Part shown: piece after piece, positions 1 through 59,444 of the stretch
Numbering within the stretch: position 1 is the first letter of the stretch
Layout of the letters: each line of letters starts with the position of its first letter
NCBI RefSeq assembly: GCF_015207265.1
Contig: NZ_JADEXE010000008.1
Span: 1 to 59,444 of the forward strand
Source: Nodosilinea sp. LEGE 07298
Lineage (GTDB): Bacteria; Cyanobacteriota; Cyanobacteriia; Phormidesmidales; Phormidesmidaceae
Direction: 5' to 3'
Length of the DNA stretch: 59,444 nt
Notes under the pieces: model-generated
What the model was told of the DNA's origin: nothing
Database searches by the model: none
The model's input: the letters and a program-made list of their open reading frames with translations, nothing else
Made by a program: the position numbers and the translations under genes

Positions 1-2158
1 CCACCTCATAGACCGACTTCCGCCTAATCTGGGCTGGATCCACCTGCAACGCCGCCCCCGATTGCCCCCGCAGCATTAGGCCATTGCTGTGGCTATCCGT
101 CGCCAGCACCTCGTAGCGCTGCCCCTTCTCCAACCCCACTCGCTTGTAGCTGGCCTGGGGAATCAGCACATTCTCCGGCTGAAAATGGTGGGCATAGCTC
201 GCTTGAGTCTCCGTCAAATCTCTCGCCTTCAGCCGCTTCACCGTCAGGCTCTGGCCCAGGGTTCCTTCTGCCTTCAGCCCCTCTCGAACTAACTGGGTGA
301 TCACCAGCCGCTCCTGGTTGGTGCCCGCCAGCAGAAGGGTCTTCTTTCGCTCATCTGGGGCCAGGGCCAGATAGTCGCGGGCGATCGCCTGCGCCCTCAC
401 CTCCTGACTACTAACCTGCTGGATATAGGGCTTCAACTGCTGCACCCCCGCCGCAATTTCCCCAGCGGCAATTAGGTCAACCCCGGCTTTAATCTGCTGA
501 TTCTTCTGTCGCAAGGACTGGGTGAGGTAGGCCGTCGCCATTCCCGCCTGCTGCAAACTCTTGAACGGGTTCCCCGCCTCCACCGCCGACAGCTGCCGGG
601 TATCTCCCACCAAAATCACTCGCGCCTGCTGTGCCTGGGCTTTGGTCACCAGGGCCAGCGCATCTTTGGCACTCAAAAGCCCTGCCTCGTCTACTACCCA
701 GACCTCGGGTTGAGCCGGGTTGGGTTCCGCCGGTTGAGCACACAACAAAGCGGCCACTGTTTCCACCGGCTGAATCTGGGCCGAGTCGCCTAACGATTTC
801 GCCGCCTCCGCACTGGGGGCAAAGCCCCGGACGGTGTAGCCCTGGGACTCCGCAATCTGGCGAAACTGATTCAAGGCGTAGCTCTTCCCTGCCCCGGCTA
901 CACCCTGCCAGGCGATAAATCGATCGCGGGTTGTAGCCGCCAACATTACCCCCTGCACCTGCCCCTCGGTCAAGCTTTGATCGCGCAGATGTGCTTCCAC
1001 TAAGTCTGACGAGGCGATCGCCCCCACATCCCCTCGCCCATCCAGCACCGTGCGAATGGTCTCTAGCTCCCGCAGCACCGCTGTCTGGGTGGTTAGCCGC
1101 TGGTCATGGGTATGAATTACCTCCGGATCGGTGTCCAATGTCTCCTGCACCTCATCAAAGCACTGCTGCCCCAAATGATTTTCCAGGGCAAACCGCTCTA
1201 CCTGTTCGCGCTGGAACACCGCCTCCCGCTCAGCGCAGTGGGTCAACCCAGCTTGGGTAGCCCGCTTCGGCTGACTCTGCCAGTCCAGCATCTGGGGTTG
1301 AGGGTGCTCCAGCTTCAGCGCCTGGGCCTGCTGCTGCCAGTAGGTTTGCAGTTCCTCCCGAGGGATTTCCTTTCCCTTTGGGGCTCGGGTCATCAAAGTC
1401 GCCAGCTCTCGCTCCTGGGCCGTCGCATTCTCCTCCACCGCCGCCAGAATCTGCTCCCGCCGCTTTGAGAATGTCTGGAGGTCTTCGGCTTGATACCCCC
1501 GGAGTTCAAACTGACCATTGGCCCTGGGCTCAATGCCGTAGCCCAGTCGCTGCACCGCCACCGCTAGCTCGTTCTGATAAATCATCCCCAACAGCTTTTG
1601 CTGCTTGAAGAGGATGTCGTTGTGAAGCGACTGCCAGCGGCCATTGTTCAGCTGCGTGGCATTAATCACCACACAATGGGTGTGCAGCTGCGGATCCTTC
1701 TCGCGGGAGGTGTCGTGGTGGAACTGGGCGATGATCAGGTTGCCGGTGCCAACTGCCTGCCTGCCCTCCGGCGTCCGCACCCGTGTTTGGGCATAGCGCT
1801 CCTCGATGATGGACAGAGTGCGCACCACCGCTGTGCGATGAGCCTGTTCGATCGCTTCATTGCCGCCGACCAGAGCTGCCAGACTGATGCTCTTAGGCGC
1901 ACTAAAGGTCAAATCCAACCCGGCCCGATGGCGCTCCGGGTCAATCTTTCGACCCGATAAGGTTTGGTGTCCCTGGGGATGGGAGCCATGGAGCAGATTC
2001 TTGAAGTCGCCTCCCTGCACCTGGCCCGCTAGCCCCAGGCTCTTCGCCCCCTGGCCCCACCAGCCGGAGTGGGCCTGGTTCTCTTCACTCGTGTAGTAGT
2101 TCTCAGCGGTGTAGTAGGTTTCGCCCTGGTTGGCGCTGATTACCGTCAGGCTGAGCAT
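1..2158 (-). CDS. MobF-family conjugative relaxase/helicase (TrwC/TraI-like), C-terminus cut by window edge
   Basis: Relaxase that would nick the plasmid at oriT and unwind the transferred strand. The reading frame is open from ATG at 2158 to the left edge (719 codons), so the C-terminus is missing. The N-terminal relaxase domain shows a tyrosine cluster (Y15, Y16, Y21, Y22) and the metal-binding histidine triad (H147/H148, H159, H161 in a QLHTH motif). A RecD-like helicase part follows, with Walker A GVAGAGKS near residue 420 and Walker B VWVVDEAG near residue 487. This order is that of MobF relaxases such as TrwC. An AGGAGG ribosome site overlaps the stop of the upstream accessory gene, only 10 nt away, so the two are translationally coupled. 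No coupling protein or type IV secretion genes are visible. Confidence 0.93.
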   Translation of the reverse strand, partial: MLSLTVISANQGETYYTAENYYTSEENQAHSGWWGQGAKSLGLAGQVQGGDFKNLLHGSHPQGHQTLSGRKIDPERHRAGLDLTFSAPKSISLAALVGGNEAIEQAHRTAVVRTLSIIEERYAQTRVRTPEGRQAVGTGNLIIAQFHHDTSREKDPQLHTHCVVINATQLNNGRWQSLHNDILFKQQKLLGMIYQNELAVAVQRLGYGIEPRANGQFELRGYQAEDLQTFSKRREQILAAVEENATAQERELATLMTRAPKGKEIPREELQTYWQQQAQALKLEHPQPQMLDWQSQPKRATQAGLTHCAEREAVFQREQVERFALENHLGQQCFDEVQETLDTDPEVIHTHDQRLTTQTAVLRELETIRTVLDGRGDVGAIASSDLVEAHLRDQSLTEGQVQGVMLAATTRDRFIAWQGVAGAGKSYALNQFRQIAESQGYTVRGFAPSAEAAKSLGDSAQIQPVETVAALLCAQPAEPNPAQPEVWVVDEAGLLSAKDALALVTKAQAQQARVILVGDTRQLSAVEAGNPFKSLQQAGMATAYLTQSLRQKNQQIKAGVDLIAAGEIAAGVQQLKPYIQQVSSQEVRAQAIARDYLALAPDERKKTLLLAGTNQERLVITQLVREGLKAEGTLGQSLTVKRLKARDLTETQASYAHHFQPENVLIPQASYKRVGLEKGQRYEVLATDSHSNGLMLRGQSGAALQVDPAQIRRKSVYEV

Positions 2159-2168
2159 GACTGACCTC

Positions 2169-2531
2169 CTAGCCTTCTACCAAACCCTGGCGCTTGCGGA
2201 TTTCCTGAATCAGCGCCTTGCGATTTTCTAGCGCCTGCGGCCCTCGGGCATTGGCCTGCTCTAGGGCAATGGTCTCCAGCAAAATCTGGAGCCCCTGGAA
2301 CTGCACTTGCAGCAGCTCCATCCGGGCCTTGAGGTCATCCACCTGTCGTTCCAGTTCGCGACGCTGCTGACCATCGCGCATCATCAGGCGAATGATGCTG
2401 GCGGCGGGTAGACCCAGCCGATTGGCCTCTTTCTCGACGACTGCCGCCTCTTCAAGGGGCAGCGAGACGCTAAATCCTTTACCCATGAGCTTTTCCGTGA
2501 ATTCGTCAGTGATTCGTAAACGACCGGCCAT
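2169..2531 (-). CDS. Relaxosome accessory protein, ribbon-helix-helix type
   Basis: A 120-residue protein directly upstream of the relaxase gene. The N-terminal third looks like a ribbon-helix-helix DNA-binding fold: beta strand FSVSLP (about residues 20-25) followed by two helices ending near RLMMRDG. The rest is a long charged helix, probably a coiled coil, running to about residue 90. I chose ATG at 2531 because GGGAG lies just ahead of it; the frame stays open further upstream, but that peptide is low-complexity and looks non-coding. By position and fold it plays the part of TrwA/MobC-type proteins, which bind oriT and help the relaxase. The function is inferred from context, not from a specific family match. 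Confidence 0.7.
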   Translation of the reverse strand: MAGRLRITDEFTEKLMGKGFSVSLPLEEAAVVEKEANRLGLPAASIIRLMMRDGQQRRELERQVDDLKARMELLQVQFQGLQILLETIALEQANARGPQALENRKALIQEIRKRQGLVEG

Positions 2532-2814
2532 TGGCTCCCATGCCTGGAACCCTTGATATTGCTGGGTTTCAGCAACCCCCTGGCCCAGGGCTGGGCGTGG
2601 TGTGTGAAATGCGGAGCTACGAAACGCAGTGGAGTGGCGTAGCCCCCAGGGCAGCCCATCAGGCTTTTGCCGGGGCATTCCCTGGGGAGAATACAAGGGG
2701 CAATACTCTCTGTTTTAGCCCACAGAAAATGTCAGTTCTGTTCAGCCTGGCGAGCTGCAAAGTTTGTTTTTGTTCATCAATCCATTGATTGGAATCTGAA
2801 CCCTAAAAAAGGAG
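2532..2814. other. Non-coding region, candidate origin of transfer
   Basis: No convincing gene. The stretch lies immediately upstream of the accessory protein and relaxase genes, where MobF plasmids usually keep oriT. It contains short inverted repeats: CCCTGG/CCAGGG at 2578-2590, and GCTACG/CGTAGC at 2616-2621 and 2638-2643. The nic site cannot be placed by eye. Confidence 0.35.
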
Positions 2815-2993
2815 AAGTCGTGATTAAGTCGTTATCAAGTCGTGAATGATTGGGTAATTTCAGGCTTGCCTTGGATTCTGGATAGACAAGTCGTTATCAA
2901 GTCGTGAATAAGCCGTGAATGGTATTCATCAGTCATCAAAACGATGATGGATTTTGCTGAAGATGACAATTCAGTCGTTATTAAGTCGTGAAT
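2815..2993. repeat. 11-bp iterons, candidate parC centromere
   Basis: Eight 11-bp direct repeats of the type AAGTCGTGAAT / AAGTCGTTATC in three head-to-tail clusters: 2815-2847 (three units), 2888-2920 (three units) and 2972-2993 (two units). They end 98 bp before the actin-like parM gene. Type II partition loci such as plasmid R1 have 11-bp direct repeats upstream of parMR that bind ParR and contain the promoter. The repeats are seen directly; the centromere role is inferred from unit length and position. They could instead be replication iterons, but no rep gene is adjacent. Confidence 0.7.
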
Positions 2994-3091
2994 AAAAACG
3001 ACAACTCAGAATACAGATATCGATCAACCAGCTTGAAGGCATTCTTGCGTCTTCAAGCTGTTGATTAAACGCTGTCGTTGGCATCCAAACT

Positions 3092-4225
3092 ATGACCCAA
3101 ATCATCCAGACCTACATCGACATGGGCAGCTCTGCCACCAAGTGCCTCTACTGGCAGGGCCAGCCTTACCTGCTGCACCTCGACCCCCAGGTGGCACGAT
3201 TGAACCCCACTCGGCTTGACCGGCTGATGCTCGGCGGGCTGACTAGCCAGGAACCCGAGGACAGTGCCTATGTGATGGTGGGCAATAGTGCTTATGCCAT
3301 TGGGGCGTTGGCGATCGCCCAAAAAGGTGACTCGGGCCTGGCTCTGCCCAAGCGCGATCGCGCCGTCTATAAAATCTTGGCCACCCTCGGCGTCATCGCT
3401 GAGAAGACTCTGGCCGCTCAAGATTCTGACAGTTCGGGTTGTGAGTTCACCGCTCAACTGGGTCTGCTGCTGCCGCTGGAAGAATATTGGCAAGACCGCA
3501 AGGAGTTGAAGGCTCAGATTCTGGGGGCCATTTCTGACTTCAGCTTCCGAGGCCGGTCTTTGTTTGGACAGCTAGAGCGCATCGAGATGCAGCCGGAGGG
3601 GGCCGGGCTTTATCTGGCTAAGGGGTTGCAGCTGGCTAGGGCTGGGGTGGGAATTCGAGATTCCACCGTCGTCGTTCTGATGTTTGGCCACCGCAATCTC
3701 TCTATCCTTACCTTCGAGAAAGGCAGCACGCCCCAGGAAACCAACAGCACTTCCCAAGGGCCAGGGTTTGTGGAATACCTGAAGCAGTGTGCCACCGAGC
3801 TGCCGGGTGTCGCCCCCGATGACCCGGCTCTGCTCGAAGCAATCTTGCAGGGGTACCCCACCTTCCACGTCCCAGGCCGTAAGGAAGCCCTCGACTTGGC
3901 GAAGGCCTGTAGCTATGCTCGGGAGTTCTATTTGGATCGGGTGAACCAGTTTCTGGTGGAGTGGCTGCCCTCGGCTGAAGTAGAGGTGATTGTCGGTGGG
4001 GGTGCCGCCTACTTTATTCGGCCAGAACTGGAGCAGTTTTTTGACCAGCGCGGTCTTGCCCAGCAGATCACCTGGGCCGAGGCCCTGCGACAGGAAATGA
4101 CCGATGTGCTGCGGGGCCAGGAGGGCACAGCTGAACCCGACTTGATCACCAGCGTCCGCTGGGCCGATGTCTATGGGTTGTTCAAGACGTTTATGTACAG
4201 CGCCAAGCCAACCCAGACCCGCTAG
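3092..4225 (+). CDS. parM: ParM/StbA-like actin-family plasmid segregation protein
   Basis: A 377-residue actin-like ATPase expected to polymerise and push plasmid copies apart. The phosphate-1 loop is clear (D10-M-G-S-S-A-T-K17), and an adenosine-type motif VEVIVGGGAAYFI lies near residue 298. The phosphate-2 loop, normally containing a catalytic Asp (IIDLGGTT in R1 ParM), reads VLMFGHRN, so the Asp and glycines are not conserved. No good Shine-Dalgarno site precedes the ATG, but no better start exists. It follows the 11-bp iterons and precedes a small gene that could encode the adaptor ParR. Family assignment is fairly secure; polymerisation behaviour is not. Confidence 0.82.
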   Translation: MTQIIQTYIDMGSSATKCLYWQGQPYLLHLDPQVARLNPTRLDRLMLGGLTSQEPEDSAYVMVGNSAYAIGALAIAQKGDSGLALPKRDRAVYKILATLGVIAEKTLAAQDSDSSGCEFTAQLGLLLPLEEYWQDRKELKAQILGAISDFSFRGRSLFGQLERIEMQPEGAGLYLAKGLQLARAGVGIRDSTVVVLMFGHRNLSILTFEKGSTPQETNSTSQGPGFVEYLKQCATELPGVAPDDPALLEAILQGYPTFHVPGRKEALDLAKACSYAREFYLDRVNQFLVEWLPSAEVEVIVGGGAAYFIRPELEQFFDQRGLAQQITWAEALRQEMTDVLRGQEGTAEPDLITSVRWADVYGLFKTFMYSAKPTQTR

Positions 4226-4269
4226 CGCCAAACTCTCCCCAGTTGCAGCAACGATAAGGACTCAGAGGA

Positions 4270-4758
4270 ATGACCCAAACGTCAGAAACAAAGGCCCGGA
4301 TTCAGTATTCCAGCCGGGATGAGCTGGATGTAGCGGTGATTGGCTACTGCCGAGGGCGATCGCGCCATGACCTCCATGCCCGTATGCGATCAGCATTGAA
4401 TGGCTGCTATGGGCCGTTTGCGATGGCAGCGGTTCAGGCTCCCAGAGATGAAATTCGGCGGCAGGCTGTGCGATCAATTCAGCAGTTGACAACTCAGATT
4501 CTAGAAATCAAGGAACGGTTTCTCCCGGAACTGGAAGCCTTCGACGATTCGATAATGCCATCCAAGACAGCTCTCCCACTGGTTAAGCCATCCTCACGAC
4601 ATCTACCATCAGCCAATAGCTCCATGGCATCTACCTCAGCAGAACCCATCAAAACCCTGCCCGACCCAGGGCCGGTGGATCAGCCACTGCGGGAGTTCTT
4701 GGGCGACGATGCCGCCATCATGGCGGGGCTGAATCCTTTCATCAATGATTTGACGTGA
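4270..4758 (+). CDS. Candidate ParR-like partition adaptor
   Basis: A 162-residue protein with AGAGGA just before its ATG. The first 90 residues are predicted mostly helical and basic. The middle (about 100-135) is Ser/Pro-rich and probably disordered. The tail (LREFLGDDAAIMAGLN) is a short acidic-hydrophobic helix of the kind ParR proteins use to contact ParM filaments. I do not recognise a specific family. The call rests on being the gene directly after parM in a locus preceded by 11-bp iterons. The stop overlaps the GTG start of the next gene by 4 bp (GTGA), so the two are coupled. Confidence 0.45.
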   Translation: MTQTSETKARIQYSSRDELDVAVIGYCRGRSRHDLHARMRSALNGCYGPFAMAAVQAPRDEIRRQAVRSIQQLTTQILEIKERFLPELEAFDDSIMPSKTALPLVKPSSRHLPSANSSMASTSAEPIKTLPDPGPVDQPLREFLGDDAAIMAGLNPFINDLT

Positions 4759-5138
4759 CTCCGCCGCGACCTAGGACACCGATCCCCGTTGACCGCCAAA
4801 CCCAGGAGCAGATTGCGGGGACGGCGGTGCTGCTGCTGGAGCGGTTTTGTCAGGGGCAGCACCGGGGACAGCGGGTGTTCGAGGGCAAGCAGTTCTACAC
4901 GATTGTGGAGCGGGGGCGCGATCTGAATATCGAGTTCAGGGGTGATGCTCACCACCTGCCAGAGACGATTCTCACGTTACGGACTCAGCGGAATAATGGA
5001 CAGACGCTCTACGAAATTGAGTCTTGGCTGACCCAGGCAGATGTCCAGCGATTTGCCATCATTCGGCAGGAGCTACACAAAGAGCTGGGGGATCGTCAAA
5101 TGTCCTCAAGGCAAACTGACGGATCAGTTCTAAGTTGA
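4755..5138 (+). CDS. Small hypothetical protein in the partition operon
   Basis: A 127-residue soluble protein starting at GTG 4755, overlapping the previous stop. It has an alpha segment (TAVLLLERFCQG) followed by alternating short beta-like segments (QFYTIVERGRDLNIEFRG) and a C-terminal helix. No signal peptide, membrane segment or metal motif. Function unknown. Coupling to the candidate parR gene suggests a plasmid maintenance role, or regulation of it. Confidence 0.6.
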   Translation: MTPPRPRTPIPVDRQTQEQIAGTAVLLLERFCQGQHRGQRVFEGKQFYTIVERGRDLNIEFRGDAHHLPETILTLRTQRNNGQTLYEIESWLTQADVQRFAIIRQELHKELGDRQMSSRQTDGSVLS

Positions 5139-5156
5139 CGTATCATGACCTAAAAG

Positions 5157-5501
5157 TTGTCACCCGTGCATACTCACGCTCTTGCCATGATAGCCGCTAA
5201 AACCCCAACCAGACGACACTGGGAACTGTTCAAGGCTTACAAGGCTAGGATTTCAAGACGCATGGAGCCGGAAGAGTTCCTTGAGTACTGGGTTGTCACC
5301 TACGACGAATTAGCGGAATTATGCGGGCGCTCTAAGAGCACCGTGGCCCACTGGTTCTCGCAGGGAGAGCATCGCCGCGAGCCATCCGAGGCAGATAAGC
5401 GGCGACTGGCTGAAGTTCATGCTCTTTGGAGCCAGTTTGAAAACGAACCCTCCCACCTCCGGGAGATTTGGGAACGAAAGCGAAAGCGAAAACGAGATTA
5501 G
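5157..5501 (+). CDS. Helix-turn-helix DNA-binding protein
   Basis: A 114-residue protein if started at TTG 5157, or 104 residues from the ATG at 5187; neither has a clear ribosome site. A helix-turn-helix is visible around residues 48-68 (YDELAELCGRSKSTVAHWFS), where STVAHWF is the recognition helix. The C-terminus ends in a very basic KRKRKRKRD tail. It resembles small Cro-like regulators or plasmid copy-control proteins. A related 16-mer, GTTGTCA..nGTGCAT, lies at the start of the gene (5156-5171) and just after the stop (5504-5519), possibly its own binding sites. Confidence 0.6.
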   Translation: MSPVHTHALAMIAAKTPTRRHWELFKAYKARISRRMEPEEFLEYWVVTYDELAELCGRSKSTVAHWFSQGEHRREPSEADKRRLAEVHALWSQFENEPSHLREIWERKRKRKRD

Positions 5502-5643
5502 ATGTTGTCATCTGTGCATTGATTTGTTGCCCTGACGGCAACTTCAAAACTATCGTGGTCTTAAAGCGACTTAGTCCACTGGGCACAGCTAGAACGCTTA
5601 GTATCCTCAAAACCCTTTAGTACTCCTCACCTGGTGAAGCACA

Positions 5644-5892
5644 ATGACCCAACCTCCGGCTAGCTATCCAAAGGATCCCCGCTCTCCGCTTTTGCCCATT
5701 GCTATAGAAGATGTACCGTCTGGGCGAGAACCGCTACGCCATCTGCTGATTGGCTCTCCGAGGGGTGTTACGAGCACCATCCATAATCTCTATGGGCTCG
5801 GCTATGCCGAAGTGGGAATATGGAGCCCGCTCCTACCTACCCCTAATCCTGGGGAGGTCATGTCTATTCTGACTCGTTATATTCTTCCTTAA
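5644..5892 (+). CDS. Small conserved cyanobacterial hypothetical protein
   Basis: An 82-residue soluble protein. The central part (LLIGSPRGVTSTIHNLYGLGYAE) and the C-terminal block (WSPLLPTPNPGEVMSIL) recall a family of short proteins common in cyanobacterial genomes; I recall this from memory and could not check it. The Gly-Tyr-Ala-Glu-Val and Pro-rich blocks suggest a small compact alpha/beta fold. Function unknown. Upstream is a 140-bp gap with a small GTTGCC/GGCAAC hairpin (about 5525-5541). Only a weak ribosome site (GGTGAAG) precedes the ATG. Confidence 0.6.
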   Translation: MTQPPASYPKDPRSPLLPIAIEDVPSGREPLRHLLIGSPRGVTSTIHNLYGLGYAEVGIWSPLLPTPNPGEVMSILTRYILP

Positions 5893-6019
5893 GAAAGCAT
5901 GTAAATAAAGGAAGCTTTCCTGCTAATTATTGTCAGCCACGGTCGTTTCTTTATGCTTTCGGCAACAGCACTTTCAGCATGTTAGTGCCTGGAGAACGAT
6001 GCTCGTCGTTTTCTGGGCG

Positions 6020-7468
6020 TTAACCGTTTAACTCGTAGTAATCCTGAGGGTTCTGCGCTTCTAAACGGACGACCGGTGGATGAATAACAGGTTGATAGAC
6101 TGAGAATATGCTGCCCTGACCTACATCACTTTTTATGGTGAGATGTCCCTTGTGATGTTGCGCGATCGCCTTGGCAATTGCTAACCCCAACCCAGTGCCG
6201 CCAGTTTTGCGAGAGCGATCGCTGTCAACCCGATAAAAGCGCTCAAAAATGCGGCTTTGCTCAGCTGCTGGAATGCCAATGCCCGTATCTTTGACGGCAA
6301 TGATCGCCATGCGTTCGCCGTAAGGCTTAGCAAAGCTATCGCGAGCCTCTAAACTTACCAGCACCGATCCCCCTGGAGAGGTGTACTGGATGGCGTTGGC
6401 CATTAAGTTGGAGACGAGCCGGTAGAGTTGAGACTCATGCCCCAAAACATAAATCTCAGCGTCGGGAAGGTGATGGGCTAGGTGAATGTCTGAGGCCGCC
6501 GCCAGTTCCGAGAACTCTTCAGTTAAATCAGCAATCAAATCATTCAGGCAGCAGGGCTTAAACGATTTGGGGGAGGTGTCTTGCTCCAGGCTGGTCAGCA
6601 AGAGTAAATCAGCAATCAAGTGGCTGAGGCGACGGCCCTGGCGCTCTACCGTCTGGAGCATGGGCGGAACATCTTTCTGCTGAGCAGGTGGTAGCCGAAG
6701 GATGGCCTCCACGGTTGCAAGCAGGCTGGCAAGGGGCGATCGCAGCTCGTGGGCGGCATCGGCGGTAAACTGCTGCTGCCGTTGATACGACTGGTAAATA
6801 GGCTGCATGGCTAGACCCGCCAGCCCCCAGCTAGAGGCCGCGACTAGGCTCAACGCTATTGGCAACCCCACCGTCAAAATCCACCGGATGCGCCTAACCT
6901 CGGCATCAAAGGGGGCCAAGGTGCGCCCAATTTGCATGTAGCCCCAGGAGGGATGATCGTGGCCATCGGTACTGGTGGGATGGGCATCGGCACTGTGCAA
7001 AATGGTGGTGAACTGGCGATAGCGAGTGCCGCTGTCGCTTTGCAGGGTTTGCCACGGGGCAGGGTTTACAGTTTGGGGCAGCGGCAAGGGCTGATTAGGC
7101 GAAAAGGCCAGCAGGTCGCCATGGTGGTCGAACAGGCGAATGTAGTAGCTGCTGCGATCGCTGATGCCAATGGTATGGCGCTGAATCACCGTAGGCTGGG
7201 GAGCGCAGACCTGCCCGGCCACACACAGGTCAGGAAAAATTTGCTGCAAAACAACAGTCGGATCTGCCGACGGGGGCAGCATGGGTTCTAGGCTGTCGTG
7301 GAGCGTCCCGGCGATCGATTCAATTTCTCGCTCTAGGGCCGCCGAGTTGGCCTGAATTAGCGCCCGGTAGATCCCCAGCCCCGCCAGGCCAAGAATCCCC
7401 GCCATCACCCCGGCGTACCAGAGGGCTAAGCGGGTGCGACTGCGACGAAAGAGCTGCTGACTATTCAT
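6020..7468 (-). CDS. Sensor histidine kinase, NrsS/RppB-like
   Basis: A 482-residue membrane kinase of a metal-responsive two-component system. TM1 is about residues 14-36, a periplasmic sensor about 37-190, and TM2 about 196-220. The HisKA box has phospho-acceptor H240 (DAAHELRSP). The ATPase domain shows an N box (NLMANAIQY), G1 (DTGIGIP) and G2 ([10 protein letters not shown]). The sensor contains paired cysteines C82 and C88 and several His residues, also seen in the second kinase of this window, so they may sense metal or redox. The gene starts 7 bp after the response regulator gene ends, forming an operon. It is divergent from the RND genes starting at 8290, its likely targets. Confidence 0.9.
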   Translation of the reverse strand: MNSQQLFRRSRTRLALWYAGVMAGILGLAGLGIYRALIQANSAALEREIESIAGTLHDSLEPMLPPSADPTVVLQQIFPDLCVAGQVCAPQPTVIQRHTIGISDRSSYYIRLFDHHGDLLAFSPNQPLPLPQTVNPAPWQTLQSDSGTRYRQFTTILHSADAHPTSTDGHDHPSWGYMQIGRTLAPFDAEVRRIRWILTVGLPIALSLVAASSWGLAGLAMQPIYQSYQRQQQFTADAAHELRSPLASLLATVEAILRLPPAQQKDVPPMLQTVERQGRRLSHLIADLLLLTSLEQDTSPKSFKPCCLNDLIADLTEEFSELAAASDIHLAHHLPDAEIYVLGHESQLYRLVSNLMANAIQYTSPGGSVLVSLEARDSFAKPYGERMAIIAVKDTGIGIPAAEQSRIFERFYRVDSDRSRKTGGTGLGLAIAKAIAQHHKGHLTIKSDVGQGSIFSVYQPVIHPPVVRLEAQNPQDYYELNG

Positions 7469-7474
7469 GGGCGG

Positions 7475-8170
7475 CTAAAGGGACGAGTTAAAACGATAGC
7501 CTTGACCAGGAATGGTCTCGATCGGGCAGGTACAGCCATGCTTGGCTAGCTTGCGGCGCAACAGGCGAATTTGGGCGGCCACCACATTGCTCACTGGCTC
7601 GTCGTCAAGATCCCACAGCTGATAGCGAATTTTGCTGCCGGGAATGATGCGATCGCAGTTTTGCATGAGATAAGCCAATACCTGAAACTCCTTCAGCGTT
7701 AATGCAATGCTCTGGGCAGGCTGATCGGAATGCGCCACCAATAGGGTCGTGTTGGCATCATCTAAGGTAAACGAACCAACGGTTAGGGTTTGGGGCTGTA
7801 GCTGGGGCGATCGCCGCTGAATTGCCCGCAGCCGCGCCAGCAGCTCCTCCATCACAAAGGGTTTTACCAAGTAGTCATCGGCTCCGGCGTCTAGCCCAGT
7901 GACGCGATTTTCGGGCTGGCCTAGGGCAGTCAGCATGAGTACGGGCAAGGGGTTTTGATGTGACCTGAGCTGTTGGCATAGCTCCAGCCCAGACAGCTCG
8001 GGCAACAGCCAATCGACAATGGCTAAGGTGTAGTCCGTCCACTGGTTTTCAAGGCAGTACCAGGCCTGGGCACCATCGGTCACCCAGTCCACCACATACT
8101 TCTCACCCATCAAGACCTGCTTAATCGCCAGTCCCAAATCCTCCTCATCTTCCACCAGCAAAATTCGCAT
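7475..8170 (-). CDS. OmpR-family response regulator, NrsR/RppA-like
   Basis: A 231-residue regulator from ATG at 8170; an in-frame GTG at 8182 would add four residues. The receiver has an intact acidic pair (E7/D8), phospho-acceptor D53 (AIVDWLLP) and K103 (LVKPF). The C-terminal winged helix has the usual LTLKEFQVLAYLM and NVVAAQIRLLRRKL blocks. It is first in an operon with the kinase at 6020. The 120-bp divergent promoter region shared with the 8290 gene holds a TTTCAC-N5-TTTCAT direct repeat. By homology to cyanobacterial Nrs/Cop regulators it should control metal efflux genes; the metal is not decided by sequence. Confidence 0.92.
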   Translation of the reverse strand: MRILLVEDEEDLGLAIKQVLMGEKYVVDWVTDGAQAWYCLENQWTDYTLAIVDWLLPELSGLELCQQLRSHQNPLPVLMLTALGQPENRVTGLDAGADDYLVKPFVMEELLARLRAIQRRSPQLQPQTLTVGSFTLDDANTTLLVAHSDQPAQSIALTLKEFQVLAYLMQNCDRIIPGSKIRYQLWDLDDEPVSNVVAAQIRLLRRKLAKHGCTCPIETIPGQGYRFNSSL

Positions 8171-8219
8171 AGCCTCAGGCACACAGTTTACGACGTTGAT
8201 CTTACAGAACGACCCGCCG

Positions 8220-8236
8220 TTTCACCTCGATTTCAT
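8220..8236 (+). promoter_or_regulatory. CopR-like direct repeat TTTCAC-N5-TTTCAT
   Basis: Two hexamers with a 5-bp gap, 53 bp before the ATG of the mini-adaptor gene and on its coding strand. The first hexamer has one mismatch (TTTCAC). The same layout recurs at many other metal genes in this window. Confidence 0.6.
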
Positions 8237-8289
8237 CGGCGCTCTGGCAGACTACGACCGACCGTAGCCAAATTTCGGAGTGAGGAACC

Positions 8290-9021
8290 ATGCGTTACAC
8301 CCAAAAGCCTTTTCTAGAAGCTGTTCTAATTACTGTTCTGTTGCTAGCGGTGCCCAAAGCCGCGATCTCCCACGTGGGCCACGGTGATGAATTTCAGGCC
8401 GAAGGCGGCATCAACCGAGTCGAGGTCAAGGCTGAGACCGACTCCCTATTGGGCATCGAGGTTAACTCCATTGAGTCTGCTGCCGATGGCAGCGCCGCCG
8501 TACTGATTCCGGTGACGGCCCTGGTAGACGATGCCGGTCAACAGCTTGTCTTTGTGCAGTACGGGAATTTTTATGAGCCAGTGCCGGTAACGATCGGTGC
8601 GACCCAGGGCGACCTAATTGAAATTACCGATGGACTATCGGTAGGGGAGCAGCTTGTCACCCAGGGCAGCCTATCGCTCTATGCGGAGTCGCGCAAAACT
8701 CAGACGGCTGAAGCTGCCTCGACCGCAGCCGTTCCGGCAACCGATACGGCCCACGCTCAGGCCGATGCCCAAGGCACTCCCCACAGCCATGATACGGCGG
8801 GCAATCTTGCTCCGCCTAGTGAAGCAGTTCCCGCAGCGGGTGAGCTGGCTCAGGCGAGCGAAACCGCCGCACCCTCTAAGGGTTTCCCCTGGGGGCTTGT
8901 AGTCGGTGTAACGTCAGCGGCTGCCGTAGTCACTGGGGCGATGACCTTTTTAAGCGGCGGTCGCAAAAAGAAGAGCCGCTTTTCCGATGGCACCTATTCG
9001 GGCAAACGAGGGGGCTACTAA
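8290..9021 (+). CDS. Shortened RND periplasmic adaptor-like protein (mini-CusB/CzcB)
   Basis: A 243-residue exported protein. A signal peptide (about 1-26) is followed by a His motif, SHVGHGDEFQ. The stretch up to about residue 45 matches the N-terminus of the full adaptor encoded at 44493-46139. Next comes directly the last adaptor domain (about 70-135: IPVTALVDDAGQQLVFVQ, then EPVPVTIG and SVGEQLVTQG). Then come an Ala/Thr/His linker and a C-terminal TM helix (about 200-220) with a basic tail. The barrel-sandwich, alpha-hairpin and beta-barrel regions, roughly 300 residues in the paralogue, are absent. It is followed by an HME-RND pump gene, so it may be an accessory subunit or a chaperone rather than a true adaptor. 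Its own coding frame is intact. Confidence 0.75.
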   Translation: MRYTQKPFLEAVLITVLLLAVPKAAISHVGHGDEFQAEGGINRVEVKAETDSLLGIEVNSIESAADGSAAVLIPVTALVDDAGQQLVFVQYGNFYEPVPVTIGATQGDLIEITDGLSVGEQLVTQGSLSLYAESRKTQTAEAASTAAVPATDTAHAQADAQGTPHSHDTAGNLAPPSEAVPAAGELAQASETAAPSKGFPWGLVVGVTSAAAVVTGAMTFLSGGRKKKSRFSDGTYSGKRGGY

Positions 9022-9141
9022 CCTGGGTCGTTTCTCTGCATCAATGTCTCAGCAATAGATGGTCGCGCAGCTCTGTGGACTGCGATGCAAACGAGACGTT
9101 TGCGCGACGGGCGGTATCTTTTTTCTCAGAAATTACCTTCG

Positions 9142-12100
9142 ATGTTTAACTCACTTCTGAACCAGACCCTCAAAAATTCCATTGCCCAGCGGTGGTTTAT
9201 TGTGGCCGCTGCCATTGCGGTGACCATCTGGGGCGTTTTCAGCCTCACCCAGATGCCGCTGGATGTGTTTCCCGAGTTTGCGCCGCCCCAGGTCGATATT
9301 CACACCGAAGCCCCTGGACTGGCCCCCGAGGAAGTTGAAACCCAAATCACCGTGCCCATTGAAAGCGTGGTGAATGGCCTGCCGGGGGTGACCACCGTGC
9401 GCTCTTCGTCGAAGGTGGGGCTGTCGATGGTGCAGGTGGTGTTTGACCAGGAGGCCGACATTGCCCAGGCCAGGCAGGCGGTGACCGAACGGCTGCAACA
9501 GGTGACCAGCCAACTGCCAGAGGGTGCCCACACCCCAGAGCTATCGCCTCTGGCCTCCCCCCTGGGCACAATTTTGATGTATTCTTTCACGCTCAGTGGT
9601 CAGGGGCAGACCTCGATGATGGATCTGCGCCGCCTGGTAGACAGCACCCTCAGCCAGCAAATTTTGTCGGTGCCGGGGGTTGCCCAAATCACTGTCTATG
9701 GCGGTGACGAGCGGCAAGAGCAGGTTTTGGTTGACCCCGAGCAGTTGAGATCGCGCAACGTTTCTCTCAACGACGTTACCGCTGCCGCTAGCGGGGCCAA
9801 CTCTAACGCCCCCGGTGGTTTTTTGATTGGCGGGGGGCAAGAACTGTTGATTCGCGGTGTGGGTCAGGTGCAGTCGATTGACGACCTGCAACAGTCTGTC
9901 GTCAACGTAGAGAACGGCGAGCCCATTTTGCTGGGCGATGTGGCCGAGGTGCAAACCGGGGCCGCCCTCAAGCGGGGGGATGCCAGCTTTAACGGACAGC
10001 CCGCCGTTGTGCTGATGATTAATAAACAGCCCGATGTGGATACGCCCACGATTACAAACGCCGTGGAAGCGGTGATTGCTGATTTACAGCAAACCTTCCC
10101 CGCCGATGTGCAGATGGCCCGCACCTTCCGCCAGTCAAACTTTATTGACTCGGCCATTAGTAATGTCAGCGGTTCGCTGCTTGAAGGCATAATCATCGTG
10201 TCGGTGATTATGCTGCTGTTTTTGATGAACTGGCGCACGGCGATCATCACCCTCAGCGCCATTCCCCTGTCGCTGTTAATCGGCCTGATGTTCATGAAAG
10301 CCTTTGGCCTAGGCATCAACACCATGACCCTGGGCGGTCTGGTGGTCGCCATTGGCTCGGTGGTCGATGACTCGATTGTGGACATGGAGAACTGCTATCG
10401 CGGTTTGCGTACCAACCAGGCCCAGGACAACCCCAAACATCCCTTTCAGGTGGTATACGATACCTCTGTGGAAGTGCGGCTGGCGGTGATTTTTTCCACG
10501 GTGATCATCGTGGTGGTGTTTGCGCCAATCTTTAGTTTGACCGGGGTAGAAGGGCGCATTTTTGCCCCTATGGGCTTGGCCTATTTGCTTTCGATCGCGG
10601 CCTCTACCCTAGTGGCCATGACCTTGTCACCTGCGCTCTGTGCCATTTTGCTGGCCAACCAAACCTTGCCCCAGGAGGGAACGTTTGTGTCGCGCTGGGC
10701 TGAGCGGCTCTATCGTCCGCTGTTGAATGTGTCGCTGCGGGCTCCCCAGGTGATTCTGGCACTCTCGTTGGCGATGTTGGTGGCAGCTATGGCGATCGTG
10801 CCGTCGCTAGGGCGGGTGTTTTTGCCAGAGTTTCAGGAAAAATCCCTGGTCAACTCCATGGTGCTGTTTCCTGGGGTATCGCTGGATATCACCAATCGAG
10901 CGGGTATGGCGCTGGCCACAACGCTAAAAGAGAACCCCCTCTACGAGTGGGTGCAGGTGCGGGCTGGGCGTGCCCCCGGCGATGCCGATGGGGCGGGGGT
11001 CAACATGGCCCACGTGGATGTGGAACTCAGTGATCTGGCCCTGGAAGACCGCGAAGCCAGTGTGCAACAGCTGCGGGAGGCGTTTTTGGCACTGCCGGGG
11101 GTAGCCCCCAATATTGGTGGGTTTATCTCTCACCGCATGGATGAGGTGCTGTCAGGGGTGAGAAGTGCGATCGCCATCAAAATCTTTGGCCCCGACCTGG
11201 CCGAACTGCGCCGCATCGGGGAACAGGTGCGCGATACTATCGAGCCGATTGCTGGGGTGGTTGACTTGCAGCTCGAACCTCAATTGCCCATTCGTCAGGT
11301 GCAGATTCAGTACGACCGGGCGGCGGCGGCTCGTTATGGGTTGAGTATGGCCGCAATTTCAGAGATTGTTGAAACCGCCCTCAACGGTCGGATCGTGTCG
11401 CAGGTGCCAGAGAATCAGCAGCTGATCAATATTGCTGTGGGTTTGCAAGAATCCGCGCGCGATAATCTCGATGCCATTCGCGCCATTCCCATTAGCACCC
11501 CCACTGAGGAAATTATTTCCCTGGGAGATGTGGCCACCGTCGATTACGGTATGGGCGCAAACGTGGTGAACCGGGAAAATGTGTCGCGGCTGATTGTGGT
11601 CTCGGCCAACGTGGCCGAGCGTGACCTGGGCAGCGTGGTGGGCGATATTCAAGCCCAGATTCAGCAAAATGTGCAGTTGCCTAACGGCTACTTTATTCAG
11701 TACGGCGGCCAGTTTGAGTCTGAGCAACGGGCCACCAGCAGCCTGCTGATTTACAGCCTCTTGGCGGCGATCGCGATCGCGGTGCTGATGTTCTTCTCGG
11801 TGAAGTCGCTGCCCGCCACCATTGCCATCATGATCAACCTGCCCCTGGCGTTAGTTGGCGGCATTCTCTCGATCGCCCTCACCGGAGGCGTTATTTCGAT
11901 CGCGTCCCTGATTGGCTTTATCACGTTGTTTGGGGTTGCTACTCGGAATGGCTTGCTGCTAGTAGACAACTACAACAATAAATTTGCCCAGGGGATGCCC
12001 CTCAAAGAGGTGATCGTCACCGGGTCCCTTGACCGGGTCAATGCCATCTTGATGACGGCGCTCACGTCTGCGTTGGGGATGCTCCCCTTGGCGATCGCCA

Positions 12101-12306
12101 GCGGGGCTGGCAATGAGATTCTGCAACCCCTGGCGATTGTGGTGTTGGGGGGCCTATTCACCTCCACGGCATTAACGCTGCTGGTGATTCCGGCCCTCTA
12201 TGCCAAGTTTGGCAAGTGGCTAATGCCCAAACGAAAGCAGACTGCCCCTGAGGTGGCGATCGCTGTCAATGCGGCGTCGCATTCTACCGTCGGGTTAAGG
12301 CAGTAG
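9142..12306 (+). CDS. Heavy-metal efflux RND transporter (CzcA/NrsA-like)
   Basis: A 1054-residue inner-membrane proton/metal antiporter. I place the start at ATG 9142 (MFNSLLNQTLK); the frame is open 19 codons upstream, but the family begins here. TM1 is followed by the conserved PLDVFPEFAPPQV motif, a periplasmic pore domain, and TM4 with VVDDSIVDMEN carrying the acidic proton-relay residues of HME pumps. A second half repeats the plan (SVASLIGFITLFGVATRNGL-type block near residue 940). It lies 120 bp after the mini-adaptor gene, probably in one operon. It is a clear paralogue of the pump at 41257-44391. Nickel, cobalt, zinc and copper are all possible substrates; a nearby NrsD-like exporter favours nickel or cobalt. 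Confidence 0.93.
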   Translation: MFNSLLNQTLKNSIAQRWFIVAAAIAVTIWGVFSLTQMPLDVFPEFAPPQVDIHTEAPGLAPEEVETQITVPIESVVNGLPGVTTVRSSSKVGLSMVQVVFDQEADIAQARQAVTERLQQVTSQLPEGAHTPELSPLASPLGTILMYSFTLSGQGQTSMMDLRRLVDSTLSQQILSVPGVAQITVYGGDERQEQVLVDPEQLRSRNVSLNDVTAAASGANSNAPGGFLIGGGQELLIRGVGQVQSIDDLQQSVVNVENGEPILLGDVAEVQTGAALKRGDASFNGQPAVVLMINKQPDVDTPTITNAVEAVIADLQQTFPADVQMARTFRQSNFIDSAISNVSGSLLEGIIIVSVIMLLFLMNWRTAIITLSAIPLSLLIGLMFMKAFGLGINTMTLGGLVVAIGSVVDDSIVDMENCYRGLRTNQAQDNPKHPFQVVYDTSVEVRLAVIFSTVIIVVVFAPIFSLTGVEGRIFAPMGLAYLLSIAASTLVAMTLSPALCAILLANQTLPQEGTFVSRWAERLYRPLLNVSLRAPQVILALSLAMLVAAMAIVPSLGRVFLPEFQEKSLVNSMVLFPGVSLDITNRAGMALATTLKENPLYEWVQVRAGRAPGDADGAGVNMAHVDVELSDLALEDREASVQQLREAFLALPGVAPNIGGFISHRMDEVLSGVRSAIAIKIFGPDLAELRRIGEQVRDTIEPIAGVVDLQLEPQLPIRQVQIQYDRAAAARYGLSMAAISEIVETALNGRIVSQVPENQQLINIAVGLQESARDNLDAIRAIPISTPTEEIISLGDVATVDYGMGANVVNRENVSRLIVVSANVAERDLGSVVGDIQAQIQQNVQLPNGYFIQYGGQFESEQRATSSLLIYSLLAAIAIAVLMFFSVKSLPATIAIMINLPLALVGGILSIALTGGVISIASLIGFITLFGVATRNGLLLVDNYNNKFAQGMPLKEVIVTGSLDRVNAILMTALTSALGMLPLAIASGAGNEILQPLAIVVLGGLFTSTALTLLVIPALYAKFGKWLMPKRKQTAPEVAIAVNAASHSTVGLRQ

Positions 12307-12326
12307 TTTGGTTAGAACTCTGTTCG

Positions 12327-12372
12327 AGGCGCGATCTGCTTAGCTTTCTGAGCCGCAAACCGCGCCTTTTTT
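12327..12372 (+). terminator. Rho-independent terminator after the RND gene
   Basis: Stem AGGCGCG (12327-12333) pairs with CGCGCCT (12361-12367), followed by TTTTTT. It sits just downstream of the metal RND gene. Confidence 0.6.
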
Positions 12373-12420
12373 AACCCAATCAGCCTTTCCTCAATATGCC
12401 CCCCAGGGGGATACGTTAGA

Positions 12421-13821
12421 GTGGTAGCTCAAAGGTCATCGCCTGCCTTGTCAAGCCCTGTAAACCTCATGATTCAAGCTCCTCGGCTGCTCCAATGTCT
12501 TAGAAACCCTACCTTTGCCCGCCTCTACACAGCCCAAACTATTAACCTGGTTGGCGATGCCCTGACCTGGTTAGGGCTGGCACTACTCGCCTTTGAACTA
12601 GCGGGTGAAAACGCTGGGCTGATTTTGTCAGGGGCGCTCACCCTGCGAGTTGCGGCCTACGTCGTGCTCTCACCGCTGGCGGGCGCGATCGCCGATCGCG
12701 TTGACCGCAAGCGCATCATGGTTATCACCCATTTAGCGCGGATGGTGATTGTTTGTCTGCTGCCCTTTGTCACCCAGATTTGGCACATTTACGCGATCGT
12801 GTTGGCCTTAAACCTGTTCTCTGCCTTTTTTACGCCCACCTACACGGCCACCATTCCCTTGATTGCCACCCAAGAGGAGTACCCCACTGCGATCGCTCTT
12901 TCCAGTGCCACCTATCAGCTATTGGGTGTGCTCGGCCCCGGTTTAGCCGGTAGCATTGCCGCCTTTGTGGGCATCCGGCAGGTGTTTTTTCTGGATGGCA
13001 TCACCTTTTTGATTGCTGCTATTTTGGTCATTACTCTGCCAGGGCAGCTGATGGTCGCCCAACAACCGCAGGAGGTTAGAACAGTGCGCCGAACGCTACA
13101 AGATATTCGCCTGGGCACCACCTGCTTACTCAGCGATCCACCGATCAGATATGCCTTGGCCATGCAGTTGGTGGCGGCGATCGCCGGAGCCGCTATCCTG
13201 GTCAACACCGTCGGGTATGTCCAGGGCAATCTTCAGCTAGGCAAGCTGGAGTATGGCTGGGTTATGGCCGCTTTTGGGATCGGAGCAACCCTGGCATCTA
13301 TTGGATTGGGCACCTTCAACCCTAGGCAGAAACAGACGGTACTCACTGGTCTGGGGGCTGCTCTAATTACCCTCGCGCTATTGCCTGCAAGTTGGGTTAG
13401 CCTAGGTGGGCTATTGCTGTTATGGATCGTTGCAGGGGTGGGGCAAACTCTGGTTAATGTTCCTACCCAAACCCTAATTGCTGATCGGGTTGATGTTGAC
13501 ATTCAGGGTCGAGTCTACGGGGCTCATTTTGCCTGGAGCCATCTGTGGTGGGTCTTTGCTTATCCCATCGCGGGATGGATGGCGAGTCACTTGCCCAGTT
13601 CTGTTTTTCTGGGCAGCAGCCTGATTGGTACAGTGATTTGGGTCATCGTCAACCTAGTTTTCCACCCCGGTCAACAATCTGATTGGAAAAGTGGATTATG
13701 GCATGACCATAACCACACTCACGATCAGCATCACCAGCATCACCATTCACGACATCTAGCTATGACGGTAATTCATAGACATCTCCACTTCCACACCATT
13801 GCTCAGTTAGAACCCTGCTGA
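12421..13821 (+). CDS. MFS metal exporter with His-rich C-terminus (NrsD-like)
   Basis: A 466-residue major facilitator protein with about 12 TM segments. The loop 2-3 signature is present (ADRVDRKRIM, near residue 97). The cytosolic C-terminal tail after about residue 425 is very rich in His (HDHNHTHDQHHQHHHSRH), as in the Synechocystis nickel exporter NrsD, where the tail binds metal. It starts at GTG 12421, with AGGGGG about ten bases upstream; an ATG at 12469 is the alternative. It lies just after an RND pump gene in the same direction, the gene order of nrs loci. Nickel/cobalt export is inferred from this context. Confidence 0.85.
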   Translation: MVAQRSSPALSSPVNLMIQAPRLLQCLRNPTFARLYTAQTINLVGDALTWLGLALLAFELAGENAGLILSGALTLRVAAYVVLSPLAGAIADRVDRKRIMVITHLARMVIVCLLPFVTQIWHIYAIVLALNLFSAFFTPTYTATIPLIATQEEYPTAIALSSATYQLLGVLGPGLAGSIAAFVGIRQVFFLDGITFLIAAILVITLPGQLMVAQQPQEVRTVRRTLQDIRLGTTCLLSDPPIRYALAMQLVAAIAGAAILVNTVGYVQGNLQLGKLEYGWVMAAFGIGATLASIGLGTFNPRQKQTVLTGLGAALITLALLPASWVSLGGLLLLWIVAGVGQTLVNVPTQTLIADRVDVDIQGRVYGAHFAWSHLWWVFAYPIAGWMASHLPSSVFLGSSLIGTVIWVIVNLVFHPGQQSDWKSGLWHDHNHTHDQHHQHHHSRHLAMTVIHRHLHFHTIAQLEPC

Positions 13822-13831
13822 GTAAAAGAAT

Positions 13832-13866
13832 GCGGCGACCGCGATCGTGGTGCTGATATTCTTCTC
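13832..13866 (+). repeat. 35-bp scar matching the CzcA-like gene
   Basis: This segment matches 11764-11798 of the RND gene in 32 of 35 positions, in the same orientation. It lies immediately before a decayed kinase fragment, so it marks an old rearrangement junction. Confidence 0.6.
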
Positions 13867-14247
13867 AGATACCAGGTTCCTAATGCACCTATCAATGTTA
13901 TGGGCAATGAATTGCAGCTCTATTGTCTAGTATCAAACCTGATGGCCAATGCCATTCAGTACAAACCACCAGGTGGTTCAGTCGTCATCAGTTTATCCAC
14001 CCATAATCGCACCGCCACCATCGCTATCAAAGTTATAGGCCTTAGGATTCCTCCTAAAGAATAAAGCCGTGTTTTTGAACGCTCCTATCGGGTGAACAGC
14101 GATCGCGCCTGCAAAACAGGCGATACGGGACTGGGGCTCGCCATTGCCCAGGCCATTGTGCAGCGGCACCACGGGTAACTTTCCGTAGACAGTGCGATCG
14201 GCCAGGGCAGCCTATTTACCGTTTCACTTCCCTATGTGCACCGTTGA
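13867..14247 (+). pseudogene. Histidine kinase ATPase-domain remnant
   Basis: One frame encodes the C-terminal ATPase domain of an NrsS-like kinase: N box (LVSNLMANAIQY), a decayed G1 box (IKVIGLRIPPKE), F box (RVFERSYRV) and G2 box ([13 protein letters not shown]), ending at TGA 14245-14247. Two in-frame TAA stops interrupt it, at 14062-14064 and 14176-14178. The HisKA and sensor parts are missing. The first stop falls where the intact kinase at 6020 has the Gln of AAEQSR, consistent with a CAA to TAA change. It is a relic of a third two-component system, lost when the current gene order arose. Confidence 0.85.
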
Positions 14248-14352
14248 GAGTCCAAGGCAGTCTCCAAGAAACTACTACAGCGCCCAACCTGGAGCCAAGA
14301 AGGATAGTTTGAGTTAGAACCCTAGCCTGAGCCAAAGTTGCAACATTGTCCC

Positions 14353-14384
14353 TTGACTCTCCAGATGGCTGGAGAGTTTAGGAT
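14353..14384 (+). promoter_or_regulatory. MerR-type promoter/operator of the merR gene at 14411
   Basis: TTGACT (14353-14358) and TAGGAT (14379-14384) are separated by 20 bp. The spacer region carries a perfect dyad, ACTCTCCAG-N4-CTGGAGAGT, at 14356-14377. The overlong spacer with central dyad is the signature of MerR-family activation. It lies just upstream of the regulator gene, so autoregulation is expected. Confidence 0.85.
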
Positions 14385-14410
14385 GGATTTAATCCTTGAT
14401 GAGGTCAGCC

Positions 14411-14821
14411 ATGCTCACCGAAGCTCCTCCCAAACTCATTGGCGCTGTCGCTAAGAAAAGCGGCCTACCCGTTAAAACCATCCGCTACTACGACGAGATC
14501 GGCCTGCTCAAAACCGCCGGTCGCACCGAGGGCGGCTATCGGGTTTTTGCGGAAGATGTCTTTACCCGGCTGGGCTTTATTCGGCGTGCCCAGAGCCTTG
14601 GCCTCACCCTGACCGAAGTCAAAGAGTTTCTGGAAGTGCATGATCAAGGGGACTTACCCTGCTCCCATATCCAAGTCAAGCTAGAGGACAAGCTGACCGA
14701 GATCGAAGAAAAAATTCAGCAGCTTCAACTGCTGAAACATGAGCTATCTGGGCTTCTGTCTGGGTGGCAGAGCATTGCCACTAAAACAGACGAAGCCATC
14801 TGTCCGATTATTGAAAACTAG
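14411..14821 (+). CDS. MerR-family metal-responsive regulator (CueR/ZntR-like)
   Basis: A 136-residue regulator from ATG 14411, with GAGG seven bases upstream. The N-terminal winged helix has the family pattern (KTIRYYDEIGLL, GGYRVF), followed by a dimerisation helix (about 84-115) and a short metal-binding loop. C84 sits at the position of MerR C82. The end reads AICPIIEN like CueR, with C131, but the first loop Cys (C112 in CueR) is replaced by non-Cys residues. The metal site is therefore a two-Cys variant. Six further promoters with the same dyad lie within 12 kb downstream, in front of oxidase, efflux and ATPase genes, so this protein probably runs a local regulon. The inducing metal (copper is favoured by targets) is inferred. 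Confidence 0.88.
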   Translation: MLTEAPPKLIGAVAKKSGLPVKTIRYYDEIGLLKTAGRTEGGYRVFAEDVFTRLGFIRRAQSLGLTLTEVKEFLEVHDQGDLPCSHIQVKLEDKLTEIEEKIQQLQLLKHELSGLLSGWQSIATKTDEAICPIIEN

Positions 14822-14857
14822 AAAATTTATCTTTACTTCAATAAGTAATAAATGCGG

Positions 14858-14888
14858 AACTGGGTCTATTGAATAGGCCCAGTTTTTT
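14858..14888 (+). terminator. Terminator after merR
   Basis: AACTGGGTCTATT pairs with AATAGGCCCAGTT (one G-T pair), followed by six T. Located between the merR gene and the next MerR-type promoter. Confidence 0.75.
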
Positions 14889-14904
14889 GTTTGAAAATCT
14901 TCTC

Positions 14905-14936
14905 TTGACACTCCAGTTAAGAGGAAGCCTTAGAGT
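14905..14936 (+). promoter_or_regulatory. MerR-type promoter before the NTF2-like gene
   Basis: TTGACA, a 20-bp spacer beginning CTCCAG, and TAGAGT. The left half-site is conserved but the right half (GAGGAA) is degenerate, so binding may be weaker than at the sister sites. Confidence 0.65.
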
Positions 14937-15028
14937 GAGACTATGCCTAGTAAGTCGGGAATGAAAATCCTGCAAAGGGCTATGGAATACACCAGAATTC
15001 ACGTCTGAAACTAACTGAAAGGAAAATT

Positions 15029-15403
15029 ATGACGACTCAAGTGAACACTGAAATCAGTCTGCCAGCTGTCTTTGAGGATATTTGCCAGCTCGTACTCAAA
15101 GGCAGCGCGATGGAAGCCTTTGAGAAATACTACGCTGATACGGTAGTCATGCAAGAAAATGACGAACCCGCCACCGTTGGCAAAGAGGCTAACCGTCGCC
15201 GAGAAGAAGACTTCTTTGCCAAAATTCTTGACTTTCACGAAGCCAAACCCAAGAACGTGGCCTTTACTGAGGACACAATTTTCTCTGAATGGTATCTAGA
15301 CTATACCCATGCCGAATGGGGGCGACGCACCTATCACCAGGTTTCGGTACAGCAGTGGCAGGGTGGCCAAGTGATTCACGAGCGCTTTTACTATGGATCT
15401 TAG
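15029..15403 (+). CDS. SnoaL/NTF2-like small protein
   Basis: A 124-residue soluble protein with AAGGA before its ATG. The pattern of an initial helix (FEDICQLVLKGSAMEAFEKYY), a strand with VMQENDEPATVGKEAN, and later curved strands (EWYLDYTHAEWG, YHQVSVQQWQGGQVIHERFYYG) fits the NTF2-like/SnoaL fold. Such proteins may bind small molecules or act as enzymes; nothing here fixes a substrate. It stands alone between a MerR-type promoter and a strong palindromic terminator, so it is a single-gene member of the MerR regulon. Its link to metal stress is inferred from the promoter only. Confidence 0.75.
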   Translation: MTTQVNTEISLPAVFEDICQLVLKGSAMEAFEKYYADTVVMQENDEPATVGKEANRRREEDFFAKILDFHEAKPKNVAFTEDTIFSEWYLDYTHAEWGRRTYHQVSVQQWQGGQVIHERFYYGS

Positions 15404-15460
15404 CTAGCCTGAGTCTGAAAGTCTATTGAACGAATTTATTTACCAGCTTTAGCTGGGTTG

Positions 15461-15488
15461 AAAGGTCTGCGATCGCAGACCTTTTTTA
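15461..15488 (+). terminator. Perfect palindromic terminator containing a HIP1 octamer
   Basis: AAAGGTCTGCGA and TCGCAGACCTTT form an uninterrupted 24-bp palindrome (15461-15484) followed by a T tract. The centre is GCGATCGC. Confidence 0.8.
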
Positions 15489-15515
15489 TTGCCTAAAAAT
15501 TCTTCAAATTAACTC

Positions 15516-15547
15516 TTGACTGTCCAGCTGACTGGAAACTGTATGGT
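15516..15547 (+). promoter_or_regulatory. MerR-type promoter before the 15587 gene
   Basis: TTGACT, a 20-bp spacer with dyad TCCAG-N4-CTGGA, then TATGGT. It probably drives the two small paralogous genes and the AcrB-type efflux genes that follow without an obvious terminator. Confidence 0.8.
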
Positions 15548-15586
15548 TTACCTATATTTAATTTAACCGCTGTTGAGGAACTTCTG

Positions 15587-15874
15587 ATGAGCACTAATAC
15601 CAACGGACTTAATACAGATTCTGGCTTTGCTCAAGAATGGTTTGAGCTGGTTGACGAAAGGCCTAAGAGATGGAATTTTAGGCAGGCCGTTCACCGGATT
15701 TGGCATGGCGTAATTGAGCTATTTACTCCATCAAGCGAGCTGAAGATTTTCACAGGTCGCGATCGCTACGGCAATACCTATTACCGAGTCTATGACGTGT
15801 TGACTCAAGGTTTCCATCGATTTGAGTCTGAGGATGAGGTGCGCATTTGGCTAGAGCAACGCTATTACCGCTGA
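15587..15874 (+). CDS. Small hypothetical protein, paralogue of the next gene
   Basis: A 95-residue soluble protein with GAGGAA upstream of its ATG. The middle has a helix rich in aromatics (VHRIWHGVIELF). The second half is compact: TGRDRYGNTYYRVYD followed by DEVRIWLEQRYYR. The neighbouring 102-residue protein shares this plan (DRTGQSWWMIQD, NDVRIWLEQQYL), so the two arose by duplication. I do not recognise the family. First gene after a MerR-type promoter and upstream of efflux genes, so metal-inducible expression is likely; the role is unknown. Confidence 0.7.
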   Translation: MSTNTNGLNTDSGFAQEWFELVDERPKRWNFRQAVHRIWHGVIELFTPSSELKIFTGRDRYGNTYYRVYDVLTQGFHRFESEDEVRIWLEQRYYR

Positions 15875-15948
15875 ATGAGCTACCTGATTGATTTTCCAAG
15901 TCCGAGCCGATGTTCTATCTAGTATTTCCATCGAAAAAGGAGTCCGTT

Positions 15949-16257
15949 ATGCATGAAATCCCGCCTGATAGCCCTAACATTTACCGCAAACTGGAATGGG
16001 TTGAGTCATCCCTGGTCAATAGGCCAAAATCACCGGTTGGAGCATTATTTAGCTGGCTTTCACGTACCTCTAGAGAACTCTCTTTTGCGCTGTTTGGAGA
16101 GATGGAGCCGCGAGTTTGGGAGTACGTCGATCGCACCGGTCAGAGTTGGTGGATGATTCAAGACTCCCTGGCCGACGAGCCGTTTCGATCGCTCTCCATT
16201 AACGACGTTCGCATTTGGTTAGAGCAGCAATATCTGGCCAGTCCTGACGATATGTAG
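15949..16257 (+). CDS. Small hypothetical protein, paralogue of the previous gene
   Basis: A 102-residue protein. The ATG at 15949 has a strong AAGGAG six bases upstream, so I prefer it to the longer in-frame start at 15910. A helical segment (VGALFSWLSRTSRELSFALFG) may lie on a membrane surface. The C-terminal half matches the 15587 protein in D-R-T/Y-G-x-x-W/Y and in DVRIWLEQ-x-Y. It ends 49 bp before the RND adaptor gene and is probably co-transcribed with it. Function unknown; a regulatory or assembly partner of the pump is possible but unsupported. Confidence 0.7.
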   Translation: MHEIPPDSPNIYRKLEWVESSLVNRPKSPVGALFSWLSRTSRELSFALFGEMEPRVWEYVDRTGQSWWMIQDSLADEPFRSLSINDVRIWLEQQYLASPDDM

Positions 16258-16306
16258 GCGGCTTTGTAACCTGCCCCGACAAAGACCCATTACTCTCCAA
16301 TTAGCT

Positions 16307-17605
16307 ATGGATGCCTTTGATTTTCCTATTTCTGAAGCCGAGACAGAGCCAGCGACAAGCTCCCCGAAACGATCGCGATGGAAGCGCCTCTGGCTCATCT
16401 TTATCCTAATCTGGCTCACGGGCGGCAGCTTTGAACTGTGGCGCTGGTGGCAAAAGCAGGACGCGGTACCCGTCGCCCAGGCGCAGCAGCCCCCCATGCC
16501 CGTGCAAACCCTGACGGTGCAGGCTGTGAGTCTGGCGGAAACAACGGAGTTTGTGGCCAGTTTGCGATCGCACCAATCCGTCCTGCTCCGCCCCCAGGTG
16601 CAGGGGCAGGTAGCGCAAATTCGAGTGCGGTCGGGCGATCGCGTCACCGCTGGCACGGTGCTGGTTGAAATCAATCCCCAGCAACAGCAAGCCCTGGTGA
16701 GTGGGGCCACTGCCGCCGCCGAGTCGGCCCAGGCCAGTATTGCCAATGCCAGAGCTGGCCTGCAAGCCTTAGAAGCGCAGCGGGTGGCCAAGTTTACCGA
16801 GGTGCAATATGCCCAGCAAGAGTACGACCGCTTTGCCACCCTGGCTGAGGCTGGAGCGGTTTCTCGACAAATGCGCGACCAGTACGCCCAGCAGCTCGAA
16901 GTGGCCCGCGCCCTGCTGAATGCGATGGATGAGCAGATCCGCGCTCAGCAGGCCACCATTGCCCAGGCCGAGCAGTCTTGGCAGTCGGCCCAGGCCCAAA
17001 CCCAGGCGCAGCAGTCCCAGTTAGCCTATTTTCAAATCACCGCTCCCTTTACCGGGGTGGTGGGCGATATTCCCGTCAAGGTGGGCGAGGTGGTCAGTCC
17101 CGGCACGGCGCTGATTGGGCTGGCCAAGAACAACTCCCTGGAGGTGAATTTCTCCGTTCCGGCGGAGCGGGCGGCATTGCTGCAACCGGGTAGCCCCGTG
17201 GAACTGGTGGATGGCCAGGGACAAACCCTGGGCACCAGTCAGGTTGAGTTCATTGCCCCCAATGCCGACCCTGCGACGCAGCTGGTGTTAGTGAAGGCGC
17301 TGTTGCCCAACCCGAAAGGCAACCTGCGGGCCGATCAGTTTGTGCAAGCCCGCATTACCTGGAGTCAGCGCCAGGGCACCCGTGTGCCAACCACTGCCGT
17401 AACCCATTTAGGCAGTGAATCCTTTGTGTTTGTTGCGGAGTCTGGGGCAGAGGGCACAGTGGCGCGGCAGCGATCGTTGCAACTGGGCGAAATCGAAGAT
17501 AACCAGTACCAGGTGATCGAGGGGCTAGAGCCCGGCGAAGCGGTAATCACCACGGGGGTTCTGATGCTGCGCGACGGTGCGCCTGTTAGCCCTATTGAGA
17601 ATTGA
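16307..17605 (+). CDS. RND efflux periplasmic adaptor (MexA/AcrA family)
   Basis: A 432-residue membrane fusion protein. A cytosolic N-terminus of about 25 residues precedes one TM helix (LWLIFILIWLTGG, about 28-45). Next come the barrel-sandwich halves (VLLRPQVQGQVAQIRVRSGD near 95-115 and FQITAPFTGVVGDIPVKVG near 245-265), separated by a long Gln/Ala-rich coiled-coil hairpin (about 125-240). The beta-barrel and membrane-proximal domains follow. Unlike many AcrA-type adaptors it has an uncleaved anchor rather than a lipobox. The AcrB-like gene follows after 113 bp. No dedicated TolC gene is adjacent; the TolC-like protein at 47410 or a chromosomal one could serve. Confidence 0.9.
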   Translation: MDAFDFPISEAETEPATSSPKRSRWKRLWLIFILIWLTGGSFELWRWWQKQDAVPVAQAQQPPMPVQTLTVQAVSLAETTEFVASLRSHQSVLLRPQVQGQVAQIRVRSGDRVTAGTVLVEINPQQQQALVSGATAAAESAQASIANARAGLQALEAQRVAKFTEVQYAQQEYDRFATLAEAGAVSRQMRDQYAQQLEVARALLNAMDEQIRAQQATIAQAEQSWQSAQAQTQAQQSQLAYFQITAPFTGVVGDIPVKVGEVVSPGTALIGLAKNNSLEVNFSVPAERAALLQPGSPVELVDGQGQTLGTSQVEFIAPNADPATQLVLVKALLPNPKGNLRADQFVQARITWSQRQGTRVPTTAVTHLGSESFVFVAESGAEGTVARQRSLQLGEIEDNQYQVIEGLEPGEAVITTGVLMLRDGAPVSPIEN

Positions 17606-17718
17606 GATTTTCGGACGCGAACGGTGCGTTCCGGCCCAAGCAAAGTTCCAACCAACCGTGAATCAGCATTTCTTCAGAAAACCTTACCAGCCCCCCTACT
17701 ACACCCAGAGGTGACTCC

Positions 17719-20700
17719 ATGTTTACGGACTTCTTTATCAAAAAGCCTGTCTTTGCTATTGTCTGTGCCCTGGTCATCCTGGTGGTGGGGTTGATCAGCC
17801 TGCCGCTGCTGCCCATTGAGCAGTATCCCGATATCAGCCCCGTGCAGATTACCGTCACTGCCAACGCTGTCGGGGCCAACGCCCAGGTGGTGGAAGAAAC
17901 CGTGACCAACGTGCTAGAGCGCCAGATCAACGGCGTGGAAGGGATGCGCTACATCAGCTCCACCAGCAGCAACGACGGCACCAGCACCATCGTCGTCACC
18001 TTTCACCAGGGGTACGACATTGATGTGGCGGCCTCGGATGTGCAGAATCGGGTATTGCAAGTAGAACCCCAGCTGCCGGAGGCGGTGCGGCAAACAGGGG
18101 TACAGGTGTCGAAGCAGTCTAGCTCGATTGTGCTGGCGATGGCCCTCTACAGCGAGGACGATCGCTACGACGACACCTTCATCAGTAACTATGCCGATCT
18201 CTATGTGCTCGATGATCTGCGGCGAATTCCTGGCGTGGGGGCGATCGTCCCCTTTGGCGAGCGGCGCTACGCCATGCGTATCTGGCTTGACCCCAATCGC
18301 CTCGCCAGTCGCCAGCTCACGGCCCAGGATGTGATCACCGCCCTGCGTCGGCAGAATGTGCAGCTGGGGGTGGGCAGCATCGGTCAACCGCCGAACGATG
18401 ACGGGCAGCTTTACCAGCTCGATCTGCAAACCCTGGGACGGCTGAGCAGCCCGGCAGAATTTGAGAACGTGGTGCTCAAGGCAGGGGCGGCGGGCGATCT
18501 GGTCAAGCTGAAGGATGTGGGCCGGGCCGAGTTGGGAGCCGAGCGCTACAGCACCTTTGCCCGCTACAGCGGTCATCCGGCGGTGGGCTACCAGATTTTG
18601 CAAACCCCCGGCAGCAACTCCCTCGCCATTGCCAAAGCCGTCAAAGCCGAGATGACGCGGCTAGCGCAACGCTTTCCCCCAGGGCTAATCTATGAGATTC
18701 CCTACGACTCGTCGCGGTTTGTGGAGGCGTCGTTTCGGGAGGTGATTATCACGCTGTTGCAGGCGGTGGTGCTGGTGGTGCTGGTGATCTTTGTGTTTTT
18801 GCAAGACTGGCGCACTACAGTGATTCCCGCCATCACGATTCCGGTGTCGCTGGTGGGCACCTTCGCCTTTGTCAAACTCTTTGGCTTTTCCCTCAACAGT
18901 CTGACGCTGTTTGGCCTGACCCTGGCGACGGGCATGGTGGTGGATGACGCGATTGTGATTGTGGAAGACATCAGCCGCCTGATTCAAAAGGAAGGTTTAT
19001 CGCCCGTGCAGGCGGCGATTGCCTCCATGCGGCAGCTCTTTGGCGCGGTGATTGCCACTTCGCTGGTGTTGATGGCGGTGTTTGTGCCAGTGGGCTTTTT
19101 CCCCGGTACGGCGGGGCAGCTCTACCAGCAGTTTGCGCTGACGATTGCCTTTGCGATCGCAATTTCCACCCTCAACGCCCTCACCCTTACCCCAGCGCTC
19201 TCGGCGCTGCTGCTGCGGGCACAACCGCGTCAAACCGGCTGGCTGGGCTGGATCTACCGCCGCATCAACGGCTTTCTGACCTGGCTAGAGCGCGGCTATC
19301 GCTGGAGCCTGGGTCGGCTGACGCAATGGCAGAGCCTCGTTTTGGTCGGGTTTGTGGGCCTGTTAGTGGCGACGGGGTGGCTCTACACCCAGGTGCCCCA
19401 GGCCTTTTTGCCCGAAGAAGACCAGGGCTATTTCATCAGCATTTTGCAGGGGCCAGACGGCACCTCCCTCAACTACACCGAGCAGGTGGTGGCCCAGGCC
19501 GAGCAGCAGTTGCTGGCGGTGCCAGAGCTGGAAGGCACCTTTGCCATGGGGGGCGTGGGCTTTAACGGCAACACCCCCAACCGGGGCATTCTGTTTGCGC
19601 CGCTGAAATCCTGGCAGGAGCGGCGGCAGCCTGAGCAGTCGGTGACGGGCATTCTCAACCGGGTGCGGATGCCGCTGATGGGCATTCCCCAAGCACCGGT
19701 GATTGCGGTGAACCCGCCCACTATTCCCAGCCTCGGCAGCGTCGGCGGCTTTGTGTTTCAGCTTCAAGATCGCGACAGCAGCACCTCAGACATTAACGAA
19801 TTGGATCAAATGAAAGGGGCGATTTTGGCAAAGGCCAACCAGACCCCCGGCTTGCAGGGGGTGTTTAGCCTCTACACCTCCAACGCGCCCCAGCTTCAGG
19901 TGGAGGTCAACCGCGATCGCGCCGAAGCTCTGCAAGTCCCCGTCGAGGAGATTTTTGGCACCCTGCAAACCTACCTCGGCTCCCGCTACGTCAACGATTT
20001 CAACGCCTTTGGCCGCACCTATCGAGTCTATGTGCAGGCCGATGCCGCCTTCCGCGCCGACCCCGACAGCATTGGGCAGCTATACGTGCGATCGCGATCG
20101 GGCGACATGATTCCCCTCAGCGCCCTGGTCACGGTCACCCGCACCACCGGCCCGCAGATCATCAACCACTACAACCTGCACCGCGCCATTGAAATTAACG
20201 GTTCAGCGGCTCCCGGCACCAGCTCTGGTGAAGCCATGCAGGCGATGGCGAAGCTAGCGACCGAGGTGCTGCCCCCCAACCTGGGCTTTGAGTGGTCGGG
20301 CATTTCCCTCGAAGAACTGGAATCGGGCGGCAAAGCGCCGATCATCTTTGGCCTAGGGATTTTCTTTGTGTTTCTGGTGCTGGCGGCCCAGTACAACAGC
20401 TTTGTCGATCCGCTGACGATTATGCTGGCGGTGCCCCTGGCGGTGTTGGGGGCGCTAGCGGCCCAGTCAATGCGCGGGCTGTACAACGACGTGTACTGCC
20501 AGGTGGGGCTGGTAATGCTGATTGGTCTGGCCAGTAAAAACGCCATTTTGATCGTGGAGTTTGCCAACCAGCTGCGGGACGAAGGGCTATCCCTCACCCA
20601 AGCGGCGGTGCAGGCTTCCCAAGAACGGCTGCGCCCGATTTTGATGACTGCCATCTCGACCCTGTTGGGTATTTATCCGCTGATGGTGGCTACGGGGGCA

Positions 20701-20841
20701 GGCTCGGCCAGTCGCCAATCGTTGGGTACAGCTATCTTTGGCGGCATGTTGGTGGCGACGGTGCTCACGCTGTTTGTGGTGCCGGTGCTCTATATCGCGA
20801 TCGGCAACGTGCAACAGCGCGTGATCAAGGCGTTCCGATAG
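17719..20841 (+). CDS. HAE1-type RND multidrug efflux pump (AcrB-like)
   Basis: A 1040-residue inner-membrane pump with AGAGGTGA ahead of its ATG. It shows the AcrB N-terminus (FFIKKPVFAIV, PIEQYPDISP), paired aspartates in TM4 (GMVVDDAIVIVED, near residue 410) and the TM10 Lys (GLASKNAILIVEF, near residue 940) that form the proton relay. The sequence is of the hydrophobic/amphiphilic compound class, not the metal class, and differs clearly from the two CzcA-type pumps here. Placement behind a MerR-type promoter suggests metal or thiol-reactive stress induces it. The substrate is unknown. Confidence 0.93.
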   Translation: MFTDFFIKKPVFAIVCALVILVVGLISLPLLPIEQYPDISPVQITVTANAVGANAQVVEETVTNVLERQINGVEGMRYISSTSSNDGTSTIVVTFHQGYDIDVAASDVQNRVLQVEPQLPEAVRQTGVQVSKQSSSIVLAMALYSEDDRYDDTFISNYADLYVLDDLRRIPGVGAIVPFGERRYAMRIWLDPNRLASRQLTAQDVITALRRQNVQLGVGSIGQPPNDDGQLYQLDLQTLGRLSSPAEFENVVLKAGAAGDLVKLKDVGRAELGAERYSTFARYSGHPAVGYQILQTPGSNSLAIAKAVKAEMTRLAQRFPPGLIYEIPYDSSRFVEASFREVIITLLQAVVLVVLVIFVFLQDWRTTVIPAITIPVSLVGTFAFVKLFGFSLNSLTLFGLTLATGMVVDDAIVIVEDISRLIQKEGLSPVQAAIASMRQLFGAVIATSLVLMAVFVPVGFFPGTAGQLYQQFALTIAFAIAISTLNALTLTPALSALLLRAQPRQTGWLGWIYRRINGFLTWLERGYRWSLGRLTQWQSLVLVGFVGLLVATGWLYTQVPQAFLPEEDQGYFISILQGPDGTSLNYTEQVVAQAEQQLLAVPELEGTFAMGGVGFNGNTPNRGILFAPLKSWQERRQPEQSVTGILNRVRMPLMGIPQAPVIAVNPPTIPSLGSVGGFVFQLQDRDSSTSDINELDQMKGAILAKANQTPGLQGVFSLYTSNAPQLQVEVNRDRAEALQVPVEEIFGTLQTYLGSRYVNDFNAFGRTYRVYVQADAAFRADPDSIGQLYVRSRSGDMIPLSALVTVTRTTGPQIINHYNLHRAIEINGSAAPGTSSGEAMQAMAKLATEVLPPNLGFEWSGISLEELESGGKAPIIFGLGIFFVFLVLAAQYNSFVDPLTIMLAVPLAVLGALAAQSMRGLYNDVYCQVGLVMLIGLASKNAILIVEFANQLRDEGLSLTQAAVQASQERLRPILMTAISTLLGIYPLMVATGAGSASRQSLGTAIFGGMLVATVLTLFVVPVLYIAIGNVQQRVIKAFR

Positions 20842-20876
20842 AGCAAGCCCAGGTTTGTGAACTTATCAACGCCCCC

Positions 20877-20908
20877 TTGACACTCCAGCACACTGGAGTC
20901 TCTAGCAT
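20877..20908 (+). promoter_or_regulatory. MerR-type promoter before the multicopper oxidase
   Basis: TTGACA, a 20-bp spacer with perfect dyad CTCCAG-N4-CTGGAG, then TAGCAT. It lies 90 bp before the oxidase start. Confidence 0.85.
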
Positions 20909-20997
20909 AGAGTCATCAAGCTTTTTAACCCCTGTCACGCTGCATTGACGGGCATTTCAACCAATCATTACCCTTCCCTAGGGAAAAGGAAAAGACC

Positions 20998-22494
20998 ATG
21001 AAGCGTCGTCATTTTATCGCCCTCGGAGCGGCTGGCATTGGCAGTGCGGCAACCCTCCATTGGGCTGGGAATCGTCCTGTTGCTGATGGATTTTCTGCGA
21101 TCGCTGCCCCCACTATTTACACCAGCCAAGATGGCCTGCTAGAGGTCGATTTAACCGCTGCGGTGAGCCCAGTACAAGTGGGCGATCGCACCGCCAACCT
21201 GCTCAGCTACAACAGCCAAAGCCCCGGCCCCCGGCTAGAGGCCCGCCCCGGCGATACCGTTCGCATTCGCCTGCACAACCAGCTCGATCAGCCCACCAAC
21301 CTGCACTACCACGGGCTGCACATCACCCCCGAGGGCACAGGCGATAACGTGTTTGTCAGCGTGGCACCAGGCGAAACCTTCACCTACGAATTCACCATTC
21401 CCGCCGATCACCCAGCGGGCACATTCTGGTATCACCCCCATCACCACCACCACGCGGCAGAACAGCTCTTTGGCGGATTGGCAGGGCTATTCGTCATTCG
21501 CGGCGAACTGGATGAGATTCCTGAGGTGAAAGCTGCCCAGGAGGAATTTATTGTTCTCAGAGATTATGAAATTGACCGAGCGGGCAACGTTCCACCCGCC
21601 GATCACATGGCGCTGATGATGGGGCGCGAAGGGTCGCTGGTCACGGTAAACGGTCAGCTTAATCCCAGCTTGAGCGTTCCCCAAGGCGGGTTGCTGCGGC
21701 TGCGTTTGCTAAATGCGTCGGCCTCGCGGTTCTATAAGTTGCAGCTAGAGGGGCACCCGTTCCAGTTAATTGCTACGGATGGGGGTGCGATCGCATCCCC
21801 CGTCCAAATTCAAGAACTCCTCCTCGCTCCCGGCGAACGGGCCGAAGTTCTGGTGCAGGGCAACCGACAACCGGACACCTACCGCCTGCTCAACCTGCCC
21901 TATAACCGCAATGGCATCGGCATGATGGGCGGCATGGGTGGCATGATGGGCGGCGGCCATGGCATGGGCGGCATGATGCACGGTGGCAGGGGTTCCTCCG
22001 GTGACGCTCAACCCCTCGCCACCCTGGCCTACAGTGGCTCCGTCGCGGCGCTACCGCTACCCCGTCAGCTAGGCACCGTGGAAACGCTGCCGGAACCGAC
22101 TGTCACCCGCCGCATCGAGCTTTCCATGACCATGGGGCACGGCATGGGTCAAGGGATGGGCATGGAATTTTGGTTTAACGGCCAGCCCTACGACGAAAAG
22201 CGCATCGACATTGAAGCCCAGCTCGGCACCGTGGAAGAGTGGGAACTTGCTAACGTTGATCCTGACTTGATGGATCACCCCTTCCATTTACACGTCAACC
22301 CGTTCCAGGTGGTGAGTCGCAGTGGGCAGCCTGAACCCTACCGCGCCTGGAAAGATACGGTGTTGGTGAAGGGCGGCGAAACAGTACGGATTCGCGTGCC
22401 TTTCCGCACCTTTGCGGGCAAGACGGTCTACCACTGCCACATCCTCGACCACGAGGACTTGGGCATGATGGGCAACCTGCAAATTTCGGCTTAG
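20998..22494 (+). CDS. Three-domain multicopper oxidase, CueO/CopA-like
   Basis: A 498-residue oxidase likely acting in the periplasm on Cu(I). A Tat-like signal (MKRRHFIALGAAG) precedes the cupredoxin domains. Copper ligands are clear: HYHGLHI (about 101), FWYHPHHHHH (about 142), HPFHLHVNPF (about 425) and YHCHILDHEDLGMM (about 479), the last holding the type 1 Cys. A Met/Gly/His-rich insert (GMMGGMGGMMGGGHGMGG region, about 304-330) and a second Met patch (MTMGHGMGQGMGM) resemble the Met-rich lid of CueO. Transcribed from a MerR-type promoter with a perfect dyad. Ends in a hairpin shared with the convergent DUF305 gene. Confidence 0.93.
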   Translation: MKRRHFIALGAAGIGSAATLHWAGNRPVADGFSAIAAPTIYTSQDGLLEVDLTAAVSPVQVGDRTANLLSYNSQSPGPRLEARPGDTVRIRLHNQLDQPTNLHYHGLHITPEGTGDNVFVSVAPGETFTYEFTIPADHPAGTFWYHPHHHHHAAEQLFGGLAGLFVIRGELDEIPEVKAAQEEFIVLRDYEIDRAGNVPPADHMALMMGREGSLVTVNGQLNPSLSVPQGGLLRLRLLNASASRFYKLQLEGHPFQLIATDGGAIASPVQIQELLLAPGERAEVLVQGNRQPDTYRLLNLPYNRNGIGMMGGMGGMMGGGHGMGGMMHGGRGSSGDAQPLATLAYSGSVAALPLPRQLGTVETLPEPTVTRRIELSMTMGHGMGQGMGMEFWFNGQPYDEKRIDIEAQLGTVEEWELANVDPDLMDHPFHLHVNPFQVVSRSGQPEPYRAWKDTVLVKGGETVRIRVPFRTFAGKTVYHCHILDHEDLGMMGNLQISA

Positions 22495-22504
22495 GGCACC
22501 GGTT

Positions 22505-22573
22505 CAGAAACCCGGCTTCTTGCCCAGAATGCGGGTATGCCCTGGGAGCAGTGACGAAGAAACCGGGTTTTTA
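22505..22573. terminator. Inverted repeat between convergent genes
   Basis: AGAAACCCGG near 22506 pairs with CCGGGTTTTT near 22563. Hairpins of this GAAACCCGG type recur at 30421-30478. It may terminate both the oxidase and the convergent DUF305 gene. Confidence 0.5.
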
Positions 22574-22598
22574 GCGCTACTGCGGGAGGGCGATCGCC

Positions 22599-23273
22599 CT
22601 ACTGGCCGTACCAGCCTTGCCGCCACTGGGTCATCTGGTCGATTTCGACCTGCTGGCTGGCGATAATGGCTTCCGCCAACGCCTGGACTTCAGAACGGCT
22701 GCTCTTAGCTAGCGCTTCTTGCGCCATAGTCAACGCCCCCTCATGGTGGGGAATCATGGCGTTGATAAAGCGTAGGTCGTACTCATCGTCAGCGGCACCG
22801 AGATCCATATTCATCATCATGGCTGACATCATATCTGCACTCATGGGCATCATGTGACCCATCTCGGCGTGATACATGACCGGGTCTGCCGGAGCGTCAG
22901 GGTACCAGGCTTGCCGCCAGGCCTGCATTTCAGCAATTTCGGTCTGTTGAGCCGCAATAATCTCGCTAGCCAGGGTTTGAATTTCGGGACGGGTAGAGTT
23001 TTGCTGGGCGTCCTCTGCCATTACGACCGCGCCCTGGTGGTGCATGATCATGGCGTCGATGAAGCGCAGGTCAAAGCTTTCGTCGGCGGGGCCGAGATCC
23101 ATGCTGCCGTGATCCATCATGCCGCTACCCTCCATCTGGCCCATGCCGCCGTGATCCATCTGGGCGGTTTCGGTAGATGGCTCAACTGCCGCGTCGCGGG
23201 AGTTAGCGCAGGCGGGCAGACCAACGGCGGCGGTAAGGCCGAGCAGGGCGATCGCAGCTAGTTTCAGTGTCAT
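22599..23273 (-). CDS. CopM-like periplasmic lipoprotein with two DUF305 domains
   Basis: A 224-residue exported protein from ATG 23273, preceded by AGAGG. A lipobox (LTAAVGLPAC) ends the signal. Then come a Met/His-rich stretch (MDHGGMGQMEGSGMM) and two DUF305 repeats, each with the core D/N-A-M-I-x-HH-x-GA and MAxxA (about 90-150 and 160-224). DUF305 includes Synechocystis CopM, a periplasmic Cu/Ag-binding protein. A perfect TTTCAT-N5-TTTCAT direct repeat lies 62 bp upstream. Convergent with the multicopper oxidase. The role as a periplasmic metal-binding protein is well supported by family and by the upstream site. Confidence 0.9.
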   Translation of the reverse strand: MTLKLAAIALLGLTAAVGLPACANSRDAAVEPSTETAQMDHGGMGQMEGSGMMDHGSMDLGPADESFDLRFIDAMIMHHQGAVVMAEDAQQNSTRPEIQTLASEIIAAQQTEIAEMQAWRQAWYPDAPADPVMYHAEMGHMMPMSADMMSAMMMNMDLGAADDEYDLRFINAMIPHHEGALTMAQEALAKSSRSEVQALAEAIIASQQVEIDQMTQWRQGWYGQ

Positions 23274-23334
23274 TTCAGTACCTCTTTCGCTGGCATGGTG
23301 CGCATTTACCACTACGGCAGCGTGCCACGCAAAA

Positions 23335-23351
23335 ATGAAATCAGGATGAAA
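23335..23351 (-). promoter_or_regulatory. CopR-like direct repeat, perfect
   Basis: TTTCAT-CCTGA-TTTCAT on the minus strand, 62 bp before the DUF305 gene. The 17-mer is identical to the one at 46216-46232. Confidence 0.8.
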
Positions 23352-23487
23352 TGTGAGCTGTTGACGGTATGAAATATTGAATTTGGTAATCTCTCTCAAT
23401 AGCTAGATTTGGTGGTTTCTAGTCTCTCTTTAAGTTAGAGAGAAGACCGAAATGATCAGGATCTTGTAAAGGCTAGAGAGGTAAATT

Positions 23488-23856
23488 ATGCCGATTCAAA
23501 CCCTCAAATTACACAACCTAAATGACGAGATGCAGCAGTGCATTCAAAACTGCCTCGATTGCCACAGCATCTGTCTCAACACCATCACCTACTGCCTAGA
23601 GCAGGGCGGTCACCACGCCGAGCCGTCCCACATTCGCCTGATGATGGACTGCGTGGAGAGCTGCCAAACCAGCGCCAATTTCATGTTGCGCGGCTCTGAC
23701 CTGCATGCTCATTTTTGCGGGGCCTGTGCGGAGGTGTGCGATCGCTGCGCCGAGGACTGCGCCAGCATGGGCGACGATACCCAAATGCAGGCCTGCGCCG
23801 AGATGTGCCGCCGCTGTGCAGAAACTTGCCGCCGCATGAGCATGGCAATGGCCTAA
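23488..23856 (+). CDS. Cys-rich four-helix copper-storage-like protein (Csp/DUF326)
   Basis: A 122-residue protein with 16 Cys. Most sit in C-x3-C or C-x2-C steps along helices (C18, C22, C25, C29, C36, and the run from HFCGAC to ETC), so the thiols line the inside of a four-helix bundle as in Csp copper-storage proteins. No signal peptide is present, indicating a cytosolic Csp3-like form. AGAGAGG precedes the ATG. It ends in a strong terminator. Cu(I) storage is the expected role by family. A second, diverged copy is at 37708. Confidence 0.88.
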   Translation: MPIQTLKLHNLNDEMQQCIQNCLDCHSICLNTITYCLEQGGHHAEPSHIRLMMDCVESCQTSANFMLRGSDLHAHFCGACAEVCDRCAEDCASMGDDTQMQACAEMCRRCAETCRRMSMAMA

Positions 23857-23923
23857 TCTAGGCTGGCTTTAGACTTGTCCACGCAGCACAGGTACAAGCC
23901 ATAAAATCTAACCGCTAACGCAG

Positions 23924-23959
23924 TGAGGGGCATAGTCTTTATGCCCCTCATTGTTGTTT
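23924..23959 (+). terminator. Strong terminator after the Csp-like gene
   Basis: TGAGGGGCATA and TATGCCCCTCA form an 11-bp perfect stem with a 5-nt loop, followed by TTGTTGTTT. Confidence 0.85.
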
Positions 23960-24015
23960 CAAGACGCAATAAAAATAATAATTAACCGCCTTACAAATTG
24001 TTTGATCTAGACCCC

Positions 24016-24047
24016 TTGACTCTCCAGCATACTGGAGCCCCCAAGAT
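24016..24047 (+). promoter_or_regulatory. MerR-type promoter before the truncated copZ/azoreductase unit
   Basis: TTGACT, a 20-bp spacer with perfect dyad CTCCAG-N4-CTGGAG, then CAAGAT. It resembles the copZ-copA promoter at 26649 very closely, including the same CAAGAT -10. Confidence 0.85.
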
Positions 24048-24074
24048 AGACCCATACACATTGAGAGATTTGCC

Positions 24075-24152
24075 ATGAGCATTCTATTTACTGTTCCAGA
24101 TCTAGCCTGTTCTACTCCCCTAGCTCCCCTTGATCATAGGCATTCACATTAG
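24075..24152 (+). CDS. 25-residue truncated CopZ-like peptide
   Basis: The short frame starts like the CopZ at 26709 (MSILFTVPDLACS versus MSLSFTVPNLACS), keeping the first metal-binding Cys (C12), then diverges before the second Cys and ends in HRHSH. Promoter, leader and first 13 codons are a duplicate of the copZ unit, so this is a remnant of gene duplication. Whether the peptide is made or is only a leader for the azoreductase gene 51 bp downstream cannot be decided. The His-rich end with one Cys could still bind metal. Confidence 0.5.
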   Translation: MSILFTVPDLACSTPLAPLDHRHSH

Positions 24153-24203
24153 AGCCCAGTCTTCCCTTCTCATCATCCTCAGTCAACCTATCAGAGAAGC
24201 CCC

Positions 24204-24827
24204 ATGAAACTGCTAGAAATTCAGACCAGCGTTCGTCAGGATCGATCAGTAACTCGCACCCTAGCATCCAAATTTATTTACCAATGGCAGGCCTATCATC
24301 CCAAAGCTCAGCATTACCTGCGGGACTTGGGGGCACAACCCCCTGCCTTAATTACCAATGACTGGGTAGCCGCTAACTTAACTCCAGCATCCGACCAGAC
24401 CGACGAAACTAGGGCATTGTTAGCCACCTCAGATACCTTAATTGCTGAGCTATTTGCGTCCGATCGCCTGGTGCTGGGAGTCCCAATGTATAACTTTGGT
24501 ATTCCCGCACACTTGAAAGCTTACTTCGATCAGATAATTCGGGTTGGCCATACCGTAGACTACAATCGCGACACACAAACCTTTGAGGGTCGCCTCACCG
24601 ATAAGAAGGCCATCATTATTAGCTCTCGGGCTGGAAAATATACCCCTGAAACACCAGAGAGTGCAATGGATTTTTGCGTACCCTATCTACAGTTCATCTT
24701 GAGCTTTTTGGGCATTCAGGATGTGGAGTACGTTGAGGTTCCCTATCAAGGGATGGGCGATGATCAGCAGCAAAAAGCCACTGAAGCCTCGATTGCCCGC
24801 CTAATGGAACTAGCCAAAACTTGGTAG
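24204..24827 (+). CDS. FMN-dependent NADH azoreductase/quinone reductase (AzoR family)
   Basis: A 207-residue flavodoxin-fold reductase. The FMN-binding block PMYNFGIPAHLKAYFDQ (about 95) is the family signature. An N-terminal SVRQDRSVTRTL segment corresponds to the phosphate-binding loop of AzoR, and the later SSRAGKY segment is also typical. The enzymes reduce quinones or azo bonds with NAD(P)H, protecting against electrophiles and quinone redox cycling. Expression from the MerR-type promoter at 24016 would tie it to metal stress, probably to limit copper-driven quinone damage. This is inference. Confidence 0.88.
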   Translation: MKLLEIQTSVRQDRSVTRTLASKFIYQWQAYHPKAQHYLRDLGAQPPALITNDWVAANLTPASDQTDETRALLATSDTLIAELFASDRLVLGVPMYNFGIPAHLKAYFDQIIRVGHTVDYNRDTQTFEGRLTDKKAIIISSRAGKYTPETPESAMDFCVPYLQFILSFLGIQDVEYVEVPYQGMGDDQQQKATEASIARLMELAKTW

Positions 24828-24889
24828 CTCTGACCTTTCGCTTTTCTATAGTGTTTCTCACGTCTTTGGACAACAGGTAGCAGAACCCT

Positions 24890-24994
24890 TTAGCGTTTCT
24901 CGATCTAGTGAGATGTAGGCAAGGGGCTTAAGTCCCTTATTATCGAAAGACTTTCCTCGGCAAGGTCCATCTCATTAGCCAGGGAAACGCTATA
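24890..24994. repeat. MITE-like imperfect inverted repeat of about 105 bp
   Basis: The left end, TTAGCGTTTCTC then GTGAGATG, is mirrored by the right end, CATCTCATTAGCC then GGGAAACGCTATA. The core is AAGGGGCTTAAGTCCC. A related core, AAGGGGCTTAAGCCC, lies at about 25842-25857. No coding capacity; non-autonomous element or dispersed repeat. Confidence 0.5.
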
Positions 24995-25084
24995 TTTCTG
25001 ATACCCAATTCATTGGCCTTGCAAGTATCGCAACTAGAGCCAATCACATTCTCTGATACCGATTACCGCATTGGATTATTTGTC

Positions 25085-25543
25085 ATGAAGCAACCTTCTT
25101 CTCGTTCATTTCCCTTTGAGCCAAACGCTGACCAACGAGCTATAGCAACAGGGCTACACGCTACTCGTAATCTATTGCCGTTGGTTGCTCGCATTCTACT
25201 AGTCGCTATCTTCCTGTTGTCTGGTGCCAATAAAATCCTCCATCCAGCAGACACCCAGGCCTATATGGCTGCTTTCGGTATGCCGCTGACCTGGCTGTTT
25301 TTGCCCGCTGCAATTGTTTTAGAATTGCTCGGCGCTATGTCTGTTCTACTGGGCATTTATCCTCGATTGGGGGCCGCTGCACTAGCATTCTTTACCCTGC
25401 TGACTGGCTTTATCTTCCACAGCAATTTTGGTGACCCCCTAGAGCAGGTTATGTTCATGAAAAATTTGGCCATGGCGGGAGGACTTTTGCTGATTGTGCA
25501 ATACGGCGTGGGCAACGCCGTCTGGCGTTTTCGAGGACGATAA
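25085..25543 (+). CDS. DoxX-family membrane protein
   Basis: A 152-residue membrane protein from ATG 25085. After a polar N-terminus of about 30 residues there are four TM segments: LVARILLVAIFLLSGANK (about 40-57), LFLPAAIVLELLGAMSVLL (about 80), GAAALAFFTLLTGFIF (about 103) and MAGGLLLIVQYGVG (about 130). The RxxxxxIFxxxGxxK start of TM1 is typical of DoxX. Such proteins are linked to thiol and redox stress in other bacteria; the precise role is unclear. It follows the azoreductase gene after a repeat element, so co-transcription is uncertain. No good ribosome site; a TTG at 25013 is an alternative. Confidence 0.75.
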   Translation: MKQPSSRSFPFEPNADQRAIATGLHATRNLLPLVARILLVAIFLLSGANKILHPADTQAYMAAFGMPLTWLFLPAAIVLELLGAMSVLLGIYPRLGAAALAFFTLLTGFIFHSNFGDPLEQVMFMKNLAMAGGLLLIVQYGVGNAVWRFRGR

Positions 25544-25715
25544 TCCCCGTAAACGTTTCTCGGAACGGTGCGATCGCTGGTTAGTTTGCGGATTCGGTAA
25601 TGGCCAAATGCTGGATAAGAGTCGCTGATTTAGCTCATTCCTGCTACGGGGCTGGCCTGTTGCCTGAGCGGGGATAGGCCAAGCTGTCATCCTTGCACCT
25701 AATTCATAACATTAT

Positions 25716-25762
25716 TGACTTCCTATGGCGTATTTTTGATGCCATAGGAAGTCATTCATTTT
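25716..25762 (+). terminator. Perfect 14-bp stem terminator
   Basis: TGACTTCCTATGGC pairs perfectly with GCCATAGGAAGTCA across an 11-nt loop and is followed by TTCATTTT. It probably ends the DoxX transcript. Confidence 0.75.
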
Positions 25763-25912
25763 AAAGGGAAATAACTGATAGCCATAGCTTTTATTTGGCG
25801 AATATCCGATTGGTTTTATACCTCTATTCGCTAAAGAATAAGGGGCTTAAGCCCTTTGTCCATGGCACATCTTACTGAAACTCATGATCTCGATTTTATT
25901 TTCCGAAAATGC

Positions 25913-25944
25913 TTGACATTCCACCAAGCTGGAAACTGTAAGGT
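25913..25944 (+). promoter_or_regulatory. MerR-type promoter before the DUF2808 gene
   Basis: TTGACA, a 20-bp spacer with dyad TTCCA...TGGAA, then TAAGGT. The variant half-sites are close to the E. coli CueR operator style. Confidence 0.8.
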
Positions 25945-25971
25945 TGTAGAGTCGAGCTAGGAAATAGCATT

Positions 25972-26514
25972 ATGAAACGCATCGTAAATACCCTGTCTAT
26001 TAGCGCTTTGTCTGTACTCAGCGCAGTCGCATTAAATGTGTCTGCACGGGCAGAGACTTTTGATATTGCAGAGGTTTCGTTTGACCATAGCCCCCATTTA
26101 GCTGAAGTGACGACTATGGATCAGACACCGTTTCAAGGAGGTCGTTACCATTTTGTTATTCATGTTCCTGATCATGCTGGCGAAGCCCTTAAGGCTATTC
26201 TCATTGCCCCTCAAGACCGCGCAGCCCAAATTGATTTTGACCTGAATGCTACCACCGTCCACCGAGGAGGTGCCTATGCCAATGGTGAGCGTCTTAACTT
26301 AGTTAGTCTAGGAGGTGAGGCTGAAAATTCTGAGGAGATCTGGGTCGTTTTTGATCAGCCAGTAGCCCCTGGTGAAACCGTAACGGTGACCTTAGAAACG
26401 ACCAGCAATCCTACGGATGGAGTCTACCTCTTTGGCGTAACAGCCTATCCCGATGAAGATGACGGTGTGGGTCAGTTCTTGGGGTATGGCCGCATCCAAA
26501 TCTATGGATATTGA
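25972..26514 (+). CDS. DUF2808 exported protein
   Basis: A 180-residue exported protein with signal peptide (about 1-27, cleavage near ARA-ET). The mature part follows the DUF2808 pattern common in cyanobacteria: an F-D-H-S-P start, YHFVIHVPDHAGEALKAI, a beta-rich middle and a C-terminal GVYLFGVTAYPDEDD then FLGYGRIQIYG. The biochemical function of the family is unknown; the fold is probably a beta-sandwich in the periplasm. It is a single gene behind its own MerR-type operator, which makes it a candidate periplasmic metal-stress protein. Confidence 0.8.
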   Translation: MKRIVNTLSISALSVLSAVALNVSARAETFDIAEVSFDHSPHLAEVTTMDQTPFQGGRYHFVIHVPDHAGEALKAILIAPQDRAAQIDFDLNATTVHRGGAYANGERLNLVSLGGEAENSEEIWVVFDQPVAPGETVTVTLETTSNPTDGVYLFGVTAYPDEDDGVGQFLGYGRIQIYGY

Positions 26515-26648
26515 CCTCGATTGACCGGCTGCGCCCTACTTTAACTGACCCATAGAAGGCAGATGTCGTTGCTGGCTTCAGAATGACATCTGCAACCTTG
26601 GGATTCACCTGATTTAAAGGTGCAGCAGCAAAAACCTTGACTCCCCCC

Positions 26649-26680
26649 TTGACTCTCCAGCGCACTGGAGCCTCCAAGAT
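26649..26680 (+). promoter_or_regulatory. MerR-type promoter of copZ-copA
   Basis: TTGACT, a 20-bp spacer with perfect dyad CTCCAG-N4-CTGGAG, then CAAGAT, 28 bp before the copZ ATG. Confidence 0.88.
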
Positions 26681-26708
26681 AAATCCATACAGCATTTAGA
26701 GGTTTGTT

Positions 26709-26903
26709 ATGTCCCTTTCCTTCACCGTTCCCAACCTGGCTTGTTCTTCCTGTGTCAAGGCTGTAACCCAAGCCATTCAAACGATTGACCGCACCGCTCA
26801 GGTCAACGCCGATCCCAAAACCAAGCAGGTCAACGTTACCACTGCCGCCACCGAGGCGGTCATTAAGCAGGCCATTATCGACGCTGGCTATACCGTGGCC
26901 TAG
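26709..26903 (+). CDS. copZ: CopZ-like HMA copper chaperone
   Basis: A 64-residue heavy-metal-associated domain with the metal loop L-A-C12-S-S-C15 and the usual beta-alpha-beta-beta-alpha-beta spacing (VTQAIQTIDRTAQVNAD, AVIKQAIIDAGYTVA). It would carry Cu(I) in the cytosol and hand it to the ATPase encoded 57 bp downstream. The loop has LACSSC instead of the common MxCxxC, which is allowed in cyanobacterial Atx1-like proteins. It is controlled by a MerR-type promoter, and a truncated duplicate lies at 24075. Confidence 0.9.
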   Translation: MSLSFTVPNLACSSCVKAVTQAIQTIDRTAQVNADPKTKQVNVTTAATEAVIKQAIIDAGYTVA

Positions 26904-26960
26904 TTCTGCCGTTCAGTCATTGATTCTGACCAGCCATTGATCCCGATAAGGAGGATATCG

Positions 26961-29213
26961 ATGCAAAACCAACTCTTAAAGCTGCGGGGCATGAGCTGCG
27001 CCGCCTGTGCCAGCACCATTGAAGATGCCATTCGCAGCGTCCCCGGTGTCGAGGCGTGCAGCGTGAATTTTGGCGCTGAGCAGGCCGCCGTCACCTACGA
27101 CCCCCACCAGACCAACCTCACCCACATTCAGGCAGCGGTGGATGAGGCGGGCTACACCGCCCAGCCCATGAGCGAAGACCCCCTCGCCGCCGAGGACGAT
27201 GCCGAGCGGCGGGAGCGCGAGGCCGAAAACCGCCAGCTTACCCGCAAAGCCGTCTTTAGCCTAATCATTGGCGGCATTCTGGTCGTCGGCTCGCTGCCGA
27301 TGATGCTGGGCCTGCCGATTCCGTTTATTCCGATGTGGCTGCACAACCCCTGGTTGCAGCTGGTGCTGACGGCCCCGGTGCTGTTTTGGGCCGGAAATTC
27401 CTTTTTTATCAACGCCTGGAAGGCTTTGAAGCGTCACTCCGCCAGCATGGATACCCTGGTAGCGGTGGGCACGGGTACGGCGTTTCTCTACTCGCTGTTT
27501 CCCACGATTTACCCCCAGTGGTTCATTGCCCAGGGGCTGAACCCCGACGTGTATTTTGAAGCAGCGGCGGTGATTGTTGCCCTGATTTTGCTAGGGCGAC
27601 TGCTGGAGAACCGCGCTAAGGGCCAGACCTCCGAGGCGATTCGTAAGCTGATGGGCTTGCAGGCCAAAACCGCCCGAGTCATTCGCGAGGGCCGCGAGTA
27701 CGACATTCCCATTGCCGAAGTAGTTCTGGGCGACGTGATTTTGGTGCGGCCTGGGGAGAAAATTCCCGTCGATGGCGAAATTATTGACGGCGCGTCCACC
27801 CTGGATGAAGCGATGGTGACGGGCGAAAGCGTGCCCGTGCAGAAAACCGTCGGCGATGAGGTGATCGGCGCAACGCTGAATAAAACCGGCAGCTTTAAGT
27901 TCCGCGCCACCCGCATCGGCAAAGACACGTTCCTGGCGCAGATCGTCAAGCTGGTGCAGCAGGCCCAGGCGTCGAAAGCCCCGATTCAAAAGCTGGCCGA
28001 CCAAGTGACGGCGTGGTTTGTACCGGCGGTGATTGCGATCGCGATTCTCACCTTCATCGTCTGGTACAACGTCATGGGCAATGTCACGATGGCGCTAATT
28101 ACCACCGTAGGCGTGCTGATTATTGCCTGCCCCTGTGCTTTAGGATTAGCCACGCCGACCTCAATTATGGTGGGCACAGGCAAAGGGGCCGAGAACGGCA
28201 TTCTGATTAAAGGGGCCGACAGCCTAGAGCTGGCCCACAAAATCCAAACCATTGTGCTGGATAAAACGGGCACCATCACCCAGGGCAAACCCACTGTGAC
28301 GGATTACGTGACCCTCAACGGCACCGCCACCGAACTGCACCTGCTGACGCTGGCGGGCTCGCTGGAACGCAACTCTGAGCATCCCCTGGCCGAGGCCGTG
28401 GCCCAGTATGCCCAGGCCCAGGGCGCAACGCTGACCGATGCCAAAAACTTTGAAGCCGTTGCGGGCAGTGGGGTTCAGGGTTTGGTAGAAGGTCGCAGAG
28501 TTCAGATTGGCACCCACCGCTGGATGGCCGAATTGGGCATTGCTACCGATCGCCTGCAAACCCAGTGGGACAGACTAGAATCCCTCGGTCGCACCGTGGT
28601 GTGGCTGGCGGTGGATGGTCAGGTCGAAGCGCTACTGGCGATCGCCGATGCCGTCAAGCCCTCCTCTGTTGCCGCTATTGCCACCCTGCAACGGATGGGG
28701 CTGGAAGTGGTGATGCTGACCGGCGATAACCGCCGCACCGCCGAGGCGATCGCCCGCGAAGTCGGCATACGCCGCGTCTTTGCCGAAGTACGCCCCGACC
28801 AAAAGGCTGCCCAGGTCGAAAGCTTACAGCAGGAAGGCAAGATTGTGGCGATGGTGGGTGACGGCATCAACGATGCCCCCGCCCTAGCCCAGGCGGATGT
28901 GGGTATGGCCATTGGTACAGGCACCGATGTGGCGATCGCCGCCAGCGACATCACCCTGATCTCCGGCGACCTGCACGGCATCGTCACCGCCATTCAGCTC
29001 TCCCGCGCCACCATGGCCAACATTCGCCAAAACCTGTTCTTTGCTTTCATCTACAACGTCGCGGGCATCCCGATCGCAGCGGGCATTCTCTACCCCTTCT
29101 TTGGCTGGCTGCTCAGCCCAATTATCGCTGGGGCAGCGATGGCTCTGAGCTCGGTGTCGGTGGTGACGAACGCGCTTAGGTTGCGGAACTTTCGCCCGAA
29201 GTTGCAAGGGTGA
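26961..29213 (+). CDS. copA: Copper-exporting P1B-1 ATPase (CopA)
   Basis: A 750-residue Cu(I) pump. ATG 26961 has AAGGAGG immediately upstream; the frame extends eight codons further without a better site. One N-terminal HMA domain (M11-S-C-A-A-C16) is followed by eight TM helices with the CPC ion motif ([13 protein letters not shown], near residue 395), phosphorylation loop DKTGT (near 433), [12 protein letters not shown] and GDGINDAPA hinge motifs. The CPC motif and HMA domain define Cu(I)/Ag(I) transporters. It lies in a MerR-controlled operon behind copZ. Export direction is inferred from operon context, since cyanobacteria also have importing-type relatives for thylakoid supply. Confidence 0.93.
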
Positions 29214-29320
29214 TGGAGTAACGGGGGGATGAGGTGTTTGAGTCATCGAGAACGCAAAACTCCCTTGCTCCTCTTACCCCCTCATCCCTGCCCTTCACCG
29301 CTCATAAAAGGACTTCTCCC

Positions 29321-29419
29321 ATGATGACCCACTTCTCTTCTTCTTCCTTCGCCCTACTCACCGGATTCGGTTTCTTAGTGGGCGCACTGTCAGGACTTGT
29401 TGTTAACGTCTTTGCTTAG
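29321..29419 (+). CDS. Small single-TM peptide between copA and the cupredoxin gene
   Basis: A 32-residue frame with AAGGA ten bases upstream of its ATG. After MMTHFSSSS it is one hydrophobic helix (FALLTGFGFLVGALSGLVV). It lies 107 bp after copA and 10 bp before the next gene. Short membrane peptides sometimes regulate pumps, but no family is recognised, and the frame could be chance. Confidence 0.4.
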   Translation: MMTHFSSSSFALLTGFGFLVGALSGLVVNVFA

Positions 29420-29429
29420 GAGCATCCCC

Positions 29430-30401
29430 ATGAAAATAAGACACCTTACCCTCACCAGTTTGGCCAGCTTGGCGATGGTCGCTACCCTCGCGAGCGGCAC
29501 CTCGGCCCAGGTCAACCATGACACCATGACCGATCACGCTTCAGAGCCAACCGGGCAGTTTCAGCGCATTGAGCAACCGCTGTGGTCTAGAGTCGCCGTT
29601 ACTGGAGCGGGCTTAAGCCTCATTGGGCTAGAGCTGTGGTGGTTCCTGCTCAGCAAGCCTAAGTCACGCCAAGCCACGGTCACCGGCGGGGTGCAAGAGG
29701 TGACTGTTACCGTCGATGGCGGTTACGACCCTAGCTACATCGTGGTGCAGACCGGGCAGCCAGTGCGGCTCAACTTCTACCGCAAAGACCCCAGCAGTTG
29801 CTTAGAAGAAGTGCGCTTCCCAGACTTTCGCATTGCTCAGGCGCTGCCAGTGAACCAGACGACAGCGATCGAGTTCACCCCCACTCAGCCCGGTCGTTAC
29901 GAGTTTGCCTGCGGCATGAATATGTTTCGCGGCACCGTCGAAGTGGTGGCCGAGGACGGAGACGCAATTTCCCCTGTAGCTACAGCCACAGCAGAACCTA
30001 CCGACCATCAGCACCATCCTTCAGAGGCAACCACCACCACAGCCGCCGTTGCTTCTGACGATGGAACGGCGGAGACGCTCACCCCAGAGGGCATTCAAAC
30101 CGCTACGGTGACGGCGGCGAAGGGCTACCAACCCAACCGTATTGTTGTCGAAGCGGGTCGGCCTGTGCGGCTCGACTTTCGGCGCGATACCCCCAGCGGC
30201 TGCTACAGCGAACTGCTGATTCCTGACTTTGGCATTGCGGTGGATCTCCCCGAAGGCAAAACGGTGCCAGTGGAATTCACGCCTACCCAACCAGGCGATT
30301 ACGAGTTTATGTGCGGCATGAAAATGAACTTTGGCACTATTGAGGTGCGCCCTGGGGCAGGCTTCCTCAATGGCAAAACTCCTGTCCATGCTACTGCCTA
30401 A
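29430..30401 (+). CDS. Membrane-anchored protein with two cupredoxin-like domains
   Basis: A 323-residue exported protein from ATG 29430 with AGGAG upstream. Signal peptide about 1-28; a TM helix near residues 55-75 (VAVTGAGLSLIGLELWWFLL). Two repeated cupredoxin-type domains follow (about 90-180 and 220-310). Each has a Cys in the middle (SSCLEEVRFPDF; SGCYSELLIPDF) and a C-G-M motif near the end (YEFACGMNMFRG; YEFMCGMKMNFG). A His/Thr-rich linker (TDHQHHPSEATT) joins them. Cys, Met and His placement suggests copper binding at the membrane surface. It follows copA in the MerR-controlled block and may accept copper exported by the ATPase. Confidence 0.82.
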   Translation: MKIRHLTLTSLASLAMVATLASGTSAQVNHDTMTDHASEPTGQFQRIEQPLWSRVAVTGAGLSLIGLELWWFLLSKPKSRQATVTGGVQEVTVTVDGGYDPSYIVVQTGQPVRLNFYRKDPSSCLEEVRFPDFRIAQALPVNQTTAIEFTPTQPGRYEFACGMNMFRGTVEVVAEDGDAISPVATATAEPTDHQHHPSEATTTTAAVASDDGTAETLTPEGIQTATVTAAKGYQPNRIVVEAGRPVRLDFRRDTPSGCYSELLIPDFGIAVDLPEGKTVPVEFTPTQPGDYEFMCGMKMNFGTIEVRPGAGFLNGKTPVHATA

Positions 30402-30420
30402 TCCAAGGAAATTGTTAGAG

Positions 30421-30480
30421 AGCCGGGTTTCTTTAAGCGTCCCTTCACTTACTGGAGCGGTAATATCGTGACCCGGCTTC
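30421..30480. terminator. Inverted repeat after the cupredoxin gene
   Basis: AGCCGGGT (30421-30428) pairs with ACCCGGCT (30471-30478), the same type of GAAACCCGG repeat as at 22505. Confidence 0.45.
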
Positions 30481-30531
30481 TATCAAGTCTAATGTCTCTA
30501 AGAAGCCCAAGGTAATGCTGAGGATATATGG

Positions 30532-31152
30532 ATGAGTGAATCAACTGTCAGACAGCAATACAATGAATTGGCGTCAGTATACGATCGCCGCTGGCAGCAT
30601 TACATCGCGAAAATGTTGCGGTTTCTAAAGCAATGGGCCATGATTCCAGCGGAAGCCAGGGTGCTTGACCTAGCCTGCGGGACAGGAGAATTTGAGCGAT
30701 TGCTATTGCAAGACAGCCCAGACCAGCTGATCACGGGGATAGATATTTCCGAGCAGATGCTAGCGATCGCCCATCAAAAGCTCAAACCCTATCCCAATGT
30801 CTCCCTGCAACTCGCTACTGCTTCAGATCTCCCCTTCGCTGACCGCAGCTTTGATGTCATCGTTTCCGCCAACTCGTTTCATTACTTTGATAATCCTGAG
30901 CTTGCCCTAAAAGAAATAAAGCGCGTTGTGACGCCGGGGGGCAGGGTAGTTATTTTAGATTGGTGTAAAGATTATTTTGTTTGTCGGGTGTGTGATGCCC
31001 TGCTTCAGCGCTTCGACCCAGCCCATCAACAGTGTTACACCCAAGCTGAATTTCATCATTCACTCAATGCTACAGGCTTTAAGATTCAGCAAGCAACGAA
31101 GGGACGCTTTGGACTGATCTGGGGATTGATGGTGGTAACGGCTGTGCCGTGA
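30532..31152 (+). CDS. Class I SAM-dependent methyltransferase
   Basis: A 206-residue Rossmann-fold methyltransferase. SAM motif I is RVLDLACGTGEFE (about residue 41). An acidic end of strand 2 follows (ITGIDISEQML), then LPFADRSFDVIVSANSFHYF (motif II/III) and a loop resembling UbiE (KEIKRVVTPGGRVVILDW). GAGGAT lies upstream of the ATG. No Cys pattern of arsenite methyltransferase (ArsM) is present, so arsenic methylation is not supported. The substrate is unknown. It sits between the copA block and the second two-component system. Confidence 0.82.
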   Translation: MSESTVRQQYNELASVYDRRWQHYIAKMLRFLKQWAMIPAEARVLDLACGTGEFERLLLQDSPDQLITGIDISEQMLAIAHQKLKPYPNVSLQLATASDLPFADRSFDVIVSANSFHYFDNPELALKEIKRVVTPGGRVVILDWCKDYFVCRVCDALLQRFDPAHQQCYTQAEFHHSLNATGFKIQQATKGRFGLIWGLMVVTAVP

Positions 31153-31162
31153 TCAATTTCAA

Positions 31163-31179
31163 TTTCATTGTGGTTTCAT
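31163..31179 (+). promoter_or_regulatory. CopR-like direct repeat before the second regulator
   Basis: TTTCAT-TGTGG-TTTCAT, 80 bp before the response regulator start and on its coding strand. Suggests autoregulation of this pair. Confidence 0.8.
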
Positions 31180-31259
31180 TATCAGGTGGTATTTTCTGGT
31201 AGCGATGTGGTGCAACGACTTGCTGCGATCGCGCCTTCCGTTAGCCTGAGCAACTATCA

Positions 31260-31952
31260 ATGCGTATTTTGTTGGTTGAAGATGAGCCAGATCTAGGGCG
31301 AGCAATAAAGCGCACGCTGACCCAAGAAGCCTACGTAGTGGACTGGGTGCAGTCCGGGGATGAAGCCCTGACCTATCTGGAGAGCAGCAGTGTCACCTAC
31401 GTGCTGGGAGTGCTGGACTGGATGCTGCCAGGGCTAACGGGGCTGGAAATCTGTCGCTGGCTACGGGCGCGGCAGAATGCTCTCCCGATTCTTATGCTGA
31501 CTGCTAACGATCGCATCGAAGATCGCATTGCGGGGCTCGATGCCGGGGCCGATGACTATCTGGTCAAACCCTTTAGCATGGATGAGCTGCTAGCCCGATT
31601 GCGAGCATTGAGACGCCGCCCCGCTGATTTTAGGCCAGCCCAAATTCAAGTTGGGCCGCTGACGCTGGACTGCGATCGCAGAATTGCCCTGCTGCACAGT
31701 GATACCGCCTCCGAGCAGGCGATTGAACTGACCCAAAAAGAGTTTCAGCTCCTGCAATATTTGATGGAGCACCCCGATCAAATTCTCACTCAAGAGCAGG
31801 TGCTCAACCAGCTGTGGGAATTTGGCTCTGAACCGATCAGCAACGTGGTGGCGGCCCAGGTGCGGCTGCTGCGCCGTAAGCTGGGGCAATATGGCTATGA
31901 CTCCATGATCGAAACCGTCTATGGCATGGGATACCGGTTCAAAACTGAATAG
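31260..31952 (+). CDS. OmpR-family response regulator, CopR/NrsR-like
   Basis: A 230-residue regulator with all receiver residues: E7/D8, D53 (GVLDWMLP) and K103 (LVKPFS). The winged-helix DNA-binding domain ends with VVAAQVRLLRRKLGQYG and MIETVYGMGYRFKTE. It is close to the regulator at 7475. A TTTCAT direct repeat lies upstream, and similar repeats precede the ATPase, DUF305, adaptor and other genes. I infer this is the regulator that binds them, by analogy with Synechocystis CopR. The kinase gene overlaps its 3' end. Confidence 0.92.
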   Translation: MRILLVEDEPDLGRAIKRTLTQEAYVVDWVQSGDEALTYLESSSVTYVLGVLDWMLPGLTGLEICRWLRARQNALPILMLTANDRIEDRIAGLDAGADDYLVKPFSMDELLARLRALRRRPADFRPAQIQVGPLTLDCDRRIALLHSDTASEQAIELTQKEFQLLQYLMEHPDQILTQEQVLNQLWEFGSEPISNVVAAQVRLLRRKLGQYGYDSMIETVYGMGYRFKTE

Positions 31953-33309
31953 ACTGTTTCGCCGCAGCCGATGGCAGCTCACCGGTTGGTATACCGGTGT
32001 CATGGCCGTTGTGCTGGCGATCAGTGCTTTGGGGATGTATGAGGCCATTGCCCACGCCCATCGGGTAGCCGCCGATCGCGAGCTAAAGTCGGTCGCCGAA
32101 GCCGTTCACGACAACCTAGAGAAATCTCTCACCTCTGGCGATCAGATTGAGAGCGGTTCCTCTGAACTGCTGCCGAGCCTTTGTCTAACTGGGGATCCCT
32201 GCCTGGCCCCCTTTGAGCACAGCAAGAACCACTATCACCCCGACGACCTATACTCCGGCAACTACTATATCCGAGTGCTAGGCACCAATGGGGCGTTAGT
32301 TGCGACCGCTGGCGACTACTCTCCAGGACTACCCAACCCTGATGTTTCTTCACTCTGGCAAACCCTGCGCGATGGGTCGGGTCAGCCCTATCGCCAGGTT
32401 ATTCTGCCCCTGTATGCCCTCGATGATCAGCAACTGGTGGGTCGGGTCGTGGTGGGCCGTTCGCTCAATGACTTTGCCGCCTACCTCGCCACGGTTCGCT
32501 GGAACATGGCCCTGGGTTTACCCCTGGCGCTGGCGCTGGTGGCGGTCGCTGGCTGGTGGCTGGCGGGGGTGGCGCTAGAGCCGGTGCGAATGTCGTACCG
32601 CAACATCCAGCAGTTTACGGCGGATGCCGCCCACGAGTTGAGAACCCCGCTGGCTGCTGTTCAGGCCACCACCGAGTCGGTGATTCGATTACCAGATATT
32701 TCCGATGCCGAGGCCCGCGATACGCTCCAGGTGGTTGCTCGCCAAAACCATCGCCTAACCCTCTTAGTCAGCGATCTGCTGCTGCTATCGCGGCTCGATC
32801 TCCAAACCTCAACGCCCGGCTTGGCCTGCTGCTTACAGGACGTGCTGAGCGATATTGAGGAGGAGATGGCGGCGTTGTCTATGGCCAAGGGCATTGACCT
32901 ACTGCTCGATCAGCCTGCAACCCCGCCCCTGGTAGTAATTGGTCACGAAGAGCAGCTCTACCGCCTGGTGCTGAATGTGGTCAGCAATGCCCTACAGCAC
33001 ACCCCTGCTGACGGCAAAGTCGTTATCCGCCTCAGAGCCGTAGATAAGTACGCCCTGATTACCGTAGAAGATACTGGGGTGGGCATTCACCCCGACGATC
33101 AACCCCGAATTTTTGATCGCTTTTACCGTATCGAAAAAGATCGATCGCGCCAGAGCGGCGGGGCGGGGCTGGGTCTGTCGATCGCGCTGGCTATCGCCCA
33201 GGCCCATGGCGGCAGCATTCACGTCAAAAGTGCCGTCTCAAAGGGCAGCACCTTTACCATTAAGCTTCCCCTCACCAGTGCGGGCATGCCCCTAGGCCAG
33301 CTTCGCTAG
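31921..33309 (+). CDS. Sensor histidine kinase, CopS/NrsS-like
   Basis: A 462-residue membrane kinase. The first possible ATG overlaps the regulator gene by 32 bp; the conserved part starts at about residue 8 (KLNRLFRRSRWQL). TM1 about 20-43, periplasmic sensor about 44-190, TM2 about 196-218. HisKA with H238 (DAAHELRTP), then N box (VLNVVSNALQH), G1 (DTGVGIH) and G2 (GGAGLGLSIA). The sensor has C88 and C94 in LCLTGDPCLAP, the same spacing as LCVAGQVC in the kinase at 6020, plus HSKNHYHPDD, a plausible metal-binding patch. Expected to sense periplasmic copper or a related metal. Confidence 0.9.
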   Translation: MAWDTGSKLNRLFRRSRWQLTGWYTGVMAVVLAISALGMYEAIAHAHRVAADRELKSVAEAVHDNLEKSLTSGDQIESGSSELLPSLCLTGDPCLAPFEHSKNHYHPDDLYSGNYYIRVLGTNGALVATAGDYSPGLPNPDVSSLWQTLRDGSGQPYRQVILPLYALDDQQLVGRVVVGRSLNDFAAYLATVRWNMALGLPLALALVAVAGWWLAGVALEPVRMSYRNIQQFTADAAHELRTPLAAVQATTESVIRLPDISDAEARDTLQVVARQNHRLTLLVSDLLLLSRLDLQTSTPGLACCLQDVLSDIEEEMAALSMAKGIDLLLDQPATPPLVVIGHEEQLYRLVLNVVSNALQHTPADGKVVIRLRAVDKYALITVEDTGVGIHPDDQPRIFDRFYRIEKDRSRQSGGAGLGLSIALAIAQAHGGSIHVKSAVSKGSTFTIKLPLTSAGMPLGQLR

Positions 33310-33625
33310 GTTAGGCCTCGACCGCATTATTGTGGTGATTTTTCTGCGCTCTCAAGTTAGCCTTCTCTGGCTATTGAGTCGGAGGGATGTTAGGCATCGC
33401 CAGGATCTAAAGAAGTAATACTTTTCATCCTGGTTTCATATTCATTCGTCAGGCTATAGCTATACCAAGTTCAGATCGAGATCTGTGGTTTTCCTACAGA
33501 CAAAGCTTCATTTCTGAGCTGGGCTGAGCTTTGTAAAGGGATTCCATCCTTCTACTCATAAGGAAAAAGGCCTAGGCACTTCTAATCGATGGCGTATCGC
33601 ACAATCGAGTATAGAGAGACACAAA
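33310..33625. other. Intergenic region upstream of the CopB-type ATPase
   Basis: No gene found. It contains a CopR-like repeat at 33423-33439 and nothing else recognisable. The kinase transcript has no clear terminator. Confidence 0.5.
33423..33439 (+). promoter_or_regulatory. CopR-like direct repeat before the CopB-type ATPase
   Basis: TTTCAT-CCTGG-TTTCAT on the coding strand, about 187 bp upstream of the ATPase ATG. Confidence 0.75.
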
Positions 33626-35653
33626 ATGGCCCAAGATCATACGCATCACTCTAAAACACATCATGGCCATGTAGGCCACGGCTCTTCCTCTGTCCATGAT
33701 AAGCATGCTGGTCATAGCCCTGAGATTTTCCGCAGACGGTTTTTTGTCTGCCTGGTGCTGACCCTACCAGTTCTGTATTTTTCGCCTTCTTTTCAGCAGT
33801 GGTTTGGCTATCAGGCCATTCGGTTTACTGGCTCTGAATTAGTGAGCCCTCTTTTAAGTGTGGTGATCTATGGCTATGGCGGCTGGGTATTTTTAAAGGG
33901 TGCCTGGATTGAGCTACAGAGCAAAATCGGGATGATGACCCTGGTTGCTTTAGCCATTACAGTTGCATTTGTCTACAGTGTGGCTGTTTCTTTTGGGTTA
34001 GAGGGTGAGCCATTCTACTGGGAGCTAGCTACCTTAGTCACCATCATGTTGCTAGGCCATTGGATAGAAATGGCCTCGGTGCAAGGGGCTAGCCGCGCCC
34101 TAGAGCACCTAGCAAATCTGGTGCCAACAACAGCCCATCGTTTTAGGGCAGGCAAGCTCGAAGAGGTTTCAGTCGAGAGTTTGCAGCCCAGCGATACCAT
34201 TCTTGTCAGACCCGGCGAACAAATTCCGATCGATGGCGAGGTGATTGAAGGAGCCTCTAGCGTTAACGAAGCCTTTTTGACTGGCGAGTCTCGTCCTGTC
34301 ATCAAACAGGTGGGAGATGAGGCCGTAGGTGGCTCTGTCAATGGCGAAGGAGCACTCACCTTAAAAATCATTCGGACAGGCGAGCAGACGACGCTGAGCC
34401 AAATCATGCGTCTGGTAGAAGAGGCACAGTCATCGCGCAGCCGATATCAGGCTCTAGCGGATCAACTGGCCTATTGGCTGACCTTGACTGCGATCGCAGT
34501 TGGCGTACTGACCTTTGTCGTTTGGCTGTCGGTAGGCCCATCATTGACTTTTGCGATTAATCGGGCCGTAACCGTACTCGTTATCACCTGTCCCCATGCC
34601 TTAGGCTTGGCCATTCCCCTAGTAATTGTCAATGCTACGTCCCTATCGGCAAAGCATGGCATCTTAGTGCGGAACCGTGAAGCGTTTGAACGAGCGCGTA
34701 AGATTCAGGTGATCGCCTTCGATAAAACTGGCACCTTAACCGAGGGTGAATTTGGGGTTCGCCATATTTTCACAGACGCTGTGGACGAACCGAATGCGCT
34801 GGCGATCGCAGCCTCACTAGAAACCTTTTCAGAGCATCCGCTAGGAGCAGCCATTGTGCGGGAAGCAGAAGCCAGACAAACCAAGTTGCCTGGTGGCACG
34901 GACTTTCGAGCGGTGGCTGGCAAAGGGGTCGAGGGTACAGTAAACGGACGTCGCTATCGGGTTGGGCGACCTGAGTGGGCCGAAGAACTGGCGCTATCGG
35001 TGGCAGACTCGCTACAGGCCGGGCTAGTGACCATTGAGCAGCGTGGAGAAAGCGCGATCGCGCTGATGGACGACAAGCAGCTTCTGGCACTGTTTGGGCT
35101 AGCCGATAAAGTCCGTGCTCAATCTCTCCGGGCGATCGAGCAGCTACAGGCCATGGGATTGGAGGTTGTCATGATCACAGGCGATGCTGAAGCCGTCGCT
35201 AAATCAGTGGCCGATGAGTTGGGCATCGATCGCTACTATGCCCGAGTCTTACCGCAAGATAAGGCATCTCTCATCCGCAAACTGAAATCAGAAAAGCCCG
35301 TTGCGTTTGTCGGCGATGGCATCAATGATGCACCAGCCATGCTTGAAGCCAACTTAGCTCTCGCCATTGGGGCTGGCACCAACGTTGCGATTGAATCTGC
35401 CAATCTGGTCTTAATCAAGAGCGATCCAATCGATGCAACCTATGCTCTAAAGCTGGCCAAAGCAACTTACGGCAAGATGATCCAAAACTTGTTTTGGGCA
35501 ACCGGCTACAACGTAGTTGGCATTCCGCTTGCAGCTGGAGTCGCCTATCCCTTTGGCATTCTGCTAACCCCAGCCGTAGGGGCAATTTTCATGAGCGTTT
35601 CAACTGTCGTAGTGTCTATCAATGCGATGTTACTACGCCGAGTCAAATTATAA
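33626..35653 (+). CDS. CopB-type heavy-metal P-type ATPase (P1B-3, CPH motif)
   Basis: A 675-residue pump. The N-terminus is His-rich ([15 protein letters not shown]) instead of carrying a CxxC HMA domain. The ion motif is CPH ([13 protein letters not shown], near residue 320), typical of CopB/P1B-3 ATPases that act on Cu(II), Cu(I) or Ag(I). Phosphorylation loop [19 protein letters not shown] and [10 protein letters not shown] are intact. Base composition is more AT-rich than the copA region, hinting at a different origin. It is followed by a separate HMA chaperone gene 27 bp downstream, which could replace the missing domain. A CopR-like repeat lies upstream. Confidence 0.9.
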
Positions 35654-35680
35654 ATGCATTGTTTACTAAGGTGAATATTT

Positions 35681-35911
35681 ATGCATATTAGCACGCTCGA
35701 AATAGAAGGAATGATGTGCAGTGGATGTGGCGAAATTATTGAGAGGGCAGCCGAAAAAATTCCTGGCATTGAAAAATGCACAGTCGAGTTTTCCAAAAGT
35801 CAGGCTACGGTTGTTTACGATCCTCAATTGGTGACCATGGAAACTGTGCAGAGGGCTCTGGCAGGGGCTGGATATAGTACCCAAGTTGTAGAGAATTCTT
35901 CTGTCGCTTGA
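35681..35911 (+). CDS. HMA-domain copper chaperone
   Basis: A 76-residue HMA domain with AAGGTGA before the ATG. Metal loop M12-C13-S-G-C16; the following helix and strands (IIERAAEKIPGIEKCTVEFSK, ATVVYDPQ) match the family. It lies directly after the CopB-type ATPase gene in the same operon and likely delivers metal to it. It is distinct from the CopZ at 26709 (canonical MxCxxC loop here, LACSSC there), so the plasmid carries two different chaperones, one per ATPase. Confidence 0.9.
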   Translation: MHISTLEIEGMMCSGCGEIIERAAEKIPGIEKCTVEFSKSQATVVYDPQLVTMETVQRALAGAGYSTQVVENSSVA

Positions 35912-35967
35912 GTCGATCAATATGCCGAACGACTGAAAATCAAATTAAGTGAGGCAATAATCAACCT

Positions 35968-36204
35968 ATGACTAACGACTCTTCGACAAGCTTTTGGTGG
36001 CGATCTCCGTCTGGCATTGCGCTGCTAGTATTCTTAGGAATTGCCGCATTCTTTCTATTCACCGAGCATCTCGCTCACATTATTCCTGTGTTGCCGTGGC
36101 TGTTTCTATTGGCCTGCCCCTTAATGCATGTCTTTATGCACGGTAGCCCCGGAGGACATCACGGGCATAGCCGTCATAATTCGCCTCAAGGAGATGAGAA
36201 ATGA
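35968..36204 (+). CDS. DUF2933 small membrane protein
   Basis: A 78-residue protein with two TM helices (GIALLVFLGIAAFFLFTEH; VLPWLFLLACPLMHVFMHG) joined by a short loop, and a His-rich end (GHHGHSRHN). The LLACPLMHxFMHG-H pattern is that of DUF2933, small proteins found in copper-resistance clusters. The Cys/Met/His row in TM2 and the tail suggests metal handling in the membrane. Its stop overlaps the start of the next gene (ATGA), so the two are coupled. Confidence 0.85.
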   Translation: MTNDSSTSFWWRSPSGIALLVFLGIAAFFLFTEHLAHIIPVLPWLFLLACPLMHVFMHGSPGGHHGHSRHNSPQGDEK

Positions 36205-36866
36205 ATAACGCTCCTGCCTATGGTCTTTGGTCGTTGGTGATTATTAATTCTCTAGTATTCATCATTTTTGCGGTTAGCTTTACGAAGCCAAAGAGTGCTC
36301 GTGATTGGCGATCGTTTGGGGTATTTTCTGCCTTCATCGTCGCGCTTTTCACCGAAATGTATGGCATTCCTGTCACCGTCTATCTGCTTTCAGGCTGGCT
36401 ACAGAGCCGCTATCCTAGCTTAGACCCTCTATCCCACGATGCCGGACATCTCTGGTGGACAATTTTAGGACTCGGAGGCAACCCTCACTTTAACCCTATT
36501 CACCTGCTTAGCAATTTAGTAGTTTTGAGTGGGTTCATCCTATTATCTTCTGCTTGGAGAGTACTCTATGGGGCGCAGCAAAACCATCAGCTTGCGATCA
36601 CCGGCCCCTACTCAAGGGTACGACATCCTCAATATGGTGCATTTGTCTTGATCATGTTTGGATTCTTGCTGCAATGGCCCACTATTCTCACGCTGCCGAT
36701 GTTTCCCTTTTTAGTCTGGATGTATGTCCGTTTAGCCCATCAAGAAGAGCGTGAAGCCTTGACGGAATTTGGCGAGGAATATGCTCAGTATGCGGCCAGG
36801 GTACCTGCCTTTTTCCCACATTTTGGTGCCGCTGACAGGCAAGGTGAAGACTTCCCACATGTGTAA
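36201..36866 (+). CDS. Isoprenylcysteine carboxyl methyltransferase-like membrane protein
   Basis: A 221-residue protein with about five TM helices. The C-terminal half has the ICMT/PEMT pattern: TGPYSRVRHPQYGAF, then HQEEREALTEFGEEYAQYAARVPAFFPHF, which binds SAM. Such proteins are frequent next to DUF2933 genes in metal-resistance clusters, but the substrate in bacteria is unknown. It begins inside the DUF2933 stop codon. The role in this operon is inferred from position only. Confidence 0.85.
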   Translation: MNNAPAYGLWSLVIINSLVFIIFAVSFTKPKSARDWRSFGVFSAFIVALFTEMYGIPVTVYLLSGWLQSRYPSLDPLSHDAGHLWWTILGLGGNPHFNPIHLLSNLVVLSGFILLSSAWRVLYGAQQNHQLAITGPYSRVRHPQYGAFVLIMFGFLLQWPTILTLPMFPFLVWMYVRLAHQEEREALTEFGEEYAQYAARVPAFFPHFGAADRQGEDFPHV

Positions 36867-36883
36867 TTACAGGAGTAACCATT

Positions 36884-36988
36884 ATGGAAGGCAACAAAAT
36901 GGATCGTAAGACATGGCTATCTGGTTCAGTGGGCTTAATCGTTCTATTCGGGAGCTGCTGTGAAGTCTGGCAACGGTCTTGCTTCTAA
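36884..36988 (+). CDS. 34-residue peptide fragment, possibly a truncated gene
   Basis: AGGAGT precedes the ATG by nine bases. The frame encodes a short hydrophilic start (MEGNKMDRKTW), a hydrophobic stretch with SGSVGLIVLFGSCCEVW and a stop. The 3' end overlaps the convergent DUF305 gene. It looks like the beginning of an exported or lipoprotein-like protein cut off by the junction with the next segment. Weak support. Confidence 0.3.
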   Translation: MEGNKMDRKTWLSGSVGLIVLFGSCCEVWQRSCF

Positions 36989-37522
36989 CTCAGCTTGTGC
37001 AGTAACCAAACCGTTGTCTCGAATGTCAGAAATTAGCCACTCCATCTCGTTGATCTCTCGGCGCTGGGCCTCGATGATGCTATCGGCCAGTTCGCGCACC
37101 CGCAGATCTTGGATCTGGGCTCGCTCGCTGGTCAAGATGGCAATTGAGTGGTGAGGAATCATACCTTCCATATAATCGACGTCGCTCACCGTAACTTGGC
37201 TGCGCACCAGCCATAGCGAAGCTCCAAATAGCACAATGGCACTTACATAGATGGCAATATTAGCACTGCGACTCTTGTACATGTGCAGCATGTAAGACAG
37301 CATAATCACCATCATCGCAGCCCCCATGATCAGCGCCATGAAGACCCGCGTTTCACTAAACCAAGCATGGTCGAGAATTTGATAGGAATGCAGATACATT
37401 AGGAAGAACATCACAACGATTGATGTTCCAATCATTGCCAGGAACCGGAGATAACTACCTGACATTTCCTGATTATGGCCAGCATCTGCGTGGTCTTTGG
37501 TGATTTCTTTGTTAGTAGTCAT
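36944..37522 (-). CDS. Membrane protein with C-terminal DUF305 domain
   Basis: A 191-residue protein from ATG 37522. Three TM helices (about 26-46, 57-80 and 87-107) precede a single DUF305 domain with YMEGMIPHHSIAILTSERA and a C-terminal helix (AQRREINEMEWLI). The HH-x-S-I-A core differs from the usual HHxGAxxMA, so metal ligands are partly changed. It faces the preceding operon convergently. Third DUF305 protein in the window; the TM form is common in plasmid copper clusters. Confidence 0.85.
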   Translation of the reverse strand: MTTNKEITKDHADAGHNQEMSGSYLRFLAMIGTSIVVMFFLMYLHSYQILDHAWFSETRVFMALIMGAAMMVIMLSYMLHMYKSRSANIAIYVSAIVLFGASLWLVRSQVTVSDVDYMEGMIPHHSIAILTSERAQIQDLRVRELADSIIEAQRREINEMEWLISDIRDNGLVTAQAELEARPLPDFTAAPE

Positions 37523-37707
37523 GATCTTGCTGTTTGTGTAGAGGTATGTAGAAGTGAAAAAGTGAAGAAGCTTTCTACAGAGCTTTCCCAAACCGAAAAG
37601 CTCTATCTAAAAGCTAGCCAGCTTCACGTGATCTATTTCCATGGGATGCTATGACCTCAGCTGGCTAAGTTGAATTGAATTGAATTGAAGGGTTAGCCAA
37701 CTTCAAC

Positions 37708-38043
37708 TTACGCGGCTACGCTAGCAATCTTGCGATAGGCTTGTGCCGCAGTGCGGCAAGATTCAGCGCACTTTTTACAGTGATCCATATCGTGCTTTTC
37801 GCATTCGCTGGCGCAGGCTTCGCAAATTTCAGCGCAGGCGTTGGCCATCGGCGCGATAAAGTAAGACCCTCTCACCATCAGCGTTGCTAAGCTACGGCAG
37901 CTTTCCCCCGTGTCCAGACACATGCGAGCACACTTCACCATCTCAGGCCTGCCCATACAGGCCTCCGCACAGTGCTCACATTCCACTGCACAAGCCATGG
38001 CCTTGTCAAAGCTAGATTGATATTTTTCGTGATTGAGTAGCAT
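37708..38043 (-). CDS. Second Cys-rich four-helix copper-storage-like protein
   Basis: A 111-residue cytosolic protein from ATG 38043, with GGGAGAG upstream. It has 14 Cys in helical C-x3-C and C-x2-C steps (MACAVECEHCAEAC; NACAEICEACASEC; HCKKCAESC). It is homologous to the protein at 23488 but diverged, without its C-terminal Met patch. Expected to store Cu(I). Two CopR-like repeats lie 110-200 bp upstream but point the other way. Confidence 0.85.
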   Translation of the reverse strand: MLLNHEKYQSSFDKAMACAVECEHCAEACMGRPEMVKCARMCLDTGESCRSLATLMVRGSYFIAPMANACAEICEACASECEKHDMDHCKKCAESCRTAAQAYRKIASVAA

Positions 38044-38152
38044 AAGCGCTCTCCCTGAATTTTTATCAATAGTAAAAACTATAGGTAGAAAAGCCTTCAC
38101 CTACACCTCTCCAGGGTAGGAAGCTCAATTTCTCTCTGATTGACTAAGGCGA

Positions 38153-38169
38153 TTTCATCCTCATTTCAT
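38153..38169 (+). promoter_or_regulatory. CopR-like direct repeat
   Basis: TTTCAT-CCTCA-TTTCAT on the plus strand. At other loci the repeat lies on the coding strand of its gene, so this one points towards the short frame at 38396 and away from the Csp-like gene. Confidence 0.7.
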
Positions 38170-38222
38170 AAGTTGATGGTATTGAGATGCAGGCAATTAA
38201 TTATTTTTTCGTATTGTCTACA

Positions 38223-38239
38223 TTTCATTGATGTTTCAT
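38223..38239 (+). promoter_or_regulatory. Second CopR-like direct repeat
   Basis: TTTCAT-TGATG-TTTCAT, 54 bp after the first repeat and in the same orientation, 157 bp before the ATG at 38396. Confidence 0.7.
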
Positions 38240-38395
38240 AGCCCAATCATAACATTGCCATAAGAAATGCTAAGTATTGTTTAGCTGCCTTGTCTCTATG
38301 ATTTACTAGAATGGTTTTGCCACAAGACTTGCAGTAAGGTATAAGAGCCCTTTTCCCTATCCAAGGCTTACACAGCAATACCGAAGAGGTGATTA

Positions 38396-38476
38396 ATGAA
38401 GGCGACTTGTACAGATACACTATCCCTGTCGACCTCTTTAATCTTTTCTTTACTGATTACTGCGTCCTGCCTCTAA
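38396..38476 (+). CDS. 26-residue lipoprotein-signal-like peptide
   Basis: A very good ribosome site (AGAGGTGA) precedes ATG 38396. The frame encodes MKATCTDTLSLSTS, then IFSLLITASCL and stops, resembling a lipoprotein signal peptide cut right after the Cys. It may be the remains of a larger lipoprotein gene, such as a CopM-like gene, whose body was deleted when the minus-strand block at 38503 was joined. Two CopR-like repeats upstream support former or present expression. Confidence 0.45.
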   Translation: MKATCTDTLSLSTSLIFSLLITASCL

Positions 38477-38502
38477 ATCAGTTGAAATACTACGATAAGC
38501 AC

Positions 38503-39204
38503 TTATTCAACATGAATAATGTCTCTCATGTTGAACCAGTTGTATCGATGAATACCATACGGTAAGCCAATTAAAAAAATCAGGAACAAAATAGAAAGAA
38601 CAATTCCGAACGGTAGACCCACTGTAAAAGTTGAGCCTAGAAAAGTTAGAAAAAAGGTTGATGGAATCATGCCGAGTAGGGTTGTAGTGGCATAAATTGG
38701 CAGCGAAAGACCTGCAATACCGGCACCATAGCTAATTAGATCAAATGACAAGGCAGGAAGCAAACGCGTGATAAAGATTACCCAACCCAGATAAACTTCT
38801 CCTCGATTTTTGGAAAAATAGATGAGTTTACCCGTCAACGCACGAACAGCCGATCGCCCCAACGTATAGCCAATAAAATACGCCAGCAAGCCACCTAAGA
38901 AGCCACCAATGACACTATAAATTCCTGCCCAAACTGGCTCCCAAACCATACCAGCCGCAACCGCCAGGGGAGCGCTTGGAATAGGACTAATGACAACAGA
39001 TAAAATTAGGATGCCAATGTAGGCTAGTACTCCCAACCATCCCCAGCTTTGAATAGATTGTTCCAGTCCTTGTGCGGAGAATATATCAAAGCCTGGTTGA
39101 ACCCACACCCAGCCGCAAACCAGTAGACACAGCAACAGAATGCTGAAGGCGATCGCATTCTGACGGTTGAAAAATTGCCGCTTCTTTAGTCGCTTAAGTT
39201 TCAT
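38503..39204 (-). CDS. TVP38/TMEM64 (DedA-like) membrane protein
   Basis: A 233-residue membrane protein with about six hydrophobic segments. The family core is GGFLGGLLAYFIGYTLGRS (about 95-115), preceded by SPIPSAPLAVAAGMV and followed by a reentrant region GYGAGIAGLSLP-like. These proteins are thought to move lipids or affect envelope integrity; in mercury/copper clusters related genes are often annotated only as VTT-domain proteins. AT-rich compared with flanking RND genes. It is separated from the upstream gene by an 11-bp stem hairpin. Confidence 0.85.
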   Translation of the reverse strand: MKLKRLKKRQFFNRQNAIAFSILLLCLLVCGWVWVQPGFDIFSAQGLEQSIQSWGWLGVLAYIGILILSVVISPIPSAPLAVAAGMVWEPVWAGIYSVIGGFLGGLLAYFIGYTLGRSAVRALTGKLIYFSKNRGEVYLGWVIFITRLLPALSFDLISYGAGIAGLSLPIYATTTLLGMIPSTFFLTFLGSTFTVGLPFGIVLSILFLIFLIGLPYGIHRYNWFNMRDIIHVE

Positions 39205-39219
39205 AAAAGACTAACCAAG

Positions 39220-39257
39220 ACATTGCCCGTTGTGGCATTTTGGTTCACGGGCAATGT
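39220..39257 (-). terminator. Hairpin between the BNR-repeat and TVP38 genes
   Basis: ACATTGCCCGT pairs perfectly with ACGGGCAATGT. No clear T tract follows on the minus strand, so it may be an attenuator rather than a terminator. Confidence 0.45.
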
Positions 39258-39355
39258 GAGCACTATATAACGCCTTCACAGCGGTTTGATCGTGGCTGTC
39301 TAGCTTTTGTAGATATCCCTAGTCAGTAAGAGTGATCGTATTGTTTGACTCACGG

Positions 39356-40381
39356 TTACGAATTCAGTTCATCCCATGTTTTGCCACCGTCTTGTGATTG
39401 AAAGACGACATTATTTTCATTGACAGCATAGAGAACTTGGGAATTAGTGGGAGCAGCAGCCATGTATAAAACTATGCCCTCTAATTCATCGCTCCAAGGC
39501 TCCCAAGATTGTCCGCCATCCACGCTACGGTATAATCCAGTATCCGTAGAAGAGATACGGTATCCCAACATAGTCGTTTGATCGCCCTCTGCTTGCAATG
39601 CTAATCCGGCGATTGGAGCAGTAGCTGTACTGGGAATCAGTGACCATGCTTTGCCCGCATTCTGACTTTCATATAGCCCCGCTTGTGTTGTTGCTAACAC
39701 CCGTTCTGGATTAAGAGGATCAACATTGAGGCTAAAGGGCATTGCTTCTAAACCGCTGCCAGACGGTTGTGTCCAGGTTTGACCCGCATCGTTTGATATA
39801 AAAAAGCCTTGCTTTCCAGATGTAGCTAAGCCGTAAATGGTATCAGGGTTGCTAGGTGCGATCGCCATGGCATGAAAATCTACCCCTGGCATGGAAACTT
39901 CTTGCCAATCTAACCCTTGATTTTGGCTCACTTGAAAACCCAAGTTACCACCCTCTGGCGGATGACCACTGGCATAAAAGCGGTTTGCATCAGTGGGGTG
40001 CGCGATGAATCCCATGTAATCGTACTGCTCTTTCACCCAAAACCACTGACCTGTCTCAGATCGTTTCAACAGCCCACTGTGACTGGCAATATAAATAATT
40101 TGAGGATTGTTAGGACTGACGGTTAATCCGTGAATGTGATTATTTGCCTGCCAGTTTTCGGCTGGTTTTAGAGATGCTTCTAACGTAGTGGGTGCTGGTG
40201 CGCTATCTGTCTGGTTCGCTGGCGATTGAGGTGCAGCACTAGATAAATTGCCCTCAGTAGGCTGACTGGTACGGCTAAATAACCAGGCTGTGCATCCCAA
40301 GATCAGGAGAAATATAGTTGCCGGAACAGCGTAAGCCAGCCATTTTGTAACTTTTCCCTCGCTTGAATTTGGCTGACTCAT
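39356..40381 (-). CDS. Membrane-anchored BNR/sortilin-like beta-propeller protein
   Basis: A 341-residue protein with an N-terminal signal anchor (about 14-35), a Ser/Pro/Ala-rich linker, and a propeller containing repeated Asp-box motifs (SNDAGQTW, SQNAGKAW, SVDGGQSW, SQDGGKTW). Such F510_1955-type proteins are often labelled glycosyl hydrolases, but catalytic residues are not evident. In copper clusters they may act as binding scaffolds. It is preceded by a DUF2933-like gene 7 bp away, forming an operon. Function unknown. Confidence 0.8.
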   Translation of the reverse strand: MSQPNSSEGKVTKWLAYAVPATIFLLILGCTAWLFSRTSQPTEGNLSSAAPQSPANQTDSAPAPTTLEASLKPAENWQANNHIHGLTVSPNNPQIIYIASHSGLLKRSETGQWFWVKEQYDYMGFIAHPTDANRFYASGHPPEGGNLGFQVSQNQGLDWQEVSMPGVDFHAMAIAPSNPDTIYGLATSGKQGFFISNDAGQTWTQPSGSGLEAMPFSLNVDPLNPERVLATTQAGLYESQNAGKAWSLIPSTATAPIAGLALQAEGDQTTMLGYRISSTDTGLYRSVDGGQSWEPWSDELEGIVLYMAAAPTNSQVLYAVNENNVVFQSQDGGKTWDELNS

Positions 40382-40388
40382 AACGCCC

Positions 40389-40568
40389 TTATGGTAATTT
40401 CCTTATCATCAAAAGCATCAAAAGTGGACAGGCTTCTAGCAACAGCAGTGGTAATGCACTCAGCGTTAGTTGTAGTGCCAGTACCGCAATGGCAATGCCA
40501 ACGGCTATCAGTCCGGCTAACACTCTCCAATCAGAACACATGCCAAGAGCATTGACTTTTGTTTTCAT
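40389..40568 (-). CDS. Short DUF2933-like membrane protein
   Basis: A 59-residue protein. After MKTKVNALGMCSDWRV come two hydrophobic helices (LAGLIAVGIAIAVLALQ and LTLSALPLLLLEACPLLMLLM). The EACPLLMLLM end resembles the LLACPLMHVFM segment of the DUF2933 protein at 35968, without the His tail. Its stop lies 7 bp before the start of the BNR-repeat gene, supporting co-transcription. Confidence 0.6.
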   Translation of the reverse strand: MKTKVNALGMCSDWRVLAGLIAVGIAIAVLALQLTLSALPLLLLEACPLLMLLMIRKLP

Positions 40569-40642
40569 CGTATTGCTCTTGCTTGAGATAAAAACAATTT
40601 TATTGTCTTGGCTTGGAATTTAACGTCAGATCAATTAATTCT

Positions 40643-40677
40643 TCGCCCCGATGTCAAGCAGATTGCCATCGGGGCGA
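40643..40677 (-). terminator. Hairpin after the YtkA-like gene
   Basis: TCGCCCCGATG and CATCGGGGCGA form an 11-bp perfect stem with a 13-nt loop, just past the stop of the minus-strand gene. The T tract is poor. Confidence 0.5.
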
Positions 40678-40695
40678 TTGAATACAAGTCTGGGG

Positions 40696-41190
40696 CTACT
40701 TGGCAAAGGTAAAGCGTCCGTTCACCTTCTCCCCACCGATATCAGACAAAATAGCTACGTTATAGTCTCCTGCGGCTGTGACAGGCACCATGGCCGTGTA
40801 GTGTGCGCCATCGGCGTCATAGGTCAGCTCGATAGACTCTTGAGTTCCGTCGGGGGACTGAATTTGGGCCATGACCTTGGCGTCAGCGATCGCCTCGTGG
40901 GTGTCGCCTTTTTGTAAGAAGAAATCTAGGTGAACCCCGGTCGGCTCATTGGCCGTAACCAACTCTAGGTGGTAGGGGCCAGATTCAACCACCTGCCCTC
41001 CCTGGGAAGCCTGCATTTGCCCATCACCTCCAGCAGAGGGGGCGGGAGCCGCTTGGGTCTCAACAGCGGGTGCTTCGGCAACAGCCTCTGCGGGAGCGCT
41101 ACTTTGCTCTCCACTGCTGCCACAGGCCCCTAGGGTTAGAGCCAGGCCAAGGGCCACTACGGAAAAGGTCAGGGTTTTCTTAATGGTCAT
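40696..41190 (-). CDS. YtkA/FixH-like lipoprotein
   Basis: A 164-residue lipoprotein with lipobox LALTLGAC. An Ala/Pro/Glu-rich linker precedes a beta-sandwich domain (about 75-164) with YHLELVTANE, VHLDFFLQKGD, ELTYDADGAHYTAMVPV and GDYNVAILSDIGGEKVNGRFTF, the pattern of YtkA/FixH-like domains. Such domains occur near copper and cytochrome oxidase genes and may bind metal. It lies 66 bp after the RND pump gene in the same direction and is probably the last gene of that operon. Confidence 0.72.
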   Translation of the reverse strand: MTIKKTLTFSVVALGLALTLGACGSSGEQSSAPAEAVAEAPAVETQAAPAPSAGGDGQMQASQGGQVVESGPYHLELVTANEPTGVHLDFFLQKGDTHEAIADAKVMAQIQSPDGTQESIELTYDADGAHYTAMVPVTAAGDYNVAILSDIGGEKVNGRFTFAK

Positions 41191-41256
41191 AGCGTTGTTC
41201 CTTAAAAAGAGAAAACAGCAGGTTGTCCGGGGGCAGCGCTGAGGCCGCGAATTGGC

Positions 41257-44200
41257 TTACTGCACCAGGGCAGGATCGCGGGGCTCAGGTTCAAGCTCTG
41301 CGGACGATAGGGGGGCCATCACCTTGGGAACCAGACGCCGCCCAAACAGAGAGTAGAGCGCTGGCAGCACCAGCAGCGTCAGTGCCGTTGAGGTGAATAG
41401 CCCACCCAAAACGACCACAGCCAGGGGCTGCAAAATTTCTTTGCCTGCCCCACTGCCAAGTACCAGGGGCACCATGCCCAGGGCCGAGGTAAGGGCTGTC
41501 ATTAAAATAGCCACCAAACGCTCTGAGGAGCCTTCGACAATTACCTCGCGCAGCGGCATCCCCTGTGCCAGTTTGGTGTTGTAGTTATCGACTAGCAGTA
41601 GGCCATTGCGGGTGGCCACCCCAAACAAGGTGATAAACCCAACCAGCGACGCCACCGAAACCACACCGCCACCAAGGGCAATGGAGGCAATGCCCCCCAC
41701 CAGGGCCAGGGGCAGGTTGACCATAATCATTACCATTCCCAGCACCGACTTAACCGCAAAATACATCAGTACAGAGATGACGACGATCGCTAGCCCCCCA
41801 AATACTAAGAGGTTACGGCTAGCCCGCTGCTCTGACTCAAACTGCCCGCCGTACTGAATGTAGTACCCCGATGGCAGCGCTACAGCCGCGCTGACGCGAT
41901 CTCGAATAGCATCAACCACCGACCCCAAATCGCGCCCAGCAACGTTGGCCGACACCACAATTAGACGCGAGACATTTTCGCGGTTGATGGTGTTTGGTCC
42001 GGTGCCGTAGTCAATACGGGCTACCTGGGCCAGGGGAATTTTTTGGCCCACCGGGGTATCGATCAAGAGATTGCCGATCGCCTCCAGGTTGTTGCGGGCG
42101 TCATCTTTGAGCCAAACCAGCAGGTCAAACAGCTGCTGTTGCTCTAGCACCTGAGACACCACTCGCCCATTGAGGGCCGTTTCGACAACGCTGGCGATCT
42201 GCCCCACGGTAAGGCCGTAGCGGGCCGCAGCGGGCCGATCAAATTGAATCTGCACCTGGCGAATAGGCACCTGGGGTTCTAGTTGCAGATCCACCAGGCC
42301 ATCGATATCGCGAATTGCTGCTTCAACATCGCTGCCAATGGTGCGCAGCTGATCCAGGTCGGGGCCAAAGATCTTTACGGCGATCGCACTTCTGACCCCC
42401 GAGAGCACCTCGTCCATACGGTGGGTGATAAACCCGCCCACGCTAGGGGCAATGCCAGGGATGCGGGCAAACTCCTCTCGAATAGTTTCAATGGAGGCTT
42501 CGCGATCGCGAAGCCCCTCCTGGCTCAGCTCTATATCTACGTGACCCAAATTGACCCCGCCAGCATCGGAATCCCCCGGTGCGCGCCCCGTCCTCATCTG
42601 CACCGTCGCAAAGCGGGGGTCGTCTTTCAGCGCCTCTTGCATCGCCAGACCCGCCTCGTTGGTGGCCGCCAACGACGACCCTGGATACAGCAGCATCGCA
42701 TTCACCAGAGAGGGCTCCTGAAATTCTGGCAAAAACACCCGTCCCAGACTCGAAAACACTACCATCGACGCCACCAACGACGCCACAGCAATGGCCAGCA
42801 CCAGCTTGGCGCGGGCCATTACAAACCGCAAAGCCGGTCGATATAGCCGCTGAGACGCCCTAGTTACCCAGGTTTCATCACTGGGCAGCGGGCGGCGGGC
42901 CAGCAAGATGGCGCACAGCGCTGGGGAGAGCGTCATCGCCACCAGAGTAGAGGCAAAAATCGACACTAGATAGGCCACTCCCATGGGGGCAAAAATCCGG
43001 CCCTCCACCCCCGTCAAACTAAAGATGGGGGCAAACACCACAGCAATAATTACAGTGGAAAAAATAACGCTCACCCGCACCTCTACAGAGGTGTCATAGA
43101 CCACCTTAAAGGGATGTTCTGGGCTGCCCGCCAGCTGGTTTTTGCGCAGCCCGCGATAGGCGTTCTCCATATCCACAATCGAGTCATCGACCACTGAGCC
43201 AATCGCCACCGCTAACCCGCCTAGGGTCATGGTGTTAATGCCCTGCCCAAAGGCATTGAGAATGATCATGCCCACCAAAATCGAGAGCGGAATGGCGCTC
43301 AGCGTAATCACTGCCGTGCGCCAGTTCATCAAAAACAGCAGGATAATAACTGAGACGATGATGATGCCATCTCGCAGGGAACCCAGAACGTTTTCGACCG
43401 ACGCCTCAATAAAGTTTTCTTGCCGAAAGGTTTCGGTGACGACGACATCCTCGGGTAGAGCCGCTTTTAGCTCCTCCATGGCAGCTTCCACGGCTCGGGT
43501 CACCGTAGGAGTGTCGTTCAGCGGTTGCTTGTTGACCACCATTACCACCGCCCGCTGGCCCCCCACGCTACCGTCGCCCCGCTGGAGGGCAGCTCCAATT
43601 TGAACATCAGCGACATCTTGCAGCTTGACGGGGCGGCCATCTCGGGCGGCTACCACCGACTCTTGCAGTTGCTCAATCGAGTCGAGTCGTCCTACACCCC
43701 GAATAATCAGCTCCTGATCGGGGGTATTTAGAAACCCACCTGCGGCATTGACGTTAGCCGCCTCGGTCGCCTCGGCCACCTCTTGCAGCGACACATTAAA
43801 CGCCACCAGTCGGTCTGGGTCAACCAGCACCTGATACTGCCGCACGTCGCCACCGTAGGCAATCACTTGAGAAATACCTGGCACCGCCAACAGCCGGTTG
43901 GTGACATCGCGATCCACCAACCGCCGCACCTCCATCAGAGGCGTAGTTTCCGCCGTAAAGGCGTACATCAAAATTGTGCCAATCGGTGATGAAATCGGCG
44001 AAATCTGGGGAATGCCGACTCCCTCGGGCAGTTTTTCTTGCACCTGCTGAAGGCGCTCGGTGACCAACTGTCGAGCCTGGTAGACATCGGTACCCCACCG
44101 GAAGATTACCCTGACAACTGAAATACTGACCGCCGAGGATGACCGCACGGTTTCGACCCCAGGGGTGCCATTAACGGCACTCTCAATGGGTAGGGTAATC

Positions 44201-44391
44201 AGCGCCTCCACCTCTTCGGGGGCCAACCCCGGCGCTTCGGTTTGAATTTCAACCTGGGGGGGCGCAAAGTCTGGAAACACGTCCAGAGGCATTTGGGTGA
44301 GGTTGTAAATGCCTAAAAACGTCACCACGATCGCCCCGATGACCACGAGCCACCGCTGGGCGATCGACCACTTCAAAATGTTATCTAGCAT
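41257..44391 (-). CDS. Heavy-metal efflux RND transporter (CusA/CzcA-like), second copy
   Basis: A 1044-residue metal RND pump, strongly similar to the one at 9142 over its whole length (for example VVDDSIVDMENAYRGLR and the shared PLDVFPDFAPPQVEIQTEAPG-type start). It has the complete 12-TM plan and intact acidic residues of TM4. It follows a full-length adaptor gene after 101 bp. The full adaptor here contrasts with the shortened one at the first copy. Upstream regulation through a CopR-like repeat at 46216 suggests copper or silver; the metal is not proven by sequence. Confidence 0.93.
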   Translation of the reverse strand: MLDNILKWSIAQRWLVVIGAIVVTFLGIYNLTQMPLDVFPDFAPPQVEIQTEAPGLAPEEVEALITLPIESAVNGTPGVETVRSSSAVSISVVRVIFRWGTDVYQARQLVTERLQQVQEKLPEGVGIPQISPISSPIGTILMYAFTAETTPLMEVRRLVDRDVTNRLLAVPGISQVIAYGGDVRQYQVLVDPDRLVAFNVSLQEVAEATEAANVNAAGGFLNTPDQELIIRGVGRLDSIEQLQESVVAARDGRPVKLQDVADVQIGAALQRGDGSVGGQRAVVMVVNKQPLNDTPTVTRAVEAAMEELKAALPEDVVVTETFRQENFIEASVENVLGSLRDGIIIVSVIILLFLMNWRTAVITLSAIPLSILVGMIILNAFGQGINTMTLGGLAVAIGSVVDDSIVDMENAYRGLRKNQLAGSPEHPFKVVYDTSVEVRVSVIFSTVIIAVVFAPIFSLTGVEGRIFAPMGVAYLVSIFASTLVAMTLSPALCAILLARRPLPSDETWVTRASQRLYRPALRFVMARAKLVLAIAVASLVASMVVFSSLGRVFLPEFQEPSLVNAMLLYPGSSLAATNEAGLAMQEALKDDPRFATVQMRTGRAPGDSDAGGVNLGHVDIELSQEGLRDREASIETIREEFARIPGIAPSVGGFITHRMDEVLSGVRSAIAVKIFGPDLDQLRTIGSDVEAAIRDIDGLVDLQLEPQVPIRQVQIQFDRPAAARYGLTVGQIASVVETALNGRVVSQVLEQQQLFDLLVWLKDDARNNLEAIGNLLIDTPVGQKIPLAQVARIDYGTGPNTINRENVSRLIVVSANVAGRDLGSVVDAIRDRVSAAVALPSGYYIQYGGQFESEQRASRNLLVFGGLAIVVISVLMYFAVKSVLGMVMIMVNLPLALVGGIASIALGGGVVSVASLVGFITLFGVATRNGLLLVDNYNTKLAQGMPLREVIVEGSSERLVAILMTALTSALGMVPLVLGSGAGKEILQPLAVVVLGGLFTSTALTLLVLPALYSLFGRRLVPKVMAPLSSAELEPEPRDPALVQ

Positions 44392-44492
44392 CGCTGTTGT
44401 TCAAAATTTGGCAGGGTAGGTGGTTCACCATAACCGTCATAGGGTGGGCAATGCCCACCATCTGGAAAGACGCTTTCCAGAAATCCTTATAG

Positions 44493-46139
44493 CTACTTGT
44501 GCGAGGGCTCTCCTTCTTCAACCAGGGGAGCAGCAAGGGTTGGCCCAGTGCCGTAGCGAGGATGCCCTTGTGCTGAAGGCGAAACCGCCTCGTCGTCGAT
44601 CGCCAGGGCGTAGGTCGGGCGCTGTCGCTTGGCCCACCAGATTCCGGCGGCAAAGGTTGTCGTAGCAATCGCACTACTGCCCAACCCCATCGCCCACCAG
44701 GGAACGCCTGGGGTTGCGACCGCCTCAACGGGTGCGGCAGTTTCCTCTGTTGCCTCAGCACTCCCGCCCCGCAACGACTGGGCATAGAGTTGATTAGCCC
44801 GCTGGGTGACCACTTCATCGCCCTCAAACAGACCGCTAAGCACCTCTACCTGATCGCCCGCTGTTCTCCCTAGAGTGACATCCACGGGTTCAAAGGCGTT
44901 GCCATTGCGTACAAACACCAGGGTTTGGCCGTTGGCTTCGACCACCGCCGCCCGAGGAATGGCCATCACCGCCGCTGGAGTGCTCTCGGTCAAGACCTCT
45001 AGGGCCGCAAACATGCCGGGCTTGAGGATGCCTTGAGCATTGTCTAGCTCGGCCTGCACAGGTACAACCCGAGTTTCGCCATCGACCACCGAACCTACCG
45101 TGGTAATTTGGCCCTCAAAGATTTGATCGGGCAGGCTGGCCACGGTGATCCGCACCCGTTGCCCAGGCGATACCTGGGAGAGATCTTTTTCAAAAATGTT
45201 TGCGGTGGCCAATACCGTGCGGTTATCCACGATGGTCATTAACACCGCGCCCGCATCTTCTGAAGATTGCCCCAGGGTCACGTCGCGATCGGCAATGGTA
45301 CCTGCGATCGGCGCTTTGATGGTGATGGTGCCGTCGGCGTTAGCCGTGGCCCCGAGCTGCTGCAACCGAGTTTGGTAGGTCTGTGAGCTGAGCTGAGAGC
45401 GGGAGCGAGCAACGTTGAGGGCGGTCTGGGCCTGCGCCACTCCCGTGCGAGCACTGAGAACCTCCAACTGACTTTCGGCCTCTGCCAAAGCCTGCTTGGC
45501 GTCTGCCAAATCCGCTTCAGAGGCCAATAGTTCGCGGCGGGCGATCGCCCCTTCCGCCGCCAGTTCTGAGTCGCGATCGTACTGCTCTTGGGCTACTCGC
45601 ACATCCGTCCGGGCCGCTTCAATCGCCCTCAGGGCAATCTGCTGCTGTTGCTCGTAAGTCTGCCGGGCGAGCTGCAAATCGGCCTGGGCCTGCTGCACAT
45701 CTCCTTGCCGTTCAGCGGAGTTTTCCAGGGCGGTCACCCGCAATTCGGCCAATTCCCCGCTGGTGATCACCGCTAGCGACTGGCCCGCTTCCACCTGCTG
45801 CCCCGGCTCCACCAGCAGCTTGGTCACCGTACCGCCAACTGGGTTTGTCACCGATACCTGTCGCCCCGGCGAGGCTTCGATTTGCCCCGTTGCCTTCACC
45901 CCAAAGGCCAACACCTGTCGCTTTACCGGCTCGACAATTAAACCAATGCGGTCAGCAACCTCTGCATCAACCGCAATCCCTGCTGGGTTAGCCCCGGCAC
46001 CACCACCCTGAAACTCATCTCCGTGTCCAGCATGGGCAAAGGCTGCGCCAGCAGGGGCTAGCAACAGCATTAGCAAGGCCAGCCGAGGGAGCAACCGCCC
46101 TCTGGCTACAACACACAAGCGATCGGAGATAGCTGTCAT
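44493..46139 (-). CDS. RND periplasmic adaptor (CusB/CzcB-like), full length
   Basis: A 548-residue adaptor from ATG 46139 with AAGG upstream. Signal peptide (about 1-35), His motif AHAGHGDEFQ, barrel-sandwich halves (SVTNPVGGTVTKLLVEPGQ and ITIKAPIAGTIADRDVTLG), a long coiled-coil hairpin (about 120-240), a beta-barrel and a membrane-proximal domain (VEANGQTLVFVRNG). A C-terminal TM helix (about 495-520) and polar tail follow, an unusual extension shared with the mini-adaptor at 8290. It would link the RND pump to a TolC-type channel. A perfect CopR-like repeat lies 77 bp upstream. Confidence 0.92.
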   Translation of the reverse strand: MTAISDRLCVVARGRLLPRLALLMLLLAPAGAAFAHAGHGDEFQGGGAGANPAGIAVDAEVADRIGLIVEPVKRQVLAFGVKATGQIEASPGRQVSVTNPVGGTVTKLLVEPGQQVEAGQSLAVITSGELAELRVTALENSAERQGDVQQAQADLQLARQTYEQQQQIALRAIEAARTDVRVAQEQYDRDSELAAEGAIARRELLASEADLADAKQALAEAESQLEVLSARTGVAQAQTALNVARSRSQLSSQTYQTRLQQLGATANADGTITIKAPIAGTIADRDVTLGQSSEDAGAVLMTIVDNRTVLATANIFEKDLSQVSPGQRVRITVASLPDQIFEGQITTVGSVVDGETRVVPVQAELDNAQGILKPGMFAALEVLTESTPAAVMAIPRAAVVEANGQTLVFVRNGNAFEPVDVTLGRTAGDQVEVLSGLFEGDEVVTQRANQLYAQSLRGGSAEATEETAAPVEAVATPGVPWWAMGLGSSAIATTTFAAGIWWAKRQRPTYALAIDDEAVSPSAQGHPRYGTGPTLAAPLVEEGEPSHK

Positions 46140-46215
46140 AGGCGTGCCCTTGATCCACTCAAATACAGTCGTTAGGAGAAAAATGCCCTCAGTCCCCCAA
46201 ACATCCCACAGAAAA

Positions 46216-46232
46216 ATGAAATCAGGATGAAA
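46216..46232 (-). promoter_or_regulatory. CopR-like direct repeat, perfect
   Basis: TTTCAT-CCTGA-TTTCAT on the minus strand, 77 bp before the adaptor start. Identical in all 17 bases to the repeat at 23335. Confidence 0.82.
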
Positions 46233-46421
46233 TACCCAACCCCAATCGGGCAATTTTCAGGTTGCACAAGGGATATTTTTCCAGAATATAAGCTCAATCT
46301 ATAAAAAAACGTGCTCAAACGAAGGCTCCATCAAGAAAGAATAGATTTCTTTAATCGCCCCAAAAAATGTCTGAAAGGATCAACTTTTGTGAAAATGCAA
46401 ACGAAAATTGCCCTTTAATTC

Positions 46422-46464
46422 TTCTAATAAAACGCTCAGCTTTAGCTTAGGTAATTATCAGGAA
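46422..46464 (+). repeat. Conserved upstream block, copy 1
   Basis: TTCTAATAAAAC, nine variable bases, then TAGCTTAGGTAATTATCAGG and AA. Found again at 46913-46955 at the same distance (about 83 bp) from the second peptide gene. Probable promoter or operator preserved in a tandem duplication. Confidence 0.75.
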
Positions 46465-46547
46465 ATGGTTTGATATTCAATCTATAATGAATTGCATAAA
46501 GCTTCGCTAGCCAAGCGCGAGCTTTAGCAGTTCTCATTGAGAAGCAA

Positions 46548-46718
46548 ATGAAAAAATACTTTCTTTCCGTACTAACTATCGCATTAGCTACAATGTCCTT
46601 TGCCCCTGTGGCCAGTGCTTCTGGCCAAACTAGCCTTCGTGGTTTAGCTGCCGAAAAAGGCAGGCCTGTAACTCTCGGTGAACTTATTCAACACAATCGC
46701 GATTACAGAGGTTCATAA
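46548..46718 (+). CDS. Small secreted peptide, copy 1 of tandem pair
   Basis: A 56-residue protein with signal peptide (MKKYFLSVLTIALATMSFAP, cleavage near ASA-S). The mature peptide of about 32 residues reads GQTSLRGLAAEKGRPVTLGE and continues LIQHNRDYRGS. It is a paralogue of the 58-residue peptide at 47038. The EF-hand-like loop of that copy is degenerate here (AEKGRPVTLGE lacks the Asp/Asn ligands). Similar short signal-plus-EL-x-x-HN-x-x-RG peptides occur in cyanobacteria, as far as I recall. Function unknown. Confidence 0.7.
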   Translation: MKKYFLSVLTIALATMSFAPVASASGQTSLRGLAAEKGRPVTLGELIQHNRDYRGS

Positions 46719-46725
46719 AATTTTT

Positions 46726-46775
46726 GACGAGTGCTATCTTTAGAGTGCTATCGCTTACCCAAGATAGCACTCGTC
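46726..46775 (+). terminator. Perfect 15-bp inverted repeat after the first peptide gene
   Basis: GACGAGTGCTATCTT pairs with AAGATAGCACTCGTC. It may act as RNA stabiliser or terminator together with the next hairpin. Confidence 0.6.
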
Positions 46776-46787
46776 TCAATAGACTCT

Positions 46788-46823
46788 AAAGCCACCATTG
46801 CCAAAAGCCTGGTGGCTTTTTTT
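46788..46823 (+). terminator. Rho-independent terminator after the first peptide gene
   Basis: AAAGCCACC pairs with GGTGGCTTT and is followed by a run of T. Confidence 0.8.
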
Positions 46824-46912
46824 GAGGAGTATAGAGCGGTTCGCTGTGGTTAATTAAACTCAACAAGTACAATGCCATATGGCTTGACAGTCAGTGAGTT
46901 TCGCTCTAATTT

Positions 46913-46955
46913 TTCTAATAAAACTTTTATTATTAGCTTAGGTAATTATCAGGAA
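46913..46955 (+). repeat. Conserved upstream block, copy 2
   Basis: Same as 46422-46464 except for the nine central bases. Ends 82 bp before the ATG at 47038. Confidence 0.75.
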
Positions 46956-47037
46956 TTATCTCGACAACAGATCTACCATGGTATGAGTTTCGTCGACAAA
47001 CAAAAGACGAAACTCATAAGCTCTCATGGAGAATAAG

Positions 47038-47214
47038 ATGAAAAAATACTTCCTTTCTGTACTGACAATCGTAATGGCTTCAATGGTGCTAGCACCTGTA
47101 GCAAGCGCCTCAGGGCAGACAAGTCTTAATGACCTGTCTGCTGATCTAAATGGGGATGGCATTGTCACCCTTGGTGAACTTAGGTTTCACAACTCTGAAT
47201 ACAGAGGAAAATAG
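47038..47214 (+). CDS. Small secreted peptide with EF-hand-like loop, copy 2
   Basis: A 58-residue protein. Signal peptide ends near ASA24. The mature part contains a canonical 12-residue calcium loop, D36-L-N38-G-D40-G-I-V-T44-L-G-E47, as in EF-hand or dockerin repeats. It is followed by LRFHNSEYRGK. The first copy has lost this loop, so the pair has diverged in ligand binding. ATG at 47038 follows GGAGAA. It ends in a terminator and is its own transcription unit. A calcium-binding extracellular peptide is inferred. Confidence 0.72.
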   Translation: MKKYFLSVLTIVMASMVLAPVASASGQTSLNDLSADLNGDGIVTLGELRFHNSEYRGK

Positions 47215-47306
47215 TCGGCGATTGTCTCTGGGAAAACAGAAAGAGTAACGACTCTTTAGTGTCTTCAGAGGCGGATTCAAGTTACCTTACTCACTCTAAA
47301 AACTGC

Positions 47307-47345
47307 AAAGCCCACCGTAGACTTAGGCCGCGATGGGCTTTTTAT
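47307..47345 (+). terminator. Terminator after the second peptide gene
   Basis: AAAGCCCA and TGGGCTTT form the stem, followed by TTTATT. It may serve both this gene and the convergent TolC gene. Confidence 0.75.
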
Positions 47346-47409
47346 TGGTTTTAATTCACTTCATAATTCAGAAAAAGTCTGATCCGGGTAATTGAGCAAA
47401 TCTGCAAAA

Positions 47410-48816
47410 TTATTCTGGATAAGGTTGCTCAGTTGCTCTTTGTATTGCAGCCAACGACCGATTGTAGTCTATGATTGCATTCGCTAAGTTGCCTTCTGCC
47501 TCAGCTAAATCTCCTATGGCGCTTAGCACATCAAGTTGAGTCCCGACTCCTGCATCAAATCTCAAGTTGGCTAACCTAAGCGCCTCTTGCGCTTGTTCTA
47601 TAGCTGCATTGGCCGTAGTAATATTTTCCTGATTAGCCGTTAAGTTGAAGTATGCGTCCTCAACCTCCAAGCGAATACTGTTGCGAGTTTGGGAAAACTG
47701 GGTTTCTGCAATTTCAGATTCCTTATCTTGCTGAGCCGCCGATGCTGAGGCAGCACCCCCATCAAAGAGTTGCCACTGTAATCTAGCGCCCACGCTGAAC
47801 CCATCATTCAATGCCGTTGAATTGCCGCTCAAAGCCTGCTGAAGGCCATAGTTGGCAACTAAGCTAAGATTAGGTCTTACCGCTGCCAGGGCAATTTGTC
47901 TCTGGCGTTGGGCAATGGTGCGCTGGGCCAAAACCTGCGATAGCTCAACGCGACTTTGATAGGCCAGTACAATACTCTCCTCTAAGGTCAGCGGCCAGCC
48001 TCCGGCAATTTCGACAGGCAACGTCTCAACATTTACTGAAGCTGGTAAATTTAGCCTGCGTGATAGTTGTCTCTGCGCAATTTGTCGTTGGCTTTGAACC
48101 TGCGTCAAGTCTTGGCGGGCATTGGCCACCTGCACCTCTGCCCGGAGCACGTCAAACTGAGTGCCTACGCCAGCACGTTCTCTTAAAATTGTGTCCTGTA
48201 GATTGCGCTCCGCTTCATCTAAAAAGGCCTGGCTAATCCGAATTTGCTCAACGGTCAGCTGTAAGGCGTAATAATCATTGGCGGTATCGAGCAGCAGTTG
48301 TGCTCTACGCCGGTTGATATCTAGTTCAGCGACCCGAATTTGCTCTTCGGCTACTTGTATTCTGGCTTGTCTACCCCCTGACAAGCCCAAGTCATAAAGG
48401 GCCTCAAGGTCTCCTCTTAAAACCGTTTGGTTGTCATTCTCTTCGCTATTACTTTGTAATGTTGATGCCAAGCCAACGGTTGGATACAGTTCTGCTCTAG
48501 CTTCTCTAAGCGCAAACTGACTGCGTTCTAGCTCTAGTAAGGCAATCTGAAGATCTTCGTTGTTGCGCAATGCTAGCTCAAAAGCTTCTTCTATAGAGAG
48601 AGTCTCTGTCGTAGTAATTTCAACAACTTCTGGCTGAGTTGGCAGAAATAGCGGATTAGGCTCCGGGGAAAGACGGTCAAGTCGTGAGGTATCTTCTTCT
48701 GGCTGAGGCAAAGATTGAGCAAGGGCTCTAGATGCGGTCAGGGGAGCAACATCTAACGCAATCACCATGGCCAAACTGGCTAGGGTAGATGTAGAAAGCC
48801 GAAAATCTTGACGCAT
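47410..48816 (-). CDS. TolC-family outer membrane efflux protein
   Basis: A 468-residue exported protein from ATG 48816; the longer frame upstream overlaps the regulator gene and lacks a signal. Signal peptide about 1-34 (cleavage near ALA). Two repeated outer-membrane-efflux domains follow, each with the helical pattern LSIEEAFELALRNNEDLQIA and LTLEESIVLAYQSRVELSQV, and the repeated GVGTQxDVL motif. It would complete tripartite pumps with the RND systems here. It is the second gene of an operon with the Asp-less response regulator, 40 bp away. The upstream repeat at 49739 suggests control by the CopR-like system. Confidence 0.9.
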   Translation of the reverse strand: MRQDFRLSTSTLASLAMVIALDVAPLTASRALAQSLPQPEEDTSRLDRLSPEPNPLFLPTQPEVVEITTTETLSIEEAFELALRNNEDLQIALLELERSQFALREARAELYPTVGLASTLQSNSEENDNQTVLRGDLEALYDLGLSGGRQARIQVAEEQIRVAELDINRRRAQLLLDTANDYYALQLTVEQIRISQAFLDEAERNLQDTILRERAGVGTQFDVLRAEVQVANARQDLTQVQSQRQIAQRQLSRRLNLPASVNVETLPVEIAGGWPLTLEESIVLAYQSRVELSQVLAQRTIAQRQRQIALAAVRPNLSLVANYGLQQALSGNSTALNDGFSVGARLQWQLFDGGAASASAAQQDKESEIAETQFSQTRNSIRLEVEDAYFNLTANQENITTANAAIEQAQEALRLANLRFDAGVGTQLDVLSAIGDLAEAEGNLANAIIDYNRSLAAIQRATEQPYPE

Positions 48817-48856
48817 GTTTAACAACAAAATGAGTGCTCTTAAATCAACAAATAAA

Positions 48857-49585
48857 CTACGCCAAAGCCAGAGAAAAGGAATTTTTAGATCGACCCCTAG
48901 CAGCAGTCTTGAGAATATATCCAAACCCTCGAATGGTGTGAATTAGCCGTTCTTTTTGACCGTCTTCCATCTTTTTTCGCAGAGAGCAAATGTAAAACTG
49001 AAGCACGTTGCTCTCATGCCCAAGATCGCAGTCGTAGCTCCAAACAGCATCAATGATCTGTGTTTTTTTAAGCGCTTCCTTAGGATGCTCAAGAAAGTAA
49101 GCCAGTAAATCGAACTCCTTTGCTGTCAGGGTTAATTCATGGCCACCTCGATATACCGTCCGGCTGTAGTGGCTGAGTGTCACATCAGAGAAAACCAGTA
49201 TTCTCGATGCATCTTCGCTATTATTTCTCCTTAGAAAAACTTTAATGTGGGCCAAAACTAAATCTAGACTTAAAGGTGTAGTGACGTAAGCATCAGCCCC
49301 TGCTTCTAGAGCAGCCGCTTGCTTTTGAGGAGTAGTGTCTTTATCGATGTAGAGAATAGGAATTGGATTGCCTGTAGTCCTCAGCCTTCTGCATATATCA
49401 ATAGCTGTTAAATCAGAAATAGACGAGCTAATAATTAGTGCGTCTGGCTCAATTTGACGAACGTTGATAAGGCCGCTAAAGCCATCTTGATAAACACTGA
49501 CGAGGTAGCTCTCCTGGATTAGCTCTGACTCAATTAAACGAGAAAAGCTAGATTCATTTTCTATGACAAGAATATGTTTGGCCAT
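48857..49585 (-). CDS. OmpR-family regulator with an Asp-less receiver domain
   Basis: A 242-residue protein from ATG 49585. The receiver fold is recognisable, but key residues are changed: the acidic pair is E9-N10, the phospho-acceptor position is S53 (ALIISSSIS), the Thr/Ser switch is D81 (LYIDKD) and the conserved Lys is T103 (YVTTPLS). Phosphorylation by a kinase is therefore unlikely. The winged helix is intact (LTLTAKEFDLLAYFL; NVLQFYICSLRKKM; IHTIRGFGYIL). No kinase gene is adjacent. It lies in an operon with a TolC gene and may act constitutively, by partner binding or by another signal. Confidence 0.88.
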   Translation of the reverse strand: MAKHILVIENESSFSRLIESELIQESYLVSVYQDGFSGLINVRQIEPDALIISSSISDLTAIDICRRLRTTGNPIPILYIDKDTTPQKQAAALEAGADAYVTTPLSLDLVLAHIKVFLRRNNSEDASRILVFSDVTLSHYSRTVYRGGHELTLTAKEFDLLAYFLEHPKEALKKTQIIDAVWSYDCDLGHESNVLQFYICSLRKKMEDGQKERLIHTIRGFGYILKTAARGRSKNSFSLALA

Positions 49586-49938
49586 ATAAACCCACCTCAC
49601 TCTTTAAATTGAAAGCACCAAAAAGCAGGGCAAAACAAAGCCTATTCTAAGCGCTAGAACATAGGCTCTTCCTTAACACCCTTGGCATTAAGCTTTCTTA
49701 GCCTTTCAGTGTTTGTCGCTACAGTATGGCAAGTAAAAATGAAATGAACGTGAAAACTCTACCCAATTTAGAAAGTATTTTTAGGTGTCTCGTCCAGTCG
49801 TTGAAATTAAGGCGATTACGGACAAAGCTTAGTATTGTTGGCCAGATAAGTAGGTAGACCTAAGCAATCGGTATCCCAATCACGGCACAGCGGGCTTCCA
49901 GCGATTCAGGACTACGTTTAATTAGGCCCATCTACTTA
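49586..49938. other. Intergenic region up to the insertion sequence
   Basis: It contains a CopR-like repeat at 49739-49755. No gene recognised; the IS begins at 49939. Confidence 0.5.
49739..49755 (-). promoter_or_regulatory. CopR-like direct repeat, one mismatch
   Basis: TTTCAC-GTTCA-TTTCAT on the minus strand, 153 bp before the Asp-less regulator gene. Confidence 0.65.
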
Positions 49939-50012
49939 GAACCTATCCGAAAACAGATGACCTAGGGACACAGCGGCTATAGCTTGAAGCCGTAGCCACG
50001 ACTGTTTAGCGG

Positions 50013-50384
50013 ATGACGATAGCTGAGATTAACCGCCGATATCAGGTTCCCGATGCGTTGTGGGAGCAACTTCAGCCGTTGATTCCAGAGGAGCCCCCGA
50101 AGCCCCAGGGCGGACGACCTCGCATGGATGACCGCCAAGCCCTGGAGGCCATTTTCTACGTGCTGTTCACCGGGTGTCAGTGGAAGGCGTTGCCCCGGAG
50201 TCTAGGGGCCGCCAGCACCGTTCATGATCGCTTTCAGGAGTGGCAGGCTAACGGCACCTTGGCTCGCTTTTGGCAGGCGGGCTTGGCCACCTATGCCGAG
50301 ACACAAGGCATCGACTGGGAGTGGACTGCGATGGACGGTGCGCTAGTCAAAGCGCCCTTGGGGGGAAAAAGATACCGGTCCTAA
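50013..50384 (+). CDS. IS5-family transposase, first frame
   Basis: A 123-residue N-terminal part with a helix-turn-helix region (DALWEQLQPLIPEE) and FYVLFTGCQWKALP, as in IS427-group transposases. The first catalytic Asp is in WTAMDGALVK. The frame ends shortly after a G6A5 run (50360-50370). The rest of the transposase lies in another frame, so full-length protein needs a +1 (or -2) shift at this run. Confidence 0.85.
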   Translation: MTIAEINRRYQVPDALWEQLQPLIPEEPPKPQGGRPRMDDRQALEAIFYVLFTGCQWKALPRSLGAASTVHDRFQEWQANGTLARFWQAGLATYAETQGIDWEWTAMDGALVKAPLGGKRYRS

Positions 50385-50838
50385 CCCCACTGACCGTGGG
50401 AAGTCCGGCTCTAAACGCTCCATTCTGACCGATGGCCAGGGCATCCCGCTCGCGATTGTAGTGGCCCCGGCCAATCGGCATGACATGAAACTATTCGAGG
50501 CGACCCTGGAGGCCCAACAGATGGTGCCCGCAGATCTTGCGACTGACCGATCTCGCCATCTCTGCCTTGACCGAGGTTACGACTATCAGGCGATCCGGCA
50601 GATTCTGGACGAATGGGGTTATGTCGGCCATATTCCGCCCAAGGAGGACCGGGACCTCATCATTCGCGACATCCCAAATTATCGGGCTCGCCGTTGGGTG
50701 GTGGAGCGAACCCATGCCTGGATGAATCGATTCCGACGGCTCTTGATCCGATGGGAGAAGAAAGCCGAAAACTACCTGGGCTTTCTCCAGTTAGCCAGTG
50801 CTGTCATCACATTTCGCTTAACTGGGGTTTTCGGATAG
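50365..50838 (+). CDS. IS5-family transposase, second frame
   Basis: From the G/A run the frame gives EKDTGPNPTDRGKSGSKRS, then the second Asp (HLCLDRGYDYQAI) and the third acidic residue in RRWVVERTHAWMNRFRRLL. It ends at 50838, four bases from the IS end. Bounds of this part are set by the slippery run, because no independent start codon is expected there. Programmed shifting or a simple inactivating indel are both possible. Confidence 0.8.
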   Translation, partial: EKDTGPNPTDRGKSGSKRSILTDGQGIPLAIVVAPANRHDMKLFEATLEAQQMVPADLATDRSRHLCLDRGYDYQAIRQILDEWGYVGHIPPKEDRDLIIRDIPNYRARRWVVERTHAWMNRFRRLLIRWEKKAENYLGFLQLASAVITFRLTGVFG

Positions 50839-50962
50839 GCTCTTAGCACCTAGATAAGGTGCTGCGATAGGTTTCCCGCATCTGATCATTTAGTCACATC
50901 GATAGACTCTTCTGCTTGTTGAGTTCTAAAAATTTAAGGCTAGAAAATATTCCACAAAAGAC

Positions 50963-50988
50963 GGGCCTCACTTCAAAAACTGAGGCCT
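50963..50988 (-). terminator. Terminator after the 51013 DUF305 gene
   Basis: GGCCTCA and TGAGGCC form the stem; on the minus strand it is followed by GTCTTTTGT. It lies just past the gene's stop. Confidence 0.6.
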
Positions 50989-51012
50989 GCCGAATTTTAT
51001 TCGCTAATGAAA

Positions 51013-51678
51013 TTACTGGCCGTACCAGTCTTTTCGCCACTGCTCCATTTGATCAATTTCGACCTGCTGGGTCGATAAAATATCTTGGGCGAGTTGTTGA
51101 ACTTCTGGTCGGCTGCTTTTCTCTAGGGCATCTTGCGCCATAGCCAATGCCCCCTCATGGTGGGGAATCATGCCATTGATAAAACGTAGGTCGAATTCAT
51201 CATCGGCAGTACCCAAGTTGCCACTCATCATCATAGTGGCCTGCATATCAGGTGTCATGGCCATGGAATGTCCCATAGCTGCGTGATACATGACAGGCTC
51301 TTCGCTGGCATTTGGGTACCACGTTTGCCGCCACTGCTGCATTCGGTCAATCTCGACCTGCTGAGCGGCGATGATCTCCCCTGCCAACTGCTTGACTTCA
51401 TCTCGCTGCGAATTTTGCAAAGCCGATTCAGCCATCATAACTGCACCTTGGTGATGCAAAATCATGCCGTCAATAAACCGTAAGTCGAACTCCTCGTCAC
51501 TGGGGCCGAGATCCATCATCATCGAATGGTCGGCCATGGGTTCATCTCCCATGGGCGTAGCGGCAGAGTCTGACGCTTTAGGTGCCGAGGATGACGTGCC
51601 GCACGCACTCACGATCACAGGTAGGGACACCAGTCCGCCCACTACTATCCACGAAGCTAATAGTCGTCTCAGAGTCAT
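51013..51678 (-). CDS. CopM-like lipoprotein with two DUF305 domains, second copy
   Basis: A 221-residue lipoprotein with lipobox LPVIVSAC. After a Ser/Ala linker and HSMMMD it has two DUF305 repeats: IDGMILHHQGAVMMAE and INGMIPHHEGALAMAQ. It closely resembles the protein at 22599, including the Met-rich bridge (HSMAMTPDMQATMMMS). Binding of Cu or Ag in the periplasm is expected. A CopR-like repeat lies 100 bp upstream. The presence of two near-identical copies suggests selection for dosage. Confidence 0.9.
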   Translation of the reverse strand: MTLRRLLASWIVVGGLVSLPVIVSACGTSSSAPKASDSAATPMGDEPMADHSMMMDLGPSDEEFDLRFIDGMILHHQGAVMMAESALQNSQRDEVKQLAGEIIAAQQVEIDRMQQWRQTWYPNASEEPVMYHAAMGHSMAMTPDMQATMMMSGNLGTADDEFDLRFINGMIPHHEGALAMAQDALEKSSRPEVQQLAQDILSTQQVEIDQMEQWRKDWYGQ

Positions 51679-51777
51679 CGGATGTCAAACCTCTTTTCCA
51701 TCACAAAGGTGGTTGCTCGCTTTCAAGCACGCTGACGCGCTCGGCACAACTGTCGGTTCTAAGTTTGACACTCAAAA

Positions 51778-51794
51778 ATGAAATGCGAGTGAAA
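51778..51794 (-). promoter_or_regulatory. CopR-like direct repeat, one mismatch
   Basis: TTTCAC-TCGCA-TTTCAT on the minus strand, 100 bp before the second DUF305 lipoprotein. Confidence 0.7.
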
Positions 51795-51830
51795 TGGAAT
51801 AGGTCTGAGCAAAATGACAGGACTCTGTCA

Positions 51831-52292
51831 TTATCCAGAATCCATTTCACTTGATACAGCCATTGTTGATCGCACATCCGCCAGACAGCAGCGTCCCTGG
51901 GGGTTATTTACCTCACAGCCGCAGCGCTTGGCCTGAATATGGGCGGCAATATCGTCGAGGGCGTGACGATTGGCCGGATCGCGGAGCTGGTGCCGTCGCC
52001 AGTCAAAGCAGTAGCACACCGGCACCTCAGGGCTAAGATCTTTGGCAAAGACCGGCACCTTGAGGCGATCGGCCTCAAAGGTTTGGCCATTAGCACCAAA
52101 GTACACCACTGGGCAATCGGAGCTGGCGCAAAATCGGTAGCTCTGCTGGGCGTTGAGCTGCGCCAGGGCACCGGGCACCAGCAAACTTTTTAGGGTAATC
52201 AGCGGCACGGGTTTGCCCTTTGCGCCATTTCCGGGGCAGTGTTGATGGGATTGTGCGGCAGTAGTTAATGGGTCATTACAACAGTCGCTCAT
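51831..52292 (-). CDS. CopZ-like iron-sulfur metallochaperone (BFD-like Fer2 domain)
   Basis: A 153-residue protein from ATG 52292; longer upstream frame overlaps the merF-like gene. N-terminal CC pair (MSDCCNDP), then CPGNGAKGKPVPLITLKSLL, a zinc-ribbon-like part (YRFCASSDCPVVYF) and a BFD-like domain with VCYCFDW and RCGCEVNNPQGRCCL, which should hold a 2Fe-2S cluster. This matches the CopZ/BFD-fusion metallochaperones found in mercury and copper clusters. It is last of four genes transcribed from 53247 downwards. Confidence 0.88.
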   Translation of the reverse strand: MSDCCNDPLTTAAQSHQHCPGNGAKGKPVPLITLKSLLVPGALAQLNAQQSYRFCASSDCPVVYFGANGQTFEADRLKVPVFAKDLSPEVPVCYCFDWRRHQLRDPANRHALDDIAAHIQAKRCGCEVNNPQGRCCLADVRSTMAVSSEMDSG

Positions 52293-52327
52293 CAGTGGTC
52301 CCCTAAATGGACGTTTCATGGATTGAT

Positions 52328-52540
52328 CTACTTCGCACAGCAGCGGCGATGCCGTCGATAGGTAACCACCGTTAGCGCAATCAAAATGCCCAACAGCGGC
52401 AGCAAGACCATGTCGAGATAACCCACCCAAACGGCTAGCCCCAGGGCGCTGAGCACAATCACCAGCACGGGCGTAAAGCAGCAGAGGGCCACAACTACGG
52501 TGCCAATTAGACTGGCGATAAAGGTATTTTTAGGCGTCAT
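52328..52540 (-). CDS. merF: MerF-like mercury transport protein
   Basis: A 70-residue membrane protein from ATG 52540. Two TM helices (about 8-32 and 38-60). A vicinal Cys pair, C20-C21, lies in TM1 (VVALCCFTPVLVI), and a second pair, C67-C68, at the C-terminal end (RRCCAK). This is the pattern of MerF, which moves Hg(II) from the periplasm to the cytosol. The start overlaps the merR-like stop by 11 bp. There is no merA in the window, so imported mercury would need another fate, or the true substrate is different. Confidence 0.85.
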   Translation of the reverse strand: MTPKNTFIASLIGTVVVALCCFTPVLVIVLSALGLAVWVGYLDMVLLPLLGILIALTVVTYRRHRRCCAK

Positions 52541-52961
52541 AGGATACCTGTTCAATAAACCCGCAGATGGTTCCCTGACAAAAGGTTTCGGTCGGGGCAG
52601 TAGCATCGTCGGTAAGTTGTGCCGCCAGGTTAGAGTGGTAGGTGGCTAGTTCCTGGCGGAGGGCTTGCAGCTCGGCAATTTGTTGATCGAGCTGCTGGAG
52701 ATGGCTGGACACCATCGCTTTAAGCTGTTGGCAGGGCGCTGTGCCCCCAGCACGCAACGCAATCAACTGACCAATTTCCGTCAGCGATAGCCCTAGCCGC
52801 TTGGCTTTTTGGATAAAGCGCAGCCGCTCCACATCGGCAGTTCCGTAGAGGCGATACTGAGCCGCGCTGCGCTGGGGGGCTTGCAGCAGCCCCAGCCGCT
52901 CGTAATAGCGAATGGTGGAAGCAGGCACCCCAGCGGCCCGACTCAGATCGCGAATTAACAT
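52530..52961 (-). CDS. merR: MerR-family regulator, three-Cys mercury type
   Basis: A 143-residue regulator. The winged helix is standard (STIRYYERLGLL, QYRLYG). C77 lies at the start of the dimerisation helix (TAPCQQLK), and C128 and C133 in the loop (ETFCQGTICGF), giving the three-thiol arrangement expected of Hg/Cd/Pb sensors. The spacing of the last two (five residues) is shorter than in Tn501 MerR (C117/C126). It is encoded inside the operon, between the thioredoxin-like and merF-like genes. Its likely operator is at 53273-53303. Confidence 0.87.
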   Translation of the reverse strand: MLIRDLSRAAGVPASTIRYYERLGLLQAPQRSAAQYRLYGTADVERLRFIQKAKRLGLSLTEIGQLIALRAGGTAPCQQLKAMVSSHLQQLDQQIAELQALRQELATYHSNLAAQLTDDATAPTETFCQGTICGFIEQVSYDA

Positions 52962-52971
52962 GACGGTGGTT

Positions 52972-53247
52972 CTACCCCTGCCCTATCCCCGCCGCCGCCA
53001 GAGCGTCGCGGGAAATCGGCTGCTGTTGACGGCAACAGTCCACCAATTCGCCATCGACCACCACGGCGGGAAGCCGATGGATGCCGTAGTCCTCCAGTTT
53101 TTGGCGAGCGGTGGCCGTGATTTGCTCACTGCGCACATCCCAAACTTGAATCTGGCAGGCTGTACAGCTCATCTGCTGCACCAGGTTGACGGCCTCGTCG
53201 CACCGAGGGCATCCAGCTACAAAGATTTCAACTTGTCGCTGAGTCAT
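52972..53247 (-). CDS. Thioredoxin-like protein of the mer-type operon
   Basis: A 91-residue protein with a thioredoxin fold: VEIFVAGCPRCDEAVNLV with C13-x-x-C16, then a cis-Pro-like RLPAVVVDGELV. Extra cysteines at MSCTAC and VDCC make seven in total. AAGGT lies before the ATG. It is the first gene of the unit that continues with merR, merF and the metallochaperone. It could reduce or bind Hg(II) or act as a thiol donor. No equivalent is found in the classical mer operon. Confidence 0.78.
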   Translation of the reverse strand: MTQRQVEIFVAGCPRCDEAVNLVQQMSCTACQIQVWDVRSEQITATARQKLEDYGIHRLPAVVVDGELVDCCRQQQPISRDALAAAGIGQG

Positions 53248-53272
53248 TTCATTACCTTGAAAGTTGAGTTCA

Positions 53273-53303
53273 CTCTAAACCTTGAACCTAACTTCAAGGT
53301 CAA
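53273..53303 (-). promoter_or_regulatory. MerR-type promoter of the mer-like operon
   Basis: On the minus strand TTGACC and TAGAGT are 19 bp apart, with dyad CTTGAA-N6-TTCAAG inside the spacer (53281-53298). The half-sites differ from the CTCCAG family, so a different MerR protein, probably the one at 52530, binds here. Confidence 0.8.
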
Positions 53304-53348
53304 GGGGGGCCTAAACTCCGATTCGGGATGACAATTTACCAAACGCCC

Positions 53349-53379
53349 TTGACTCTCTAACGACTTTAGGGTTTAGCCT
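53349..53379 (+). promoter_or_regulatory. MerR-type promoter before the 53421 gene
   Basis: TTGACT, a 19-bp spacer CTCTAACGACTTTAGGGTT, then TAGCCT. It shares ACTCT...AGGGTTTA with the site at 56491-56522, suggesting a common regulator, most likely the MerR at 56611. Confidence 0.65.
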
Positions 53380-53420
53380 GAGATGGCGGATAATGCGGTA
53401 ACTGATGTGAGGCATCTATT

Positions 53421-53780
53421 GTGGATCCTTTGGATATAAACCCTTCAGATCTTAGAATCCCAGCAGACCTGGCTCCAGAGGTGTTAGCGCTGGCAGCGCG
53501 ACTACAGGCTGAGCAGCAGAGCAGCTACTCCCTAGAGGAATTAGTTGACGCAGGAGCCGAGGCTAACATTGAGCCGGAGTATATTCGTCAGGCAGCGCAA
53601 CAGATTCAATCACAACAGATTCAGGCGACATTACGCCCTGCCAGATTCTCTTGGCTAGCTAAGGGCGGTGCGATGGCGGCGGCAGTTGTGGTCGTGCTAT
53701 TTGGTATGACGCTAATTGGCGGCTCTACCGGTATGGGCTGCCATGCCAGGATGGACGCGGTAGAGAGCCATCGCCGATGA
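53421..53780 (+). CDS. Small membrane-anchored hypothetical protein
   Basis: A 119-residue protein. The N-terminal 70 residues are helical and Glu/Ala/Gln-rich (LEELVDAGAEANIEPEYIRQAAQQIQ), like a short SHOCT- or anti-sigma-type segment. A TM helix (about 81-103, GAMAAAVVVVLFGMTLIGG) follows, with a short tail MGCHARMDA. The Cys/His/Met tail could touch metal. It is expressed from a MerR-type promoter and sits upstream of the oxidase-ZIP pair. Function unknown. Confidence 0.65.
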   Translation: MDPLDINPSDLRIPADLAPEVLALAARLQAEQQSSYSLEELVDAGAEANIEPEYIRQAAQQIQSQQIQATLRPARFSWLAKGGAMAAAVVVVLFGMTLIGGSTGMGCHARMDAVESHRR

Positions 53781-53827
53781 CCCAGAGCTAGCCGCAGACC
53801 TACCCTAGCGACTGCGGCGTCTCAATT

Positions 53828-53844
53828 ATGAAATAAATATGAAA
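53828..53844. promoter_or_regulatory. CopR-like direct repeat in reverse orientation
   Basis: ATGAAA-TAAAT-ATGAAA on the plus strand, so TTTCAT reads on the minus strand, opposite to the downstream oxidase gene. All other sites with a clear target face the other way. Confidence 0.5.
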
Positions 53845-53873
53845 AGACCTAGCTATCCATTATGCTTTTAATT

Positions 53874-53890
53874 ATGAAGTAATTATGAAA
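53874..53890. promoter_or_regulatory. Second reversed CopR-like repeat overlapping the leader
   Basis: ATGAAG-TAATT-ATGAAA ending four bases before the oxidase ATG. In this position it might repress rather than activate, or be chance in AT-rich DNA. Confidence 0.45.
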
Positions 53891-53894
53891 AGCA

Positions 53895-54962
53895 ATGGAT
53901 TGGCATGTACAGCGGCGATCGCTCCTTGGAGCTGGGCTTCTAGGGGCTGGCACCTGGCTGGGTAGACGGTTTAACCAACCAGCGCTGGCTCAAGAGCGTG
54001 CCCTGACTGCTCCGGATCTTCATCACCAGGGCATGACTACGCTGGGTGAGGTTGATCACCTTAGAAATGGCTTTGACCCTTACGTACTGCTGACTCAGTG
54101 GGACGGCGGTAAGGTGTCGCAGTTCCCCACTGGCCAGCGCCTGCGGGAATACGACATTACTGCTGTCGAGCGAGAGATTGAGGTAGCTCCGGGGGTGTTC
54201 TATCCCGCCTGGACATACAACGGTCAGGTGCCGGGGCCAACGATTCGGGTCACAGAGGGCGATCGCATTCGCATTCGCTTTACCAATCAGGGTACGCACC
54301 CACACACCCTGCACTTTCACGGTATTCATGGAGCCAGGCAGGATGGCGTTCCAGGGGTGATGGAGGCTGCGCCGGGGCAAACGGTGACCTACGAGTTTGA
54401 CGCGAAGCCCTTTGGCTGCCACCTCTACCACTGTCATTCTGTGCCGTTTAAGCGCCATCTCCACAAAGGGCTCTACGGCGCTTTCATTGTTGATCCTGAC
54501 CCACAGCGGCACCCCGACCAGGTAGAGGTTGCCCGATCGCGCCTGCTGGGCTCCTCAGAAAACCAGCGTTGGCAGGAGTTACTGATGGTGATGAATGCTT
54601 TTGATACCAACTTTGACGAGGAGAACGAAGTCTACGCAGTTAATTCCATTCCCCATGCCTACATGAAGCAGCCGATTCGCATTGAGCGCGATCGCCCAGT
54701 GCGCGTCTATTTAATTAACGTGACCGAGTTTGACCCGATCAACTCCTTTCACCTGCACGCCAATTTCTTCGATTACTACGACCACGGCACCACCCTCACC
54801 CCTACCCACCGCACCGTTGATACCGTCATGCTCTGTCAGGGGCAGCGGGGCATCATCGAATGCTCCTTTGCTGACTTTGAACCCGGCATTTATATGTTTC
54901 ATGCCCATCAGGCCGAATTTGCTGAACTGGGCTGGATGAGTGCCTTTGAGGTGGTGGCATGA
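53895..54962 (+). CDS. Two-domain multicopper oxidase
   Basis: A 355-residue exported oxidase with a Tat-like signal (QRRSLLGAGLLGAGTWLG). Domain 1 has HFHGIHG (about 135) and HLYHCHSVPFKRH (about 178), which includes the only HCH Cys. Domain 2 has NSFHLHANFF (about 283) and YMFHAHQAEFAELGW (about 334), where the Cys position is Ala. So the type 1 copper is in domain 1 and trinuclear ligands are shared, as in nitrite-reductase-like two-domain oxidases. The stop overlaps the start of the ZIP-like gene (ATGA). Oxidation of a metal coupled to its transport is a reasonable inference. Confidence 0.88.
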   Translation: MDWHVQRRSLLGAGLLGAGTWLGRRFNQPALAQERALTAPDLHHQGMTTLGEVDHLRNGFDPYVLLTQWDGGKVSQFPTGQRLREYDITAVEREIEVAPGVFYPAWTYNGQVPGPTIRVTEGDRIRIRFTNQGTHPHTLHFHGIHGARQDGVPGVMEAAPGQTVTYEFDAKPFGCHLYHCHSVPFKRHLHKGLYGAFIVDPDPQRHPDQVEVARSRLLGSSENQRWQELLMVMNAFDTNFDEENEVYAVNSIPHAYMKQPIRIERDRPVRVYLINVTEFDPINSFHLHANFFDYYDHGTTLTPTHRTVDTVMLCQGQRGIIECSFADFEPGIYMFHAHQAEFAELGWMSAFEVVA

Positions 54963-56113
54963 CGACTTTGCCCTGGCGCTGGGTGTTGCCGCCCCTCCTA
55001 TTAGCGGGGTTGGTTGCCCTGCTGCTCACCCTGAACCCGGCCCGGTTGCTCAACTTAAATGCACCGCCGCTGGAATCGCTCACAGTTGAGCGCACCATTC
55101 TCAACGAAGACGGCATCACCCTCAAGGTACGGGCAGAGGGGTCAGCCCCCATGACCATTGCCCAGGTTCAGGTGGATGGTGCCTATTGGGCCTTTACCCA
55201 GCAGCCCCCTGGCCCGATCCGGCGGCTGGCAACGGCAACGGTTCAAATTCCATACCCCTGGGTAGAGGGCGAAGCGCATCATGTTCAGTTCCTGACCAAC
55301 ACGGGTGTTATCGTTGCCCACCCCATTGACGTGGCTCTGCCTACACCCGCTCTGTCTCTGGCAACGCTGCTGGGCTACGGCTGGCTAGGGCTCTATGTGG
55401 GGCTGGTGCCAGTGGGGTTAGGTATGTTGTGCTACCCCTATTTGAAAGTGCTGGGCCAGCGAGGACTAACCTTTGTTTTAACCCTGACATTGGGCATGCT
55501 GGCGTTTTTGCTGGTAGACACCTTGCAGGAAGGGCTGGAGCTAGCTGGAAAGGCGGCGATCGCGTTTCAAGGCCAAGCCCTGGTTTGGTTTGCAGCCACA
55601 GTGGCTTGTCTAGCCTTATTTGCCGTGGGCCGCCGCCGGGGCAAACCGCCCGAAGGCTCTGCGCTGTCTACCTATATGGCTTTGGGTATTGGTCTGCACA
55701 ATCTGGGGGAGGGGCTGGCGATCGGTACCGCCTTTGCCCTAGGGGAAATTGCCTTGGGCTCATTTCTGGTGGTTGGCTTTACCCTCCACAACCTGACCGA
55801 AGGGCTGGGCATTGTTGCACCGCTGCTTAAGCAAAAACTGCGCTGGAAGACCTGTGTAGCGCTAGCCGCCCTGGCTGGACTCCCTGCTGTGGTGGGGTTG
55901 TGGGTGGGGGCTTTTGCTTTTTCTCCCCACTGGGCGGCTTTGTTCTTGGGCATCGGTGCAGGGTCGATTTTGCAGGTAATCGTAGAACTCAGCACCTACC
56001 TACAGCGGCAACTGCATCAGTCAAGACTCTCTGGCTTGGCAGGGCTGAGTTTAGCTGGCTTTACGACCGGGCTACTTGTGATGTACAGCACCGCGCTGCT
56101 GGTGAAATTTTAA
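54959..56113 (+). CDS. ZIP-family metal permease with extracytoplasmic N-terminal domain
   Basis: A 384-residue membrane protein. An initial TM helix (about 7-25) is followed by a beta-rich domain (about 35-125, TVERTILNEDGITLKVRAEG onwards) likely in the periplasm. Then come eight TM helices with the ZIP metal motifs GIGLHNLGEGLAIG (about 243) and GFTLHNLTEGLGI (about 275). ZIP proteins move Zn, Fe, Mn or similar ions. Translationally coupled to the two-domain oxidase, recalling the oxidase-permease logic of Fet3-Ftr1, though with an unrelated permease. Uptake or export direction cannot be told. Confidence 0.88.
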   Translation: MTTLPWRWVLPPLLLAGLVALLLTLNPARLLNLNAPPLESLTVERTILNEDGITLKVRAEGSAPMTIAQVQVDGAYWAFTQQPPGPIRRLATATVQIPYPWVEGEAHHVQFLTNTGVIVAHPIDVALPTPALSLATLLGYGWLGLYVGLVPVGLGMLCYPYLKVLGQRGLTFVLTLTLGMLAFLLVDTLQEGLELAGKAAIAFQGQALVWFAATVACLALFAVGRRRGKPPEGSALSTYMALGIGLHNLGEGLAIGTAFALGEIALGSFLVVGFTLHNLTEGLGIVAPLLKQKLRWKTCVALAALAGLPAVVGLWVGAFAFSPHWAALFLGIGAGSILQVIVELSTYLQRQLHQSRLSGLAGLSLAGFTTGLLVMYSTALLVKF

Positions 56114-56289
56114 CCAGACAACCTAGCCATCACCTTTTTTGAGCGCTACAAGCGCGTTAGATCTGGTGTGGGCTAGGTTGCTGGTACAGGTGTGAATCTA
56201 CTGCCAAGCTTGAAAGACGCTTTTAGCTTAGGCCCTGCGGGCTGCTTGAGAGGCTATCTGGTCTCTAAAACAGCCTTATCGTCTTTAGC

Positions 56290-56430
56290 TTAGCCGCAGT
56301 TAGAAGGGGGGCAATCAGGGGTGGGGAACAGGCAGGGAGCGGCAGCGGCAACGCCAGCCACGGCAGCGGTCAGAACAAGGGCAGAAACAGCCGCTAGGGA
56401 GAGCTTCTTGATCTGAGGAACTTTGAGCAT
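56290..56430 (-). CDS. 46-residue secreted Cys-containing peptide
   Basis: The frame starts at ATG 56430, with AGAGG 11 bases upstream. A signal peptide (MLKVPQIKKLSLAAVSALVL, cleavage near AAA) is followed by a mature end APCLFPTPDCPPSNCG with three Cys in about 16 residues. A MerR-type promoter lies just upstream and the merR gene at 56611 is divergent, so the peptide is probably the direct target. A tiny thiol peptide outside the membrane could bind the inducing metal. I know no named family. Confidence 0.7.
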   Translation of the reverse strand: MLKVPQIKKLSLAAVSALVLTAAVAGVAAAAPCLFPTPDCPPSNCG

Positions 56431-56490
56431 CGGAATTAACCTCTTTGGTAAAAATGGTGAATCAAACGGTCTCTAGACGAGACTTTCCAT

Positions 56491-56522
56491 AAGGTAAACC
56501 CTGAGGTTGGCTTGAGAGTCAA
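56491..56522 (-). promoter_or_regulatory. MerR-type promoter of the secreted peptide
   Basis: On the minus strand TTGACT and TACCTT are 20 bp apart with an imperfect dyad CTCAAG...CCTCAGGG. It lies between the divergent peptide and merR genes. Confidence 0.78.
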
Positions 56523-56610
56523 CCCCCCAAGTTTGCACTAAGCTAGCTTTAGTGACGATGGTCGCGCATCCCCAATCGGTCTTTTTTTAGAAGGATGGCC
56601 TGCTCAGACA

Positions 56611-57051
56611 ATGAAGAAACTCCTTAAAATAGGCGAGCTGGCCAAACAGGCTCACGTGACGGTAGCCACCATCCGCTACTACGAGTCGCTGCACCTACTA
56701 GAGCCGGTGAGCAAGGCTGAGAATGGCTATCGCTATTACGACGACGAAGCTGTTACTCGTCTGCTATTTATTAAGCAGGCCCAGACATTGCAGTTTTCCC
56801 TGGCAGAAATTCAGCAGGTGTTCGATGTGCGCAAGCAGGGGGAGCCGGTCTGCACCCTGGTTAAAACGCTAATCGACTGTAAAATTGCGACCCTGGAACA
56901 GGAAATTCAGCAAGCTACTGCCCGTAAAACCATGCTAGAAACCTACCGCACGAGTTGGGCCGCCCGTCCCCTAGACAATCCATCCGATGTTAAGGTTTGC
57001 AGTCTTATTGAAGAAGTAAGCCTAACCCTGAATCGTTTAGAGGCTATTTAA
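56611..57051 (+). CDS. MerR-family regulator, divergent from the secreted peptide
   Basis: A 146-residue regulator with the usual winged helix (ATIRYYESLHLL, NGYRYYDDE). C81 (GEPVCTLVK) is at the conserved start of the dimerisation helix; C90 is in the next turn. The C-terminal loop has only C130 (VKVCSLIEEV), so, as in the 14411 protein, the central loop Cys is missing. This points to a tetrahedral or mixed site rather than the linear Cu(I) site of CueR. Predicted targets are the 46-residue peptide and, from operator similarity, the 53421 gene and perhaps the oxidase-ZIP pair. Confidence 0.87.
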   Translation: MKKLLKIGELAKQAHVTVATIRYYESLHLLEPVSKAENGYRYYDDEAVTRLLFIKQAQTLQFSLAEIQQVFDVRKQGEPVCTLVKTLIDCKIATLEQEIQQATARKTMLETYRTSWAARPLDNPSDVKVCSLIEEVSLTLNRLEAI

Positions 57052-57097
57052 GAAACTGTCAAATTAGGTCTGATTTATTCTAAATGCGGCTAATATC

Positions 57098-57562
57098 ATG
57101 AACCGCCATAGTCCCTTGAATTGGCTAAATTCGCCTGAGTTCAACATAGTTATATTTTCGTTTTTACTGTCTTTCTTTTGGGAAATTCAGCAAATGTGGT
57201 TTTATCAAATTCCAGCTGGATACTCTCACTTCGATATAGTCAGAAATTGCACCCTCGCTACAGTCGGAGATGTCGTAATTATATTGATTGCATTTTGGGC
57301 CGTTGCAGCTCTATCGAAGTCTCGTCAATGGTTGCGCCACCCAAACCGTAGCCAAATGGGTGTTTTCATCTTTGTAGGAGTGGTAATCACCGTTGTTATC
57401 GAAGCCTTGGCCACTGGCCCCCTCAATCGGTGGACTTATGCCGAGTTCATGCCAACAATTCCGATTTTAGGCACTGGGTTAGTGCCATTGTCAATGTGGT
57501 TTCTAGTGCCTCCGCTCACCATTTGGTTTACCAGGCGTCAAATTCAGCCTGTAAGGTCATAA
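57098..57562 (+). CDS. Four-TM hypothetical membrane protein
   Basis: A 154-residue protein with four TM helices (about 14-33, 52-72, 86-104 and 125-145). Aromatic-rich stretches (FFWEIQQMWFYQIP) and a conserved-looking SHFDIVRNCTLATVGDVV lie at the first loop. No metal motif is evident. AT-rich relative to flanking genes. It follows merR in the same direction and may be co-transcribed. Family not recognised. Confidence 0.65.
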   Translation: MNRHSPLNWLNSPEFNIVIFSFLLSFFWEIQQMWFYQIPAGYSHFDIVRNCTLATVGDVVIILIAFWAVAALSKSRQWLRHPNRSQMGVFIFVGVVITVVIEALATGPLNRWTYAEFMPTIPILGTGLVPLSMWFLVPPLTIWFTRRQIQPVRS

Positions 57563-57625
57563 CATTCAGATCCAATCGTTCGAGATTTAACCAGAGCGAA
57601 GGATAACTAATACTGTCCCAGATGC

Positions 57626-57829
57626 ATGGTGAAGTACATAGTTGCTAACCTTTTTGGAAAGAGAATCGCTGAGAATATTACAAGGCTCATGATAATGAGG
57701 TATACAGGTTTCTTTGCTATGGTGAATCTTACGCGTTATGGTGAGACTCCTTTACATAAGATAGTTTGGTCTGAGTGTTGCGATGACCCCACGGGAGAAA
57801 TGCAGGAGTCACTGCGGCATAATCACTAA
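57626..57829 (+). CDS. Doubtful 67-residue frame, probably a degraded gene
   Basis: Encodes a basic peptide with no signal or clear domain; the end has ECCDDPTGEMQESLRHNH. No ribosome site. Immediately after its stop lies a 23-bp segment resembling part of the merR gene, so the region looks like decayed sequence. It may not be expressed. Confidence 0.25.
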   Translation: MVKYIVANLFGKRIAENITRLMIMRYTGFFAMVNLTRYGETPLHKIVWSECCDDPTGEMQESLRHNH

Positions 57830-57849
57830 TCGACCGCAAAATTGCAACC
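57827..57849 (+). repeat. 23-bp merR-derived fragment
   Basis: Matches 56870-56892 (inside the merR coding region) at 20 of 23 positions, in the same orientation, just before the ACR3-like gene. Likely remnant of another merR gene. Confidence 0.5.
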
Positions 57850-57864
57850 ACAGATACCCTAACC

Positions 57865-58842
57865 ATGACCTGGTTTGAGCGATCGCAGCCCCTGTTAATT
57901 CTGCTTTCGGTGCTGCTGGGGCTAGGCCTAGCTCAAATTGGCGACGTTGCTGCCCTGGCAGGCCATCTCATTACACCGCTGTTGATGGGGATGCTGTACG
58001 CGGCGTTTCTGCCTATCCCGCTACGGCATCTGGGTAGAGCCTTTGGCAACTACCGTGTGACTGTTGCCAGCCTGGCGATGAACTTTGTCTGGACACCCCT
58101 GCTGGCCTGGGCGTTGGGGGCGCTGTTTCTGCGAGATGCGCCCGATTTGCGGGTGGGTCTGCTGATGTTGATGGTGACCCCCTGCACCGATTGGTATCTG
58201 GTGTTTACCGGCATTGCCAAGGGCAACGTCAGCCTTGCAACGGCGCTGCTACCGCTGAATTTTGTCTTGCAGATGGTGTTGTTGCCCGTTTATCTGGCCA
58301 TTTTTGCCCAGGCGCTGGTCTCGCTCGATCTTGGGGTACTGGCAGGCAAAATAGCCACCGTTCTGCTGATTCCACTGGCGTTGGCGCTGCTGTCTCGTTA
58401 CGGCATGGGCTGGCTAAAGGGGCCAACCTGGCTCCACCAAAAGCTGCCGCAGGTGGCGATGGTACAGCTCCTCTGTTTGAACTTGGCCGTTGTGGCTATC
58501 TTTGCCGCCGAGGGCAAGGCGTTACTTCAGCGTCTAGATCTGTTGCTGTGGTTGCTGCTGCCCATTGGTTCGTTTTTTGTGATTAACTTCGCCCTGGCTC
58601 AATGGCTGGGGCGGCGGTTGCGGCTGGCATATCCAGAGGTAGTCTGCCTGACTTGCACAACCCTGGCACGGAACTCTCCGGTGGCGCTGGCGGTGGCAGC
58701 AGCAGCCTTTGGCGATCGCCCCTTGATTGCCCTAACCCTGGTAATCGGCCCGCTGCTAGAGCTGCCGATTATGGCGCTCGTGGCCCAGCTGTTGCTGCGC
58801 TCTCGCCCTGGCGATGGTTCGCCCTGCAGCAGGGAAAGTTGA
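57865..58842 (+). CDS. ACR3/bile acid:sodium symporter-family permease
   Basis: A 325-residue membrane protein with about ten TM helices. The motif TPCTDWYLVFTGIAKGN (about 110) is the counterpart of the APCTAMVxVWxxxAxGD motif of ACR3 arsenite permeases, including the essential Cys. A second conserved block, CTTLARNSPVALAVAAAAFGD (about 267), also fits. Efflux of arsenite or antimonite is likely, but no arsR or arsC is adjacent and the motif differs from typical ACR3, so another anion is possible. Convergent with the amidase gene. Confidence 0.82.
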   Translation: MTWFERSQPLLILLSVLLGLGLAQIGDVAALAGHLITPLLMGMLYAAFLPIPLRHLGRAFGNYRVTVASLAMNFVWTPLLAWALGALFLRDAPDLRVGLLMLMVTPCTDWYLVFTGIAKGNVSLATALLPLNFVLQMVLLPVYLAIFAQALVSLDLGVLAGKIATVLLIPLALALLSRYGMGWLKGPTWLHQKLPQVAMVQLLCLNLAVVAIFAAEGKALLQRLDLLLWLLLPIGSFFVINFALAQWLGRRLRLAYPEVVCLTCTTLARNSPVALAVAAAAFGDRPLIALTLVIGPLLELPIMALVAQLLLRSRPGDGSPCSRES

Positions 58843-58845
58843 GAG

Positions 58846-59444
58846 CTAGAGCGATCGCTGAGCGTACTGCAAAATACCTGCGGCAATGCCTTGGGCCATG
58901 CGGCTGCGCCAGGCCGGGTCGTTGAAGTTACGGGCGTCTTGAGCCCCAGTGACAAACCCGGTCTCGACCAAAACCGATGGCATAGAGGTGTTTACGAGGA
59001 TGTGAAAACGAGCCTGGCGCACCCCGCGATCGGGCATGGTCACCAGACGCAAAATAGATTGATGAATCACCTGGGCGAGACGATTCCCTGAGCTGTGGTA
59101 GTAGGTCTCTAGCCCGTTTACCTCGGGCCTACTCAGGCTAATGGAGTTGGCGTGAATGCTAACAAAGAGGTCGGCATTGGCCCGCTCGGCAATTTGCACC
59201 CGAGGTGCCAAATCAATTTCCCGATCATCGGAGCGGGTCAGCACCACCTGCGCACCGCTTTGTTCTAAGATTCTGGCGACTTCGTAGGCGATCGCAGAGG
59301 TTACATCTTTTTCGCGCAGGCCGCCCACGCCGATCGCCCCCGGATCGCGACCGCCATGGCCTGGGTCGATCACAATGGTAACGGCCTGCTTGGGAATGCC
59401 ACTATTCGGTGGGGGCACCGCTGGGGTCGCGGGTATGGCGGGCT
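58846..59444 (-). CDS. N-acetylmuramoyl-L-alanine amidase (Amidase_3), N-terminus cut by window edge
   Basis: The catalytic domain is complete: VIDPGHGGRDPG (first Zn His), the Glu in GGLREKDVTSAIAYEV, LFVSIHANS (second Zn His), and VLVETGFVTGAQD (catalytic Glu). It cleaves the amide bond between muramic acid and the stem peptide of peptidoglycan. The frame stays open through a Pro/Ala linker to the right edge, so the protein begins outside the window and probably has an N-terminal signal and AMIN or similar domain. The internal GTG at 59418 is not a convincing start. It is not obviously part of the metal cluster. Confidence 0.9.
   Translation of the reverse strand, partial: PAIPATPAVPPPNSGIPKQAVTIVIDPGHGGRDPGAIGVGGLREKDVTSAIAYEVARILEQSGAQVVLTRSDDREIDLAPRVQIAERANADLFVSIHANSISLSRPEVNGLETYYHSSGNRLAQVIHQSILRLVTMPDRGVRQARFHILVNTSMPSVLVETGFVTGAQDARNFNDPAWRSRMAQGIAAGILQYAQRSL

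Follow-up and report, generated by a model that had tools for sequence, protein, structure and literature searches.

Seven overlong promoters in a Nodosilinea gene cluster probably mark a MerR-type copper (or silver) detoxification regulon

Results

The cluster lies in a 59,444-nucleotide stretch of DNA from Nodosilinea sp. LEGE 07298 (hereafter the window), and its genes and promoters are collected in Table 1. The predicted products include a merR-family regulator (the 14411 protein), a metallochaperone, a P1B-1 ATPase, a multicopper oxidase, an RND pump, and several small or secreted proteins. The mixture of cytosolic, membrane, periplasmic, and redox proteins that the sequence-only reading had proposed as the target set was borne out. 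CopA carries a CPC motif and the YN and MxxSS signatures, as read from its sequence. The RND permease scored 1294.7 bits with TIGR00915 (cut-off 940) and 416 bits with TIGR00914 (cut-off 701); a permease of the multidrug, not the metal, type runs counter to a copper reading. The predicted fold of u95 gave no significant match in the PDB, and the confidence of the model was low beyond residues 50–95. In a matrix scan of the window, the DUF305 gene of the cluster had no operator of its own.

Table 1. Features of the cluster and the support for each assignment
Feature	Position	Strand	Support or remark
Operator/promoter 1, TTGACT-20 bp-TAGGAT, before merR	14353..14384	+	43.2 bits
merR-family regulator (14411), 136 aa, clade 1	14411..14821	+	PF00376/PF13411/PF09278 above cut-off
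Operator/promoter 2, degenerate right half-site GAGGA, before NTF2-like gene	14905..14936	+	14.9 bits
SnoaL/NTF2-like protein	15029..15403	+	PF20409 above cut-off; 96% identical in G148
Operator/promoter 3, before small-gene pair and RND pump	15516..15547	+	32.9 bits; conserved in L042 and L043
u95, small protein from a family found broadly in cyanobacteria	15587..15874	+	Predicted beta-beta-beta-alpha domain, residues 50–95
u115, distant u95 relative	15949..16257	+	Likely start 15949; longer frame from 15910
RND membrane-fusion protein	16307..17605	+	PF16576/PF13437
RND permease, HAE1/AcrB (multidrug) type, not CusA	17719..20841	+	TIGR00915
Operator/promoter 4, before multicopper oxidase	20877..20908	+	37.8 bits; conserved in L042 and L043
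Multicopper oxidase, CueO-like domain order	20998..22494	+	PF07731/PF07732/PF00394
DUF305 (CopM-like) secreted protein	22599..23273	-	PF03713
DUF326 Cys-rich four-helix copper-storage-like protein	23488..23856	+	PF03860; weak TIGR04401; no own operator
Operator/promoter 5, now before azoreductase	24016..24047	+	36.5 bits
copZ remnant, truncated: MSILFTVPDLACST, then unrelated codons and stop	24076..24153	+	Comparison with G148
Insert of ~2.5 kb (azoreductase, DoxX, DUF2808)	24114..26643		Not in orthologous G148 cluster
Azoreductase/flavodoxin-fold protein	24204..24827	+	PF02525
Operator/promoter 6, left half-site TCCAC, before DUF2808, within insert	25913..25944	+	21.4 bits
DUF2808 secreted protein	25972..26514	+	PF10989
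Operator/promoter 7, before copZ-copA	26649..26680	+	44.9 bits
copZ-like metallochaperone (CxxC)	26709..26903	+	Profile search
copA, Cu(I)/Ag(I) P1B-1 ATPase	26961..29213	+	TIGR01511 above cut-off; PF00122/PF00403

Each of the seven promoters consists of TTGACN and a -10-like hexamer separated by exactly 20 bp around the dyad ACTCTCCAG-N4-CTGGAGAGT, which confirmed the pattern described from the sequence alone. The description of the promoters as near-identical holds for most of them but not for those at 14905 and 25913, each with one deviating half-site and a lower score. A pattern scan found the exact form TTGACNNTCCAGNNNNCTGGA at five of the seven sites and nowhere else in the 7.25-Mb genome, where about 0.014 matches are expected by chance. 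When the spacer and the -10 box were added to a looser pattern, exactly seven matches were obtained genome-wide, namely the seven sites. They were also the seven top scores in the window with a weight matrix trained on 93 sites, all from other genomes (44.9 to 14.9 bits), and the maxima of the same matrix in six Markov-shuffled windows ranged from -4 to -13 bits. A spacer of 19–20 bp containing a dyad is the hallmark of MerR-family promoters; all seven sites have it, supporting their assignment as overlong promoters of this type. The placement of operator 1, 58 bp before the ATG, is kept in most close orthologs of the 14411 merR gene. The site at 14905 is kept in two relatives, L042 and, more degenerate, L043, its right half being similarly degenerate there.

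Beyond the seven, the genome yielded only two convincing sites, one before a second copZ-copA pair and the other before a DUF305 (CopM-like) gene. The idea of a compact local regulon thus survives as a shared regulon, but one that is not confined to the cluster. Other loose matches (C199, C307, C113, and others) were discarded for want of a proper -10 box at 20 bp or for a poor score. Among 291 cyanobacterial genomes, 107 possess the operator, and the reversed control was found in few. The 117 catalogued sites include 51 before copZ/copA, 25 before merR, 13 before DUF305 genes, and 3 before multicopper oxidase genes. By a hand tally, the operator occurs in 39 of the 50 genomes having a close relative of 14411 and in 68 of the 241 others (Fisher, 8e-11, shared ancestry ignored). 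It was found before 14411-type merR genes in the cyanobacterial genomes sampled and was absent from the 20-kb loci around non-cyanobacterial MerR relatives, except for one probable mis-binned MAG. The operator preceded DUF2808 homologs at none of 29 other loci (one unrelated site in L301), and it preceded u95-family genes only in G148 among 29 others, plus the close clusters L042, L043, L045, and L047. The small genes singled out earlier as candidate metal-stress genes do stand under operator 3, but their family is widespread in cyanobacteria and mostly unlinked to the operator.

A copy of the copZ promoter and 5' end stands on either side of the ~2.5-kb insert (24016 and 26649). The left flank of the 24016 operator matches G148, so that this copy continues the ancestral copZ promoter region on its DUF326 side. 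Because the orthologous G148 cluster is devoid of the azoreductase and DUF2808 genes, we regard them as later additions. Their membership in the regulon needs qualification accordingly: operators are present before them, but they joined late, by insertion.

The AlphaFold model of the 14411 protein matched the folds of CueR, CadR, PbrR, and SoxR, and the protein combines the MerR HTH and MerR-DNA-bind domains expected of a cognate regulator encoded nearby. Its scores were below the cut-offs of the models for CueR (TIGR02044, 95.3 bits; curated cut-off 147.4), MerR (TIGR02051, 98.0 bits; 150.85), and ZntR (TIGR02043, 85 bits; curated cut-off 167.95). Alignment revealed only two cysteines, C84 and C131. 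The first loop cysteine of the CueR, MerR, and ZntR sensors is missing; relative to CueR, C131 is present, the C112 position is not cysteine, and C84 replaces Ser77. The protein also departs from mercury-type MerR, with two cysteines instead of three and no mer gene under the operator. The dyads of the other two MerR genes in the window are different (CTCAAG.. at 56522, 7.2 bits; TTGAAG..TTCAAGG at 53303, -7.5 bits), and cross-talk with them was rejected.

Discussion

We consider it likely, on the basis of sequence comparison, that the seven sites are the operators of a MerR-type activator/repressor governing a cyanobacterial regulon for the detoxification of copper (or silver), with 14411 as the most probable regulator. 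A dimer of this MerR-family regulator would occupy the dyad within the 20-bp spacer. Without metal it would keep the -35 and -10 boxes misaligned, and upon binding of Cu(I) or Ag(I) it would untwist the DNA so that RNA polymerase could start. Spacers of 19–20 bp and untwisting are general in the MerR family (PMC9909328; PMC5045206). The targets in the cluster would be merR itself (autoregulation), copZ-copA, the multicopper oxidase, the RND pump with the two small proteins, and the NTF2-like protein; elsewhere in the genome, the second copZ-copA and the CopM-like DUF305 gene would be added. The azoreductase-DoxX and DUF2808 genes were added by the insertion between the two copies of the copZ promoter.

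A single regulator for all sites, as first supposed, was not established. The same genome encodes a clade-3 MerR paralog (C446:7762), whose own gene is preceded by a related operator (24.7 bits). As the paralog shares the operator class, some or all of the sites may be read by it. It is a substantial alternative, falling somewhat short of even probability, that this genus-wide paralog and 14411 act on common operators with joint or redundant control, 14411 being a second sensor that arrived together with the cluster. Clade-3 merR genes of the genus are themselves preceded by TTGACCCTCYAG-N4-CTRGAGAGTTTAGGAT, and the operator before copZ-copA is retained in genomes of the genus that have no 14411-type protein. 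Against dual control, the paralog's own operator is degenerate in this genome (TAGACT, CTGTAG), its recognition helix has V-G-A where 14411 has V-K-T, and there are no clustered sites near it. The 14411 protein stands as the strongest candidate for the seven sites.

Across the phylum, the operator most often precedes copZ/copA, and also merR and DUF305 genes, which points to a copper(I)/silver(I) regulon; Cu(I)/Ag(I) is the most likely signal. The window itself encodes P1B-1 CopA, CopZ, and a multicopper oxidase, and the DUF305 protein CopM binds copper in Synechocystis (PMC4335983). It is unlikely that a divalent metal (Zn, Cd, or Hg) is the main signal for the sensor, the copper genes then belonging to a wider response to metals. 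C84 occupies the selectivity position as the cysteine of divalent-metal sensors does, where CueR has Ser77; TIGR02051 scored slightly above the CueR model (98 vs 95 bits); and Slr0701 is reported to be a mercury sensor (PMC6741143). However, copZ/copA, DUF305, and multicopper oxidase genes overwhelmingly dominate the cyanobacterial targets, the operator was not seen before any merA, zntA, or czc gene, and one loop cysteine required for Hg/Cd coordination is missing. The MerF operon in the window has a MerR of its own, and its dyad differs. No MerA above the cut-off was found in the genome. A mercury regulon was rejected, as no operator was found in front of MerA-like genes.

We regard it as highly doubtful that the repeats are no more than copies of promoter DNA scattered by recombination, some of them (azoreductase, DUF2808, NTF2-like) without function: the copies flanking the insert and the degenerate sites at 14905 and 25913 would fit, but the remaining sites are similar in the operator core only, those before merR, the NTF2-like gene, u95, and the oxidase are kept in relatives with the 20-bp spacer, and the motif recurs before the same kinds of genes throughout the phylum.

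In the copper regulon favored here, the metal site of 14411 probably bridges the two subunits, one contributing C84 and the other C131. There is just under an even chance, in our estimation, that 14411 represents an uncharacterised, widespread cyanobacterial group of copper sensors in the MerR family, in which paralogous clades share one operator, Cu(I) is bound linearly between the subunits through C84' and C131 rather than through a cysteine pair within one loop, and the regulon is larger than that of CueR.

Copper control known in cyanobacteria involves the two-component system CopRS, BxmR, and PetRP. Among the Cyanobacteriota representatives of a survey of marine bacteria published in 2023, no one-component copper regulators were reported (PMC10141476). 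In roughly one in three of the 291 genomes sampled, the operator would mark a cytosolic copper regulon, and the operator set could serve as a ready bait for testing a two-cysteine sensor. The insert is a concrete example of the growth of a regulon by insertion at a duplicated promoter.

The closest known system is the CueR regulon of Escherichia coli and other proteobacteria, which shares a MerR-family Cu(I) activator, an overlong promoter, copA and copper oxidase targets under the operator, and a C-terminal CPIIE(N) motif. Here the spacer is 20 bp (19 bp for CueR) and the operator 22 bp (21 bp), cysteine stands at the Ser77 position, the first loop cysteine is missing, and the regulon is autoregulated and larger (DUF305, RND, NTF2-like). 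The geometry of the 22-bp dyad with ACTC ends and the 20-bp spacer resembles that of the E. coli zntA promoter. ZntR, MerR, and CadR-PbrR also have a cysteine at the dimerisation-helix position, whereas here the core is CC instead of GG, there is only one loop cysteine, the targets are copper genes, and 14411 falls under all of their curated cut-offs. The cyanobacterial HMRTR group of the Prot-DNA-Korr catalogue has 22-bp sites centered 8 bp from the -35 box; for its proteins the catalogue pairs Lys14 with a C in position 5 of the operator and Val13 with an A in position 13 (PMC5045206). The operator geometry and V21-K22 of 14411, which correspond to Val13-Lys14 by our mapping of the numbering, agree with this group, for which the main text of the catalogue gives no gene content or metal. 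Slr0701 of Synechocystis, a MerR-type regulator reported to sense mercury and control merA, is likewise a cyanobacterial autoregulator with scattered targets (PMC6741143); here, the targets are copper genes instead. Finally, the CopRS-copMRS/copBAC system of Synechocystis also protects against copper by controlling a DUF305 protein together with an RND pump (PMC4335983, PMC4182526), but CopRS is a two-component system with periplasmic sensing, whereas a cytosolic one-component regulator is predicted here.

Seven promoters share one operator

The sequence-only reading had described seven near-identical MerR-type promoters forming a compact local regulon, and the window sequence confirmed promoters at 14353, 14905, 15516, 20877, 24016, 25913, and 26649. 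All seven comprise TTGACN, a 20-bp spacer, and a −10-like hexamer; the operator within the spacer has the 22-bp dyad consensus ACTCTCCAG-N4-CTGGAGAGT. The pattern TTGACNNTCCAGNNNNCTGGA was matched exactly by five sites and nowhere else in the 7.25-Mb genome (chance expectation 0.014). Sites 14905 and 25913 are degenerate, and "near-identical" thus holds for five sites. With degenerate half-sites and a fixed spacer and −10, the exact genome matches were the seven and no others. A weight matrix trained on 93 sites outside this genome and its close relatives placed the seven promoters as the top seven in the window (44.9, 43.2, 37.8, 36.5, 32.9, 21.4, and 14.9 bits; maxima of six Markov-shuffled windows, −13.4 to −4.2), a rank that is partly by construction for the five exact sites, since training used exact pattern matches, but not for 14905 and 25913. 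The observation of seven promoters is real.

The regulon is clustered in the window but is not confined to it, as two further correctly spaced operators occur in the genome (Table). Contamination is a conceivable source of their contigs, C106 and C360 (contamination estimate 3.2%, in a genome that is otherwise complete). A CusA/CzcA-type heavy-metal RND permease (9085–12306; TIGR00914 above cut-off) is encoded immediately upstream of the cluster and lacks the operator.

Table. Operators, promoters, and related features outside or within the seven-site cluster
Feature	Position	Strand	Remark
Operator	C106:5870	−	precedes gene for secreted DUF305 protein
Operator	C360:3387	+	precedes second copZ-copA
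copZ promoter and first copZ codons, left copy	about 24012–24113		comparison with G148
copZ promoter and first copZ codons, right copy	about 26645–26747		comparison with G148
copZ stub	24076–24153		downstream of azoreductase promoter
MerR-type promoter TTGACC-TTGAAGTTAGGTTCAAGGTT-TAGAGT	window 52328–53304	−	separate promoter, before thioredoxin-like gene, second merR, and MerF-like transporter
MerR-type promoter TTGACT-CTCAAGCCAACCTCAGGGTT-TACCTT	window 56522	−	divergent to third MerR gene
Third window MerR gene	56611–57051	+	closest in tree to clade 3

Growth of the cluster

In Phormidium tenue FACHB-1052 (G148), the gene order is merR, NTF2-like, u95, u115, membrane-fusion protein, AcrB, oxidase, DUF305, DUF326, copZ, copA, and cupredoxin. 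In the window, azoreductase, DoxX, and DUF2808 occupy a stretch of about 2.5 kb that has a copy of the copZ promoter on either side. Because the left copy continues the G148 sequence from its DUF326 side and the right copy joins copZ, the azoreductase promoter is, judged by this comparison, a copZ promoter with a copZ stub. DUF2808 either arrived with a weaker operator of its own or acquired one; its homologs at other loci lack the operator.

The first −10 base fits a copZ origin of 24016: it is C in both copZ-type copies, 24016 and 26649 (CAAGAT), and T in the remaining five window sites. This base is C in 37 of 50 copZ/copA operators and T in 20 of 24 merR operators (Fisher 1.6e-7, ancestry ignored), and possibly tunes the basal level.

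Distribution across cyanobacteria

Of 291 cyanobacterial genomes, 107 contain TTGACNNTCYAGNNNNCTRGA, often in multiple copies, and few contain the reversed control pattern. At 117 distinct sites examined, the downstream genes included copZ and/or copA (51), a merR-family gene (25), DUF305 (13), a His-rich secreted protein (6), the u95/u115 small-protein family (4), and multicopper oxidase (3). In other cyanobacteria, the operator precedes genes for a 61-aa Cys-rich secreted peptide (L154 1501), a glutaredoxin-like protein (L225 4220), and a thioredoxin-like protein (L240 6047). The u95/u115 family (window 15587–16257), a predicted small beta-beta-beta-alpha domain, occurs in 103 of the 291 genomes, usually without operator linkage.

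By hand tally, the operator was present in 39 of 50 genomes with a close relative (at least 150 bits) of 14411, the candidate MerR-family regulator encoded in the cluster, versus 68 of 241 others (Fisher 8e-11, shared ancestry ignored). Many 14411-type merR genes have the operator in front, usually 58 bp before the start. In FACHB-1052 (L042 9155–10001), about 850 bp separates the two, which suggests an insertion that may have broken merR autoregulation. Loci around non-cyanobacterial MerR relatives lacked the operator, except in one metagenome-assembled genome labelled Candidatus Gracilibacteria (L071 773), which has a perfect copy of the cyanobacterial operator close to a MerR relative and is probably mis-binned.

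Candidate regulators and signal

The genome has 11 MerR_1 genes, and the tree splits into clade 1 (14411 type), clade 2, and clade 3 (C446:7762), which the paralog at 56611 adjoins. The operator precedes clade-1, clade-3, and some clade-2 merR genes themselves. Same-genus genomes without clade 1 (only a single match at E ≤ 1e-20, of clade 3 where read, G134 and G236) keep the operator before copZ-copA. Within the genus, the operator is thus independent of 14411, and it may have two readers among the proteins of this genome. The two further MerR proteins in the window are unlikely readers, as their own dyads score 7.2 and −7.5 bits.

Copper is the metal indicated by P1B-1-type CopA (signatures CPC, YN, and MxxSS, read from the sequence), CopZ, the CueO-like oxidase, and DUF305 alike. 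In Synechocystis, DUF305/CopM binds copper and confers resistance, and copper induces three homologs in Anabaena (PMC4335983). Mercury is less likely, because the MerF operon of the window (thioredoxin-like gene, second merR with C-terminus FCQGTIC, and MerF-like transporter) stands apart, having a MerR of its own and another dyad, and because no MerA was above cut-off in the genome. The signal would be copper or silver, which the genomic evidence does not separate.

Comparison with known systems

A catalogue of MerR-type sites (PMC5045206) includes an HMRTR group from cyanobacteria; its 22-bp sites have their centre 8 bp from the −35 box, and Lys14 is paired with C at position 5 of the site and Val13 with A at position 13. 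In our mapping to its numbering, both residues occur in 14411, and C5 is present in the operator, with A13 in about half of the sites. This fit indicates that the operator class was probably already catalogued there. The main-text passages of that paper mention no copper regulon, paralog sharing, or gene content for the class. A survey from 2023 listed no one-component copper systems for the cyanobacteria it covered (PMC10141476), and searches of the open-access literature found no cyanobacterial MerR-type copper regulon described.

The predicted structure of 14411 (136 aa; pLDDT 86) has a winged HTH, a long dimerisation helix (84–121) capped by C84, a loop, and a short C-terminal helix, and matches the folds of CueR, CadR, PbrR691, and SoxR. 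C84, Ser77 in CueR and Cys in Hg/Cd/Zn sensors, and C131, within ICPIIEN and equivalent to CueR Cys120, are the only cysteines of 14411 and are invariant across an alignment of 24 proteins from the three clades. Both loop cysteines occur in nearly all such MerR-family metal sensors (PMC9909328); here the position of CueR Cys112 holds Trp or a different residue. Most simply, C84′ and C131 would form a two-coordinate Cu(I)/Ag(I) site spanning the dimer.
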